NCBI GenBank assembly: GCA_030640585.1
Contig: DAOWIZ010000018.1
Location: forward strand, 1 to 48,068
Direction: 5' to 3'
Source of the DNA: Thermoplasmata archaeon
GTDB taxonomy: Archaea; Thermoplasmatota; E2; DHVEG-1
DNA: 48,068 nucleotides
A program made the position numbers and the translations under genes. Under the pieces are notes generated by a model. The model made no database searches and was not told the DNA's origin. It saw nothing but the letters and a program-made list of their open reading frames with translations. Positions 1 to 48,068 of the stretch are shown here, piece by piece. Numbering within the stretch: the first letter of the stretch is position 1; each line of letters opens with the position of its first letter.

Positions 1-1
1 C

Positions 2-1333
2 TCAGGAATTAATACCAAAGAAGATGTATTGAATACGGCAAAAAAAGAAAATATTGTTTTTGTTAGACTGCAATTTGTTGACATACTTGGTTTTCCAAAA
101 AATATTGTAATACCTGCTAGCAGACTTGAAGAAGCGCTTGATGAGGGTATGCCATTTGATGCATCATCAATAGCTGGATACGCAACAATAGAAGAATCAG
201 ATAAAATTGCAAAACCTGATCCTGAAAGTTTTGTAATTTTACCTGAAAGCATTGAAAAAAGAAAAACAGCAAAGATAAACTGCGATATTTATGAACCGGA
301 TGGACAACGGTTCATCGGTGACTCTAAATATATCCTAGAAAGAGTTGTAAATAAGGCCAAGAAACTAGGGTATATTTATAATACAGGGCCAGAATGCGAA
401 TTTTTCTTATTTAAAAAAGATGGCGATGATTTAACATTAACTCCTAATGATCATGCAGGTTACTTTGATCTGTCTCACCGTGATCTGGCAGAAGGAGTTC
501 GTGCTGATATCTCTATTGCGCTTGATGCTTTTGGGATAAAAACCTATACGGCACATCATGAAGTAGCAGGCGGCCAACATGAAATAAATTTTAGATATGC
601 AGATGCCCTTACAACTGCAGATAACGTTATTACATTAAAATATGTTACAAAAGTAATTGCCAGGAAACATAATTTGCATGCATCATTTATGCCAAAACCT
701 TTGTATGGTGTTGCGGGTTCAGGGATGCATACGCATATGTCTCTTTTTACAAAAGATGGAGAAAATGCTTTTTATAGCCAAGAGGATGAAAATCAACTGA
801 GTTCTTTGGCAAAAAATTTTATCGCTGGTTTGCTAATGTATATAAAGGAAATTACAGCAATTCTTAACCCAACAGTAAACTCTTATAAAAGACTTGTTCC
901 AGGGTACGAGGCTCCAACATACATTTCATGGGCAAATAGGAATCGTAGTGCATTAATAAGAATTCCAACTAGTAGGCAAAAAGGCACCCGGTGCGAGTTG
1001 AGAAGCCCTGATCTATCGGGTAATCCTTATCTACAGTTTGCTGTCCTACTTGCCGCTGGGCTAAAAGGCATCGAAGAATGTCTTGAACCACCGGAATCTA
1101 TTGAAAAAAACATATATAAATTATCAGATGAGGAAAGGAAAAAACATTGTATAACACAATTACCCGAGAGTCTTGGGCACGCAATCGCTTTAATGGAAGA
1201 TAGTAAACTGTCGAAAGAAGCATTAGGAAAACATGTTTTCAACAACTTCGTACATGTAAAGCGTAAACAATGGAATGAATACCGTACCCAGGTTACCAAA
1301 TGGGAAATTGATAAATATTTACCTGTTCTGTGA
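2..1333 (+). CDS. glnA: Glutamine synthetase, type I (5' end outside window)
   Basis: Makes glutamine from glutamate, ammonia and ATP in the cytoplasm. The frame is open to the first bases of the window and reads a normal GlnA N-terminus (TKEDVLNTAKKENIVFVRLQ), so only the first few codons are missing; the internal TTG at 29 is not the real start. Visible family motifs, numbered from that TTG, are GPECEFFLF (120-128), HHEVAGGQHEI (176-186), GSGMHTHMSLF (230-240) and the NRSALIRIP stretch (304-313). The C-terminal region reads NIYKLS where adenylylated enzymes carry a Tyr in NLYDLP; because that Tyr-like position is retained, adenylylation control cannot be judged from this alone. The length is typical for GlnA (about 443 aa visible). 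The gene is followed by a winged-helix gene that may be co-regulated, which is inference from position only. Confidence 0.95.
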   Translation, partial: SGINTKEDVLNTAKKENIVFVRLQFVDILGFPKNIVIPASRLEEALDEGMPFDASSIAGYATIEESDKIAKPDPESFVILPESIEKRKTAKINCDIYEPDGQRFIGDSKYILERVVNKAKKLGYIYNTGPECEFFLFKKDGDDLTLTPNDHAGYFDLSHRDLAEGVRADISIALDAFGIKTYTAHHEVAGGQHEINFRYADALTTADNVITLKYVTKVIARKHNLHASFMPKPLYGVAGSGMHTHMSLFTKDGENAFYSQEDENQLSSLAKNFIAGLLMYIKEITAILNPTVNSYKRLVPGYEAPTYISWANRNRSALIRIPTSRQKGTRCELRSPDLSGNPYLQFAVLLAAGLKGIEECLEPPESIEKNIYKLSDEERKKHCITQLPESLGHAIALMEDSKLSKEALGKHVFNNFVHVKRKQWNEYRTQVTKWEIDKYLPVL

Positions 1334-1390
1334 TTTTAAGGCAGTTTGTATACAAAAACACCTTCTAAACTTTTCATAGTTAAGTAAATG

Positions 1391-1398
1391 TTATAAAT
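1391..1398 (+). promoter_or_regulatory. TATA box for the winged-helix/Sm-like pair
   Basis: TTATAAAT lies 35 nt before the ATG at 1433 in an AT-rich gap. This is the spacing of an archaeal TATA box with a short leader. Nothing else supports it. Confidence 0.4.
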
Positions 1399-1432
1399 CG
1401 GTTTTTGTATTCTGCTTTTGAGGTTTTAAACT

Positions 1433-1879
1433 ATGGGTTTTGAAATGCAGATTGTAAGCAACACGCCGTTAATCGGTGAGGGCGATGCTGATGTCGTAGC
1501 AAAAATATTTTTTGAACAAATAGGTTATCTATCTAAAGGGGCAAATCCAGATATCCCTTACAAAATCTTTGCGGATTTTTTTATTAAACACCCAGATAAA
1601 GCATGGTATGTTGATGAAATTTCAGCAGAACTTAAAATATCAAAGCCTACAGTTTACAGACATCTTAACAAACTAAAAGGCTTTGACATTCTTGAAGAGG
1701 TTCAAGTTCTTGACGAAAACACTCAGCAGAATAAAAAAGCATATCGTCTGCGTTATGGAAACATTCAAAAAGCTTGGAACTTTGTAGAAGCACATCTTAA
1801 AGTTGCAATAGAAAATTATGGTAAAACGGTAGAGCACCTACAGAGCCTTATTGACAAACAAAGGAAGGGTATCGAATGA
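1433..1879 (+). CDS. Winged-helix transcriptional regulator
   Basis: A 148-aa protein with a central winged helix-turn-helix. The recognition region reads EISAELKISKPTVYRHLNKL (about residues 63-82) and is followed by a wing-like segment (EEVQVLDENTQQNKKAYRLR). The C-terminal 35 residues look helical and could dimerise. It resembles archaeal ArsR/TrmB-like regulators, but I do not recognise a named family. It sits about 100 nt after glnA, and its stop overlaps the start of the next gene (ATGA), so the two are translationally coupled. A link to nitrogen control is only suggested by position. Confidence 0.75.
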   Translation: MGFEMQIVSNTPLIGEGDADVVAKIFFEQIGYLSKGANPDIPYKIFADFFIKHPDKAWYVDEISAELKISKPTVYRHLNKLKGFDILEEVQVLDENTQQNKKAYRLRYGNIQKAWNFVEAHLKVAIENYGKTVEHLQSLIDKQRKGIE

Positions 1880-2163
1880 GTAAAGATAAGGACAAGGTGG
1901 AATTAACAGAAGGATCTGAATATAAGATATATTCAATTGGTGGGAAAGATCAGTTTCTTGAAACGGAAGGGATCTTCAAAGGTTACATGTCAATAGGTAT
2001 TGACGAAACAGGCCTCTTAATAGAACTTAACCATAACCACAGCGAAATGGCAGGTAAAATAAGAATTGTTCCACTGCATGCAATTCTTGCAATTGATGTT
2101 TTAAATGCTATTGAAAATGAGAAAAAAGATGATGATGGGGAAATATCACATTATGTTGGATAA
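1876..2163 (+). CDS. Small Sm-like conserved archaeal protein
   Basis: A 95-aa acidic protein whose ATG overlaps the stop of the upstream regulator (ATGA), which means coupled translation. The C-terminal half contains GKIRIVPLHAILAIDVL, which resembles the second strand pair of Sm/Lsm-like beta barrels, and GLLIELNHNH before it. The ends are charged and probably flexible. The function is unknown. The stable pairing with a DNA-binding regulator suggests a partner or ligand-sensing role, but that is inference. Confidence 0.65.
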   Translation: MSKDKDKVELTEGSEYKIYSIGGKDQFLETEGIFKGYMSIGIDETGLLIELNHNHSEMAGKIRIVPLHAILAIDVLNAIENEKKDDDGEISHYVG

Positions 2164-2230
2164 TTTAACTATCCTCTCTCTTTTTTTAACAAGCCTTTAT
2201 AAATAAATTAAAAAATATATTAAGCAGCAA

Positions 2231-2240
2231 TTATTTATAG
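2231..2240 (+). promoter_or_regulatory. TATA-like element for the ABC transporter operon
   Basis: TTATTTATAG lies about 35 nt before the ATG at 2270. A second AT-rich candidate (CTTTATAAATAA) starts near 2194. The 106-nt gap also contains a T-rich run just after the stop at 2163 that could end transcription of the upstream pair. Confidence 0.4.
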
Positions 2241-2269
2241 TAGTTTATTGTTTTTTAACTAGAACCAGT

Positions 2270-3052
2270 ATGCCTGTAAAAAAACAACCCATAATACGAT
2301 TAGAAAGAGTCTGTAAAAATTATAAAGAATATGGGGTAGAGGTAAAGGCAGTAAACAACATATCTTTGAAAATATTTCCTGGAGAACTGGTATCTATAAT
2401 CGGCCCTTCAGGATGTGGAAAATCAACACTCCTTCATTGCATGGGACTTCTTGACCGTCCAACATCTGGAACGATATATATTGATGGAAAAGACACGTCA
2501 AAAATAAGTGGAAAAGAAATAGCCCTTTTCAGAGGGGAAAAACTAGGATTCGTATTTCAAAACTATAACCTAATACCAAGACTTACAGTGCTTGAAAATG
2601 TACTCCTTCCAGGACAAATAATGGAAAAAGATGAAAAAGATTTGAAAAAAAGATCTGAATCTTTGCTAAAGGATGTTGGTATCTCACATCGTGCTAAACA
2701 CAAAGGCATCCATCTATCAGGTGGAGAGGCGCAAAGAGTCGCAATTGCCCGTGCCTTAATTAATGAGCCTGTATTAATCCTAGCAGATGAGCCAACAGGA
2801 GCATTGGACTCTGAAAGCAGCGCGGAAATAATGCATTTACTTGTAGATATGAACAAGATGAGAAATGTAACCACTGTTTTTGTAAGCCATGATATGGAAA
2901 TAGCAAGATATGGAAAAAGAACACTTACTCTCAAAGATGGTAAAATCATCGGAGATACAAGTGGAAACTCTAAAGATTTTGATAATACTGCAAAAAAACT
3001 TGAAGAAAAAGGTAAAAAGAAGGGCAGGAGAAAAAAGGTTAATGGGCGTTAG
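2270..3052 (+). CDS. ABC transporter ATP-binding protein (LolD/MacB type)
   Basis: A 260-aa ATPase subunit of an FtsX/MacB-type transporter acting at the membrane. All nucleotide-binding motifs are present: Walker A GPSGCGKST (45-53), Q-loop VFQNYNLIPRLTVLENV (about 95-111), signature LSGGEAQR (149-156), Walker B VLILADEPTGALD (168-180) and an H-loop SHD. DEPTGALDSESS is characteristic of the LolD/MacB subfamily, whose members drive mechanical extrusion or lipoprotein and peptide handling rather than ordinary import. The tail is Lys/Arg-rich. The permease gene starts 11 nt before this stop, so the two form an operon. The substrate is not evident. Confidence 0.92.
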   Translation: MPVKKQPIIRLERVCKNYKEYGVEVKAVNNISLKIFPGELVSIIGPSGCGKSTLLHCMGLLDRPTSGTIYIDGKDTSKISGKEIALFRGEKLGFVFQNYNLIPRLTVLENVLLPGQIMEKDEKDLKKRSESLLKDVGISHRAKHKGIHLSGGEAQRVAIARALINEPVLILADEPTGALDSESSAEIMHLLVDMNKMRNVTTVFVSHDMEIARYGKRTLTLKDGKIIGDTSGNSKDFDNTAKKLEEKGKKKGRRKKVNGR

Positions 3053-4481
3053 CAGCAGATTTGCATTCGGCGAGTTGAAAGAGCATAAACGAATTTATGT
3101 AATAATAATTGTAGTAATCGCCCTAACAATGACCTCTTTTATGCTTGAAAATGCTTATATTAATTATATGATGCAAGTAGTAGATGATACCACTAAGCTG
3201 ACGACGGCTGATGCAGTTATTACAGACCCAAGTTGCAACATACGTGATGTTTATGGTACTGAAACAGAATTGAAAAATGCTGGTAAAATCGCAAGAGAAA
3301 TAGAAAAAAGACTGCCTGGGTACAAAACAAGTGTTCGGGTGACAGCACAAGGAACTTATGGGCTGGATATAGAAGGAGAAGCCGTTGACGCATGCACAAT
3401 ACAAGGCATTGACCCTGAGAAAGATGACATCCTTGTAGGAATAAAAGAAAAAATAGTTAAAGGCAGGTATTTCAAAGACAGTGATCCAATTACTAGGGGG
3501 CATACCCCTCTTTATATCAAATTTGAAGGCCCTGGCAACCTACCCGATTTTGCATATGGTTCTGGTGAAAAACTATTGGTAGACGAAGAGCCGTATCCCA
3601 TAATCATTGGTGCAACAGTTACAAAAATTCACCCCTCCATAAATATCGGAAAAACAATAATGCTTACCATGAGTACGTCCGGTAGAGAAACTAGTTATGC
3701 AAGTGTTAATGTTAAAGTCATAGGGTTGTATGAAAGCGGTACACCAACTCTTGATACTATGATATGGTTCATGCACGCAGACTCTTTAAGGGAAATAAAG
3801 GGATATGGAGAAATAACAGGACATGACTGGCATATACCGGGTATAGGCACAATCAGAGGTTACAAACCAATAGAGGTTGACAAAAACCGTGGAGATGTCG
3901 TAGTTGTAAAAGCACCGGAACCGTTTCATCAATTAAATCCTATTGGTCATTCTGAGAATATAAAAAAGGATCTTGTTTCACTTCTGCCAAACCACAATGT
4001 TTACACCTGGCATGATTTCCTAGTTTATATCGCCGGTAGTATGCAAGATGTTGTTACTATCATGCTCTGGGGGAGTATTGCAGTAACTCTTCTCTTATGT
4101 GGTGCTGCAATAAAATACGTTATGGATTCTATAGTGATGCGTAAAACAAGAGAAATAGGTGCTCTAAAAGCATTTGGTGCACGTGACAGGACTATTTTTA
4201 AAATATTTTTATATCAAGGGTTGATAATAGGTTTCATTGCTGGGCTGCTTGGAATTGCTTTATCAATAGTCGTTATGAATTTTGTAAACTGGTATGGTAT
4301 AAATCTACAATTTGTAGCAGGTACACAGATAAAACTTGGTTTTATTATAAACTGGCTTACGCTTTTAATAGCATTACTTTTACCGATCGTGCTTGCGGCA
4401 TTGGCTGCTGCAGTGCCTGCTAAAAAAGCAGCGATGCTTTCACCTGTTGAAGCATTAAGAAAGGGAGAGTTGTCTCTCTAG
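3042..4481 (+). CDS. FtsX/MacB-type ABC permease
   Basis: A 479-aa permease of the MacB/FtsX family, partner of the ATPase just upstream. I chose the ATG at 3042 (MGVSSRFAFGELKEHKR), which overlaps the ATPase stop and follows a GGAG at 3026-3029; the frame is open further upstream inside the ATPase gene, but that extension has no family character. Topology matches MacB: one N-terminal membrane segment (about 18-34), a long extracellular domain (about 35-340), and three C-terminal membrane segments. The third is followed by PAKKAAMLSPVEALRKGE, the typical end of FtsX domains. The extracellular domain probably determines the substrate, which is unknown. Confidence 0.9.
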   Translation: MGVSSRFAFGELKEHKRIYVIIIVVIALTMTSFMLENAYINYMMQVVDDTTKLTTADAVITDPSCNIRDVYGTETELKNAGKIAREIEKRLPGYKTSVRVTAQGTYGLDIEGEAVDACTIQGIDPEKDDILVGIKEKIVKGRYFKDSDPITRGHTPLYIKFEGPGNLPDFAYGSGEKLLVDEEPYPIIIGATVTKIHPSINIGKTIMLTMSTSGRETSYASVNVKVIGLYESGTPTLDTMIWFMHADSLREIKGYGEITGHDWHIPGIGTIRGYKPIEVDKNRGDVVVVKAPEPFHQLNPIGHSENIKKDLVSLLPNHNVYTWHDFLVYIAGSMQDVVTIMLWGSIAVTLLLCGAAIKYVMDSIVMRKTREIGALKAFGARDRTIFKIFLYQGLIIGFIAGLLGIALSIVVMNFVNWYGINLQFVAGTQIKLGFIINWLTLLIALLLPIVLAALAAAVPAKKAAMLSPVEALRKGELSL

Positions 4482-4620
4482 AGGGCACTAGGGGTTTTGT
4501 ATTTTTTTTTGTTTTGACATTTTGACGGCATAGTTTTAAATAATATTATTGTCAAGAGTTAACAAGAAACACATTAACAAGACATAAGAAGAGGTTGAAA
4601 TAATTAGAAAAGGTGATTAA

Positions 4621-5394
4621 ATGGATCTACATACAATCCCTAAAATGATGATACATAAACCCACATTAAATAGATTCGTCGAAATCGATTTTCTAAGAGG
4701 ATTTGCAATAATGTATATGATATTTGTACATGTACTGTGGGACCTTGACTATTTTAAAATATATCCGCTAAACAGTACGGTGCAACAAACCAATGTTATT
4801 ATACAAGTTGTGTTTTTTTTACTTGTAGGAATATGTTTATCTGTAAACTATAACAAAAACCAAGGGCGTTCAAAGAAAAAACTATATTTTCATATGGTAC
4901 GTCGGGGTTCAGGGATATTTGCCTTAGGGATGGTTATAACCTTAGTAACATTGCTGTTTATGCCGGATAGGCCTATTTTATTTGGTGTGCTGCATTGTAT
5001 AGGTCTTTGCATTATTCTTAGCCCCCTATTTCTAAGATTTAAACATTGGAATTTTGTAATTGCGACAGTAATGATTTCTGCAGGTATAATACTAGGCCTC
5101 TTCCATGTTGAAAACCCTACAGTGCTCCATCTACTCATTGGTTTGCACCCTGCTGATTTTTGGATACACACCATTGACTATTTTCCGTTGCTCCTATGGC
5201 TTGGCGTATGCCTGCTAGGTACTGCCATCGGAAATGTATTATACCAAGGTAACAAAAGAAGGTTCAAATTTCCCGACATCTCAAGATATGCACCAATCAA
5301 AGCCATCTCATGGGTTGGAAAACATTCACTAGGTATTTATCTAGTTCATCAACCAATAATTGCAGGTGCAATAACACTTTACTTGCTCGTATGA
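4621..5394 (+). CDS. DUF1624 membrane protein (HGSNAT-like acyltransferase)
   Basis: A 257-aa integral membrane protein with about seven hydrophobic segments. The start of the domain, RFVEIDFLRGFAIMYMIFVH, is the hallmark of DUF1624 / heparan-alpha-glucosaminide N-acetyltransferase-like proteins, and the C-terminal SLGIYLVHQPI is also typical. Members move acyl groups across or within membranes, and the archaeal substrates are unknown. The gene stands alone. A T-rich run (4499-4518) and a TATA-like TTTTAAATAAT near 4530 precede it. Confidence is high for the family and low for the reaction. Confidence 0.8.
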   Translation: MDLHTIPKMMIHKPTLNRFVEIDFLRGFAIMYMIFVHVLWDLDYFKIYPLNSTVQQTNVIIQVVFFLLVGICLSVNYNKNQGRSKKKLYFHMVRRGSGIFALGMVITLVTLLFMPDRPILFGVLHCIGLCIILSPLFLRFKHWNFVIATVMISAGIILGLFHVENPTVLHLLIGLHPADFWIHTIDYFPLLLWLGVCLLGTAIGNVLYQGNKRRFKFPDISRYAPIKAISWVGKHSLGIYLVHQPIIAGAITLYLLV

Positions 5395-5465
5395 AAGAAA
5401 ACGCTGATAAAAACTATGTTTGTCAAAAAGAGTATGTGAAAATTATTTTTGAAAAATTGTAAAGC

Positions 5466-5473
5466 TTTATGTA
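5466..5473 (+). promoter_or_regulatory. TATA box (with BRE) for the structured RNA
   Basis: TTTATGTA preceded by AAAGC (a BRE-like purine run). Its centre is about 26 nt before 5496, where a strong RNA stem begins, which is the usual archaeal TATA-to-start distance. Confidence 0.5.
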
Positions 5474-5495
5474 TGCAAATTTACATACCACTTTT

Positions 5496-5660
5496 GGGGG
5501 AATTTGGTAGACCAGTAGAGTTAGGGTAAAGGATGGGTCTTCCATTAAACCGATTCCTCAAAATAGTGTTTGAGTTTGAGGGGAACCAAATACAAGTTAT
5601 ACAGGCATGCACAGACATGCAAAAGAAACTAAAATGCTGCCTGATTCCCCCACCAACATT
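5496..5660 (+). ncRNA. Candidate structured non-coding RNA, family not recognised
   Basis: No ORF of note fills this gap. The two ends pair perfectly: GGGGGAAT (5496-5503) with ATTCCCCC (5644-5651). Inside, ATTTGGT (5502-5508) can pair with ACCAAAT (5585-5591) and enclose two further stems: AGACC (5509-5513) with GGTCT (5536-5540), and CCTCAAA (about 5556-5562) with TTTGAGG (about 5575-5581). A third branch pairs CAGGCA (5602-5607) with TGCCTG (5638-5643). The outer and second stems share two bases, so they may stack or compete. A TATA box lies upstream at the right distance, and a T-rich run (about 5658-5675) follows. I see no tRNA T-arm, no RNase P signatures and no SRP helix 8 sequence. 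Confidence 0.5.
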
Positions 5661-5709
5661 TTAATTTTTATAATTTTCAAAAAAACACAAGTTTGTATAA
5701 AAACAATGT

Positions 5710-6888
5710 TTATATCAGACGGGTTTGCCCACGGATTTTGTAGCTGGCAAGTTCCTTAAACACATCATCTTCTTGTAAAATATTAATAATGTCACCTGTA
5801 GAAGATGATACCCTAATATCCCTGGTCCTGCCATACCGGCCTTTTGAAATAACACGAGCAGTAATAATACCAAGCATATCTAACTCAGAAATCAAATCAG
5901 CAACACGACGCTGAGTTAACGAGTCCATACGAATTTTTTTGCAAAGCCCTTTATATATTTCGTATACCTCACCAGTTGTTATAGCACCAGTTGTCGCTGT
6001 TTTTTTGTTGTGTTCATCCTGTAGAATAACGGAAAGGAGAATAAGTTTAGATTGTGTGGGGAGTGTACGGACTACTTCAACTACACGGTCTATCTCTATT
6101 TTATTTTGAGCGAGACGAACATATTTTTTTGTAATACGAGGAGATTTTGCCCTCTCAGCTATCTCTGCGGACATGCGTAACAAGTCAAGTGCACGACGGG
6201 CATCACCGTGTTCCTGGGCAGCAAGAGCAGAACAAAGAGGCACTACATCATTATCGATCACCCCTGATTTCAAAGCAATACCAACACGCTGCTTCAAAAT
6301 ATCCTGGAGTTCGCCTGCGTCATAAGGTGGAAAAATCATGTTTTCCTCACCAAGACTTGACTTTACACGAGGGTCAAGAAACTCCGTAAATTTAAGATCG
6401 TTTGAAATACCAACAATACTAAGTTTAGCGTTCTTAAGATCTGTATTGATCCTTGATAAGTTGTATAATGCCTCATCGCCTTTTAATTTGTCAACCTCAT
6501 CGAGGACAATAATAGCGACCCCGCCTGTTTTATCTATTAATTTAATAAGTTTGGAATATACTTCATCAGTAGGCCACCCAGTAAAGGGTATACGTTCAGC
6601 CCATTCGCTTATAAAATGATTTGTTATGTTTTGGAGGAGGCGGTATTGTGTATCTACAACTTCACAGTTTATATAGATAAAATTGACTTTTTTTCCTGTT
6701 TCTTCGCCTTTTTTTACAATCTCCCTTCCAACAAACTTTGTAACAGCAGTTTTGCCAGTACCTGTTTTGCCATAAATAAAAACATTGGAAGGTGTTTCCT
6801 GACGTAATGCAGGCACCATAATGGACGCGAGGTTATTGATCTCGGAATCTCTATGCAGAAGTATTTCTGGCATATATGTCGGCCTCAT
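5710..6888 (-). CDS. cdc6: Orc1/Cdc6 replication initiator
   Basis: Binds origin repeats and helps load the MCM helicase. The AAA+ core has Walker A GKTGTGKT (40-47), Walker B IIVLDEVDKL, sensor 1 VGISND and sensor 2 GDARRALDLLR. The C-terminal winged-helix domain (about 300-375) includes a recognition helix near SLTQRRVADLISEL and a wing near SKGRYGRTRDIRV. The only ATG is at 6888, but family-like sequence continues upstream in frame (FGRLLNSKGLFINREA) with no ATG, GTG or TTG before the stop at 6997-6999. The real start may therefore be a non-canonical codon such as ATA near 6949-6951. The gene reads away from a gap with ORB-like repeats, the classical cdc6/oriC arrangement. Confidence 0.95.
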   Translation of the reverse strand: MRPTYMPEILLHRDSEINNLASIMVPALRQETPSNVFIYGKTGTGKTAVTKFVGREIVKKGEETGKKVNFIYINCEVVDTQYRLLQNITNHFISEWAERIPFTGWPTDEVYSKLIKLIDKTGGVAIIVLDEVDKLKGDEALYNLSRINTDLKNAKLSIVGISNDLKFTEFLDPRVKSSLGEENMIFPPYDAGELQDILKQRVGIALKSGVIDNDVVPLCSALAAQEHGDARRALDLLRMSAEIAERAKSPRITKKYVRLAQNKIEIDRVVEVVRTLPTQSKLILLSVILQDEHNKKTATTGAITTGEVYEIYKGLCKKIRMDSLTQRRVADLISELDMLGIITARVISKGRYGRTRDIRVSSSTGDIINILQEDDVFKELASYKIRGQTRLI

Positions 6889-7046
6889 TGCCTCTCTATT
6901 AATGAATAGGCCTTTTGAATTTAATAAGCGGCCGAATATGTCACTATTTATTGTGTTCTTTTTACTCGTAAAATTACTCCCCCTTACTTCCTGTAATTAG
7001 TTATGCTATATTAAAATTTATGTATAATTTTTCCCTTTACTTATAT

Positions 7047-7067
7047 CTGTTGGAACAAATGAAGGGG
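7047..7067 (+). repeat. ORB-like origin recognition site A
   Basis: Contains TTGGAACAAATGAAGGGG: the half-dyad TGGAA, an A-rich spacer and a GGGG tract as in archaeal ORBs. Confidence 0.55.
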
Positions 7068-7070
7068 AAG

Positions 7071-7090
7071 GCCTTTGCTTCCAGTGGAAA
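7071..7090 (-). repeat. ORB-like origin recognition site B
   Basis: The core TTCCAGTGGAAA is a full ORB dyad. On the minus strand it reads TTTCCACTGGAAGCAAAGG, closest to the mini-ORB consensus, although its G-tract is short. Confidence 0.7.
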
Positions 7091-7236
7091 AGGAAAGTGA
7101 ATGTGTTTTAATCTTTAAATTTTTTTATTTCTATATTTTTAAAAATGGAACTATTAAAATACTAAAAATTACATAACATATTGGATATACTCACGTCTCT
7201 CTATTTTTAACAAAAATCTTACTCACGCTTTAATAA

Positions 7237-7258
7237 GTTCCAAACGAAACAAAGGGGT
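7237..7258 (+). repeat. ORB-like origin recognition site C
   Basis: Contains TTCCAAACGAAACAAAGGGG: a degenerate dyad followed by the A-rich spacer and GGGG tract, in the same orientation as site A and on the other side of the AT-rich stretch. Confidence 0.65.
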
Positions 7259-7372
7259 CTCCCTCATTATATAGTATAACTAAAATTAATCTTTGATCTT
7301 TCGACTTCTTTAACAAGAATTTGCCTGTAAGAACTATTAAAGGAAAAAAACAAAAAAATTTTACGGGGTTGT

Positions 7373-7609
7373 TTATCCCCCAATAACAATTACATCTTTG
7401 ACTGATTTTATTGAGTTAAACGGAAATATCAAATGTCCTTGATTATCAAGATGATAGAGACGTGGGTCAACATCTTCTGAAGGCTCTACAAGAATAGTTA
7501 GCAAAGTACCTGTTTTGCTGTTGACAGTCGAATTTCGCATAACACCGAGATATAATCCTTCCTCGCTCATTACTGTTTTCCCTCTCAGTTCATTTTCAGT
7601 TATCTTCAA
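7373..7609 (-). CDS. PRC-barrel domain protein
   Basis: A 78-aa single-domain protein. The order of elements is that of archaeal PRC-barrel proteins: LRGKTVMSEEGLYLGVMRNS, then a TGTLLTILVEPSED strand pair, then a final strand LIFPFNSIKSVKDVIVI. PRC-barrel proteins are small adaptor-like beta barrels implicated in RNA metabolism and cell division, and the archaeal single-domain forms lack a defined role. It lies 31 nt downstream of cdc48 on the same strand, with a TCCTCC (reverse complement of an SD) just before its start at 7617-7622, so it is probably the second gene of a cdc48 operon. Confidence 0.8.
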   Translation of the reverse strand: MKITENELRGKTVMSEEGLYLGVMRNSTVNSKTGTLLTILVEPSEDVDPRLYHLDNQGHLIFPFNSIKSVKDVIVIGG

Positions 7610-7640
7610 TTTTTTTTCCTCCTTTTTAATTTTTATTTGA

Positions 7641-10043
7641 TTACGTATATTGAATATCTTTGTCGCTTTTATCCTTTTTGGCTACACCGCTGCCAAGAGT
7701 TTCAGATATTTTGTCATAAAATTTAATAACATCTGGTGTGATTGACGCACGAACAAAACCCATTGCCTTATCAAAATGCCCCTTCGCAACAATCTTAGCT
7801 TTTTCGTTTTCCCTTAATGCGATCATCGCTGCCTCTCGACAGAGCGCTTCGATATCTGCACCTGAATAATTATCAGTACTGTTCGCCAACCAGTGATATA
7901 ATTTATCTTTATCAGGCAGAGAATTAAAATTCTTTATATTAAATGAAGTTTTCCGGTCTAATTTATCCACATCAGATTGAGACAAAATTTCACCTTTTAC
8001 TCCTCTTTTTAAAACATCTTCTTTTTCACGAATTATGTGATAATTTTTATTTTGAAAATCCTGTTTCATCTCTTCGACATCTTCTTTTGTTATTGACAAT
8101 GGCATGTTTTTTGTGTGTATCTTAAAAATTTCAAGGCGTGCTTCTTTATCAGGGGAACTAATTAAAACCAAACGGTCAAAACGCCCTGGCCTAAGCAAAC
8201 CCTGATCAAGAATATCGGGGCGGTTTGTGGCACCAATAACTACCACGCCATCCATGCTTTCCATACCATCAATACTTGTTAAAAGCTGATTTACAACGCT
8301 ATCTGTAACATGGGATCCTGTGTGTGTTCCTCTCATTGGAGCAATCGAATCAAGTTCGTCAAGAAATACGATAGTCGGTGCGACCTGCCTGGCTTTTTTG
8401 AATAGTTCCCTTACTGCTTTTTCACTTTCGCCTACCCATTTACTCATTACTTCAGGCCCCTTAATGGAAATAAAGTTAGCTTTTGACTCATGAGCAACAG
8501 CCTTTGCAAGCAAAGTCTTGCCTGTGCCAGGAGGACCATATAATAGAACACCGCGAGGCGCATGAATCCCCATTCTCTTGAAAACCTCTGGTTTTGTAAG
8601 CGGCCATTCAACAGCCTCTTGCAATTGTTGCTTAGCCTCTTCAAGCCCCCCTATGTCCTCCCATGAAACTTTTGGGACCTCAACAAAAAACTCCCGCATA
8701 GCAGAAGGCTCTATGCCACGATGCGCATTCACAAAATCATCCATTGTCACTTCCATTTTTTCAAGCACATCGACAGGGATCGGTTTTTCAAGATCAATAT
8801 CTGGTAGATGCCTTCGCAGCGCGTTCATTGCTGCCTCTCTTGCAAGAGCTGCAAGATCAGCGCCAACATATCCATATGTTATATCAGCCAGATCATCTAG
8901 GCACGTATCAACAGCATCCTTACTTATCGGCATACCGCGCGTATGAATTTGTAAAATTTCTTTACGCCCATTTCGGTCAGGAGCATCTATCCTGATCTCC
9001 CTATCAAAACGCCCTGGTCGTCGAAGTGCCGGATCCAACGAGTCTGGGATGTTTGTTGCACCAATAACAATGAGCTTTCCACGTCCTTTCAAACCATCCA
9101 TCAAAGTAAGCATCTGAGAAACAACGCGTTTTTCAACTTCACCATGTGTTTCGCTTCTTTTACCAGCAATTGCATCTATTTCATCAATGAAAATAATCGA
9201 AGGAGCATTTTTTTCCCCATCTTCAAATATTTTCCTAAGATTTTCTTCTGATTGCCCATAAAATTTCGACATGATTTCTGGACCATTGATCGTATAAAAA
9301 TTTGCGCCCGACTCGTTTGCCACTGCTTTTGCAATAAGTGTTTTACCAGTGCCGGGTGGCCCGTGCAGCAAAACTCCTTTTGGCGGGTCTATTCCAAGAC
9401 GGTCAAAAAGTTCAGGATGTTTCAGCGGTAGTTCTATCATTTCACGGACTTTCAAGATTTCTTCATGGAGCCCTCCGATATCTTCATAGGAAATTCGCGG
9501 TCCTTCTGCCTCTTCAATTTTTGCCGCTTCTTCCTTAACTTGTATAGTTGTAAATTCATTTATTGAGACAATTCCATTGGGGGTAGTATTGATTATAATA
9601 AAAGGTAGCGCACTTCCAAATAATGCTATACCTGGTATAATTACGTGATCTCCAGTTGTAAGCGGTCTTTTTAACAAGCCTTTTTTTATGAGAACCTCAA
9701 TTCCACCTCCAAATTGTATTTGTTGTCCTTTTGATATGAGTGGTGCGAGTACTACATTTTTTGCTTCTTTTACCTCTACTCGTCTTATTTTTACTCGGTC
9801 TCCAAGACCTGCCCCTGAATTTTTTCTAGTTAAATTATCAATACGAATTATTCGTTTCCCTTCGTCTGTTGGATGGGCTCTCCATACTACGGCTGCTGTT
9901 GTTTTAGTTCCCTCGATTTCTATAACGTCGCCTATAGACAAATCCAGTTCAATTCGTGATTGATGATCAATTCTTGCTCGTCCGTATCCTACGTCTTGTT
10001 GAAAAGCTTCTGATATTTTTAATATGACTTCTTTCATCTTCAT
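7641..10043 (-). CDS. Cdc48/VAT-type AAA ATPase
   Basis: An 800-aa hexameric unfoldase that feeds proteins to degradation or remodelling. It has the double-psi barrel N-domain (about 1-175) and two AAA modules. D1 has Walker A GPPGTGKT (228-235) and Walker B IIFIDEID (283-290); D2 has Walker A GPPGTGKT (503-510) and Walker B IVFLDELD. Arginine-finger motifs RRPGRFD and RPGRFD are present. It is unusual that the D2 lid, normally a short link between HTKNMPL and YSGADIEAL, carries an extra 55-60 residues of charged sequence (about 655-722). The start MKMKEVILK is preceded by GGGAG (10050-10054, minus strand). A small PRC-barrel gene follows in the same direction. Confidence 0.95.
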
Positions 10044-10171
10044 TTAGCTCCCACCAAATAATGCCTGTCTTTTTATGGCTAATGAGGAAGGATGTTATTA
10101 TAATTTATTCCCACTGGTTTTTATTTAGAAGCAATATTTAAATAACAATTTTATATTTAGTGCCTTATAAA

Positions 10172-10819
10172 ATGAATTTGAAACTTAAACATTATTCCCT
10201 TCTACTGGCCATAACAGGAATCGTAGTTCTATATTTTATATCGCTTCTATCTCAACCAGTTTTAATAGAATTATCTGAACTGCCAGATTATGAAGATAAA
10301 CAGGTAATAGTTGAGGGAACCGTAACAGAATATCATGTTACAACCTATGGAAGCCAACTAATAACAATAAAAGACAAAAACAAATCAGCAACCATCTTTA
10401 TTGAGACAGAAATAGATGTTGAATACGGCGACCGAATAAGAGCAACAGGAAAAGTACAAAAATACAATGACGGCTGGGAAATAATTGTAAGCAACAAAAA
10501 ATTTATAGAAAATATTCATAAATGGCAAAACATTTCAATTCCTCTATGGCAACTTGCACAAAAACCTTCAAACTATCAGGGTTTAAACGTTAATGTTACA
10601 GGTGTTGTAGATTCACTATATGACAACTATCTTTATCTCACAGATCTGGATGGAACATATTCACTTATTGTATTTTACAACCCATACATGTACAATTCTT
10701 TATACCCTGGTCAAACGGTAATCGTTGAAGGTAAATTTGATTTTAATCAAGAAACATTCAGATACGCACTAACACTTTCTGAACAAAACCATAAAATCTC
10801 ACAAACATCCGGTGGATAG
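10172..10819 (+). CDS. Membrane-anchored OB-fold protein (two OB domains)
   Basis: A protein of about 215 aa with one N-terminal membrane anchor (about residues 8-26) and two repeated OB-like beta-barrel units. The first runs around KQVIVEGTVTEY to GDRIRATGKVQKY. The second runs around LNVNVTGVVDSLY to GQTVIVEGKFDFN. This is the nucleic-acid-binding OB pattern (VxVxGxV and GxxVxVxGxV) seen in COG4085-like archaeal proteins. The ATG at 10172 is used; a GTG lies in frame at 10160. A TATA-like TATTTAAATA (10134-10143) fits a start near 10160. It is followed after 6 nt by the TctA-like permease gene, so the pair was an operon before the transposon landed. Confidence 0.7.
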   Translation: MNLKLKHYSLLLAITGIVVLYFISLLSQPVLIELSELPDYEDKQVIVEGTVTEYHVTTYGSQLITIKDKNKSATIFIETEIDVEYGDRIRATGKVQKYNDGWEIIVSNKKFIENIHKWQNISIPLWQLAQKPSNYQGLNVNVTGVVDSLYDNYLYLTDLDGTYSLIVFYNPYMYNSLYPGQTVIVEGKFDFNQETFRYALTLSEQNHKISQTSGG

Positions 10820-10825
10820 AATGCC

Positions 10826-11083
10826 ATGTTAGACCTAATTCTTGTCATCTTTTTCTGTATTATGGGTGTTATAACAGGTATTGCAACAGGCTTATTACCC
10901 GGCCTTCATGTAAATAACATAGCACTCATTCTACTATCTTTATCTGGTGCGATAATTGGGGTGTTTAGTTTTCTTTTTGAATATGGGATCTCTGAACAAT
11001 TCATTCTGTTATTGATTTGTGTTTATATCATATCCGTGTCAATCTCTCACACATTCCATGATGTAATCCCAACTACTTTCCTC
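10826..11083 (+). pseudogene. TctA-like permease, N-terminal part, split by transposon
   Basis: First 86 codons of a TctA-family membrane protein (COG1784, archaeal tripartite-tricarboxylate-transporter-like). The N-terminal GVITGIATGLLPGLHVNNIALI and SHTFHDVIPTTFL are hallmarks of the family. Coding stops two codons into the inserted element (CAG then TAG). The remaining 360 codons continue in the same frame at 30101 (GAPNEDTALSVLPAH). Joining 11083 to 30101 rebuilds a 446-aa protein without any frame correction, so the break is recent and due only to the insertion. The truncated product is unlikely to function. Confidence 0.93.
11079..11083 (+). repeat. Left copy of 5-bp target site duplication
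   Basis: TCCTC, the last bases of the Phe-Leu codons of the left half of the permease. It is repeated at 30096-30100. Confidence 0.9.
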
Positions 11084-11096
11084 CAGTAGTTCCGAA
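11084..11096 (+). repeat. Left terminal inverted repeat of the 19-kb element
   Basis: CAGTAGTTCCGAA, a perfect reverse complement of 30083-30095. Confidence 0.93.
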
Positions 11097-11182
11097 TGTA
11101 TATTTTAAAGTTATGTTTTTTGATAATTTTGACAAACTTGATAAAAACAGAACTGTATTTTTTAATTAAAATCAATAAAAAA

Positions 11183-11232
11183 TTGTTGGTTAGAGTGCTT
11201 TTGACTGGCATTTTTGTCTTATGCACCAACAA
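11183..11232 (-). terminator. Hairpin with T-run downstream of the transposase
   Basis: TTGTTGGT (11183-11190) pairs with ACCAACAA (11225-11232). Read on the minus strand, the hairpin is followed by a run of T, in the 209-nt non-coding left end after the transposase stop. It is probably a transcription terminator for the transposase, or it may shield it from host transcription. Apart from this hairpin and the terminal repeat I see nothing in this gap. Confidence 0.4.
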
Positions 11233-11293
11233 TAAATATGATGCAGACTAAGGGATTTAAGAATTTCTATTAAGAACTGAATCGCAGGTCATG

Positions 11294-12907
11294 TTAACCA
11301 CCTGGATCAATCACAATCAACAACGTGCCAAAATACTTGGCAGTAATAATATGTCCATCGCCTACTTTACCATGAAGATGCAACCATATCAAAACATCAG
11401 CGAGTATCCATAAGTTATATAATAACACTGAGAATAAGAAATAGAACAAACGGATATGATAATTCTTAGAAGTGGTTTTAGCACGAAAACTATGCTTTTT
11501 AACACGATAACTGGTTTCAATACCCCAGCGTTTGCTATACAATAAAAATAACCGTTCAAGCAGGTCAACATCATTATTCTCAAAATGCATATTGGTCGAA
11601 AACACTCGTTTTTCACCTGTTTTGTCCTTAGCAACGATTAGATTAAAACTACAGGTTTTCATCCTGAAGCCAGTAATGACAGACGGCGCAGGAGAAAGTT
11701 CCATAGCACGCCTTATCGCATAGTTTCTCTGACCAGGCATCAGCCATTTCAACCCGAAACCATTCAACACACCAATAGACTTCGAGTCAAAGAACCCTCG
11801 GTCAAGATAAACATGGTTGATCTTAATCCGTTTTTTAGCATAATAAACAAGCCTTGTAAACAGGTCTTCCTTGGTGCTTAGAGCATTAACGGGCAAAGCA
11901 AGAAGTGTAAACCGTTTACCATTATCTACAATATTCAATGTGATAAACTTATAGCATCTATCAGTGCCCCGCTCAGGCATTTTACCAACGACCATCAGTG
12001 TCTTTCTATTTCCATAGTAGAACCATTCTGTATAATCAATGGCAACATCGACACGTTTGCGAACATCAAACATATTAGCCTGGCGAGCCATCTCCCAGAC
12101 AATTTCAAACAAAGTCTCATACATGCGCTGCATATCTTTAATATTATCATATTTCTTCAAATGATACAACAGAGTATCTGCGTCAGGGCAACGTTTACGG
12201 TATTCCTTGTAAATCTTACTTCCGCTCTCTGCGAAATTCTGATTTAAGCCCAGATGTATCAAGAGGTCAATAAACATTTTCTTGTTGTAGATGCAGTTTT
12301 TACCAAGATTCAAATCTATAAAAGGAGTAAAACGCTTTTTAAACAAACGGCAAACATCTTTTGTCTGTATGTTTCTCTGAAGTCTCTGGTTGCGCTCTTT
12401 CGTGTCTTTCTTTGGTTTTTCAGGTTCTAAGGTTTTAATATCAAACAAAATCCCAAACTTCTCAGAAACCTCAATTATTTTATCAACTGTAAAATCAAGA
12501 AGTCTTTTTGTTTCTTCATCGAGAATATGATTAATAAAATAACTAACAGTTGTCTGGTCAGGAGTTACACTAAAGCCTAGTTTGTATTTATCGCCAGGGC
12601 GTCTTTTCAAATATCTGACAAGTTTTGTTTGAAACTTAATTCCTTTTAGTTTCTGGTATAAAACAAGATTAATCATAGATGTATAATCATATTTTATTTT
12701 ACGATATGTTTTTTCCTGAAAAATTGATGTATCAAAACTTTGGAGGTATTCGGCAACGGTCACTTTAGGTTGCTTTTTGAATAGCTCAAAGGTTTTATAA
12801 ATCTCCAGTTCTATGTTTCTTCTGGAGACACGCATTCTGCTTTGGCTCATGTGTTGTCTCCAGACCCCTTGAGAAGGACCAATTCTCTTGGGGTCATCCT
12901 TTTTCAA
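11294..12907 (-). CDS. DDE transposase, IS4-like (YREK signature)
   Basis: A 537-aa transposase that probably mobilises the whole 19-kb element. The catalytic triad is visible: D291 in VAIDYTEWFYYG, D369 in HVYLDRGFFD and E464 in the YREK signature (Y457-x2-R460-x3-E464-x6-K471, within YSKRWGIETSYRVKK). The C-terminal RLFYFLFSVLLYNLW is typical of IS4-group enzymes. It appears intact, with no frameshift. The N-terminal 270 residues are basic and probably bind DNA. It lies at the left end and reads toward that end. A 9-bp inverted repeat (TTTCAAACT, 12902-12910; AGTTTGAAA, 12932-12940) straddles its start and could affect its expression. The exact IS family needs a database comparison. Confidence 0.88.
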   Translation of the reverse strand: MKKDDPKRIGPSQGVWRQHMSQSRMRVSRRNIELEIYKTFELFKKQPKVTVAEYLQSFDTSIFQEKTYRKIKYDYTSMINLVLYQKLKGIKFQTKLVRYLKRRPGDKYKLGFSVTPDQTTVSYFINHILDEETKRLLDFTVDKIIEVSEKFGILFDIKTLEPEKPKKDTKERNQRLQRNIQTKDVCRLFKKRFTPFIDLNLGKNCIYNKKMFIDLLIHLGLNQNFAESGSKIYKEYRKRCPDADTLLYHLKKYDNIKDMQRMYETLFEIVWEMARQANMFDVRKRVDVAIDYTEWFYYGNRKTLMVVGKMPERGTDRCYKFITLNIVDNGKRFTLLALPVNALSTKEDLFTRLVYYAKKRIKINHVYLDRGFFDSKSIGVLNGFGLKWLMPGQRNYAIRRAMELSPAPSVITGFRMKTCSFNLIVAKDKTGEKRVFSTNMHFENNDVDLLERLFLLYSKRWGIETSYRVKKHSFRAKTTSKNYHIRLFYFLFSVLLYNLWILADVLIWLHLHGKVGDGHIITAKYFGTLLIVIDPGG

Positions 12908-12980
12908 ACTTTGATTGTATTTTTCTAAAGTAGTTTGAAAATAAGGTTTAGATATGTTTCTGGAGTCATAGAGTTATACC

Positions 12981-12997
12981 ACCCCCAAAGTGGGGGT
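12981..12997. repeat. Short GC-rich hairpin between transposase and cargo
   Basis: ACCCCCA and TGGGGGT form a 7-bp stem with an AAG loop, followed by TTTT, in the gap between the divergent transposase and AbrB-like genes. It could end transcription or be a remnant of an element end. Confidence 0.35.
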
Positions 12998-13058
12998 TTT
13001 GGAATGAAAGTATCTTTTTTATTTCTTTCCCAAATCAACTGCATTTATCGCTACCTTA

Positions 13059-13139
13059 TTTCCTACCTATTTAACTACATCTACAATCTCATATATAAAC
13101 TTTTAGGTAGGAAAATTAAAAGTGTTAAGGGTAGTTAAA
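13059..13139. promoter_or_regulatory. Nested inverted repeats, probable operator of the R-M operon
   Basis: Two inverted repeats interleave: TTTCCTACCTA (13059-13069) with TAGGTAGGAAA (13104-13114), and TTTAACTAC (13070-13078) with GTAGTTAAA (13131-13139). TATA-like sequence (CATATATAAAC, 13090-13100) lies between the first pair of arms, and another (TTATATAATT, about 13152-13161) lies after it, near the AbrB-like start. This is the layout expected for autoregulation by a dimeric AbrB-type protein. Confidence 0.55.
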
Positions 13140-13188
13140 AAAGCAGTAAAAGTTATATAATTAAACTGCCATTTAACAATTGATATAT

Positions 13189-13368
13189 ATGGGATTTAAA
13201 ACCACAATTGCTAAAGCTTCTACCATCTCAAATTCCTTTAGAACAACAGTACCAGCTGCAATAATAAACCAGTTCAATTTAAACGATGGGGATAAACTAG
13301 ATTGGGAACTAAAAGCAGAAAATGGTAACTTAATTGTAATTATAAAACCTGAGAAGAAGGAGATGTAG
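13189..13368 (+). CDS. AbrB/SpoVT-type regulator of the R-M system
   Basis: A 59-aa swapped-hairpin DNA-binding protein. TISNSFRTTVPAAIINQFNL followed by GDKLDWELKAENGNLIVIIKP is the standard AbrB/MazE-type pattern (strand, RxTVP, GDxLxW, strand). The ATG at 13189 fits the family better than the TTG nine bases upstream. It ends 7 nt before the methyltransferase start, so both are on one transcript. By analogy with controller proteins of other restriction-modification systems it may time expression of methylase and nuclease, and the inverted repeats upstream are its likely target. An antitoxin role is the alternative, but no toxin gene is adjacent. Confidence 0.8.
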   Translation: MGFKTTIAKASTISNSFRTTVPAAIINQFNLNDGDKLDWELKAENGNLIVIIKPEKKEM

Positions 13369-13375
13369 TGAAAGC

Positions 13376-14995
13376 ATGCTATTGGTAGAACAAAAGAAGA
13401 GATTACAATTGAATAAGGTTACATTTAGACAATATCTTGCATTAGTATTTATAATTACTGAACTAAGGGAGGAATTTCGCTGTCCATCCCCTGACGAAAT
13501 TAAAAAAGAAATTCGGTTTTCAACAGATCGATTACTTAACACTACACTAAAAGCCTTGGAAAAAAAAGGATTTTTAATTTTTAATGGACTTGATAAAAAT
13601 CCGATAGTTGAATTAACCGAAGAAACTAAAAAGATAGAAGCAAATCTCATTGATAAATTATTTTTAATCGAAGAATACACACCCTATACTGAAATTAAAA
13701 AACAAATCAAAATCGTCGACACCCCAAAAAACTTTCTTAATCTATTAATAGAAACAAAAATCATTCCTGGGGGCAATATCATCTCACTTATTAATCAAAA
13801 AACCATCGTAAATAGATGGTATGGACTACTCGAAGAATTTCCACCAAGCCTTGTTTGGAACAAACTCAAAGAATACAATATAAAATCAGAACATACAGTT
13901 CTTGATCCTTGCCTTGGAAGTGGAACAACAATTACAACAGCAAGATTATACGGAACCAAAACAGTTGGTATCGATATAAATCCAACATCAACTTTTGTAT
14001 CCACAGTTAAAACAACATGGAATGTAGACCTAAAAGAGTTAAAAGAAGAGATAAATTCTATTTTAAATGAATACCAGACAGCATGTCCAATTCTCGATAA
14101 CATCAGAACAACAACCGAAGCATTAGAATGTATGACTTGGATGGAAAAACATCAATGGCTTAAACCAAGAAACCAAAATGATGTTGCATTTATCAAGGAA
14201 AGAATTAAAGAGATAAGAAATAATAAAATAAAGAATATCTTCCTGCTTGCCTTAATAGAAGCAGCAGTTGAAGCATCAAATGCCTCATTTTGTCCAGGGA
14301 CATCTTTTTACCCATTTAGGAAAAAACCAGAGTTTGGATATTGTTTCGAAAACAAACTTAGAATGATATATGAAGATCTTTTTTTAATTAAAAAAAGTGA
14401 TTTAAAGCCAAAGCCAACACAGATCTACAATAAAGATATGAGAGAAATGGCCGATTATATTGAACCAAACAGCATTGATTTTTTACTTACATCTCCACCA
14501 TATCCAAATGATTTGGAATATACAAGACAAACACGTCTTGATTTATTTCTGTTAGATTATGTTAAAAACATGGGGGATGTAAAAGAGATCAAGAAGCAAA
14601 TGATCAAAGGGAGTACTAAGCTGATTTTTAATGAAAGTAACAGCGCTCAATATATCCAAAAATTCCCGATAATAATGAACGTTGTCTATAGATTAGCAGA
14701 AAAGTTTAAAGATAAAAATTGGGGGTGGGACTATCCACGGATGATCCAGGAATACTTCGGAGACATATATTTGGCCTTAGAAGCTACTCAGAAGGTAATG
14801 AAAGACAATAGATATGCACTCTATGTTGTTGGAGACCAATCATACAAAGGGGTTCTAATACCTGTTGGCAGAGCGATGATTGATATTGCAAAAGATCTCA
14901 ACTATAAGAATGCAAAACTCGAAGAAGTAAGAATCAGAAGAAGCACACTTCATACTATGCCTTTAATAGAAGAAATTGTCATACTTCAAAAATAA
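13376..14995 (+). CDS. DNA methyltransferase (N4-cytosine/N6-adenine type) of a restriction-modification system
   Basis: A 539-aa amino-methyltransferase. The SAM-binding motif I is VLDPCLGSGTT (about 175-185), followed by GTKTVGIDINPTS. The catalytic motif IV is LLTSPPYPNDLEYTRQ (about 371-386). Motif I precedes IV, and the TSPPY form is common in N4-cytosine enzymes. The first 100 residues look like an extra winged-helix or recognition region, with further recognition sequence between motifs. An AGGAG lies about 12 nt before the ATG. It is co-transcribed with the AbrB-like gene, and it ends 3 nt from the end of the convergent endonuclease gene. That gives a compact type II R-M cassette in which the methylase protects the host sites. 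Confidence 0.88.
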   Translation: MLLVEQKKRLQLNKVTFRQYLALVFIITELREEFRCPSPDEIKKEIRFSTDRLLNTTLKALEKKGFLIFNGLDKNPIVELTEETKKIEANLIDKLFLIEEYTPYTEIKKQIKIVDTPKNFLNLLIETKIIPGGNIISLINQKTIVNRWYGLLEEFPPSLVWNKLKEYNIKSEHTVLDPCLGSGTTITTARLYGTKTVGIDINPTSTFVSTVKTTWNVDLKELKEEINSILNEYQTACPILDNIRTTTEALECMTWMEKHQWLKPRNQNDVAFIKERIKEIRNNKIKNIFLLALIEAAVEASNASFCPGTSFYPFRKKPEFGYCFENKLRMIYEDLFLIKKSDLKPKPTQIYNKDMREMADYIEPNSIDFLLTSPPYPNDLEYTRQTRLDLFLLDYVKNMGDVKEIKKQMIKGSTKLIFNESNSAQYIQKFPIIMNVVYRLAEKFKDKNWGWDYPRMIQEYFGDIYLALEATQKVMKDNRYALYVVGDQSYKGVLIPVGRAMIDIAKDLNYKNAKLEEVRIRRSTLHTMPLIEEIVILQK

Positions 14996-14998
14996 AAA

Positions 14999-15922
14999 CT
15001 ACACTCTTATTGTAAATCGATTGTTGATACATTGTCGGATTTTATCACGTAATAAATCTAACGTAATGTCATGTTGTTTACCTGTTATAGACTTTTGAAT
15101 GTCCTCTGGTGTTGTGACATAATATTTATCAGTAGATAAATTGAATTTATCCTGATTTTGATTATATACTAATTTAACAGTTAAAAAATAAAAAAACTTA
15201 TCCTTGGGTAGAGGAAGATTTGTCACATCCTGTAATGGAAAAGCAAAAGTCCTTCTAAAAAAAGCAAATAAATAATCTTGTAAAATCCAAATTGATGGAA
15301 CACGAATCTCTTCGAATAGATACCCTTTATCAATCATCTGTAAAGAAGACCCTTTAACTGATGCTTTAGAGTTCAATCCATATCCATAATTTTTACTAGT
15401 GACATTAATTCCATGGTAGGAATCTCGAATACATTCGACAATGCCCCTTGTGCCTGTAGTACTATCAGATTGATACTCAATATGCGCTACTCTTCCTATC
15501 CTTTCAAAACCATCCTGATCAATTATTTCACCTATCAAACCATCGGCAGTTCCAAATGGACGAATGCCAACCTCTCCTGTAACAACTATATTATTACCAT
15601 CAAAAAATTGCTGTTTTATCGAATTGAAAATAGTATTATCTTCAAAGAACCTATAGGGGCAAATAATTACTGGATATGGAACATCACTCCAACTTGGATT
15701 ATGCCAAGCTGTACATGCGCCTGTTTGGTGTGTTAGTAGCCGATTCCCTTCATCATCAGTTAAATTCGAAATTTTGTTATCTGGATCGCAAGGGCGGTTA
15801 TCAGACATGAATGGACAGATGTGGGTTCTTCTGTAACTCTGGGGTTTTTCAGATGTGTTTGTTGGTGGATAGCCAAAAATTTCTGCAACATATTTATTAT
15901 GTTTATTATCTGATGAAGCCAT
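14999..15922 (-). CDS. NotI-like type II restriction endonuclease
   Basis: A 307-aa protein that I assign to the NotI-like family. Four cysteines are placed as in its metal-binding N-terminal domain: C36 (HICPF), C45 (RPCDP), C70 (GACTAW) and C88 (IICPYRF). A PD-(D/E)XK-like site follows: E117 (VTGEVG), D127 (GTADGL) and E149-x-Q151 (AHIEYQSD). The E-x-Q ending, instead of E-x-K, is known in this family. It is convergent with the methyltransferase. The frame is closed directly before the ATG (TAAATG), and the only strong SD (GGAGG, 15955-15959) lies 33 nt away, serving an overlapping out-of-frame start at 15948. The target site cannot be read from the sequence; NotI-like enzymes tend to have long GC-rich sites. 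Confidence 0.72.
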   Translation of the reverse strand: MASSDNKHNKYVAEIFGYPPTNTSEKPQSYRRTHICPFMSDNRPCDPDNKISNLTDDEGNRLLTHQTGACTAWHNPSWSDVPYPVIICPYRFFEDNTIFNSIKQQFFDGNNIVVTGEVGIRPFGTADGLIGEIIDQDGFERIGRVAHIEYQSDSTTGTRGIVECIRDSYHGINVTSKNYGYGLNSKASVKGSSLQMIDKGYLFEEIRVPSIWILQDYLFAFFRRTFAFPLQDVTNLPLPKDKFFYFLTVKLVYNQNQDKFNLSTDKYYVTTPEDIQKSITGKQHDITLDLLRDKIRQCINNRFTIRV

Positions 15923-16015
15923 TTAAATAACAAATCAATAAGATGCATAAAAAACCTCCGTAAAAAAAAATTATATGAAGTGGGAGGACAATATAAAAAA
16001 TTGGTGTGTAAATTT

Positions 16016-16987
16016 TTACACATTTTTCGTATCATCATATTCGTCATCTAAATTTTCTTCTTTTGAGGAATTGTATGTGAAAAAATCAGTTAAACTTGAT
16101 TGTTTTTTATCTTTTTCTTGTTCTATTGCCTCAAAAAAGTTTGAGGTTAATGCTTTAGATCCAGAAATTGAAGAATGACTTAATTTTGTATACTTTATCG
16201 TAAATGCAAATTGTTCAAGTGATACATTTTCGAACCATCCAACATGTCTTCCAATATTAACTGCTTCAGTCCATTTTTTTTCATTAATTATTCCATATGG
16301 TCTTAATATTTCTCCAAGCTTTTCTTTATTTATCTCAATTCCGTTTTTGTCTTCTCCATAATATTTTTCAATAGCTCGTAAAACAATAAATTGTAATAAA
16401 TAAATTGGATGGCAACTATTTTTTAATATTCTAAATGCCCCGATACCTTTTGATAACAATGGAACATTAATTTTTGGAAAAGATTTACTAAATTTTCCCC
16501 CAGCGCAACTAAAGAATTTTTGAGATTTTGGATAATACCAAAGAGTGAGACCCAACTTTTTCCCTAGTTTAGAACTAATATCTTTTTTACAAACATTAAA
16601 AACTTCTAAAGCAGTAGAACGATGATTCTGAGGGGACACAAGAAAGACATCAACATAAGGTATAAAGTCAGTTCCAGTTAGTAATTTAAGACTTTGAGGA
16701 GATATATTAGCATAAGCTAACAATTGATCTTTCTTGTTCGTCGGGTCACTTGTTTCTTCAATTAAAAGTACTGCATCTTTATTTTTAGAAACATATACTA
16801 AATCTGCTTCGAAAATATCTTTTTTTAATTTTATATCTTTATTTGTATGAAGTTCTACTTCATTTCCATAATATTTATAGATATTTTTATAGTTTTCAAA
16901 AATAGCTGAATCTATTTTTTCAATAAGACGATGTCTTTCAAGGTAGCCAAAATAATTTCTTTTACTACGTTCATCAATTTTTACCAA
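16016..16987 (-). CDS. Unknown protein with nuclease-like N-terminus, first gene pair partner
   Basis: A 323-aa protein of no family I can name. Residues 57-80 (KDIFEADLVYVSKNKDAVLL then IEETSD) have the shape of a PD-(D/E)XK core: an acidic residue on one strand (D62) and a glutamate ending the next (E77), although the usual lysine is replaced by Thr. VDVFLVSPQNHRSTALEVF further on resembles the strand-helix part of that fold. The C-terminal 50 residues are charged and probably disordered. It lies 3 nt after the next gene on the same strand, so the two form an operon. No signal peptide or membrane segment is present. A defence role is inferred only from the surroundings. Confidence 0.6.
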   Translation of the reverse strand: MVKIDERSKRNYFGYLERHRLIEKIDSAIFENYKNIYKYYGNEVELHTNKDIKLKKDIFEADLVYVSKNKDAVLLIEETSDPTNKKDQLLAYANISPQSLKLLTGTDFIPYVDVFLVSPQNHRSTALEVFNVCKKDISSKLGKKLGLTLWYYPKSQKFFSCAGGKFSKSFPKINVPLLSKGIGAFRILKNSCHPIYLLQFIVLRAIEKYYGEDKNGIEINKEKLGEILRPYGIINEKKWTEAVNIGRHVGWFENVSLEQFAFTIKYTKLSHSSISGSKALTSNFFEAIEQEKDKKQSSLTDFFTYNSSKEENLDDEYDDTKNV

Positions 16988-16990
16988 CTA

Positions 16991-18010
16991 TTACTCACCA
17001 ATGGTAATTTTTTGGAAGTCAATATCAGGATCAATGTAGGAAGCCATTCGAGAAACTAATCTTCTAATTGCAGATCTAGCTTCTGATGGATTTTCAGAAT
17101 AAATAAATAATTCATCGTCATTAATAGTCAGTTGTAATGATTTCCTTTCTCTCAGATCTAAAATATTGGCTCTATCTGGCCCCAAAGGAATGCCTATGTA
17201 TCCATGTGCCCCTCCAGATGATGTGAACATATTAAGTATTGCTTCATTACGTTTTTCTATCGTTCCTTTAATTTTTTTTATTGAAGGCATTTTAATTTTT
17301 ACAATATCTTCAATTTGACGATAAGATACACCATCAATCACTGTTTTATGTGATTGTGAGAACCCATATGATTCATCCCATTTTCTTAAAAAACTAACAT
17401 ACTTACCTGTAATGAAAATAATTGATTTTGATAAACCACTACTAAATGAAATTCTCCCTTGATTTGTCATTTCAAATTTGATAAGATCTCCATCATTCCC
17501 CATTTCAATTCCGATTTTACGTGGATGGAGCGCATGCTGTTTTTCAAGCCGATTTATCACTTCTTTTGTTTTTCTTCCTCGTACTTGGACAGTAATTCCA
17601 TATCCTGAATATTCATTATGTGGTTGGAACTGGGTTCTTTCAATAACAATTTTCCCTCCGTCTTTAACAAAGATGCGTGTCAATTCATAAAATCGTTCTT
17701 TATTTAACCAAGGGATTCGAAGAGTAGGATGTTGTCGAAGGAATTGTTCAATTTTTCTTGTTCCATCTTCATCCTGTGTATGATAAACTACAACTCCCCA
17801 GTCCCATTCATCAAAATAAAATTCAAAATCCTTGGTTGAATAATAAAATTCTTTTTCTCCCTTAGTTTCAACTGGCTTTCGTTTTTCTTTCTCAAATATC
17901 GAATGATTTGGACTAAAAAAGGCAATATATACTTTGAGATTTTTCGCTCTTGCACCTTTTTCCCAATCAACTGATTTACTCAGTAATTCTTTTAGGTGCT
18001 CTGTTTTCAT
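16991..18010 (-). CDS. Unknown protein, partner of the 16016-16987 gene
   Basis: A 339-aa soluble protein, not recognised. I chose the ATG at 18010 (MKTEHLKELL) because a GAGGT lies 8 nt upstream; the longer frame to 18094 runs into the operator repeats. It is rich in beta-strand-like segments and ends in a helical region (EARSAIRRLVSRMASYID). A GYIGIPLGPDRANI stretch near residue 265 is notable, but I cannot link it to a known site. It is the promoter-proximal gene of a two-gene operon whose second member may be a nuclease. The operon is divergent from a ribbon-helix-helix gene across a repeat-rich gap. Confidence 0.6.
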   Translation of the reverse strand: MKTEHLKELLSKSVDWEKGARAKNLKVYIAFFSPNHSIFEKEKRKPVETKGEKEFYYSTKDFEFYFDEWDWGVVVYHTQDEDGTRKIEQFLRQHPTLRIPWLNKERFYELTRIFVKDGGKIVIERTQFQPHNEYSGYGITVQVRGRKTKEVINRLEKQHALHPRKIGIEMGNDGDLIKFEMTNQGRISFSSGLSKSIIFITGKYVSFLRKWDESYGFSQSHKTVIDGVSYRQIEDIVKIKMPSIKKIKGTIEKRNEAILNMFTSSGGAHGYIGIPLGPDRANILDLRERKSLQLTINDDELFIYSENPSEARSAIRRLVSRMASYIDPDIDFQKITIGE

Positions 18011-18087
18011 CAAAGAAACCTCTTTTTGAAATATGTAATCTGAGCGGCCAGTATAACTTTTTCTATGCATAAAATCAACTTCTTTAT

Positions 18088-18178
18088 TATACAAGTAATA
18101 CTACTTAAATTTTACTTGTATATTACTTGATATACAAAAAATTTAGCAATATACAAATAGCTTATATTTGATATACAA
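18088..18178. promoter_or_regulatory. Operator-like repeats between divergent genes
   Basis: TATACAAGTAA (18088-18098) is the exact reverse complement of TTACTTGTATA (18112-18122), followed at once by a variant TTACTTGATATA (18123-18134). TTGATATACAA occurs at 18127-18137 and again at 18168-18178. Such clustered short repeats are typical binding sites for ribbon-helix-helix proteins, and one is encoded directly downstream at 18204. Confidence 0.55.
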
Positions 18179-18203
18179 TTGATGTGAGGAGAATAGCATA
18201 ACT

Positions 18204-18395
18204 ATGCCAAAAAAATCATCTAGTGTAAAAACAAAACCCGTACCAATAAGATTATCAGAACCCATGATTGAAGCAATTGACTTTGCAATAGAACTTGGCC
18301 AAGGCAATGATAGAAACGATGTCATCCGAACAGCTATTGCTAATTATTTAAGAGAGTTAAACGTGACAAATGAAATGAAAAAAAGAAAAGTTTAG
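18204..18395 (+). CDS. Ribbon-helix-helix (CopG-like) DNA-binding protein
   Basis: A 63-aa basic protein. KPVPIRLSEPMIEAIDFAIE followed by GNDRNDVIRTAIANYLRE is the strand-helix-helix pattern of RHH repressors. GAGGAG lies upstream at 18186-18191. It is divergent from the unknown two-gene operon, with repeats in between that it probably binds, so it is the likely repressor of that operon and of itself. Its end overlaps the end of the DUF2779 gene by 4 nt on the opposite strand. It could also be an antitoxin, but I see no partner toxin. Confidence 0.75.
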   Translation: MPKKSSSVKTKPVPIRLSEPMIEAIDFAIELGQGNDRNDVIRTAIANYLRELNVTNEMKKRKV

Positions 18396-19837
18396 TTTGC
18401 AATCGTATATAATTTTTCATGTAATTTTACCATTGCAATTGTATCTTGTTTACAATATTTTAATAGATTTTGTTTATGCTTTTCTATTTCTTTTTTATCA
18501 TACTTTTTTAACATCATATATGCAAAAATTGCACTTGCTGTTAACCCATCAGAAATATCAAATCCGTCATAAGAAAATTCTGGAATTAAAACGGGACAAG
18601 TTACTTTTACTGAAGTTTTACCATGAAATTCTGGATTGTAATAATTATTTCTAATTATTGCCTCTAAATCAACTAATCTTTCTAAAATCACGTCAAAATC
18701 TTTTTTTAGATCTAGATATAGACCTTTAAGATAGTTAATAATCCTTTTCTCAAAACTACTATAGACAATAATACTTCCTGCTTCTTCTAAATCCAATATT
18801 AACTTTTTTGCGAGGTCTTCCCTGTAATCTCCATCAGGATTTGATAAAAATTCAAAATGGTCAACTATATGCCCAGGTTTTGAACATTTATGAATTGAAT
18901 ATTGTGTTGGAATTTGTTCATAAGGCTTTGTGTCGGGTAGTAATGGCAAAGCTGTCTGATAAGTTTCAAAATCTAAATAAAAAGATGGCCATATTATTTT
19001 ATCTAAATCTTTTTTTAGATTTTTATCTATATGTTGTGTATTATTTTTTACGCAGTCCTTCACTAAATTCTGTTTTGCAGATAATGAAAAACCATCAGGA
19101 ATGTCTTCAATAAATGTAACTCCCGACTGTAATAAAGTATTAAATTTTGTTTTTCCTAACCGAGGAATGTCAAAAAGATGATTTTTATATTTTTTCCCTA
19201 TACAGTCATTGAATATTTTACAATATTTACATTCATATCTGAGAGATGAAGTAGGTTTTTCATCAGTACTGGTAATATTATCTATTTGATCCCATAACCG
19301 ATCAAATTCTTTTACTTTTTCAATAACATCATCTGTATGATCAATTTCTCTAAAAAGATCTTTATCATCCATGCCCAGACGATAATCAGGAGAAATTAAA
19401 AATAAAGATATTTTTGATATATCAAATCCTGATTTATTCATTACCATTGTTGTATATGCCATATCATCAATATATTCATCTTTATCATTCATACCAGATT
19501 TTACTTCGATCATTTTCCATTTGTTATCTATTAACTCTAATATATCTGCTTTAGCTGCATAATTATCAACTAAAAAGGCGCTTTCAAAAAGAGTTGGCAT
19601 TATTCTCTTGTTTAACATATCACTTGTTTTTTTTGCATTTTCTTCAAAATTAGGTGCATATATAATCGCTCCATTTGGATAAAGATTTTGAGCTTTTTTC
19701 CCAATAGTCCTACCTTGCTCCATTAGAAATCTATCAGAGATAGTTAATGGTTTGGTAAATCCCTTGTTTCTTATAATCCATCCCAATGTTGGACAATTTA
19801 TTGCATTTAGAAATACTGTTTTATTAACATTATTCAA
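18392..19837 (-). CDS. DUF2779 protein: RecB/Cas4-like nuclease fused to DEDD exonuclease fold
   Basis: A 481-aa protein using the TTG at 19837, which follows GGAGGGAAGAA; the 23 extra residues of the longer frame lack family character. The N-terminal domain has a PD-(D/E)XK site, D98 (AKADILEL) with E111-x-K113 (MIEVKSG), and four cysteines arranged as in Fe-S Cas4/AddB nucleases: C15 and C203/C206/C212 (CKYCKIFNDC). The C-terminal DUF2779 domain starts near FYLDFETYQTALP (D288, E290) and carries a DEDD-type exonuclease pattern, ending in KYCKQDTIAMVKLHEKL. The function is unproven; the architecture indicates DNA or RNA processing. It is divergent from a DnaQ-like exonuclease gene. Confidence 0.78.
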   Translation of the reverse strand: MNNVNKTVFLNAINCPTLGWIIRNKGFTKPLTISDRFLMEQGRTIGKKAQNLYPNGAIIYAPNFEENAKKTSDMLNKRIMPTLFESAFLVDNYAAKADILELIDNKWKMIEVKSGMNDKDEYIDDMAYTTMVMNKSGFDISKISLFLISPDYRLGMDDKDLFREIDHTDDVIEKVKEFDRLWDQIDNITSTDEKPTSSLRYECKYCKIFNDCIGKKYKNHLFDIPRLGKTKFNTLLQSGVTFIEDIPDGFSLSAKQNLVKDCVKNNTQHIDKNLKKDLDKIIWPSFYLDFETYQTALPLLPDTKPYEQIPTQYSIHKCSKPGHIVDHFEFLSNPDGDYREDLAKKLILDLEEAGSIIVYSSFEKRIINYLKGLYLDLKKDFDVILERLVDLEAIIRNNYYNPEFHGKTSVKVTCPVLIPEFSYDGFDISDGLTASAIFAYMMLKKYDKKEIEKHKQNLLKYCKQDTIAMVKLHEKLYTIAN

Positions 19838-19920
19838 TTTTTCTTCCCTCCATTCATATATGTAAATAAAAGATGCTTTTAAATAACATTTTAAGATATG
19901 AAACATGGAGTTTTTTAATT

Positions 19921-20493
19921 ATGGGTAAAAAAGTATTTTGGTTAGATGTAGAAACTACGGGTTTAGATCCTGAACAGCAAGATATTATCCAACTTGCTTT
20001 TTTAATAGAAATCGATGGCGAAATCGCTGAAAGCCAAAATATGTTAATGCAACCTTTTAATTATAATGAAGTGCAACAAGACGCTCTTGATGTTCATGGT
20101 AGAACCATTGAAGAAATAAAAACATATCCTGATCCTCGTAAAACATATACTGATTTAATTTCTGTCCTTGAAAAATATGTAGATAGATATAATCCTTCAG
20201 ATAAGTTTCATCCAGCTGGCTATAATGCCAGATTTGACATGGATTTTTTAAGACAGTTCTTTATTAAAAATGGAGACGTTTATTATGGATCTTGGTTTAA
20301 TTATAAAGCAATTGACCCGATGTCTTTATTACACATACTTGATGGAATTGGAAGTGTTTCAATAGAGAATTATAAACTAGAAACTGTATGTAAACACTTT
20401 GATATATGTCATGATGCTCATGATGCATTAAGTGATATAACTGCAACAAGAGAACTTACAAAACTTATTTGTTCAAAATATATTAAAGGTTGA
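19921..20493 (+). CDS. DnaQ-like DEDDh 3'-5' exonuclease
   Basis: A 190-aa protein starting at the ATG at 19921. Exo I is WLDVETTGLD (D9, E11), Exo II is HPAGYNARFDMDFLRQF, and Exo III is CHDAHDALSDITATREL (H then D, DEDDh type). DALDVHGRT (residues 55-63) matches the IHGI-like element of DnaQ proteins. It acts as a stand-alone 3'-5' exonuclease on DNA or RNA ends, since no polymerase domain is present. It shares a divergent promoter region with the DUF2779 gene, so two exonuclease folds are encoded back to back. This could be a repair or anti-invader pair, which is inference. Confidence 0.85.
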   Translation: MGKKVFWLDVETTGLDPEQQDIIQLAFLIEIDGEIAESQNMLMQPFNYNEVQQDALDVHGRTIEEIKTYPDPRKTYTDLISVLEKYVDRYNPSDKFHPAGYNARFDMDFLRQFFIKNGDVYYGSWFNYKAIDPMSLLHILDGIGSVSIENYKLETVCKHFDICHDAHDALSDITATRELTKLICSKYIKG

Positions 20494-20514
20494 ATTTAGT
20501 ATTGTTTTGCATTA

Positions 20515-22350
20515 TTAAAAATCGTAGAGAGAGTCAACATAGAATTTATGATGAAACGAAGAAATATTTTTAGATAAAAAAGCTAAATAATTAGAATAAT
20601 ATTTTTCGATATACTCGCAATACATTTTTCCCTCAGGCGCAATCTCGAATTGATAGTAGGTATGATTTCTTTGATTAAAATAATCTAAAAGACTATGCCT
20701 CTTTTCAGGATCATAATCACGAATTGATCTTGATTTTTCTTCAATTGAAATTTTTAGCAATCCAATAGAACCGAGCTTCATTATGTCTTCAAATAATTCA
20801 GGAGAATATAGAAAGTCAAAATCCATATTAAATTTATAAGCAAAGGAGTTTTGATAATTTTTCTGAACCCACTCTATCATCTCATAAATCTTTGTAATAA
20901 ATATCATAGGCACCTGAAAGTCCCCATGTACTCTCAAATATTCATAAAAAAACAATAGCAGCAATTCGAGTTGATATGATTTTTTAATTCTTTCTTTATC
21001 TATTTTTTTTCCTATAATGTTTTTTATATCACACCAATTTTTCTTAATTAACTTATTGCATGATTTTATATTATTATCTTTTTGGCAGAAAAAATATAGA
21101 GAGCCGCTACCCAATATTTCCATAGTGAGACTAGCCGCTAGCTTAGATTCATCATATAAAAAACGATGTGTGTCGCATATTTTAACTCGTAGGGATTTCG
21201 GTATCCCCCGCAATGCCGTACTTCCTATGTAGATTCTTTGTTTTTGAATTATTTTATTTACTTCTTTCTCGACATCGCTAATTATTGAAGGATTTTGGTT
21301 TAACAATTCTATGTACAATTTAATGTCTGGAGTTATAGCATGGGCTTTCAAATCGCATGTGCAACAAAAAACTCCTCCCCCTCGCAATTCATCTATTAAT
21401 TTTTTAGCTTCGTTAGTACCTTTATTTTTGATAAAATTTAGCAAATCATTATCGTCATATTCCCAAAAGAATTTATCCAGTTCTTGTTCTACTTCCTTTT
21501 TACTACTTGTGTCTAAAAGTTTTTTAAGCGTATATTCTAAAGCTTTTATTAGCATTATATTAGCAGCTACATTTTTTGGATGATTTATTATATTTGAATA
21601 ATAATGATACCTAGATATTAGAAAAGCTTCTCCAAGATTTATAGAAACTATTTCATCAAAAGATCTGTTTTCACCTTTTTTACCAATAACTAATTTATCC
21701 TTATCTCTTGATACATTTTCCAATATATGTTCCAAATTAAAACCAATAAAATTAATTCCAGTATGTAAACCATCACGAATAAGATAATCTATTCTATCTG
21801 CATCAATTTCTCCAGATATTATGCTGGATAGAAATTTATCTTCTTCGCTTAAACTCTTTTTCTTACCTGTTGCAATATTACCAATATTCGTAAAAAAAGA
21901 ATTTGATTTTTCGGTTATCCCTGCCTCTTTCAAAGCTTCTTTCACAACTGATTTATTACCCAGATTTGCAATTATGTTTCTCGTATACGCTTCATGCTTC
22001 CTGTATCGAGGTTGCGCTATTTTCTCCATTCTTTTAAGCCCAAGCTCTATGGTATGAGAAAAGGCAGAATGTCCTATATCATGCAATAGGCCAGCTAAGC
22101 GAATCTTTTGTCGATGCGTTTCATTAAATTCATTTTTAAACCTTTCAAAAATCAAATCAGCTATATGCATAGTACCTAATGAATGCTCAAATCTTGTATG
22201 CAATGCTCCTGGAAAAACAACGCTGGCAACGCCCAACTGTTTTATTCTTTTTAATCTTTGAAACTGTGGTAAATCTATCAATGTTTTTTCTAGCTTTGTT
22301 AATCTGATATACTTGTGTACGGGGTCAGGTATAGATGAGTCTAATTCCAT
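20515..22350 (-). CDS. HD-domain phosphohydrolase (dNTPase/SAMHD1-like)
   Basis: A 611-aa protein. The N-terminal HD domain has the dGTPase/COG1078 pattern: FPGALHTRFEHSLGTMHIA (H56 as first metal ligand), GLLHDIGHSAFSHTIE (H90-D91) and DADRIDYLIRDG (distal D). The family hydrolyses dNTPs to nucleoside and triphosphate, and members act in antiviral dNTP depletion or nucleotide balance. The C-terminal 300 residues are family-variable, alpha-helical and Lys/Asn/Tyr-rich, and I do not recognise them. It is a single gene, with a 160-nt AT-rich gap before the next + strand gene. Its location inside a mobile element favours a defence role. Confidence 0.82.
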   Translation of the reverse strand: MELDSSIPDPVHKYIRLTKLEKTLIDLPQFQRLKRIKQLGVASVVFPGALHTRFEHSLGTMHIADLIFERFKNEFNETHRQKIRLAGLLHDIGHSAFSHTIELGLKRMEKIAQPRYRKHEAYTRNIIANLGNKSVVKEALKEAGITEKSNSFFTNIGNIATGKKKSLSEEDKFLSSIISGEIDADRIDYLIRDGLHTGINFIGFNLEHILENVSRDKDKLVIGKKGENRSFDEIVSINLGEAFLISRYHYYSNIINHPKNVAANIMLIKALEYTLKKLLDTSSKKEVEQELDKFFWEYDDNDLLNFIKNKGTNEAKKLIDELRGGGVFCCTCDLKAHAITPDIKLYIELLNQNPSIISDVEKEVNKIIQKQRIYIGSTALRGIPKSLRVKICDTHRFLYDESKLAASLTMEILGSGSLYFFCQKDNNIKSCNKLIKKNWCDIKNIIGKKIDKERIKKSYQLELLLLFFYEYLRVHGDFQVPMIFITKIYEMIEWVQKNYQNSFAYKFNMDFDFLYSPELFEDIMKLGSIGLLKISIEEKSRSIRDYDPEKRHSLLDYFNQRNHTYYQFEIAPEGKMYCEYIEKYYSNYLAFLSKNISSFHHKFYVDSLYDF

Positions 22351-22421
22351 AAATAAACAAATCTAATAAATTGATATAACTATATCGATAGTTGTCTTTT
22401 TTACTCTCCCCACCAAAACCC

Positions 22422-22448
22422 AGGGTTGTTTTTTTAAAGAAACAAAAG
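22422..22448 (+). promoter_or_regulatory. Shared upstream element, copy 1
   Basis: AGGGTTG, a T-run, then TTTAAAGAAACAA, directly before a TATA-like TTTATAAAC (22450-22458) and 66 nt from the start of the RAMA gene. Nearly the same sequence occurs at 23437-23461 and 24830-24854. Confidence 0.6.
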
Positions 22449-22513
22449 ATTTATAAACTCTAATACTATTGCCCTCTACAATGTTAAGAAATAAAGAATA
22501 AAAGAGGAATAAG

Positions 22514-22942
22514 ATGACTAAAATAATAAGAATATCAGATGAAGTATGGAACGTATTGCGGGATATGGGGAAGACAGGAGACTCGTTTGATGATGTACTA
22601 AGAAAAATATTAAAGGTTGAATCTGAGAATCAAAAAGGCCAAGACCTTACATGTAGAGGTGGCAGAATCCCGCATGGAACAAAAGTAACAGCTACATATA
22701 ACAGAGAGAGATATGAAGCTGAAATTAAAAATGGTAAATTTCGATATAATGGTAAAGCATACAATGGACCATCTCCAGCAGCTATGAGCATTACAAATAG
22801 CTCAGTTAATGGATGGTCATTTTGGGGAATAGAAAAAGAAGGAAAATGGAAACCACTAGTACATTTCAGAAAACATGTTTTTAACCAAAAAAATAAAAGT
22901 AATTCATGGAAAAAATATAAGAGAGATAATGCCAAAATTTAA
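22514..22942 (+). CDS. RHH-like plus RAMA-domain protein
   Basis: A 142-aa basic protein. Residues 1-37 (TKIIRISDEVWNVLRDMG, then GDSFDDVLRKIL) look like a ribbon-helix-helix or VapB-type module. Residues 44-105 match the RAMA / DUF2924-like pattern: PHGTKVTATYNRERYEAEI, FRYNGKAYNGPSPAAM and NGWSFWGIE. RAMA domains are linked to restriction enzymes and DNA methylases and are thought to read DNA modification. AGAGGAATAAG before the ATG is a good SD. Transcription probably depends on the repeated element at 22422. It might be a reader or regulator for the element's R-M system; that link is inferred. Confidence 0.7.
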   Translation: MTKIIRISDEVWNVLRDMGKTGDSFDDVLRKILKVESENQKGQDLTCRGGRIPHGTKVTATYNRERYEAEIKNGKFRYNGKAYNGPSPAAMSITNSSVNGWSFWGIEKEGKWKPLVHFRKHVFNQKNKSNSWKKYKRDNAKI

Positions 22943-22992
22943 AGAATATCTTGAATTAAAATTAAAAAAATAATTACTGTTTAAAATCTTGT

Positions 22993-23013
22993 TTTTCATC
23001 ATCTTTTTATCCT
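22993..23013 (+). repeat. Direct repeat at gene ends, copy 1
   Basis: TTTTCATCATCTTTTTATCC (22993-23012) is almost identical to 24277-24296. It follows the RAMA gene by 50 nt and overlaps the stop of the convergent zinc-finger gene. The T-rich core could be a terminator. Confidence 0.4.
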
Positions 23014-23387
23014 ATAGTTTTCAATTCTTTATTGGCTTGAAAATTCCTCCTATCTAAACAACTTGTGCAATGAAGTTTAGAACGTGAATAATCAATAGGG
23101 TTTTTACCGCATTGCCTACAAAGCCCTTTAGCCACCCTTCTCTTTTCGTATATTTTGTTCATTTTCTCTCTTTTTTTCAGGCAGGCAGGACAATAGCGAG
23201 TCCATCCCTCAGGTCTTGGTTTGCCACAGTCATAGCAAAGACCTGCCTTCAGCCGTCTCCTATGCCATTCTCTGTGGTATTTTCTTTCACAGTCTTTGCA
23301 GTAACTTGACAACTTGTCTTTTTTCGAGTTATCATTATAAAACTGCGGTGCAGGCAGAAATCGATGACATCTAAAGCATTCCTTCAT
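23007..23387 (-). CDS. Multi-zinc-finger protein (HNH-associated type)
   Basis: A 126-aa Cys/Lys/Arg-rich protein with six C-x2-C pairs: CFRC, CKDC, CYDC, CPAC, CRQC and CTSC, giving probably three zinc sites. The first unit (CFRCHRFLPAPQFYND, then YCKDC) is the same module as in the 24378-24815 protein. Such units occur in phage-type proteins next to HNH nucleases, but the HNH catalytic residues are not evident here, so it may only bind nucleic acid. No partner gene is on the same strand. Confidence 0.6.
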   Translation of the reverse strand: MKECFRCHRFLPAPQFYNDNSKKDKLSSYCKDCERKYHREWHRRRLKAGLCYDCGKPRPEGWTRYCPACLKKREKMNKIYEKRRVAKGLCRQCGKNPIDYSRSKLHCTSCLDRRNFQANKELKTIG

Positions 23388-23436
23388 TGAACAACACGCT
23401 TACTCTTATCTGTTGATATACTAATTAAAGTTTCTT

Positions 23437-23461
23437 AGGGTTGGTTTTTTAAAGGGACAAC
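23437..23461 (+). promoter_or_regulatory. Shared upstream element, copy 2
   Basis: AGGGTTGG, a T-run, then TTTAAAGGGACAAC, only 13 nt before the ATG at 23475. If TTTTTTAAAG is itself the TATA box, the transcript is leaderless. If TTTATTAAA further down is the TATA box, translation must begin at the ATGs at 23511/23514. Confidence 0.6.
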
Positions 23462-23474
23462 TATTGTTTATTAA

Positions 23475-23972
23475 ATGATTAAAATGTATAAAAAACAATC
23501 TTTTGAAGATATGATGACATCTGAAAAAGAGGTTGCAGATTACCTGTCTCATCTTGGTATCTTTTGGGAGTATGAACGACCTGTTTTTGTATATGATGAT
23601 AAAGGCAGGCCAAGAGTTTGGACTCCTGATTTTTATCTACCTCAATTAGGTATATATGTTGAGGTCTGCGGTTCTAAAAATTTCAATTATGAATATAGGG
23701 AAAAAGTGTACAAAAACAATGGTATTTTTACTGTATTTATCCACTGGTATAAAGATAAACACAAATGGAAGAAATTTCTTGGCAAAAGATTACAAGAAAT
23801 TGAAAAATATTGGAAAAATAAAGTAGATATGATTACTAATGCTATTTTAACAGAAAAAAAAGTAGAATATCAAAAAGTTGAAAAAGGCTCTTGCCCTTAT
23901 TGTGGTTGTGATGTTTATCTCGGAAGTGAAAATACTGCCAAAATGTGTGGTTTATGTGGGGAAATATGGTAA
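23475..23972 (+). CDS. Vsr-like PD-(D/E)XK nuclease with C-terminal zinc ribbon
   Basis: A 165-aa protein. VWTPDFYLPQLGIYVEVCG (about 48-66) is the Vsr/DUF559-like nuclease core: D52 in TPDFYL and E63 in YVEV. It follows a helix (SEKEVADYLSHLGIFWEYER) typical of small Vsr-type endonucleases. The C-terminus is a zinc ribbon (CPYCGC and CGLCG, about 139-163). Later in-frame ATGs at 23484, 23511 and 23514 are possible starts. The stop overlaps the next start by 7 nt, so translation of the two is coupled. Cleavage of mismatched or foreign DNA is the family precedent; the specific role is unknown. Confidence 0.72.
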   Translation: MIKMYKKQSFEDMMTSEKEVADYLSHLGIFWEYERPVFVYDDKGRPRVWTPDFYLPQLGIYVEVCGSKNFNYEYREKVYKNNGIFTVFIHWYKDKHKWKKFLGKRLQEIEKYWKNKVDMITNAILTEKKVEYQKVEKGSCPYCGCDVYLGSENTAKMCGLCGEIW

Positions 23973-24271
23973 AGAATGATATTGAAGAATTTATTTCAAA
24001 GTTTATTGGACAGGTTAAATCAGGTATACCAAAAGGTTGTGTGTTAAGTAGTAACTTTGATTTTGATCTTTCTGTTGTGACAACGAAAAAAAACAAAGGT
24101 AAATTAGACATACTCTTAGCAACTATGGAGCACACTTCCGATACAAAGCAAGTTCACAGATTAAAATTTTCAATCGCCGACAAAAAATCTCGTGAGGAAA
24201 GCACTCAATATTTAAATAAAGTGATACAAAATTTCGCATCAGAACTATCTAAATTAGATCAATCAAAATAA
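23966..24271 (+). CDS. Small protein resembling Trypco2 domain
   Basis: A 101-aa protein whose ATG (23966) overlaps the stop of the nuclease gene (ATGGTAA). It has an N-terminal helix (DIEEFISKFIGQVKSGIP), a strand FDFDLSVVTTKKNKGKLDIL and then VHRLKFSI. This order resembles the trypsin-co-occurring domain 2 (Trypco2), a small domain found in predicted conflict systems. The match is by eye and tentative. Coupling to a nuclease suggests an inhibitor, sensor or targeting subunit. The last 30 residues are helical and charged. Confidence 0.5.
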   Translation: MVKNDIEEFISKFIGQVKSGIPKGCVLSSNFDFDLSVVTTKKNKGKLDILLATMEHTSDTKQVHRLKFSIADKKSREESTQYLNKVIQNFASELSKLDQSK

Positions 24272-24276
24272 CCTCA

Positions 24277-24297
24277 TTTTCAACATCTTTTTATCCT
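24277..24297 (+). repeat. Direct repeat at gene ends, copy 2
   Basis: TTTTCAACATCTTTTTATCC (24277-24296) begins 6 nt after the stop of the Trypco2-like gene; compare 22993-23012. It may be a terminator. Confidence 0.4.
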
Positions 24298-24377
24298 CTT
24301 AATAAACCATTTCTACATGGGTAAAATATTTATCATAGGAGATATATAATAACATGTAGGTTTTAGACTCGATAAAT

Positions 24378-24815
24378 ATGACTAACGAATCAAAAATTGT
24401 AAACGGAATACAATACAAAAAATGCAGTAAATGTAAACAATTCAAACCACTACAACAGTTTTACAAAATAAAGCGTGGTACTTTTGGTGTAAAGAGTGAA
24501 TGCAAGAAATGTAGTATAATAAGATTTAATGACTGGATAGAAAATAACCGTTCTAAATATCTAAAAACAGGACGAATGTATGCTAGCAACAGATACAGAA
24601 ATGACCCCGTGCATAGGGAACGGGCAAAACAGATGAGTCGTGAATGGAGAAAAAACAACCCTGATTACCTAAGAAATTGGAAACTTAAAAACCCTGAACA
24701 GCAAAGAGAATGGGTAAAGGCCAATCCTGATTATCATAGAGAACGGCAGCGGATATTTAGAAAGGAAAACCCAGATTATTACAGAAATCTACGAGCAATG
24801 AAGCAGAAGGTGTGA
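24378..24815 (+). CDS. Zinc-finger protein with tandem NPDY repeats
   Basis: A 145-aa basic protein. Residues 14-50 form a zinc module (KCSKCKQFKPLQQFYK, then CKKC) shared with the 23007-23387 protein. The rest consists of short tandem units containing NPDYLRN, NPEQQREW, NPDYHRER and NPDYYRN, spaced about 14-18 residues and rich in Arg/Trp/Tyr. Such repeats occur in phage and mobile-element proteins near HNH nucleases and probably bind nucleic acid. No catalytic motif is evident. Confidence 0.6.
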   Translation: MTNESKIVNGIQYKKCSKCKQFKPLQQFYKIKRGTFGVKSECKKCSIIRFNDWIENNRSKYLKTGRMYASNRYRNDPVHRERAKQMSREWRKNNPDYLRNWKLKNPEQQREWVKANPDYHRERQRIFRKENPDYYRNLRAMKQKV

Positions 24816-24829
24816 GTTTGCCAACAGAT

Positions 24830-24854
24830 AGGGTTGATTTTTTAAAGAAACAAC
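24830..24854 (+). promoter_or_regulatory. Shared upstream element, copy 3
   Basis: AGGGTTGA, a T-run, then TTTAAAGAAACAAC, followed by TATA-like TTATAAAATA (24857-24866), before the small zinc-ribbon gene at 24887. Confidence 0.6.
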
Positions 24855-24886
24855 TGTTATAAAATATTATTTTAAGGTAGTAAAAG

Positions 24887-25039
24887 ATGAAAGAAGAATA
24901 TGCGGATAGACCATGTCCTGCTTGTGGGAATATGATTCCTGCAAAAAAGAAAGTTTGCCCATCATGTGAGCTTAGGGTTGGAAGAGTTAATAAAAATTCT
25001 AAAGCACCAGGTTCTTATAGGGGTTATATAAAAAAGTGA
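24887..25039 (+). CDS. Small zinc-ribbon protein (50 aa)
   Basis: A 50-aa protein with one zinc ribbon: CPACGNMIPAKKKVCPSCEL. The tail is basic and ends in YRGYIKK. Translation is supported by AAGG upstream, by the shared promoter-like element at 24830 and by the conserved C-x2-C spacing. Its role is unknown; it could be a small regulator or part of a larger complex. Its stop lies 2 nt from the end of the convergent nuclease-like gene. Confidence 0.6.
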   Translation: MKEEYADRPCPACGNMIPAKKKVCPSCELRVGRVNKNSKAPGSYRGYIKK

Positions 25040-25041
25040 AA

Positions 25042-26127
25042 TTAAGTTATTAAATTTTTTATCGTTTCTAAACTGTTCTCAATATCGTCCTTAATTCTCT
25101 CAAGATTTGTCCTAATATACGAACTAGCGTTGTCAATCTGAGTTAACTTCGACTCAAAACTTTTAAACATAAAAAGCTTTGATTTCATATCCTCAATTTC
25201 TTTTTGAATCTCTCCAATTGGGATCTCTTTTTTATCATCTTTTATTGTAACAAAAAGTCTAGCAACTCTAAATGCAAAATATAGCCCATATTCATCAAAA
25301 GAAGTAACAATATATTTTTTTGTTATTTTCACAGGACGAAGAGCTGAAGGTATTTGTTGTTGGTTCTTAAACAAAAATATACCAAATTTAGATCCTCTGT
25401 TCTTTATCGCGTCATTAACTTCATCTATAGTTCTTTTATGAGAATATGCTGGACTATCTTTACATTCAACTATGATTCTTTTTTTATTATCGCTATCTAT
25501 ATCTATATTAATATCACCAATTTTATTGGTCTTTCCTAATCTATCGCCGACATATTCAACTTTATCTTCATAGGGTGAACAAATTTTCTCAATTTGTTCC
25601 AGGACAGTATCCTCAAATTTCCCTCCTTTCAAAGTAGTTTTTGAAACAATTTCTTCTTTTACTTCTTCTTTTAATAATTCATCTCTCAACTCTTTAATTT
25701 TCTCAAAAACCTCTTCCTTTAGTTTCTTGATAGGTGAACCTTCTTCATAAGGGCTTAATAAATCACCAATTTTTCCTTTTTTTAAATCAAAATATTGTTC
25801 AAACATAAGACGAAATTTACCCATACAGCTAGCATTATTCTCCATATCAAACGTTTTTTCTATCATATCCTGTATATTTTCGTTTTGGTATTCAAATTGT
25901 TTTAAAAGTTTGTTAAATTCTTTCTCGATATAATCAACGTTTTCAGTTAAAGATAGATTCCTCAAACCTATTGTACCCATAATAACTGCTTTTTTAATGA
26001 ACTCTTCTCTTCTATCTGGCTTTATATCTTTTAAAATTTTATATGCATTAATATCATCGACTTCTAAATTATGAATTATTATTTTTTCATCTCGTAGCTC
26101 GATGTTTTTATCCGATCCAGAACTCAT
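25042..26127 (-). CDS. PD-(D/E)XK nuclease-like protein with coiled coils
   Basis: A 361-aa protein. The N-terminal 165 residues are helical and charged (likely coiled coil around 130-160). A nuclease-like core spans about 168-265: E172 (GKFEDTVLEQI), D205 (IGDINIDID) and E221-x-K223 (IIVECKDS), followed by a helix and strand (SKFGIFLFKNQQQIPSAL). The C-terminal 60 residues form another long helix (EIQKEIEDMKSKL). This is the arrangement of restriction-endonuclease-like proteins in the DUF2130 style. It overlaps the upstream gene by 4 nt (ATGA), making a two-gene operon. No membrane segment is seen. It is probably DNA-cleaving and defence related, but the exact system is not recognised. Confidence 0.68.
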   Translation of the reverse strand: MSSGSDKNIELRDEKIIIHNLEVDDINAYKILKDIKPDRREEFIKKAVIMGTIGLRNLSLTENVDYIEKEFNKLLKQFEYQNENIQDMIEKTFDMENNASCMGKFRLMFEQYFDLKKGKIGDLLSPYEEGSPIKKLKEEVFEKIKELRDELLKEEVKEEIVSKTTLKGGKFEDTVLEQIEKICSPYEDKVEYVGDRLGKTNKIGDINIDIDSDNKKRIIVECKDSPAYSHKRTIDEVNDAIKNRGSKFGIFLFKNQQQIPSALRPVKITKKYIVTSFDEYGLYFAFRVARLFVTIKDDKKEIPIGEIQKEIEDMKSKLFMFKSFESKLTQIDNASSYIRTNLERIKDDIENSLETIKNLIT

Positions 26128-26819
26128 TTTCTTTCCCCCAATTCTTCTTTAATAATTTTCCTAAGTTTCTTTTCAAAAACTTCAGCGAAGATTTCAGCTT
26201 TTTTACGCGTTTCAAACTCTAATTCTTCTTCATATAATTGTTGATATTTCTCAGTATTTTCTGGCTCTGTTTCTTCTTTATCATAAATTTGTAAAGTCTC
26301 TGGAAGTTTTTCAATATCATTAAAAATTTTTTCTATATTTATTTTAGGGCAATAGTCTATCTCTAAAGAATATCTATCCTTGATATAATCAATAATCTTA
26401 TTTTTATCTAATCGAAATTTATTATCTTCTTTTTTTTCTAAAAACCCTGCCAATGAATTTATTGTAAACCTGCTTGTATACATGTTATTAATTTCCTTAT
26501 TTATATCAAATAATCGATCAAGAGGCTCTTTACCTAACCATATATGCCTACAGACACCATTGCAGATTAATTTATAATCACAAAAGAAAACATCTTTAAA
26601 ATCTCTAATCGGCACTTCTTTTTCATCAACAAGAGACTTGCTTGCTTTCCAACGGCCTACAATATCTACAAGTCGTTCTAAATCCTTATTTACATCTTTG
26701 AAGTGAACAAAGTAAAAGCTGTTATCTATATAATATTCATGATCTTCAGCAATCTTAATCGCATCAGATAAACTTGGACTACTTGTTTTAGATGAAAATC
26801 TAATAATGAATTTTGACAT
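26124..26819 (-). CDS. Unknown protein, partner of the coiled-coil nuclease
   Basis: A 231-aa protein (ATG at 26819, MSKFIIRFSS) of no family I can name. It has a mixed alpha/beta N-terminus with an aromatic segment (HEYYIDNSFYFVHF), a cysteine pair around FCDYKLICNGVCRHIW that may bind metal, and an acidic coiled-coil-like C-terminus (EKYQQLYEEELEFETRKK onward). Its stop overlaps the nuclease start by 4 nt, so the two are made together, and it is probably a recognition or regulatory subunit. Confidence 0.55.
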   Translation of the reverse strand: MSKFIIRFSSKTSSPSLSDAIKIAEDHEYYIDNSFYFVHFKDVNKDLERLVDIVGRWKASKSLVDEKEVPIRDFKDVFFCDYKLICNGVCRHIWLGKEPLDRLFDINKEINNMYTSRFTINSLAGFLEKKEDNKFRLDKNKIIDYIKDRYSLEIDYCPKINIEKIFNDIEKLPETLQIYDKEETEPENTEKYQQLYEEELEFETRKKAEIFAEVFEKKLRKIIKEELGERK

Positions 26820-26948
26820 AAAATAAATATAAATGTCTTTTCTAATAAAACTTAGTATCAAGTTAAAAATTATATTTTAATATTTTACAACCTCTTAAAA
26901 TCTTGAAATTGAATAGATTTTTATACTACCAATTTCGCTTTTTCATTA

Positions 26949-27680
26949 ATGACAAGAATAAAGATGGTCCAAGAGCAGGTTGACGAAGCGCTTAAACTTC
27001 TTAAGCAAGGTTACACACCTAAACAACTTGCAGAGAAATATGGAGTGCATAGGTCCGTTATTTATAGAAGGGTTAAACAACCCAATGTTGCGAAGGACAT
27101 TCCAGTTAAAATTAAAAACAAAGTTATCAAAGCAATCAAAGACGGGCATACAAAAGCAGAAGCAGCACAGATGTATGGATTGAATATAGGAACTGTATAT
27201 AACTTTACTAAAGGCATTGCAGAAGGGCATAGATCACAAGGTAACCACATCATTAGAAAGAACGGGATAAAACTCCTAAATAGACTGATGACAGATGGTT
27301 ACCTTATCTCAGATTTCAACGTACCTGTTGTTAGAAATCTTCAGAGCAAATTTCCAATAATAAGAACAGCTCGTTATAAGGAGAAAACTTTTTTTTATCT
27401 ACCTGGCCGTGAGGAGGAGACAATTGAGGCTTTTTTCCGTGAGAAACCAGATAGAATAATTAGCTATGTGTCAATAGAAGAATTATCTTATCTTTTAGGT
27501 GTGAAGTTTTCCAGGAAAACCACGATGACACTTGTAAGAAAATATAAAGGCAAACATAAGAGTTATTGGAGAAGCAGACGTCTTATACAGAGGAGTATTT
27601 TTGACTGGGTAGATGATAACCCATTTAAAAACAATATTGAAACAAGTTTTAGATTAATGCCAAAAAAAGGAGAATGGTGA
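26949..27680 (+). CDS. DNA-binding protein with two resolvase-like HTH motifs
   Basis: A 243-aa basic protein. Two helix-turn-helix units of the resolvase or transposase-regulator type are visible. The first is around ALKLLKQGYTPKQLAEKYGV to SVIYRRVKQ (13-43). The second is around AIKDGHTKAEAAQMYGLNIG to TVYNFTKG (62-90). The rest has no resolvase catalytic Ser or DDE site, so it is a regulator rather than a recombinase. A TATA-like TTTTATAC about 26 nt upstream (26919-26926) suggests a leaderless transcript. It is a candidate controller of the shared promoter element at 22422, 23437 and 24830; that is speculation. Confidence 0.65.
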   Translation: MTRIKMVQEQVDEALKLLKQGYTPKQLAEKYGVHRSVIYRRVKQPNVAKDIPVKIKNKVIKAIKDGHTKAEAAQMYGLNIGTVYNFTKGIAEGHRSQGNHIIRKNGIKLLNRLMTDGYLISDFNVPVVRNLQSKFPIIRTARYKEKTFFYLPGREEETIEAFFREKPDRIISYVSIEELSYLLGVKFSRKTTMTLVRKYKGKHKSYWRSRRLIQRSIFDWVDDNPFKNNIETSFRLMPKKGEW

Positions 27681-27722
27681 TAAGTAGTGGTAGTAAAAAA
27701 TAATTTTACTTATCCCCTTTTA

Positions 27723-28385
27723 CTATCTTAATTTTATCCCCCTAAAAAATCGTGCATAAATAAACATACTAATAAAACCAATAATGAAGGGGGCAATCCC
27801 TCCTAATAAAACAAATAGCCATGAGGCGGGGAAATCACCAAAAAATATTGCAAATCTATCTAGATTAGATATTACAGCTCCAAATATTGAAAAGAATATG
27901 CCTGTCCCTAGCACAAAATACATACTATTTTTCTTAGATTTTTTTGACTGCTCACTTATTATAGCTAATTCTTTTAAATCTTTACTCTCAAGATTTCTAA
28001 TATCATCTAACTGGTTGTCTTTAACAGATATCGCATCCTTTGGTGTTATTTCATCTAACTTATTGGAAATTTCTAAATATTTCAATTTAAAATTTGAATC
28101 ATCTATAAATTTGAACCAAAAAATACTATGTGATTTTCTAAGTATTTCAAGTCTCTTTTCACAGATATACGTATACATATTTAAAATAATTATATCCATG
28201 TTTTGATCGAGTAAATACCAATCTCCATCATCTTTAATGATTTCATCTAAAAATTCGTTTTTAAATTCATTATATTGTCCTTCAAAGACATATTCTTCTC
28301 CAAATTCCCTTGTAATTCTTGAATTTAACGTTTTATACTCTTTTTCGAATTTTTTAAATTTTAAAGTGATTTCTTTTTTATTCAT
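27723..28385 (-). CDS. Unknown protein with two C-terminal membrane segments
   Basis: A 220-aa protein starting at ATG 28385, just after the stop of the upstream small basic protein. The first 160 residues are helical, highly charged and probably cytoplasmic. Two membrane segments follow: MYFVLGTGIFFSIFGAVI and then SWLFVLLGGIAPFIIGFISM, separated by a short loop. This shape (sensor or effector domain plus a 2-TM hairpin) is common among membrane effectors of abortive-infection systems, but no known family is evident, so that reading is speculative. Confidence 0.6.
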   Translation of the reverse strand: MNKKEITLKFKKFEKEYKTLNSRITREFGEEYVFEGQYNEFKNEFLDEIIKDDGDWYLLDQNMDIIILNMYTYICEKRLEILRKSHSIFWFKFIDDSNFKLKYLEISNKLDEITPKDAISVKDNQLDDIRNLESKDLKELAIISEQSKKSKKNSMYFVLGTGIFFSIFGAVISNLDRFAIFFGDFPASWLFVLLGGIAPFIIGFISMFIYARFFRGIKLR

Positions 28386-28386
28386 T

Positions 28387-28542
28387 TCAACCAAAAAGTT
28401 CCTCAAACCAACCTTTTTTCTTATTCTTTGGTTTTGGCTTATAAACACCTAGAATTTGCCCTTTTTTACCTTTTGAAGCATTTTTCTGTCTTAATCTATA
28501 ATACTTTCTTGTCGTAGGATTATAAATACGTTTTTTTGGCAT
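28387..28542 (-). CDS. Small basic protein upstream of the 2-TM protein
   Basis: A 51-aa Lys/Arg/Tyr-rich protein (MPKKRIYNPTTRKYYRLRQK onward) ending in GWFEELFG. An in-frame upstream extension to 28632 exists. It lies 1 nt before the start of the 2-TM protein gene, so co-translation is likely. It is not recognised. The short length and low complexity leave some doubt that it is real. Confidence 0.4.
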   Translation of the reverse strand: MPKKRIYNPTTRKYYRLRQKNASKGKKGQILGVYKPKPKNKKKGWFEELFG

Positions 28543-28807
28543 TATTACATTTTTCAAATACCACATCCTATTATTTACTTTCCTATTTAATTTCTTGTTA
28601 ATTCTGGTTAACTGATAAAAAAATCTATTCAAAAACCACCTCTTGACTGCATTATTTCATCCCCCCTCAAATTTAGGATCTTAACTCACTAGGAAGAGGC
28701 ATACTACTTTTACCCATCTCCCCTCTGTTAGAGATTCGTTCTTTCTCATTTTTTTACCTTAGCATCTACTGATATAGTTTAATCTTGCTTTTCATTACGC
28801 CTTTTTT

Positions 28808-28963
28808 ATGACAAATAAGAAACAAATATCTTTCCGTTTGTCAAAAGAACTAGACGACTGGGTAACAGCCCAAATAGAGTCAGGACGATTTGAATCCTGG
28901 ACTGAGGCTGTTGAACAGGCAGTAGTTCTTTTGCAGGAAAGATTAGGCGAAAAAAAACAATAG
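28808..28963 (+). CDS. Small ribbon-helix-helix protein (51 aa)
   Basis: Reads KKQISFRLSKELDDWVTAQI, then SGRFESWTEAVEQAVVLLQ. This is the ParD/CopG ribbon-helix-helix pattern with a typical SxxxSWTEAV second helix. It is 51 aa, with no strong SD. It could be an antitoxin without a visible toxin, or an orphan regulator. The 175-nt gap before it (28633-28807) has no feature I can support. Confidence 0.6.
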   Translation: MTNKKQISFRLSKELDDWVTAQIESGRFESWTEAVEQAVVLLQERLGEKKQ

Positions 28964-29085
28964 ATATTTTATTTGTAATATCTAAGCGAAAGACTGTTTT
29001 TTAAAAATTAATTGAAGGAAGCAAATTCATCAAACGAGAATTTGCTTTCTCTCTGATTTTTTGCTTTTGTGAACTAGTGTTTTTC

Positions 29086-29436
29086 TTATTCAGAGGGCAA
29101 TCGATAAAAAATATCTTTACGTGACAAACCTTCTACCTCAATATCTACTCCACCGAACCCATTATCTATAACAATTTCTATTTCTGATCCGCATTTATCA
29201 CAAAGATAGATCTCCTCTGTATATACTATACTTTCTTCATGATTTTCTCCACCCATATTAGGTGGATTAACCATGATTTTGTCAGATTCAAAAGATTCCC
29301 CGCATTTTGGACATTTACATTTCACTTCTATTGGTTCTTGTTCAATAGTGGCGATTCCTCCAAGCCGAGAAAAACTCCCATCTGAGTTATCGTTTTTACT
29401 TAATGGAAACCATTCTTTCATTAATTTTTCCTCCAA
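29086..29436 (-). CDS. Zinc-ribbon protein, unknown
   Basis: A 116-aa acidic protein with a zinc ribbon formed by CKCPKCGESF (about 39-48) and YLCDKCGSEI (about 77-86), and an MVNPPNMGGENHEES insert between. The N-terminus (EWFPLSKNDNSDGSFSRLGG) is unstructured-looking. AGGAGG-like SD (TTTTTCCTCC on the + strand near 29425-29432) precedes the start. The function is unknown. Confidence 0.55.
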   Translation of the reverse strand: MEEKLMKEWFPLSKNDNSDGSFSRLGGIATIEQEPIEVKCKCPKCGESFESDKIMVNPPNMGGENHEESIVYTEEIYLCDKCGSEIEIVIDNGFGGVDIEVEGLSRKDIFYRLPSE

Positions 29437-29521
29437 TTATTATATCAAGCATGTCCATCTATATTAAATTACTTATTACATTGTTGTAAAAGGATAATTA
29501 AATGATACAAATGAGCATTAG

Positions 29522-29977
29522 TTAATCAAGTCTTATCTGATGATCTGAAAAAACATCCCCATCTTTATTGGTTAATCTAACAATAGCATATTTGCAATCT
29601 GTAGCATGGATGTACTTGGGTAACAATCTTTTCTTGTTGTTACAATAGCCATACAAATTTACATGAGGTTTCCCATTACGATGCGTCTTTTTTTCATTAG
29701 GATCAAATTCAACACCAATCCAAAAAACAACATCATCACCTTCATTTTGAGGGATTATTGCACTACCACTTCCATTACATTGATGGTTGCTACTAGGATG
29801 AACAAAATATCCCTCTTCATTAACTCCATCTCTATATTCTACATCATTAAGATCAAAATCTTCTCCTTTTAGATAGTAATCACTGATATATTTTTTATTT
29901 GCAGTAAAATTTATAGATTTTTTTTCATCCCATGTTTGGCCTGAACAAATATGAACTCCAATCACTGATTCACACAT
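29522..29977 (-). CDS. Unknown protein near the right end of the element
   Basis: A protein of about 151 aa, using the ATG at 29977 (MCESVIGVHICSGQTWD) that overlaps the stop of the short upstream ORF; an in-frame ATG at 29995 is the alternative. It is beta-rich, with SSNHQCNGSGSAIIPQNEGD and VNLYGYCNNKKRLLPKYIH segments. No family is recognised. It is the last sizeable gene before the right terminal repeat. Confidence 0.5.
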   Translation of the reverse strand: MCESVIGVHICSGQTWDEKKSINFTANKKYISDYYLKGEDFDLNDVEYRDGVNEEGYFVHPSSNHQCNGSGSAIIPQNEGDDVVFWIGVEFDPNEKKTHRNGKPHVNLYGYCNNKKRLLPKYIHATDCKYAIVRLTNKDGDVFSDHQIRLD

Positions 29978-30035
29978 AATACCACTCTTTCTCATTTTCT
30001 AAATCATTTTCATCAATATTATTGTTTGTGCTCAT
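29970..30035 (-). CDS. Possible 21-aa leader peptide
   Basis: ATG at 30035 with a strong SD (GGAGGGAAAAG) encodes 21 residues (MSTNNNIDENDLENEKEWYYV reduced to start and end: MSTNNN...EWYYV). Its stop lies 5 nt inside the next gene, so it may couple or control that gene's translation. Evidence is limited to the SD and the overlap. Confidence 0.35.
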   Translation of the reverse strand: MSTNNNIDENDLENEKEWYYV

Positions 30036-30082
30036 AATCTTTTCCCTCCATATAAAATTTCATTCCTTCGTAGATTTTTACC

Positions 30083-30095
30083 TTCGGAACTACTG
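30083..30095 (-). repeat. Right terminal inverted repeat of the 19-kb element
   Basis: TTCGGAACTACTG, a perfect reverse complement of 11084-11096. Confidence 0.93.
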
Positions 30096-30100
30096 TCCTC
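30096..30100 (+). repeat. Right copy of 5-bp target site duplication
   Basis: TCCTC, identical to 11079-11083; the permease reading frame resumes at the next base. Confidence 0.9.
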
Positions 30101-31183
30101 GGTGCACCCAATGAAGACACTGCGCTATCTGTTCTCCCAGCACACACTCTCCTTATAGAGGGTAAAGGCTATGAGGCTGTTGCTTTGTCTGCAATGGGTA
30201 GTTATGGTGCTATTATATTTTGTTTTTTACTTCTTTTCCCAATTCGTTTTTTAATTGGTGAACCAATAATGTTCTATGAAACCTTACGAGAAATCATGCT
30301 TTTTGTTCTTATCGCAATTTCAATTCTTATGATAGGAACTGAGAAAGGAAAAATCGATGATTTCTGTAAAAAAGGAATAGCACCCTCTGTTGTTGGTATG
30401 CTTTTTGCTACTTTTGTCTTCTTTTTATCAGGTTTTTTCGGATTAATAATATTTGAAATATCTGTAGATTCTCCAATAGGGCTTTCGTCGCCTGTCTTGT
30501 TTCCTGCTCTTGCGGGATTGTTCGGAACACCAACGCTTCTTACTTCTCTTATGACAAAACCCAATATTCCAAAGCAAATAATTGAGGAACCCGTTCTTGA
30601 TAAAAAAACCAAGAAGTCATCAATCATATCTATTATTACGGGTAGTTTTGGTGGGATACTTGTTTCCATTATCCCAGGTATTACTTCTGCAACTGGTACT
30701 ATTCTTGCTATGAATGTACGTGGGGAGTCAAACAAAAGGCAAACAATTATCACGCTTTCTGCTGTGAATACTGCATGTGCATTTTTTGTCGTAGTTGTTA
30801 TGTTTATAATACTACGTTCTCGGAGTGGTGCAACACTTGCAGCAATGGAACTTATTGCGGTAGAGGAATGGACAACGTTACTAATGCCTGCAAATCTTGC
30901 TTATCTTCTAATAGCATTACTTCTTGGTGGAACTCTTTCTTATTTTTCAACATTAAAAGTAGGCAAAATATTTGCCAGCCATTTTTCAAATGTTCCATAT
31001 GCTTTAATCATTAAACTTACCATTTCACTAATAGTTATACTGGTATTTCTTTTCACAGGGATCATCGGCATATTGATTTTAATCGTTGCAACATTTATTG
31101 GCCTGTTGCCTGTTGAGTGGGGTGTACGAAGAAGCCATTGTATGGGAATTCTTTTAATCCCGATTATCCTCTATTTTATTTAA
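30101..31183 (+). pseudogene. TctA-like permease, C-terminal part, split by transposon
   Basis: Codons 87-446 of the permease begun at 10826. The segment opens with GAPNEDTALSVLPAHTLLIE, the strongest signature of the archaeal TctA-like family, and continues with about seven membrane segments. No frameshift or stop occurs. The frame runs a few codons into the right terminal repeat, and the first usable start inside is a TTG at 30185, so at most a fragment could be made. It ends 8 nt inside the convergent DUF2240 gene. Confidence 0.93.
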
Positions 31184-31637
31184 GAAACTCATTCAAATCA
31201 ATATCATATTCTTTACCAACAAGCAATGCTGCAACTTCTAATGTAATGTTTTTTTCTTTTTCTATTGATTTGATTTTTTCAAAAATTATTTGCCTGTCAA
31301 GATCTGTTTTTTCCATGATTTTGCTAACTATTATTTTTACTCCGTCTTGTTTTTCCTGTTTTTGAATTATAATTTCTTTTTTCTCAAAAGATTGTTTCGA
31401 TGGTTTAAAACCAGCAGGTATAACAACACTATTTATGTCGAAAGTTGGTTTTAACAAACCATATTTTTTTATCAGCAGTTCTTGATTTAATGCCATATAT
31501 ACAAAGGCCTTTGCTTCCTGTGGAGAAAACCAGTTTAAATCCATTGAAAGAGGAAGATAAAACTCAGATGGTTTTAGTTCTGTTTTTCCACTTCGTTTGA
31601 AGAGGAATGCAATGACGATTTCTGTTTCAGATCCCAT
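31176..31637 (-). CDS. DUF2240 family protein
   Basis: A 153-aa archaeal protein. SETEIVIAFLFKRSGKTELK, LSMDLNWFSPQEAKAFVYMA and LLIKKYGLLKPTFDI fit the DUF2240 pattern (a small winged-helix-like fold). The C-terminal 45 residues are helical. The gene overlaps the upstream HisA-like gene by 64 nt on the same strand, indicating coupled translation. No biochemical function is known for the family. Confidence 0.7.
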   Translation of the reverse strand: MGSETEIVIAFLFKRSGKTELKPSEFYLPLSMDLNWFSPQEAKAFVYMALNQELLIKKYGLLKPTFDINSVVIPAGFKPSKQSFEKKEIIIQKQEKQDGVKIIVSKIMEKTDLDRQIIFEKIKSIEKEKNITLEVAALLVGKEYDIDLNEFLK

Positions 31638-32185
31638 TTTTTCTTAAACACCTCTACTTTTTTCATATCAACAAGCAACCCTTTTACTCCTTGCTTCTTC
31701 CAGTAATTTATGTTGTCAGGGTTTGCTTCATAAACATATGTTTTATGCCGTGATGACAAATCTCTCAAGTGACCACCACATTTGTAATCTGATTCTACCT
31801 GGTCTTTATTGTTGAATATAACCAAACCGTCAACCTCATTGTAGATGGGTAATTCAATCCTTCCATTACTTTGATCTGTTAAATCAACTTCAGCATAAAT
31901 CCCATTCTCAGTAATTTCTCTGATGCGCCCAATATCTAATTTCTCCCAGAGATTTTTTCTTATTGTAATTGCATTTGCACCAGCCATAAAAGAGTCAACT
32001 ATGTCTCCGGGAGTCATGGGTCTTGAGTCAATCCATATTTCATAGTTTTCCGATAGTTTAGGAAATGAGCATAGATTTGGCTTATCTTTTTGTATGCCGT
32101 CAAGATCAAGTATGTAGATTTTTTGATCACCGTCAATTTTGTTAATGAAATCATCTAATGAGATGTTGTCTTCATTGTTTTTCAT
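31574..32185 (-). CDS. HisA/HisF-related TIM-barrel protein
   Basis: A protein of about 203 aa, with start ATG at 32185 (MKNNEDNISL) preferred over the ORF extension. Strand-loop elements resemble the HisA-like archaeal family: KIYILDLDGIQKDKPNL, YEIWIDSRPMTPGDIVDSFM, ANAITIRKNL and VDGLVIFNN. The full HisA active-site pattern is not obvious, so it is probably not the histidine enzyme itself. The Lys/Ser-rich tail overlaps the DUF2240 gene. The assignment is moderate. Confidence 0.5.
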   Translation of the reverse strand: MKNNEDNISLDDFINKIDGDQKIYILDLDGIQKDKPNLCSFPKLSENYEIWIDSRPMTPGDIVDSFMAGANAITIRKNLWEKLDIGRIREITENGIYAEVDLTDQSNGRIELPIYNEVDGLVIFNNKDQVESDYKCGGHLRDLSSRHKTYVYEANPDNINYWKKQGVKGLLVDMKKVEVFKKKWDLKQKSSLHSSSNEVEKQN

Positions 32186-32318
32186 ATGTATTCTCTGATG
32201 CTTAAAATAAATCAATGGTATGATTTCCATATGGGTGATAAACACAACTTGTTCATAAAAACATTTTCTAATTATTTTGAGGCTCTATGGTGGAAGAGAT
32301 TTTGCTTCGTAGAGAACT

Positions 32319-34721
32319 TTATCTCCCCAGTCTTTGCTCCGCCTCAGCTATTTTAAGACGTGTTTTTATAACTGTATCTGGGTTAAGTGAGATACTGTCT
32401 ATTCCGCATTCTACTAGGAATTCTGCGAATTCTGGGAAATCAGATGGAGCTTGCCCACAGATTCCAACTTTTCTTCTTGGTTTATGACTGTGTGCTGTGT
32501 CTATTACTTGTTTGACAAGGCGTTTTACTGCATCGTTTCGCTCATCAAATATATGGGCGACAAGATCAGAATCTCGGTCAAGACCAAGCGTTAGTTGGGT
32601 GAGATCATTTGATCCGATACTGAAGCCATCGAAAATGTCTGCAAACTGATCAGCTAAAATCACATTGCTTGGTATCTCACACATAACATATACTTCAAGA
32701 CCATTTTCTCCTTGTTTCAACCCGAACTCGTTCATAACTTCAATGACTTTACGCCCCTCTTCAGGTGTTCTACAGAATGGTATCATTGGTTTTACGTTGG
32801 TAAGCCCCATTTCATCACGGACTTTTCTGAGTGCTTTGCATTCAAGTTCAAATGCTGGTTTGAATTTTTTATCATAGTAACGTGATGCGCCTCTCCATCC
32901 TATCATTGGGTTGGATTCTTCAGGTTCATACAAAAACCCACCTATAAGATTTGCATATTCATTGCTCTTAAAATCAGACATACGTACAATCACATCATTT
33001 GGATAGAACCCTGCTGCTATTTTTGAAATCCCTCTAGCAAGCGTGTCAACAAAAAAATCTACTTTATCTGCATATCCTGCGCTTCTTTCATCTATTTTTT
33101 TGACAACTTCTGCTATTTTTTGGTTTTCACCTGATATCTTTTTCAACCGGTCATATTCAAGAAGTGCTAGTGGATGTATTCCTATATGAGAATTTATTAT
33201 GAATTCTTCTCTTGCAAGTCCAACGCCCTGATTTGGTATTTGTCCTTGTTGGAATGCTTTTTCAGGTACACCCGTGTTCATCATAATTTTTGTTTTAGTA
33301 TCTGGTAAGTTGTCCAGCTTTAATTCATCAATTCTATATTTCAACATACCTTCGTAGATGTTGCCAACACCTTCCGAGCAATCAATTGTTATCTGAGAGC
33401 CGTTGGTAATATTTGAGGTGCCGTTGCCTGTTCCTATTACACATGGAATCCCTAGTTCGCGGCTAATTATTGCGGCATGACAAGTACGACCCCCCCTGTT
33501 TGTTACAATTCCTCCTGCTATTTTCATTATAGGCTCCCAGTCAGGATCTGTCATATCTGTGACCAGCACCTGTCCTTTTTGGAATTTACTGATATCTTTA
33601 GCATCTTCAATTATATTTACTTCTCCTTGCCCTATCCTACTCCCAACAGCTTCACCTTCAACAAGCAAGTTGCCTTTTTCTTCAAGTACATATGTTTGTA
33701 TTATCGCTGTATCTTTTTGGGAGTGAACTGTTTCAGGTCGTGCTTGAACAATAAAAAGTTCACCAGTTTCCCCGTCTTTTGCCCATTCAATATCCATTGG
33801 TTTTCCATAATGATCTTCGATAATACATGCCCATTTTGCAAGTTTAAGTATTTCATCATCTGAAATGACAAATTTCTTTTTATCTTTCTCACTGACCTGT
33901 TGTTGTTCAACTCCATGTTCTCCATATATCATACGTTTTTCTTTCGATCCAACTTTTTTCTCAAGGATGGGTTTAAAACCTTTTTTAAGAGTAGGCTTAA
34001 AAACATAAAACTGATCAGGGTTTACAGTGCCTTGTACAACGTTTTCACCAAGGCCATACGCCCCAGTTATATATACAGCATCTTTAAAACCGCTTTCAGT
34101 ATCAATACTGAACATCACACCAGCACTTGCAAGATCAGATCGTACCATTTTTTGAACACCAATGGAGAGGTATACGCTAAAATGGTCAAATCCCTTATCT
34201 GTCCTATATGATATTGCTCGATTAGTAAATAAAGAGGCAAAACATTCCCTACATTTTTCAATAAGATCATCTTCCCCTCTTACATTAAGATAAGTTTCTT
34301 GTTGACCTGCAAAACTCGCATCAGGAAGATCCTCAGCTGTCGCACTACTTCTAACTGCGACATCAACGTTTTCACCATAGCGTTTTTCCATTTCATGATA
34401 GTATTTACGGATGTCTTCTTCTAGTTCTGGAGGTATTGGTGTATTTTTGACGAGTTCTCTTATTTTTTGTCCACGTTCTGCAAGATTATTTACATCATGT
34501 GTATTAAGATCAGATAATATTTCTTTTATTTTAACATCTACACCTGCTTTTTCAATCATGTACTTATATGCATAAGCCGTGACTGCAAAACCAGATGGAA
34601 CGCTAACGCCCTTTTCCCCTAGGTTTTTAATCATCTCTCCAAGTGATGCATTTTTTCCACCAACACTCGGCACATCTTCGATTCGCAACTCCTCAAACCA
34701 TTTATTAAACTCTTCTATCAT
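32319..34721 (-). CDS. ppsA: Phosphoenolpyruvate synthase
   Basis: An 800-aa enzyme that converts pyruvate, ATP and water to PEP, AMP and phosphate for gluconeogenesis. The start ATG at 34721 (MIEEFNKWFEEL) follows GGAGAG. The N-terminal ATP-grasp part begins VPSVGGKNASLGEMI and includes VAVRSSATAEDLPDASFAGQ. The central phosphohistidine domain has GGRTCHAAIISRELG (near residue 410; His is the phosphorylated residue). The C-terminal PEP-binding barrel has the SIGSNDLTQLTLGLDRD motif and ends KVGICGQAPSD, then CGIDSISLNPDTV. The length is typical and all parts are present. The promoter region (34722-34840) is AT-rich. Confidence 0.95.
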   Translation of the reverse strand: MIEEFNKWFEELRIEDVPSVGGKNASLGEMIKNLGEKGVSVPSGFAVTAYAYKYMIEKAGVDVKIKEILSDLNTHDVNNLAERGQKIRELVKNTPIPPELEEDIRKYYHEMEKRYGENVDVAVRSSATAEDLPDASFAGQQETYLNVRGEDDLIEKCRECFASLFTNRAISYRTDKGFDHFSVYLSIGVQKMVRSDLASAGVMFSIDTESGFKDAVYITGAYGLGENVVQGTVNPDQFYVFKPTLKKGFKPILEKKVGSKEKRMIYGEHGVEQQQVSEKDKKKFVISDDEILKLAKWACIIEDHYGKPMDIEWAKDGETGELFIVQARPETVHSQKDTAIIQTYVLEEKGNLLVEGEAVGSRIGQGEVNIIEDAKDISKFQKGQVLVTDMTDPDWEPIMKIAGGIVTNRGGRTCHAAIISRELGIPCVIGTGNGTSNITNGSQITIDCSEGVGNIYEGMLKYRIDELKLDNLPDTKTKIMMNTGVPEKAFQQGQIPNQGVGLAREEFIINSHIGIHPLALLEYDRLKKISGENQKIAEVVKKIDERSAGYADKVDFFVDTLARGISKIAAGFYPNDVIVRMSDFKSNEYANLIGGFLYEPEESNPMIGWRGASRYYDKKFKPAFELECKALRKVRDEMGLTNVKPMIPFCRTPEEGRKVIEVMNEFGLKQGENGLEVYVMCEIPSNVILADQFADIFDGFSIGSNDLTQLTLGLDRDSDLVAHIFDERNDAVKRLVKQVIDTAHSHKPRRKVGICGQAPSDFPEFAEFLVECGIDSISLNPDTVIKTRLKIAEAEQRLGR

Positions 34722-34840
34722 AAGATGTCTCTCCTTGGTTGAGAGTATGTTAACATGAATATACATATAAATCCTTTATTAAATATGATTTAATTAAAGG
34801 AACTAAGTAAGGACATATAGAGATAATTGAATAACGGTTT

Positions 34841-35386
34841 TTATCTCTCTAAGAATACTGCAACAGCAATAACAGTGGTCCATAGACCATTTTTATCTCC
34901 TTTTGCAGTCTGTGTTATACTGTGTGTCCTTACAAATTGCCCGCTCATTTTGTATTCCTGCTTTCTTTCATCCCATGCTTTATCTGGATTAAAATCAAGT
35001 CCAAGTGTTGTTGCAAGCATTGTTGCTGCAAGATCCTCGGCATGATCCCCTGCTTTTTGTGCTGTTTCACCATAACTATGGTGCTCTGAAATATAGCCAT
35101 ACGTGTTTTTTTCTTTTGGCGTAGCAACACCAACAGATGCACCTATTAACCTGTTTGGTTCATTTGTTTTATTTTTTGATATGACACAATATGTTATCTG
35201 ACCTGGTTTTAGTTCTTTGACGCCCTTTTCTTTTGATATTATTTTACAGCCTGGTGGTACAATACTTGAGACTTTTACAAGGTTACATTTTTCAATACTT
35301 GCATTTCTAAGTGCAAGCTCAAAAGATTGCAATTCATGTTTATGCCTTCCGACACCCTTTGTAAAAAAAATCTTTTTAGGAACCAT
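34841..35386 (-). CDS. pdaD: Pyruvoyl-dependent arginine decarboxylase
   Basis: A 181-aa proenzyme that makes agmatine for archaeal polyamine synthesis. It self-cleaves between S40 and S41 ([10 protein letters not shown]), the second serine becoming the pyruvoyl group. Other family features are [20 protein letters not shown] at the start, GQITYCVIS, and the [20 protein letters not shown] segment with the catalytic Glu region. The ATG at 35386 is chosen over a TTG at 35398. It stands alone between ppsA and the PH-domain gene, all on the minus strand. Confidence 0.93.
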
Positions 35387-35433
35387 AATTTCCACCAAGA
35401 TTAAATTTTGTTTTATAAATATATCTATGCAAT

Positions 35434-36327
35434 CTACTTTTTTTCTTTACTTTCAGGCTCTTGTTCTTTATCTGATTCAGATTGCATTTTTAGAAGATCT
35501 CTCATTTGTTTTTGTATGTCAACTTGTTCTTTTTGAAATTCTACTTGCTCCTGTTGATATTGTGTTATTACACTTCCTTGTACCATTTTTTCAACTAGTT
35601 TCTTCACTTCTTTATATGGATAGACGCCGTGCAGCTCATAATAACTTCTCGCTCGTGGTGTTTGAACTTCTCTGCCACCTCCAAAAATCCCCATAAATTT
35701 GGCTTTTTTTTCACCAAGTTGTACACCACCTGCTGCAAAAGACGTATCAGATCCAAGACCAAAACCAGACAGGCTAATTGGTATAATTGTTCCAAAACCA
35801 AAAATCTGTCCGAGTACTCCTTGTTTTGAATTTACATCAGATATTTTATCATATCGTAGAGTTCTTTCTTCTTTGGTTATAATTCCTCCTTTGAAAATGA
35901 TACGTTGGTTTGATATTATATATTTGTGGGACAGTCGGTACCATTCTACTAATAGGAAGCCTACAATTGACATAGCAACTGAGTAAAACGGAATAAAAAT
36001 TTTCGCGTCAGTTAGCCAACCTCCTTGCCAGTACATAAGACCTATCCCACCAGCAACAATTCCAAGGTAAAGGAAAAAAATACGCCATCTAATCGTAGTT
36101 AATGATGCCATTATGCCAGCTATTAATAGCACTAAACTCCAAGCAAGTATAACACTCCAGTATCCGCTAAACAATTCTTTATATTCTGAAAAGTTAGCTA
36201 GCCACCCTATTAAAACACCCCAAATTATTAAGAATATACACAGTGATTGATAACGCATAAACGAAAGCGGATGAGGAGACAGCACCTTCTCTACTTTTTC
36301 ATTGCTCAATAATTCTTCTTGTTCCAT
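35434..36327 (-). CDS. Membrane protein with bacterial-type PH (DUF304) domain
   Basis: A 297-aa protein with four membrane segments in the first 130 residues and a PH-like (bPH2/DUF304) domain after them: [40 protein letters not shown] and [13 protein letters not shown] are the typical elements. The last 45 residues are Gln/Lys/Glu-rich and probably form a coiled coil ([20 protein letters not shown]). The start overlaps the upstream membrane protein gene by 29 nt. It is likely to be a membrane-organising or scaffolding protein; the role is unknown. Confidence 0.8.
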
Positions 36328-37372
36328 CTGGGTCCTCCTTGTTTTTCTTCCTCAAAGATTTCATACTTAGCTTGGTTTTAAATTTATTGGTTTTGTAACT
36401 TAACAAAAGAAAAGTTACTATTACTGTGGATAAAATCATAACGACCAGAGAGATAGTTAGGTAAAAATCTATTGGGTGAGCGTAGAAAAGTGCACGCATC
36501 AAAACATATGATGTTAGTAATGTAATATAAGGAAGTAGTTTCCAACGTCCTGGGATTTCATCTGTTGTTTTTATCAACATTGTTATCATCTGAGCAATAA
36601 ACAATGCAACAATGGCAACAACAGACAACCATCCAAGTATTGAAAACAAAAACACATACAAACTTGTCTTAGTAAGCACAGATAAATACGAAAGAAGATA
36701 TGGAAATAAAAACAAAAGCACTATGTATAATGGTTTACGAAAAACATGATTTTTGATGTTGGTTAGATCATAAAGCATGTCGACTTTTCTTCTTTTATCC
36801 TCTCCTATGTAACTGGGCCGTATTCCAAATCCAAGGAAAACAAGCAAAATAAAAAAGCCTAGTTGGACAGGATGTAACAGATCAATATTAACCATGAGAA
36901 CAAAAAACTTCTCCAAGAGAACATAGATATTTGTAAAAAAGTTAATTGAACATTCAGCAAAAGTATATTCCACTGACTGTACGGTTTCAATACCACCGGT
37001 TATCAATAAGAAGCAACCTAGAATCAACATCGCAGGAATAAAAAAAGGCCCAATGAATAGAAAAGAGTTCGAAATCCATTCAAACAATCCCTCTCTTTCC
37101 TTTTTTGGTTTTACTTTTCCATAGTGAACTGTTACTTTGAAATGGGCAATACCGCTTTTTGTAACAGTGTACCCCATTGCATGACATATTGTTTGAAATA
37201 GTATGCCTGTAAAATTTGTAAATCTACAAAGAGCAGGATGATTTCTCTTAATTTTTGACAGTAAAAGTTTTTGAAATTCGATGAAGAGTAGTTGTATAAA
37301 CCAGAGTAATAACACGCCAAAGATGGGTGCTAATGGTGCAAATATTACAATATCTACTGGTGAACTGGCCAT
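36299..37372 (-). CDS. Polytopic membrane protein, possibly a degenerate M50-like fold
   Basis: A 357-aa protein with about eight membrane segments. The stretch ILFQTICHAMGYTVTKSG followed by GKVKPKKEREGL and a hydrophobic segment with SNSFLFIGPFFIPAM resembles the layout of M50-type metalloproteases (LFHEICHAxG, GGYV, N-P-like segment). The first His and Glu of HExxH are Gln and Thr here, so it would be inactive. This reading is uncertain; otherwise the protein is unknown. The Lys-rich tail overlaps the PH-domain gene, so the two are probably partners. The 136-nt gap upstream (37373-37508) holds no feature I can support. Confidence 0.5.
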   Translation of the reverse strand: MASSPVDIVIFAPLAPIFGVLLLWFIQLLFIEFQKLLLSKIKRNHPALCRFTNFTGILFQTICHAMGYTVTKSGIAHFKVTVHYGKVKPKKEREGLFEWISNSFLFIGPFFIPAMLILGCFLLITGGIETVQSVEYTFAECSINFFTNIYVLLEKFFVLMVNIDLLHPVQLGFFILLVFLGFGIRPSYIGEDKRRKVDMLYDLTNIKNHVFRKPLYIVLLFLFPYLLSYLSVLTKTSLYVFLFSILGWLSVVAIVALFIAQMITMLIKTTDEIPGRWKLLPYITLLTSYVLMRALFYAHPIDFYLTISLVVMILSTVIVTFLLLSYKTNKFKTKLSMKSLRKKNKEDPDGTRRIIEQ

Positions 37373-37508
37373 ATCTCTTCAAAGAAGGATAGCAGTGTTT
37401 TGTATATAAAATTGTTCAGAGAGAAGTCCGGAAAAAGCGGAATCGAGATGAGAGATTACCTCCCTAACTTCTCCAGACTCCCCCAAAAGAATAATAACCC
37501 TTTTTGGT

Positions 37509-37925
37509 TTATAAAACCTTCATTTCTAACTCATTTCCATTATAGTCATAAGCCTTCCAGGACGTACTATTAAATGGATGTGCAACTATGATGTGCACCT
37601 TACCATGTTTTCTAAAAAGATGCAGATCCGCATCAGATGGGTTTGCAGATGGTGATGGATGGCTATGGACAGTTCCAACAACTGTAAAATCAATAGGAAG
37701 CATATGCATTCTAAATATAGCATGGGAGTCTCCTGAGACTGTTCCTGGTAGAATCATTATTTCATGGATGGCATCTTTTTGTTTTTTATCGATGCGAAGT
37801 AACCCTCCAAACTCGTTTGGATAATTTGACTTTGAACATTCCAGTATTAACTCAAGGCATTTTTTGGTAATTTTCCATTGTTTCCCCGGTCGTTCAACCT
37901 TGACCTTTTTCTTAAAAAACCTCAT
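37509..37925 (-). CDS. JAMM/MPN-family metalloprotease
   Basis: A 138-aa single-domain JAMM protein. The zinc site is complete: E38 (PNEFGGLL), then H87-x-H89 (TVHSHPSPSA) followed by S97-x2-D100 (PSDAD). Archaeal JAMM proteins remove small ubiquitin-like (SAMP) modifiers or cleave related isopeptide bonds. The N-terminus (MRFFKKKVKVERPGKQW) is basic. It lies 5 nt after the NAD kinase gene on the same strand. No SAMP or E1-like gene is in the window. Confidence 0.88.
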   Translation of the reverse strand: MRFFKKKVKVERPGKQWKITKKCLELILECSKSNYPNEFGGLLRIDKKQKDAIHEIMILPGTVSGDSHAIFRMHMLPIDFTVVGTVHSHPSPSANPSDADLHLFRKHGKVHIIVAHPFNSTSWKAYDYNGNELEMKVL

Positions 37926-37930
37926 AATGT

Positions 37931-38743
37931 TTATCGCACCAGTTTAAGACGCACCATTTGGTAAAAACTCTCTCCAAACCTGATAAATCTTGCTTTTTTT
38001 TCTGAGCCTGTAATTATTATTTCACTCTCTGCTGTAACAGATTGAGCAGATTCCCCATCGATTACAAGATTGGTTTCCTTGCTTTTAGGAAGTATTTTGA
38101 TTCCAACTTTTTTCCCTAGTGGTATAACCCATGGACGTGCAGATAGTTTAAAAGGAGCAAGTGGCGCAATTACCATAGCATTTACAGCCGGGTCAAGTAT
38201 AGGCCCACCAGCACTCAATGCATAGCTTGTTGACCCTGTAGGTGTTGCAACTATTACTCCATCTGCGCCAAGTGTTTCAATAAGTTCGTCTTCTACGAAA
38301 AGTTGTAGGTACATAATTTTTGCAATATGCGCCGTCTGAACTGTTACTTCGTTTGTTGCATCTGGCAATCGTTTTCCATCAAGGGTTACTTTCAACTTTG
38401 ATCGTTCTACTATGTTGTAATCCTCTGCGATTACTTGCTTCAGACCACCTATTGCATATTTCGATTCGACTTCTGATAAAAAACCCATTCCACCAGCGTT
38501 TACTGCAAATATTGGTTTTTCTACGGCTACAAGTGCTTTTAGAATTGTACCGTCGCCACCAACCGTTACCACTATATCTGCTTTTTTATCTATTTCTCCA
38601 AGGGAGTATCCTTTTATTTCGATACTTTTTGCAAGATTTGTTTCTACAAAAACCTCTCCGTTTTCTTTTAAAAAATCATAAATATCACTAGCAACTGATA
38701 TTGTTTTTTTTATATGCAGGTTACAAACAAGTCCCCATTTCAT
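37931..38743 (-). CDS. nadK: NAD kinase
   Basis: A 270-aa enzyme phosphorylating NAD to NADP with ATP or polyphosphate. VVTVGGDGTILKAL (about 58-71) is the GGDGT motif. DATNEVTVQ is the NE motif, and GADGVIVATPTGSTSYALSA, then GGPILDP, are the conserved C-terminal elements. The length matches archaeal enzymes. It lies 15 nt after the geranylgeranyl reductase gene, so NADPH supply and lipid reduction genes are together. Confidence 0.93.
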   Translation of the reverse strand: MKWGLVCNLHIKKTISVASDIYDFLKENGEVFVETNLAKSIEIKGYSLGEIDKKADIVVTVGGDGTILKALVAVEKPIFAVNAGGMGFLSEVESKYAIGGLKQVIAEDYNIVERSKLKVTLDGKRLPDATNEVTVQTAHIAKIMYLQLFVEDELIETLGADGVIVATPTGSTSYALSAGGPILDPAVNAMVIAPLAPFKLSARPWVIPLGKKVGIKILPKSKETNLVIDGESAQSVTAESEIIITGSEKKARFIRFGESFYQMVRLKLVR

Positions 38744-38758
38744 ACCTTTTACCCTCCT

Positions 38759-39970
38759 TCATTTATCTTTTCTCTCTTCTTTTGATACTTTCAAAAGTGG
38801 TTTAAGTTTCATCAGCAAAGTAGGATGTTTTGTTACAAGTGCTTTGATAAGACCAAGTGTGCTAAGTTCTTCAAAGTTATATTCTTTTAACGAGTCCGCC
38901 AGCATGTTAAACGTTTTATCTTCCATACCAAGCAGTATTTCTTTAACCATATAATTTCTTTTTATCTTCCTTCCCACTGTTTCTTTCCATCTTGTTTCAT
39001 ATTCCATTAAGAAATCCTGGCTGAAATTTTTTGTTTTTACTGCTTTTCCAATAACTTCTCCAGCAATTTTACCTGCTTCCAGGCAATGAGTAAGACCTCC
39101 ACCTGTTATAGGATCAACATGTCTTGCCGCATCACCAACAAGTATTAGATTATCTCTTACTGTTTCAATTGGCATTGCAACTGGTACTGCTCCTGCTAGG
39201 AAACGTACTGGTTCTGCGTTTTTAAACCGCAAGTCTTTTTTTATAAAATCATCAAGTAGTTTTCTTGCCATTCCTGCTTCACTGAGGCTTGCTAGTATTC
39301 CAATTCCTACATTTGCAGAGTCTTTACCTTTTGGAAACACCCATATATATCCACCTGGCGCTATTTTTCTCCCGAGATAAAAATCACAATATGCATCTTT
39401 ACAGTCAATCCCTGTAAGAGTATATTGGGCACATGTTTCCAGGTCCTTTGGTTTAAGAGTAGTGTCAATACCTCCCCAATAACCAATTTTTGATTCTACG
39501 CCGTCAGCACCAACAACAATGTCTGCTTTAACTTCTAGTTCTTCATCAAAATGGTTTACCGTTATTCCTTTAATTTTTCCCTTCTCTTTTAACAAACCTG
39601 TTGCTTGTGCATTCATCATTATCGTTACACCAGCTTTAACGGCACGACGTGCTAATTCCCGATCAAAAATATCACGGTATACCACATATCCTGTTTCATT
39701 TCCCGCTTGGTCTGCACTTAGTGTTACACAAGTCTGGTCAGGTGAGTAGATACGGGCACCATCCATGCGCCCTGCAATCCAGCGGTCCCCTTCGAGCATA
39801 TCCCAGTCATCTATTTTTCTACTGACGCCCTCTCCACAAAGAACCGGTGTACCGATTTCCTGCCGACGTTCTATCATTAACACCTTTGCGCCGTTTTCTG
39901 CTGCAAAACGGGCAGTAACACTCCCAGCAGGTCCACTTCCAACAACGACTACGTCATATTTCATAGTCAA
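38759..39970 (-). CDS. Geranylgeranyl reductase (archaeal lipid saturation)
   Basis: A 403-aa FAD enzyme that hydrogenates the isoprenoid chains of archaeal membrane lipids. The N-terminal Rossmann motif is VVVGSGPAGSVTARFAAE (8-25) with the acidic end of strand 2 at MIERR. PVLCGEGVSRK is the GGR-family Cys motif, and VGDAARHVDPITGGG (about residues 279-293) is the second FAD motif. The start ATG overlaps the ferredoxin stop (ATGA). In Methanosarcina a ferredoxin encoded beside the reductase is the electron donor, and the same arrangement is seen here. Confidence 0.93.
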   Translation of the reverse strand: MTMKYDVVVVGSGPAGSVTARFAAENGAKVLMIERRQEIGTPVLCGEGVSRKIDDWDMLEGDRWIAGRMDGARIYSPDQTCVTLSADQAGNETGYVVYRDIFDRELARRAVKAGVTIMMNAQATGLLKEKGKIKGITVNHFDEELEVKADIVVGADGVESKIGYWGGIDTTLKPKDLETCAQYTLTGIDCKDAYCDFYLGRKIAPGGYIWVFPKGKDSANVGIGILASLSEAGMARKLLDDFIKKDLRFKNAEPVRFLAGAVPVAMPIETVRDNLILVGDAARHVDPITGGGLTHCLEAGKIAGEVIGKAVKTKNFSQDFLMEYETRWKETVGRKIKRNYMVKEILLGMEDKTFNMLADSLKEYNFEELSTLGLIKALVTKHPTLLMKLKPLLKVSKEERKDK

Positions 39971-40158
39971 AATCCTCCATCACCAGATATTGCCCCAACT
40001 GGGCATATCCTTATACAAATTGCACAACTAATACATTTTTCATCATCAACAAATGCTTTATTGCCAATCCATGAAATCGCGTCATGTGGACATACACTAA
40101 TACATCCTCCACACGCTAGGCATTTTTTTTTGTCAACTTTTGCTTTAGGCTTTCCCAT
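39967..40158 (-). CDS. 2[4Fe-4S] ferredoxin, probable donor for geranylgeranyl reductase
   Basis: A 63-aa protein with two cluster-binding sets: CLACGGCISVCP and CISCAICIRICP. The ATG at 40158 follows GAGGTG; the GTG nine bases upstream is the alternative. It overlaps DUF99 upstream by 14 nt and the reductase downstream by 4 nt, so all three are on one transcript. Electron supply to the reductase is inferred from order and precedent. Confidence 0.92.
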   Translation of the reverse strand: MGKPKAKVDKKKCLACGGCISVCPHDAISWIGNKAFVDDEKCISCAICIRICPVGAISGDGGF

Positions 40159-40717
40159 AACTTTCACCTCGAGTTATACCAGATGCTATCAGATGAGCCA
40201 CACGAATAGGCTCAGGAATTACACCTCGTATTGTAGATATCTTTATTATTTCTTTTGCCTCATCAAGAGTAATTCCAACATATTTAATAAATATAGGATT
40301 ATGAGGTGTTTTTATTTCATGGAGAGTACCTTTTTTAATAAGAAATAATCTTTCCCTCCAATCCTTAAAATTATTTTTTAAAGCACTTTCAATTTTTTCA
40401 AAATCAGGATTGTCTCTTGTAACAGTTATTACAGGAATGTTGGTAGAATTATACAGTTCTTCTATATCTACAACATTAAAACCACCAAGTGAGATTCCAT
40501 CGAGAAGTATTGCTTTTAGCTGTATCTTATGCCTTGTCTCATTTATTAGGTTAATACATGCTTTAGTTGCATCATCTCCATCAATTTCGACAGCACTTTT
40601 GAGAACACACTCGATATAGCCTCCGCCACGCATTACAACTCCTATAATATCTGAATATTTTTCACTAAAGTTGAAAGGCGAATCATCAATTCCAATTAAT
40701 CTTATTTCATCTTTCAT
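40145..40717 (-). CDS. DUF99 family protein (endonuclease dU-like)
   Basis: A 190-aa archaeal protein with the DUF99 pattern: RLIGIDDSPF at the start, VVMRGGGYIECVLKS, AILLDGISLGGFNVVDIE and PVITVTRDNPDFEKIESAL, and a C-terminal EPIRVAHLIASGITRGES. DUF99 is described as a deoxyuridine-DNA endonuclease-like family with an RNase H-like/Argonaute-related fold. First gene of the DUF99-ferredoxin-reductase run. The 181-nt gap upstream (40718-40898) has no supported feature. Confidence 0.85.
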   Translation of the reverse strand: MKDEIRLIGIDDSPFNFSEKYSDIIGVVMRGGGYIECVLKSAVEIDGDDATKACINLINETRHKIQLKAILLDGISLGGFNVVDIEELYNSTNIPVITVTRDNPDFEKIESALKNNFKDWRERLFLIKKGTLHEIKTPHNPIFIKYVGITLDEAKEIIKISTIRGVIPEPIRVAHLIASGITRGESYGKA

Positions 40718-40898
40718 TTTGTAAACAACCTAAAACATTTGTTTTCTAATAATGTTTCTAATGGTTTACATGTTTTTTTTGACAGTATTAAAGAATATCA
40801 GTCCATTTACACTGCTATTCGAAGATCCAGGTCTTCTCACAGAGTATACAAAAAGAAGAAAATAAAAACCTTCTTTTTTCTTTTTTATCTAGAAAACT

Positions 40899-41261
40899 TT
40901 AGAGTAGTGGCAAATCACCAGTTACTTGGTCAATAATATTATCTGGTGCCGGGCCAAGCCCTAGAACTGTTTTTGTACCTACAGGAATCTCAGTATGACC
41001 TGCATCAGAAATAATATGGGCTGCTATTTTAAGTTGTATAGCCTGCTCTTTAAGTAAAAAAAAATCTTTTTCACAGTTTACTTTTACAACTGCTTTTTTG
41101 GCACCCTCATTTTGCCATTTGTTAAACCATTTAGAATTATTTTTTTTAGTAGAAAAAGCACATTCAACAGCAGCATGAGCAACCTGGGCGGCGAGTTTAC
41201 CGGGTGAAAGTTTCAAATCTTTACGTGTAACAATCACCATTTTATATTCAAATTCTTTCAT
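40899..41261 (-). CDS. pth2: Peptidyl-tRNA hydrolase, Pth2 type
   Basis: A 120-aa enzyme that releases peptides from tRNA. YKMVIVTRKDLKLSPGKLAA, then QVAHAAVECAF, is the Pth2 N-terminus with catalytic Lys/His region, and GHTEIPVGTKTVLGLGPAPD, then the LPLL end, complete the fold. Its start overlaps the upstream gene by 14 nt. The archaeal and eukaryotic type, as expected. Confidence 0.95.
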   Translation of the reverse strand: MKEFEYKMVIVTRKDLKLSPGKLAAQVAHAAVECAFSTKKNNSKWFNKWQNEGAKKAVVKVNCEKDFFLLKEQAIQLKIAAHIISDAGHTEIPVGTKTVLGLGPAPDNIIDQVTGDLPLL

Positions 41262-41643
41262 CTTTTTCGCCTTCTTCCATTTGATTTATTTCACGGAATG
41301 AGTTTTGACGCCATTCTTCACCCATTTCCTCTGCTTTATCATGGTCAATAAGGCCTTTTACTAAAAGAGTTTTTTCCTCTTCTTCAATATGTTTAAGTGG
41401 GACGCCCAGATATTTTGAATTTGCTTTTATAATTATAATATCTCCGTCTACTGCAACACTTTCACCGATTTTTTTGCCCGTTCCATCAAGAACAAAACGA
41501 CAAAGCAAACTATTTTTCATAGTTTCCTCCTTTTCAAACTCTTCATTTCTTTTACCGTTTTGTTTCTTAATATACAAAACTCCTGAAACAAGTTCAACTG
41601 CAATTATTAATGACAGAGTGCCAATGAAAATAATTAATTCCAC
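41248..41643 (-). CDS. DUF5749-like small membrane-anchored protein
   Basis: A 131-aa protein with one N-terminal membrane segment (about 3-25, LIIFIGTLSLIIAVELVSGV), a charged linker and a small beta barrel: GKKIGESVAVDGDIIIIKAN, then KYLGVPLKHIEEEEKTLLVK. This matches the archaeal DUF5749 pattern as I recall it. The C-terminus is Glu-rich. It is translationally coupled to pth2. The function is unknown. Confidence 0.6.
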   Translation of the reverse strand: MELIIFIGTLSLIIAVELVSGVLYIKKQNGKRNEEFEKEETMKNSLLCRFVLDGTGKKIGESVAVDGDIIIIKANSKYLGVPLKHIEEEEKTLLVKGLIDHDKAEEMGEEWRQNSFREINQMEEGEKDERI

Positions 41644-41704
41644 AGCCCCTGAATCACCGTTTTTTTTATAAATCTTATGCTATATACAACATCGGAAAAA
41701 TAAA

Positions 41705-42892
41705 ATGAAAATATATGATGTAGCGATTGTTGGCGGAGGCCCAATTGGGGGGTATACAGCAAAAAAGATAGCATCAAAAGGGTACAAAGTTGCAATACTG
41801 GAAACAAAAAAAGAAATAGGCATACCGCTAAAATGTGCTGGATTGGTAACTGAACGTGTTTTTGATTTCGTAAATATTCCAAAACAAAATATAGTGCAAA
41901 ACAAAATCAAAGGAGCACGCATCCATTCACCATCTGGTAAAATACTATCTATTGGTGGAGATAAAGTTCATGCTCTTGTAATTGACCGTGAAAATTTTGA
42001 TAAAGAAATCATAAAAAATGCTACCAATTGTGGTGCCAAACTCTATTTAGAAAACAAAGTAACGGCAGTACATAAAACAAAAAGCCATATCGAGATAAAA
42101 ACATCACAAAACATTGATATTAAATGTAAACTTTTAATCGGAGCAGACGGACCTTATTCAAAAATAAGAGGCCAGTTTTCTTTATCTCAACCAACAGAAA
42201 TTCTTAGAGGAATAGGGGAAGAAATAACCAATACTACTTTGGATCCTGATTTTGTAGAAATATTTGTTGGAAAAAATATAGCACCTGGTTTTTTTGCTTG
42301 GATTATACCAACAAATAAAGATGGAACAGAGGCAAGAATTGGTCTATGCACAAAACAGGATGCATCTCATCCACCAAACTATTATTTTTCAAAATTTTTA
42401 GAAAACAGTCAAACACAGCCATTTTTAAATAAATCTAAAATAACCAAGAACATAGGCGGAGTAGTACCACTTGGAACGCCTAAGGAGACATATGCTTCTA
42501 ATATACTGCTTGTAGGTGATGCTGCAGCACAGGTTAAACCAACATCAGGTGGCGGTATCTACACAGGATTGCTATGTGCCGGTCATTGTTCAACAGTTGC
42601 AGTAGATGCATTACAAAAAAACAATTTCACCGATGTCCTTCTTAAAAAATATCAAAAACTCTGGCAAAACGATATCGGTAGAGAACTATCGCGGGGTATG
42701 AAATTTAGACGTGTTTTTATAAACCTAACTGACAAACAAATGGATAAATACATTGAAAAATTCAATAACCCAAAAATCATAGAGACGATAAACAGATATG
42801 GTGACATCGATTACCCTTCAAAACTTGTAAAGCCACTTATTACAAAGAACCCTTCTTTAATCAAAATGCTACCAGGCCTAATTAAAAGATGA
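41705..42892 (+). CDS. Second geranylgeranyl reductase family protein
   Basis: A 395-aa paralogue of the 38759-39970 enzyme. It has the N-terminal FAD motif VAIVGGGPIGGYTAKKIA, the Cys motif PLKCAGLVTERVF and the second motif LVGDAAAQVKPTSGGGIY. The C-terminal region (KFRRVFINLTDKQMDKYIE, then ITKNPSLIKMLPGL) matches the GGR tail. A TATA-like CTTATGCTATAT (41670-41681) is close upstream. Two paralogues may act on different chains or steps, such as phospholipid versus quinone or free geranylgeranyl compounds; the sequence does not decide this. Confidence 0.88.
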   Translation: MKIYDVAIVGGGPIGGYTAKKIASKGYKVAILETKKEIGIPLKCAGLVTERVFDFVNIPKQNIVQNKIKGARIHSPSGKILSIGGDKVHALVIDRENFDKEIIKNATNCGAKLYLENKVTAVHKTKSHIEIKTSQNIDIKCKLLIGADGPYSKIRGQFSLSQPTEILRGIGEEITNTTLDPDFVEIFVGKNIAPGFFAWIIPTNKDGTEARIGLCTKQDASHPPNYYFSKFLENSQTQPFLNKSKITKNIGGVVPLGTPKETYASNILLVGDAAAQVKPTSGGGIYTGLLCAGHCSTVAVDALQKNNFTDVLLKKYQKLWQNDIGRELSRGMKFRRVFINLTDKQMDKYIEKFNNPKIIETINRYGDIDYPSKLVKPLITKNPSLIKMLPGLIKR

Positions 42893-42911
42893 GAAAACTT
42901 GTTTAAAATCA

Positions 42912-45104
42912 TTATCTGTTTGATGGCGGCGGTGGGATATAATAATCCTGATCTTCGTAACCCGTGACATCTTCTTCTACAGATGGCTTTATGGTTTTTC
43001 CACCTTTTCTCTTTTTTCTAATAATGTAGATTACAATCACTAGAATTATCGTTATAATCAGGCTTAGTATGCATGGCATGAAAATACTGACAATGAATAG
43101 AGGTGATGGTATTATTTTACATGTAACTTCATCTGTCAGGCTGTGTTCATCTGCATTGAATGTTATTTCAATGTACTGTCTGCCGTCGCCCATTTCTTTT
43201 ACATCTACCCGGTTCAATGTATCACTAACTTCTACTGTTGTGCCATGTGGAAAGATCATTCTGTATGTAACACTTTGTTTCTGCAAACCTCCAAAATTAT
43301 AGGTTTTTTCACCTATCTTAAAACTAGGAGGTATAACTGAGAGATCAAATGGTATGGTATACGAGCTATGGGCATACGACTTAACGTTAACTGGGCTTTC
43401 ATCATCCATGTCCATTATGTCGCCATCCCAATTTGTTATAGAGATGTCAAACAGGTCCCTGTCGATGAGACCATCAACTTCCAAATCGCCAAATATGTTT
43501 TTAAGTCTGGTTTCAAAATGATTCTTATTATCATTTAAAAACATGTCTACCGCATTCTTACTGAACACTTTTTCCTCTATGCACAATCTTATGGCGTCTG
43601 CATTCAAAAACTCAAGTATTACCTTGTCAGGTAGGTTTAAACCATCAGGTATTGTTGTCACGCTATAGTTCTTATTTTCCTGCAAAGATAACCCAAAATT
43701 CAGCTCAGTTTTACCTGTAAAAAAACTAAGTAAATTCAAATCAGTACTACTTATTTCAATTTCAACTACGGTATCAATTTTATCCTCCGTATAGTTTTCT
43801 GCAATATCTGATTCAAATATACCTATGATGGGCTTGCTTTGACCCCATATGTAAGTGTTATTTCCGTCTAAATAGAAATTTTCAGGTAGATACAAACTAC
43901 TACTATATTTGTAACCATAACCATTCGAAATCTCATCTAGACCTTCACCGAAATTAACATCCTCTGAAGTGATATTTACTTGTGCGCCTGTGTTAATCAA
44001 TCCAAACAATGCACGGCTAGAAATCCCGCATATCTCAAATGATATATCATTGTCTGTTAACATGGCTTTTACGGGGGTGCTGTTAGCCATATTTGTTATA
44101 ACATATGGTATAGAGATTTCTGTTGTTGTTTCAGGGTCCCAACTGAAAACCATGTCAAGTGTTTGATTAAAACTAGGGGTGTTTTCAACCATTGGTATGA
44201 TTTTATCTTCCACTTTTTCAATTGTTTTAGAGTAAAAATCATCCCAAGTGATAAGACCATTGTCAATAAACAATCTTATCCCGTCTGATGGTACAAAATC
44301 TAACTTATTTACAAAACTAGGTAAAATATCATACTCTCTAATATCTATATTCCTAGCAATAATGTTTGTTATTAAACTAGTTTGATCCATAGTTCTAGTA
44401 TCCAATTCAAATTCTAATTGTATGTCCTCTGATTTTAGTCTAAGTTGGTTATAGTTATCTAGTTTCATCTGCAGTTCAGCAAGGGCTGTAGGATGCATGC
44501 CGTTGCTATTATCCACTTGCCATTGTATCACATTTGCAGTTTCTTCACCATTTGTATAATGCCGTATCATAGGTGTGTTTAGTGAAAATGCATATGTATT
44601 AACCCAACCAGAATTTGCATGTAATGTGAATGTATAATTTGCTATTGCTCCCATATATAAAACGCCATTTGTAAAATTATAGGTGTTTATATTTTCATCC
44701 ATACCAAAAAACAAAGAAGTCAGGTTAACACTGAAATCATCATAAAATATAGCGCCTTCACGGGTAGGTTTTTCATTTAAAGCAGCAACGTTTGCATGTT
44801 CAAATGAATTTTTTAACTGTTCCTTTAGCGAATTTCGTAGAGTTAGCTTTATAGCTCCTATAATTTCTGAGTCATTCAAACTCTGTATTTCGCCACTGGT
44901 ATACGCATTGTCAAACACTGTTATCTGGTTAACGTCCATAGTAACACTGACTTTTAGATCAGATGCTGATGCAAACTCAATGTCAAGACGGGTGGATACT
45001 ATGTTTTCTGTCGGGTCTTCTGCAGATATTACATTACCAACAAAAAGCGAAGTTAACATCGATATGATTATTGTCAATTCTAGTAATTTATACGGTCTCG
45101 TCAT
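42912..45104 (-). CDS. Large secreted, C-terminally membrane-anchored protein, unknown
   Basis: A 730-aa protein. A signal peptide is visible (LLELTIIISMLTSLFVGNVI, cleavage likely near SAEDP, residue 28). A single C-terminal membrane segment (about 675-702) is followed by RKKRKGGK and an acidic, Pro-rich cytoplasmic tail ending PPPPSNR. The extracellular part is beta-rich with many N-x-S/T sequons (for example NDSE, NLTS, NYTF, NMANST), so it is probably N-glycosylated, which suits the nearby aglB. No domain family is recognised. It is probably a surface protein or receptor. The promoter lies in the divergent gap with the PRPP synthetase gene. Confidence 0.75.
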   Translation of the reverse strand: MTRPYKLLELTIIISMLTSLFVGNVISAEDPTENIVSTRLDIEFASASDLKVSVTMDVNQITVFDNAYTSGEIQSLNDSEIIGAIKLTLRNSLKEQLKNSFEHANVAALNEKPTREGAIFYDDFSVNLTSLFFGMDENINTYNFTNGVLYMGAIANYTFTLHANSGWVNTYAFSLNTPMIRHYTNGEETANVIQWQVDNSNGMHPTALAELQMKLDNYNQLRLKSEDIQLEFELDTRTMDQTSLITNIIARNIDIREYDILPSFVNKLDFVPSDGIRLFIDNGLITWDDFYSKTIEKVEDKIIPMVENTPSFNQTLDMVFSWDPETTTEISIPYVITNMANSTPVKAMLTDNDISFEICGISSRALFGLINTGAQVNITSEDVNFGEGLDEISNGYGYKYSSSLYLPENFYLDGNNTYIWGQSKPIIGIFESDIAENYTEDKIDTVVEIEISSTDLNLLSFFTGKTELNFGLSLQENKNYSVTTIPDGLNLPDKVILEFLNADAIRLCIEEKVFSKNAVDMFLNDNKNHFETRLKNIFGDLEVDGLIDRDLFDISITNWDGDIMDMDDESPVNVKSYAHSSYTIPFDLSVIPPSFKIGEKTYNFGGLQKQSVTYRMIFPHGTTVEVSDTLNRVDVKEMGDGRQYIEITFNADEHSLTDEVTCKIIPSPLFIVSIFMPCILSLIITIILVIVIYIIRKKRKGGKTIKPSVEEDVTGYEDQDYYIPPPPSNR

Positions 45105-45229
45105 TTTATTATTCCCACATCCAGCTTATAAAACTTAAATGTGTAGTATTATAAAAGATTTTGCTCACATTTTAAAATTTTTTACGAAAGCACTAAAAAC
45201 ACATTCGTAATTCCAACCTTTGTAAAGTT

Positions 45230-46093
45230 ATGTATATAATTGGTGGAACTGCATCAGAGTCAATTGCAAGAGATCTTTCAAAAAGACTTAAAGCACCAAT
45301 GGTAAAAACTATTTCTAAACGTTTTCCTGATGATGAGTTATATGTACGGGTTTTAGATGATGTCTCAAATGAACATGTAGCAATTATCCAGACTACTTAC
45401 CCTGATAAAAACATCATAGAATTGTTTTTGTTACAAAATGCTGTGAAAGAAGCAGGTGCAAAAGAAATCACAGTCATCATTCCATATTTTGGCTACGCCC
45501 GTCAGGATACTAAGTTTAAGGATGGTGAACCAATTAGTGCAAAAGCGATTGCGGATCTAATTGGTTTAAATGCTGACCGAGTAATTAATGTTGACCTTCA
45601 TAAGGAATACATCCTTGATTTTTTTTCTGTACCTGCTGAAAGTTGTTCTGCCATTCCTGAATTAGCAATTTTTTTAAAGGGAAAAAATGTTGATTTAGTT
45701 TTGGCACCAGACAAAGGAGCACTTAACAGAGCAAAAACAGCGTCTGAAATTATAGGTTGCGATTTTGATTATATGGAAAAAACCCGTATTGATGGTACGA
45801 CAATAGAGATAAAACCAAAAAACCTAGATGCGCAAAATAAAAACGTTGCAATAATTGATGATATTATTTCTACCGGTGGTACAATGGCTAAATCGATAAA
45901 GGAACTTAAGAAATACGGTGCGAACAAGGTTTTTATAGCATGCACCCACGGTCTTTTTGCTGGTGATGCAATAAAAAAACTTGTATCGGCAGGAGCAGAT
46001 GAAATCATAGCTACTGATACCATAAAAAGTGATTTTAGTAAGGTAAAAATTGCGCCAGCTCTTTATAGACTTTTATCTCCTAAACCAGAGTAA
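45230..46093 (+). CDS. prs: Ribose-phosphate pyrophosphokinase (PRPP synthetase)
   Basis: A 287-aa enzyme making PRPP from ribose 5-phosphate and ATP for nucleotide, His and Trp synthesis. YIIGGTASESIARDLSKRL at the start, IIPYFGYARQDTKFKDGEP, NVDLHKEYILDFF, LVLAPDKGALNRAKTASEII and the PRPP loop VAIIDDIISTGGTMAKSI are all present. The length matches the short archaeal class. The gap upstream (45105-45229) has TATA-like ATTATAAAAG (about 45148-45157) shared by the divergent secreted-protein gene. Confidence 0.95.
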   Translation: MYIIGGTASESIARDLSKRLKAPMVKTISKRFPDDELYVRVLDDVSNEHVAIIQTTYPDKNIIELFLLQNAVKEAGAKEITVIIPYFGYARQDTKFKDGEPISAKAIADLIGLNADRVINVDLHKEYILDFFSVPAESCSAIPELAIFLKGKNVDLVLAPDKGALNRAKTASEIIGCDFDYMEKTRIDGTTIEIKPKNLDAQNKNVAIIDDIISTGGTMAKSIKELKKYGANKVFIACTHGLFAGDAIKKLVSAGADEIIATDTIKSDFSKVKIAPALYRLLSPKPE

Positions 46094-46111
46094 AAAATTT
46101 TAGATAACTTA

Positions 46112-46119
46112 TTTATAAG
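46112..46119 (+). promoter_or_regulatory. TATA box of aglB
   Basis: TTTATAAG about 41 nt before the ATG at 46160, with GGTGA (46150-46154) as a possible SD. Confidence 0.45.
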
Positions 46120-46159
46120 GCTATAGTTTTACGGTTGTGTTTGTCCATAGGTGAAATTC

Positions 46160-48068
46160 ATGCGAAAAAGAGCACAGAGAAAGGCTAGATCTACTACTGA
46201 TGAGTTAAGGCCAAGGCACATTATGCAGAAAACAGAAATTCAGAGAAAACCAACAGACGGCATTAAAAAGAACTGGTGGGTAGCAGTAGCTCTCATTGGT
46301 ATTTTTTTGCTAGTGTTATTTTTCACATCATATTTCAATATCACAAGTGAAGTTGCTGTTAACCCAGATGGTACTGGACTTTCTAAATATTACCTTTCTG
46401 GTCCTGACCCGTATTACAATATGAGGCTTGTAGATCAAACACTTTATGGTGAAAATAAAGGTTGTTACCCTTTCTATAGTGATGTTGATCCATTGCTTAA
46501 TTATCCATTTGGGAGAAGTGGTGATCGTGCTCCGTTGTTTAACATGATGGCTATAAGTTTCAGTAGGTTTCTAGCACCATTCATGCCTGAGATTGATGCA
46601 GTTGGTTACGCTATGCAGTTTGTGCCGGCGCTTTTTGGAGCTCTTCTTGTATTCCCAGTTTATTTCATCGGTAAAACGATTTATAGTACGAAGGCAGGTT
46701 TGTTAGCTGCATTATTTATTGCAATTATTCCCATTCATTTAGGATCTGGCCACGGTTCATCTTATTCTCTTTTTGACCACGACTCTTTCAACTTATTTTT
46801 ATTTGCCTTGACATTTTTATTCCTTATAAAGAGCATCAAAGAAAAAAATCAGACAAGGTCTGTGTTGTATGCAATTCTTGGTGGTATTCCTCTTGCTGCC
46901 CTGTCTATGACATGGGTAGAAGCTCGGTTTCTGTATGTTGTTATAGCAGTTTATGCAATTGTACAAATGTTCGTTGATATTTTTACTGGTAAGATAAATA
47001 CTAGAGCATTCCTCACTCCAACGATATTGCTTTTTACGGGTTACATTATTTCCCTTCCAGTTATTATGTCAAAAGCTGGTGGTTATTCGGCAGATATCCC
47101 ACTATATTTATGTCTGGCTGTCGGATTGTTTGGATTAATATATATATCCTTCGGTAAAAAACGAATACCGTGGACATTGTCTTTACCTGCTGTTTTTGGT
47201 GTCGCAGGTATAGGCTTTCTCTTCTTATATTTCATTGACGAAGTTTCCAGGGTGGTACCAGCTTTTTCAAGCCTTTACAGATTGTCAGATATTGTATTTG
47301 GATCTGGTATTTATGGTCAGAAAGTATCACTTACAATTGCAGAGGCAAACACATATGCCATAAGCCGTACTGTTATGAGTTTTGGCCCAGCTCTTTATTG
47401 GATGGGATGGATTGGTTTCTTGTGTATCGTATATTACTATTTGAAAGACAAGGAACGTAAAGACTATCTGTTCCTTGCAACAGTATTTGTCATAGACATT
47501 TGGCTTGCTAGTATCGCTGGGCGTTTTATTAACGACTTAGTGCCATTGATTGCTATTTTTGCAAGTATATCTTTATGTGTCCTTTTGGACAAGGTTGATT
47601 ATAAGCAGATGTTGAAAAGCATTAAAGGTGCTGGTGGCGGACTACATGGTTTAAGGAGAGGTATAAACACTCTTCATATTTTTGGCATTCTTTTTATCAC
47701 GGTTATGATTATATTTCCAGGTGTTTATCTTGCCTTTGACGCCTCAGTTCCAGTCATAAAAAAAGGAGAGATAATGGTAAATCCTTTTGATGAAAGTCAG
47801 ACACTTGCTTCTGCTGGCTTTGGTCTTTATTTATACACTGAGCAGTACTGGGTTGATCCTCTACTTTGGCTTAGCACCCAAGATACAGATATAGAAGATC
47901 CAGCCAAGCGTCCTGCTGTAATGTCCTGGTGGGATTACGGGTTTTATGAATCAGCAATAGGCGGTCATCCTACTGTTGCTGATAATTTCCAGGATGGAAT
48001 TCCACCTGCATCTAATTTTCATACATCTGGTAGTGAGCAAGAGGCAGTAGCAATATGGATTATCCGTC
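46160..48068 (+). CDS. aglB: Oligosaccharyltransferase AglB/STT3 (3' end outside window)
   Basis: Transfers glycan from a lipid carrier to Asn of N-x-S/T sequons on secreted proteins. At least 636 residues are visible. After a basic cytoplasmic N-terminus (1-38) come about 12 membrane segments. The first external loop carries the metal-binding motif GPDPYYNMRL (81-90; D83), and SLFDHDSFNLFL (about residue 208) is the DxE/DHD-type motif of the next loop. SSLYRLSDIVFG follows. The globular domain begins near residue 540 and shows the conserved WWDYG (about 591-595). The gene continues past the window edge. Confidence 0.95.
   Translation, partial: MRKRAQRKARSTTDELRPRHIMQKTEIQRKPTDGIKKNWWVAVALIGIFLLVLFFTSYFNITSEVAVNPDGTGLSKYYLSGPDPYYNMRLVDQTLYGENKGCYPFYSDVDPLLNYPFGRSGDRAPLFNMMAISFSRFLAPFMPEIDAVGYAMQFVPALFGALLVFPVYFIGKTIYSTKAGLLAALFIAIIPIHLGSGHGSSYSLFDHDSFNLFLFALTFLFLIKSIKEKNQTRSVLYAILGGIPLAALSMTWVEARFLYVVIAVYAIVQMFVDIFTGKINTRAFLTPTILLFTGYIISLPVIMSKAGGYSADIPLYLCLAVGLFGLIYISFGKKRIPWTLSLPAVFGVAGIGFLFLYFIDEVSRVVPAFSSLYRLSDIVFGSGIYGQKVSLTIAEANTYAISRTVMSFGPALYWMGWIGFLCIVYYYLKDKERKDYLFLATVFVIDIWLASIAGRFINDLVPLIAIFASISLCVLLDKVDYKQMLKSIKGAGGGLHGLRRGINTLHIFGILFITVMIIFPGVYLAFDASVPVIKKGEIMVNPFDESQTLASAGFGLYLYTEQYWVDPLLWLSTQDTDIEDPAKRPAVMSWWDYGFYESAIGGHPTVADNFQDGIPPASNFHTSGSEQEAVAIWIIR

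Follow-up and report, generated by a model that had tools for sequence, protein, structure and literature searches.

Positions 11084–30095 of the window (the whole 48,068-nt stretch of DNA analysed here) very probably constitute a single transposon, 19,012 bp in length and with about 19 genes, which is moved by its own ISH3-like transposase and belongs to a family with exchangeable cargo whose members choose both their targets and their orientation. The ends, the target duplication, the empty site, the co-conservation of ends and transposase, the fixed spacing and orientation of insertions and their tandem stacking can all be read directly from the DNA.

Boundaries of the element

The element interrupts a TctA gene, and its limits are defined by the following features:

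11079–11083, left target-site duplication, TCCTC
30096–30100, right target-site duplication, TCCTC
11084–11100, plus strand, terminal inverted repeat (TIR) of the right end (RE, transposase side), CAGTAGTTCCGAATGTA, the same end being found in about 30 relatives
11101–11293, RE subterminal non-coding stretch, nearly constant in length in relatives (180–214 nt), with a common TTAGTxT motif
30062–30078, minus strand, LE subterminal motif AAAATCTACGAAGGAAT, which relatives also conserve at their far ends
30079–30095, minus strand, TIR of the left end (LE, far side), CAGTAGTTCCGAAGGTA
10826–11083, plus strand, 5' part of the target TctA gene (Pfam TctA positions 1–63)
30101–31183, plus strand, 3' part of the TctA gene (Pfam TctA)

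When the insert is removed and one TCCTC is kept, the two halves of TctA join as an intact frame of 446 aa. The 17-bp TIRs are complementary at 16 of 17 positions and start with C (CAGT), in agreement with the ends and the 5-bp duplication described in the sequence-only reading. By itself, a 16/17 inverted repeat is within chance expectation over 19 kb; the pair is considered real because it comes with a matched 5-bp duplication, a restored TctA frame and ends that are co-conserved with the transposase in relatives. Ranking inverted repeats alone was uninformative, since 603 weak pairs in the AT-rich region mask the real TIR. The 13-nt core CAGTAGTTCCGAA has exactly two perfect copies in the window and matches with three mismatches are at chance level (9 found vs. 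9.5 expected), which bears out the earlier statement that the inner side of the transposase gene has no further TIR. The stop codon of this gene is about 193 nt from the RE TIR, close to the 200 nt first estimated. The intervening subterminal stretch has no Rfam match, its conservation across relatives is limited to scattered motifs, and no known RNA gene was found in the window with Rfam.

The transposase

11294–12850, minus strand, ISH3-like DDE transposase (NF033541, E = 8.9e-44), probable start ATG at 12850, reading frame open to TTG at 12907
12863–12895, minus strand, leader hairpin before the transposase start, present in relatives with varying sequence

The open reading frame 11294–12907 on the minus strand is open and intact, as had been claimed, and the residues D291, D369, E464, Y457, R460 and K471, which include the proposed DDE and YREK positions, are invariant in a 9-member alignment with relatives 48–61% identical to the window transposase. 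Invariant in the same alignment are Y457, R460, E464 and R468, corresponding to the Y(2)R(3)E(3)R signature of ISH3. The NCBIfam ISH3 model matches with 149.8 bits, under its curated cut-off of 225, and the NCBIfam scan of the transposase gave no match to IS1634 models at E<=0.1. Judged from these matches and from the CAGT ends, the 5-bp duplication and the signature, which are ISH3 traits, the transposase is ISH3-like and not IS1634-like, and the earlier assignment to the latter group has to be given up. An AlphaFold model of low confidence (pLDDT 64.5), used for fold assignment alone, has the Tn5 transposase as its closest structure.

The coding start is more likely the ATG at 12850, giving 518 aa, because 12863–12895 corresponds to a leader hairpin found in relatives and homology begins near or after this hairpin. 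Most relatives examined have a GC-rich hairpin at a similar position 5' of the transposase start, with changing sequence (arms GCCAAGGG/CCCTTGGC and GCCTAAAGG/CCTTTAGGC, for example), which suggests a translational or read-through control of the transposase. A single transposase copy is present in the whole genome examined (an 81%-complete MAG), and a composite transposon with two flanking IS copies was ruled out on this basis.

Relatives, their ends and the conserved core

Relatives were found in 59 of the 145 related genomes searched, many of them full length at about 60% identity. Hosts are Candidatus Thermoplasmatota/Thermoplasmata MAGs (about 48–67% identity over long matches) and, at about 30–52%, Pacearchaeota, Nanohaloarchaeota, Aenigmarchaeota, Nanoarchaeota, Woesearchaeota, Methanolinea and Methanoperedens; the data are mostly MAG contigs. 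In about 30 relatives (48–67% identity; Thermoplasmatota and DPANN archaea), the end TACTTTCGGAACTACTG lies about 200 nt beyond the transposase stop codon, and none of them has a TIR copy on the 5' (inner) side of the gene. The 119 ends scanned fall into two types, an RE adjoining the transposase and an LE carrying a second motif, AAAATCTACGAAGGAAT or variants, directly after the TIR. The far end of the window element at 30095 is a typical LE, and the two window ends are taken as a genuine pair because the far end has the motif of the relatives' far ends. Since the TIR of relatives stands just past the transposase 3' end, with none 5' of it and a far end marked by the LE motif, one transposase probably moves the whole 19-kb unit, as first proposed, and not a short IS nested within it. 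A copy of the transposase with other TIRs lying immediately beyond its reading frame was searched for, and none was found.

Complete relatives measure 1.2–7.8 kb and have perfect 5-bp duplications:

L039, 7766 bp, duplication CCTCT
L043, 1374 bp, duplication AGCCA
L048, 3079 bp, duplication ACTAA
L055, 1199 bp, duplication TCGTT
L083, 6029 bp, duplication TGATT
L136 (DPANN), about 6.6 kb, duplication TAAAA
L162 (DPANN), about 7.7 kb, duplication TGAGT

An intact short element of about 1.9 kb, the existence of which the sequence-only reading had suggested checking, was not found; genome G026 has the only unit with a transposase that comes close to minimal size, a 2.06-kb derivative whose transposase is N-truncated and whose ends lack a matching duplication. 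About a dozen RE/LE junctions are back to back with exactly 5 nt between them, and in L039, L043 and L048 the identical 5 bp are reused, which fits repeated insertion at one target without immunity. Such pairs may also be circle junctions; in L039, however, CCTCT is also present between the outer copy and the promoter, which favours tandem insertion.

Target choice

In 43 of 50 RE flanks (23 of 29 when non-redundant), the best-scoring TATA octamer of the first 60 nt begins 13–17 nt out from the end, as found with a hand-set TATA matrix in a set that leaves out tandem and TctA cases. At the same distance from the LE, a TATA is found in 5 of 35 flanks (four or five LE ends face one), and shifting the same RE flanks by 100 or 200 nt reduces the count to 8/50 and 6/50, respectively. 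Counted directly in 80 genomes of the class, the end followed by 13–16 nt and TTTAWA has 28 matches, many of them overlapping the RE flank set, and a spacing of 33–36 nt gives 0. Extra loci beyond this set agree (L121, L124, L126, L131, L135, L137, L148 and L149). The genes behind the targeted promoters, named from their translated starts, are mostly housekeeping ones, such as thermosome, purH, CDC48 and aIF5A, and include the ribosomal-protein genes rpL3, rpL7Ae, rpS2, rpS3ae, rpS15 and rpS19e. As judged from these flanks, the preferred insertion is most often 15–17 bp upstream of the TATA box of a housekeeping gene, with the RE facing the gene. Nanoarchaeal L148 and L149 are upstream of an apparent 5S rRNA gene, and L124 faces an apparent RNase P RNA gene.

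Because the window copy lies in TctA instead of at a promoter, the rule on promoters is inferred from its relatives. Thirteen ends, that of the window included, are located at one TctA site across several species. Nearly all of them face the same way, L007 being the reverse, and the TATA signal is absent at all 13. The elements at this site split over two transposase clades. Three Nanoarchaeota copies (L142, L145, L146) face tRNA 3' ends, their variant ends CAGTAGAG(A/C)(C/G)AAAAGTGC lying a few bases away. A TGCACA-containing sequence is shared by the LE flanks at L074:2998, L102:1703 and L046:4684 and may mark another class of target, used by elements that have TctA-type HTH proteins.

The multi-HTH protein and a small, probable divergent regulator

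26949–27680, plus strand, multi-HTH protein, candidate target selector, with homologues in relatives
13189–13368, plus strand, small DNA-binding protein of MazE/AbrB type, encoded divergently from the transposase, probable regulator

Among the cargo genes of the window element, the multi-HTH gene is the one with counterparts in relatives, a weak HD-protein match being the sole exception. Homologues 55–67% identical are found at the TctA-site loci L086, L101 and L106 (two copies) and in L046, and homologues of about 19–27% identity in promoter-type elements, where their 3' end reaches or enters the LE. They adjoin the LE in about 30 elements, those of DPANN archaea included (immediately inside the LE in L136, L146, L152 and L162; also present in L142 and L149). 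Based on sequence comparison, the conserved core of the family consists of a transposase at the RE and a multi-HTH protein at or near the LE with variable cargo between them, and in most elements each of the two core genes points outward.

The HTH type tracks the target class in a few cases, L046 having a TctA-type HTH protein and no TctA flank; selection of the target class by this protein is a lead. The L146 protein matches Pfam TnsD with 33.6 bits (cut-off 32.4), the match being limited to the HTH region, and a structure search with the HTH protein gave no significant match, the Tc3 DNA-binding domain being among the best hits, all at E>=0.07. Several HTH repeats are present both in the L142 protein and in that of L146. 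The number of repeats was dropped as a predictor of the target, promoter-type members having one or two. At L101:2448-5252, directly 3' of a TctA-type HTH gene, a 934-aa open reading frame matches RNase_H_2 and IS66 transposase models and is possibly a nested element or a fusion.

Most relatives with enough upstream sequence have a small gene of DNA-binding type divergent from the transposase, and the families it belongs to are exchangeable (MazE/AbrB, zinc ribbon, RHH-like, wHTH-like).

Proposed mechanism

We propose that the ISH3-like DDE transposase pairs asymmetric ends, the RE beside its own gene and the LE 19 kb away, and that the whole unit would have been inserted through a 5-bp staggered cut. 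The family would pick target and orientation, most members inserting with the RE toward a gene on the upstream border of the TBP/TFB site, another set, to which the window copy belongs, entering one TctA site, and a Nanoarchaeota set going to tRNA 3' ends. TBP/TFB or the promoter DNA may attract the transposase, and the HTH protein may select the target class. In its most specific form the proposal is tentative: quite possibly, targets are found via the TBP/TFB complex, with the exchangeable multi-HTH protein redirecting the element to TctA or tRNA sites and cargo being spread mostly without gene breakage. Yeast Ty3 likewise targets via host transcription factors, those of Pol III.

That the transposase itself reads a TATA-like DNA motif, TBP/TFB and the HTH protein playing no part, is a somewhat doubtful explanation that nevertheless deserves weight: the TATA signal is a DNA signal, and a residue signature in the bacterial ISLre2/TnGBS transposases has been linked to promoter targeting (PMC3942029). 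Against it, the motif is missing in the TctA and tRNA classes and many targets are strong housekeeping promoters, as expected if it is occupied promoters that are targeted. It is unlikely that the spacing reflects survivorship, the sole tolerated insertions being those just upstream of promoters. Intergenic insertion does spare damage and LE flanks are often intergenic too, but selection does not readily explain a spacing about 3 nt wide, a fixed orientation (43/50 for the RE vs. 5/35 for the LE), tandem stacking on the same 5 bp or a direct genome count of 28 vs. 0.

Comparison with known elements

ISH3 elements, part of the IS4 superfamily, are single-gene ISs of 1225–1500 bp with CRGT ends, 4–5 bp duplications and the Y(2)R(3)E(3)R signature (PMC2266710). 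The window element shares with them transposase homology, CAGT ends, a 5-bp duplication, the signature and archaeal hosts; it differs in its 19 kb with cargo, second HTH gene, asymmetric ends and target choice, and its 19,012 bp lies outside the ISH3 size range, complete relatives spanning 1.2–7.8 kb. TnGBS/ISLre2 elements insert 15–17 bp upstream of sigma-A promoters with the right end toward the promoter (PMC3942029). Oriented insertion at this distance and large cargo units are features of the archaeal family as well, although not of the window copy in respect of the promoter, and the family appears to be a convergent counterpart of TnGBS/ISLre2. The TnGBS/p-MULT transposase is Mutator-like and unrelated to the archaeal DDE_Tnp_1/ISH3 transposase with its predicted Tn5-like fold, the signal is the bacterial sigma-A -35 box in one case and TATA in the other, and the HTH partner of the archaeal family has no counterpart described in the passages of PMC3942029 consulted. 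Site-preferring insertion in fixed orientation, cargo and a DNA-binding partner that could pick the target are shared with Tn7 and Tn7-like elements; however, tandem stacking suggests that the archaeal family has no target immunity, and no TnsA, TnsB or TnsC was found in Pfam/NCBIfam scans of the main element genes.

A 2019 survey of Thaumarchaeota reported composite DNA transposons with passenger genes as undetected in archaea (PMC6563490), and the open-access literature searched yielded no account of an archaeal transposon that targets promoters. The present family of large cargo-carrying archaeal transposons is widespread and apparently undescribed. It offers a compact, testable system for targeting through host transcription, parallel to bacterial TnGBS, and the end together with its TATA spacing provides a marker for finding such elements in MAGs.

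Cargo genes and the probable unity of the element

13376–14995, plus strand, type II DNA methyltransferase
14999–15922, minus strand, possible NotI-like restriction endonuclease (weak match, under cut-off)
18392–19906, minus strand, DUF2779/Cas4-like nuclease
19873–20493, plus strand, DnaQ-like exonuclease
20515–22350, minus strand, HD-domain phosphohydrolase, dGTPase-like
22514–22942, plus strand, RAMA/DUF2924 protein
23475–23972, plus strand, endonuclease/resolvase-like protein

By these annotations, the window cargo is mostly made of methylase, nuclease and other defence-type genes, and the family may serve to carry restriction and other defence genes between uncultured Thermoplasmatota and DPANN archaea. 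Cargo proteins without an assignment include those of 16016–18094 and 25042–26861. The element of G020, at the same TctA site, carries a methylase-Mrr fusion, HerA, a weak NurA and DruA, and other relatives a C5 methylase, N6/N4 methylases, an amino-acid permease with UbiA proteins and a peptidase C25. Beyond the HTH gene and the weak HD-protein match, no cargo homology between elements was found.

It is very improbable that the transposase belongs to a short IS that landed in an older 19-kb island moved by something else. The usual size of ISH3-family ISs (1.2–1.5 kb; PMC2266710) and the unrelated cargo would suit such a history, but in no relative does a TIR separate the transposase from the cargo, the outer TIRs being the transposase's own ends there, the LE motif fits the family and no other recombinase was identified among the element genes scanned (Pfam/NCBIfam). 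Still less credible is a reading of the unit as a casposon, a provirus or an integrative plasmid in which an IS4-type transposase is present by chance: with its archaeal host, TIRs, length in the 10–20 kb range and methylases and nucleases the element resembles casposons, and in size and content small proviruses, but Cas1, PolB, integrase, capsid and replication genes are absent from its Pfam/NCBIfam/PHROGs scans, and the 5-bp duplication and ends belong to the transposase family. A single transposon with exchangeable cargo stays the preferred reading. The 1374-bp unit L043:6599-7972, which has both ends and is flanked by a perfect AGCCA duplication, contains one gene, of the beta-lactamase family (PF00144), and forms a one-gene mobile cassette stacked between two other elements.
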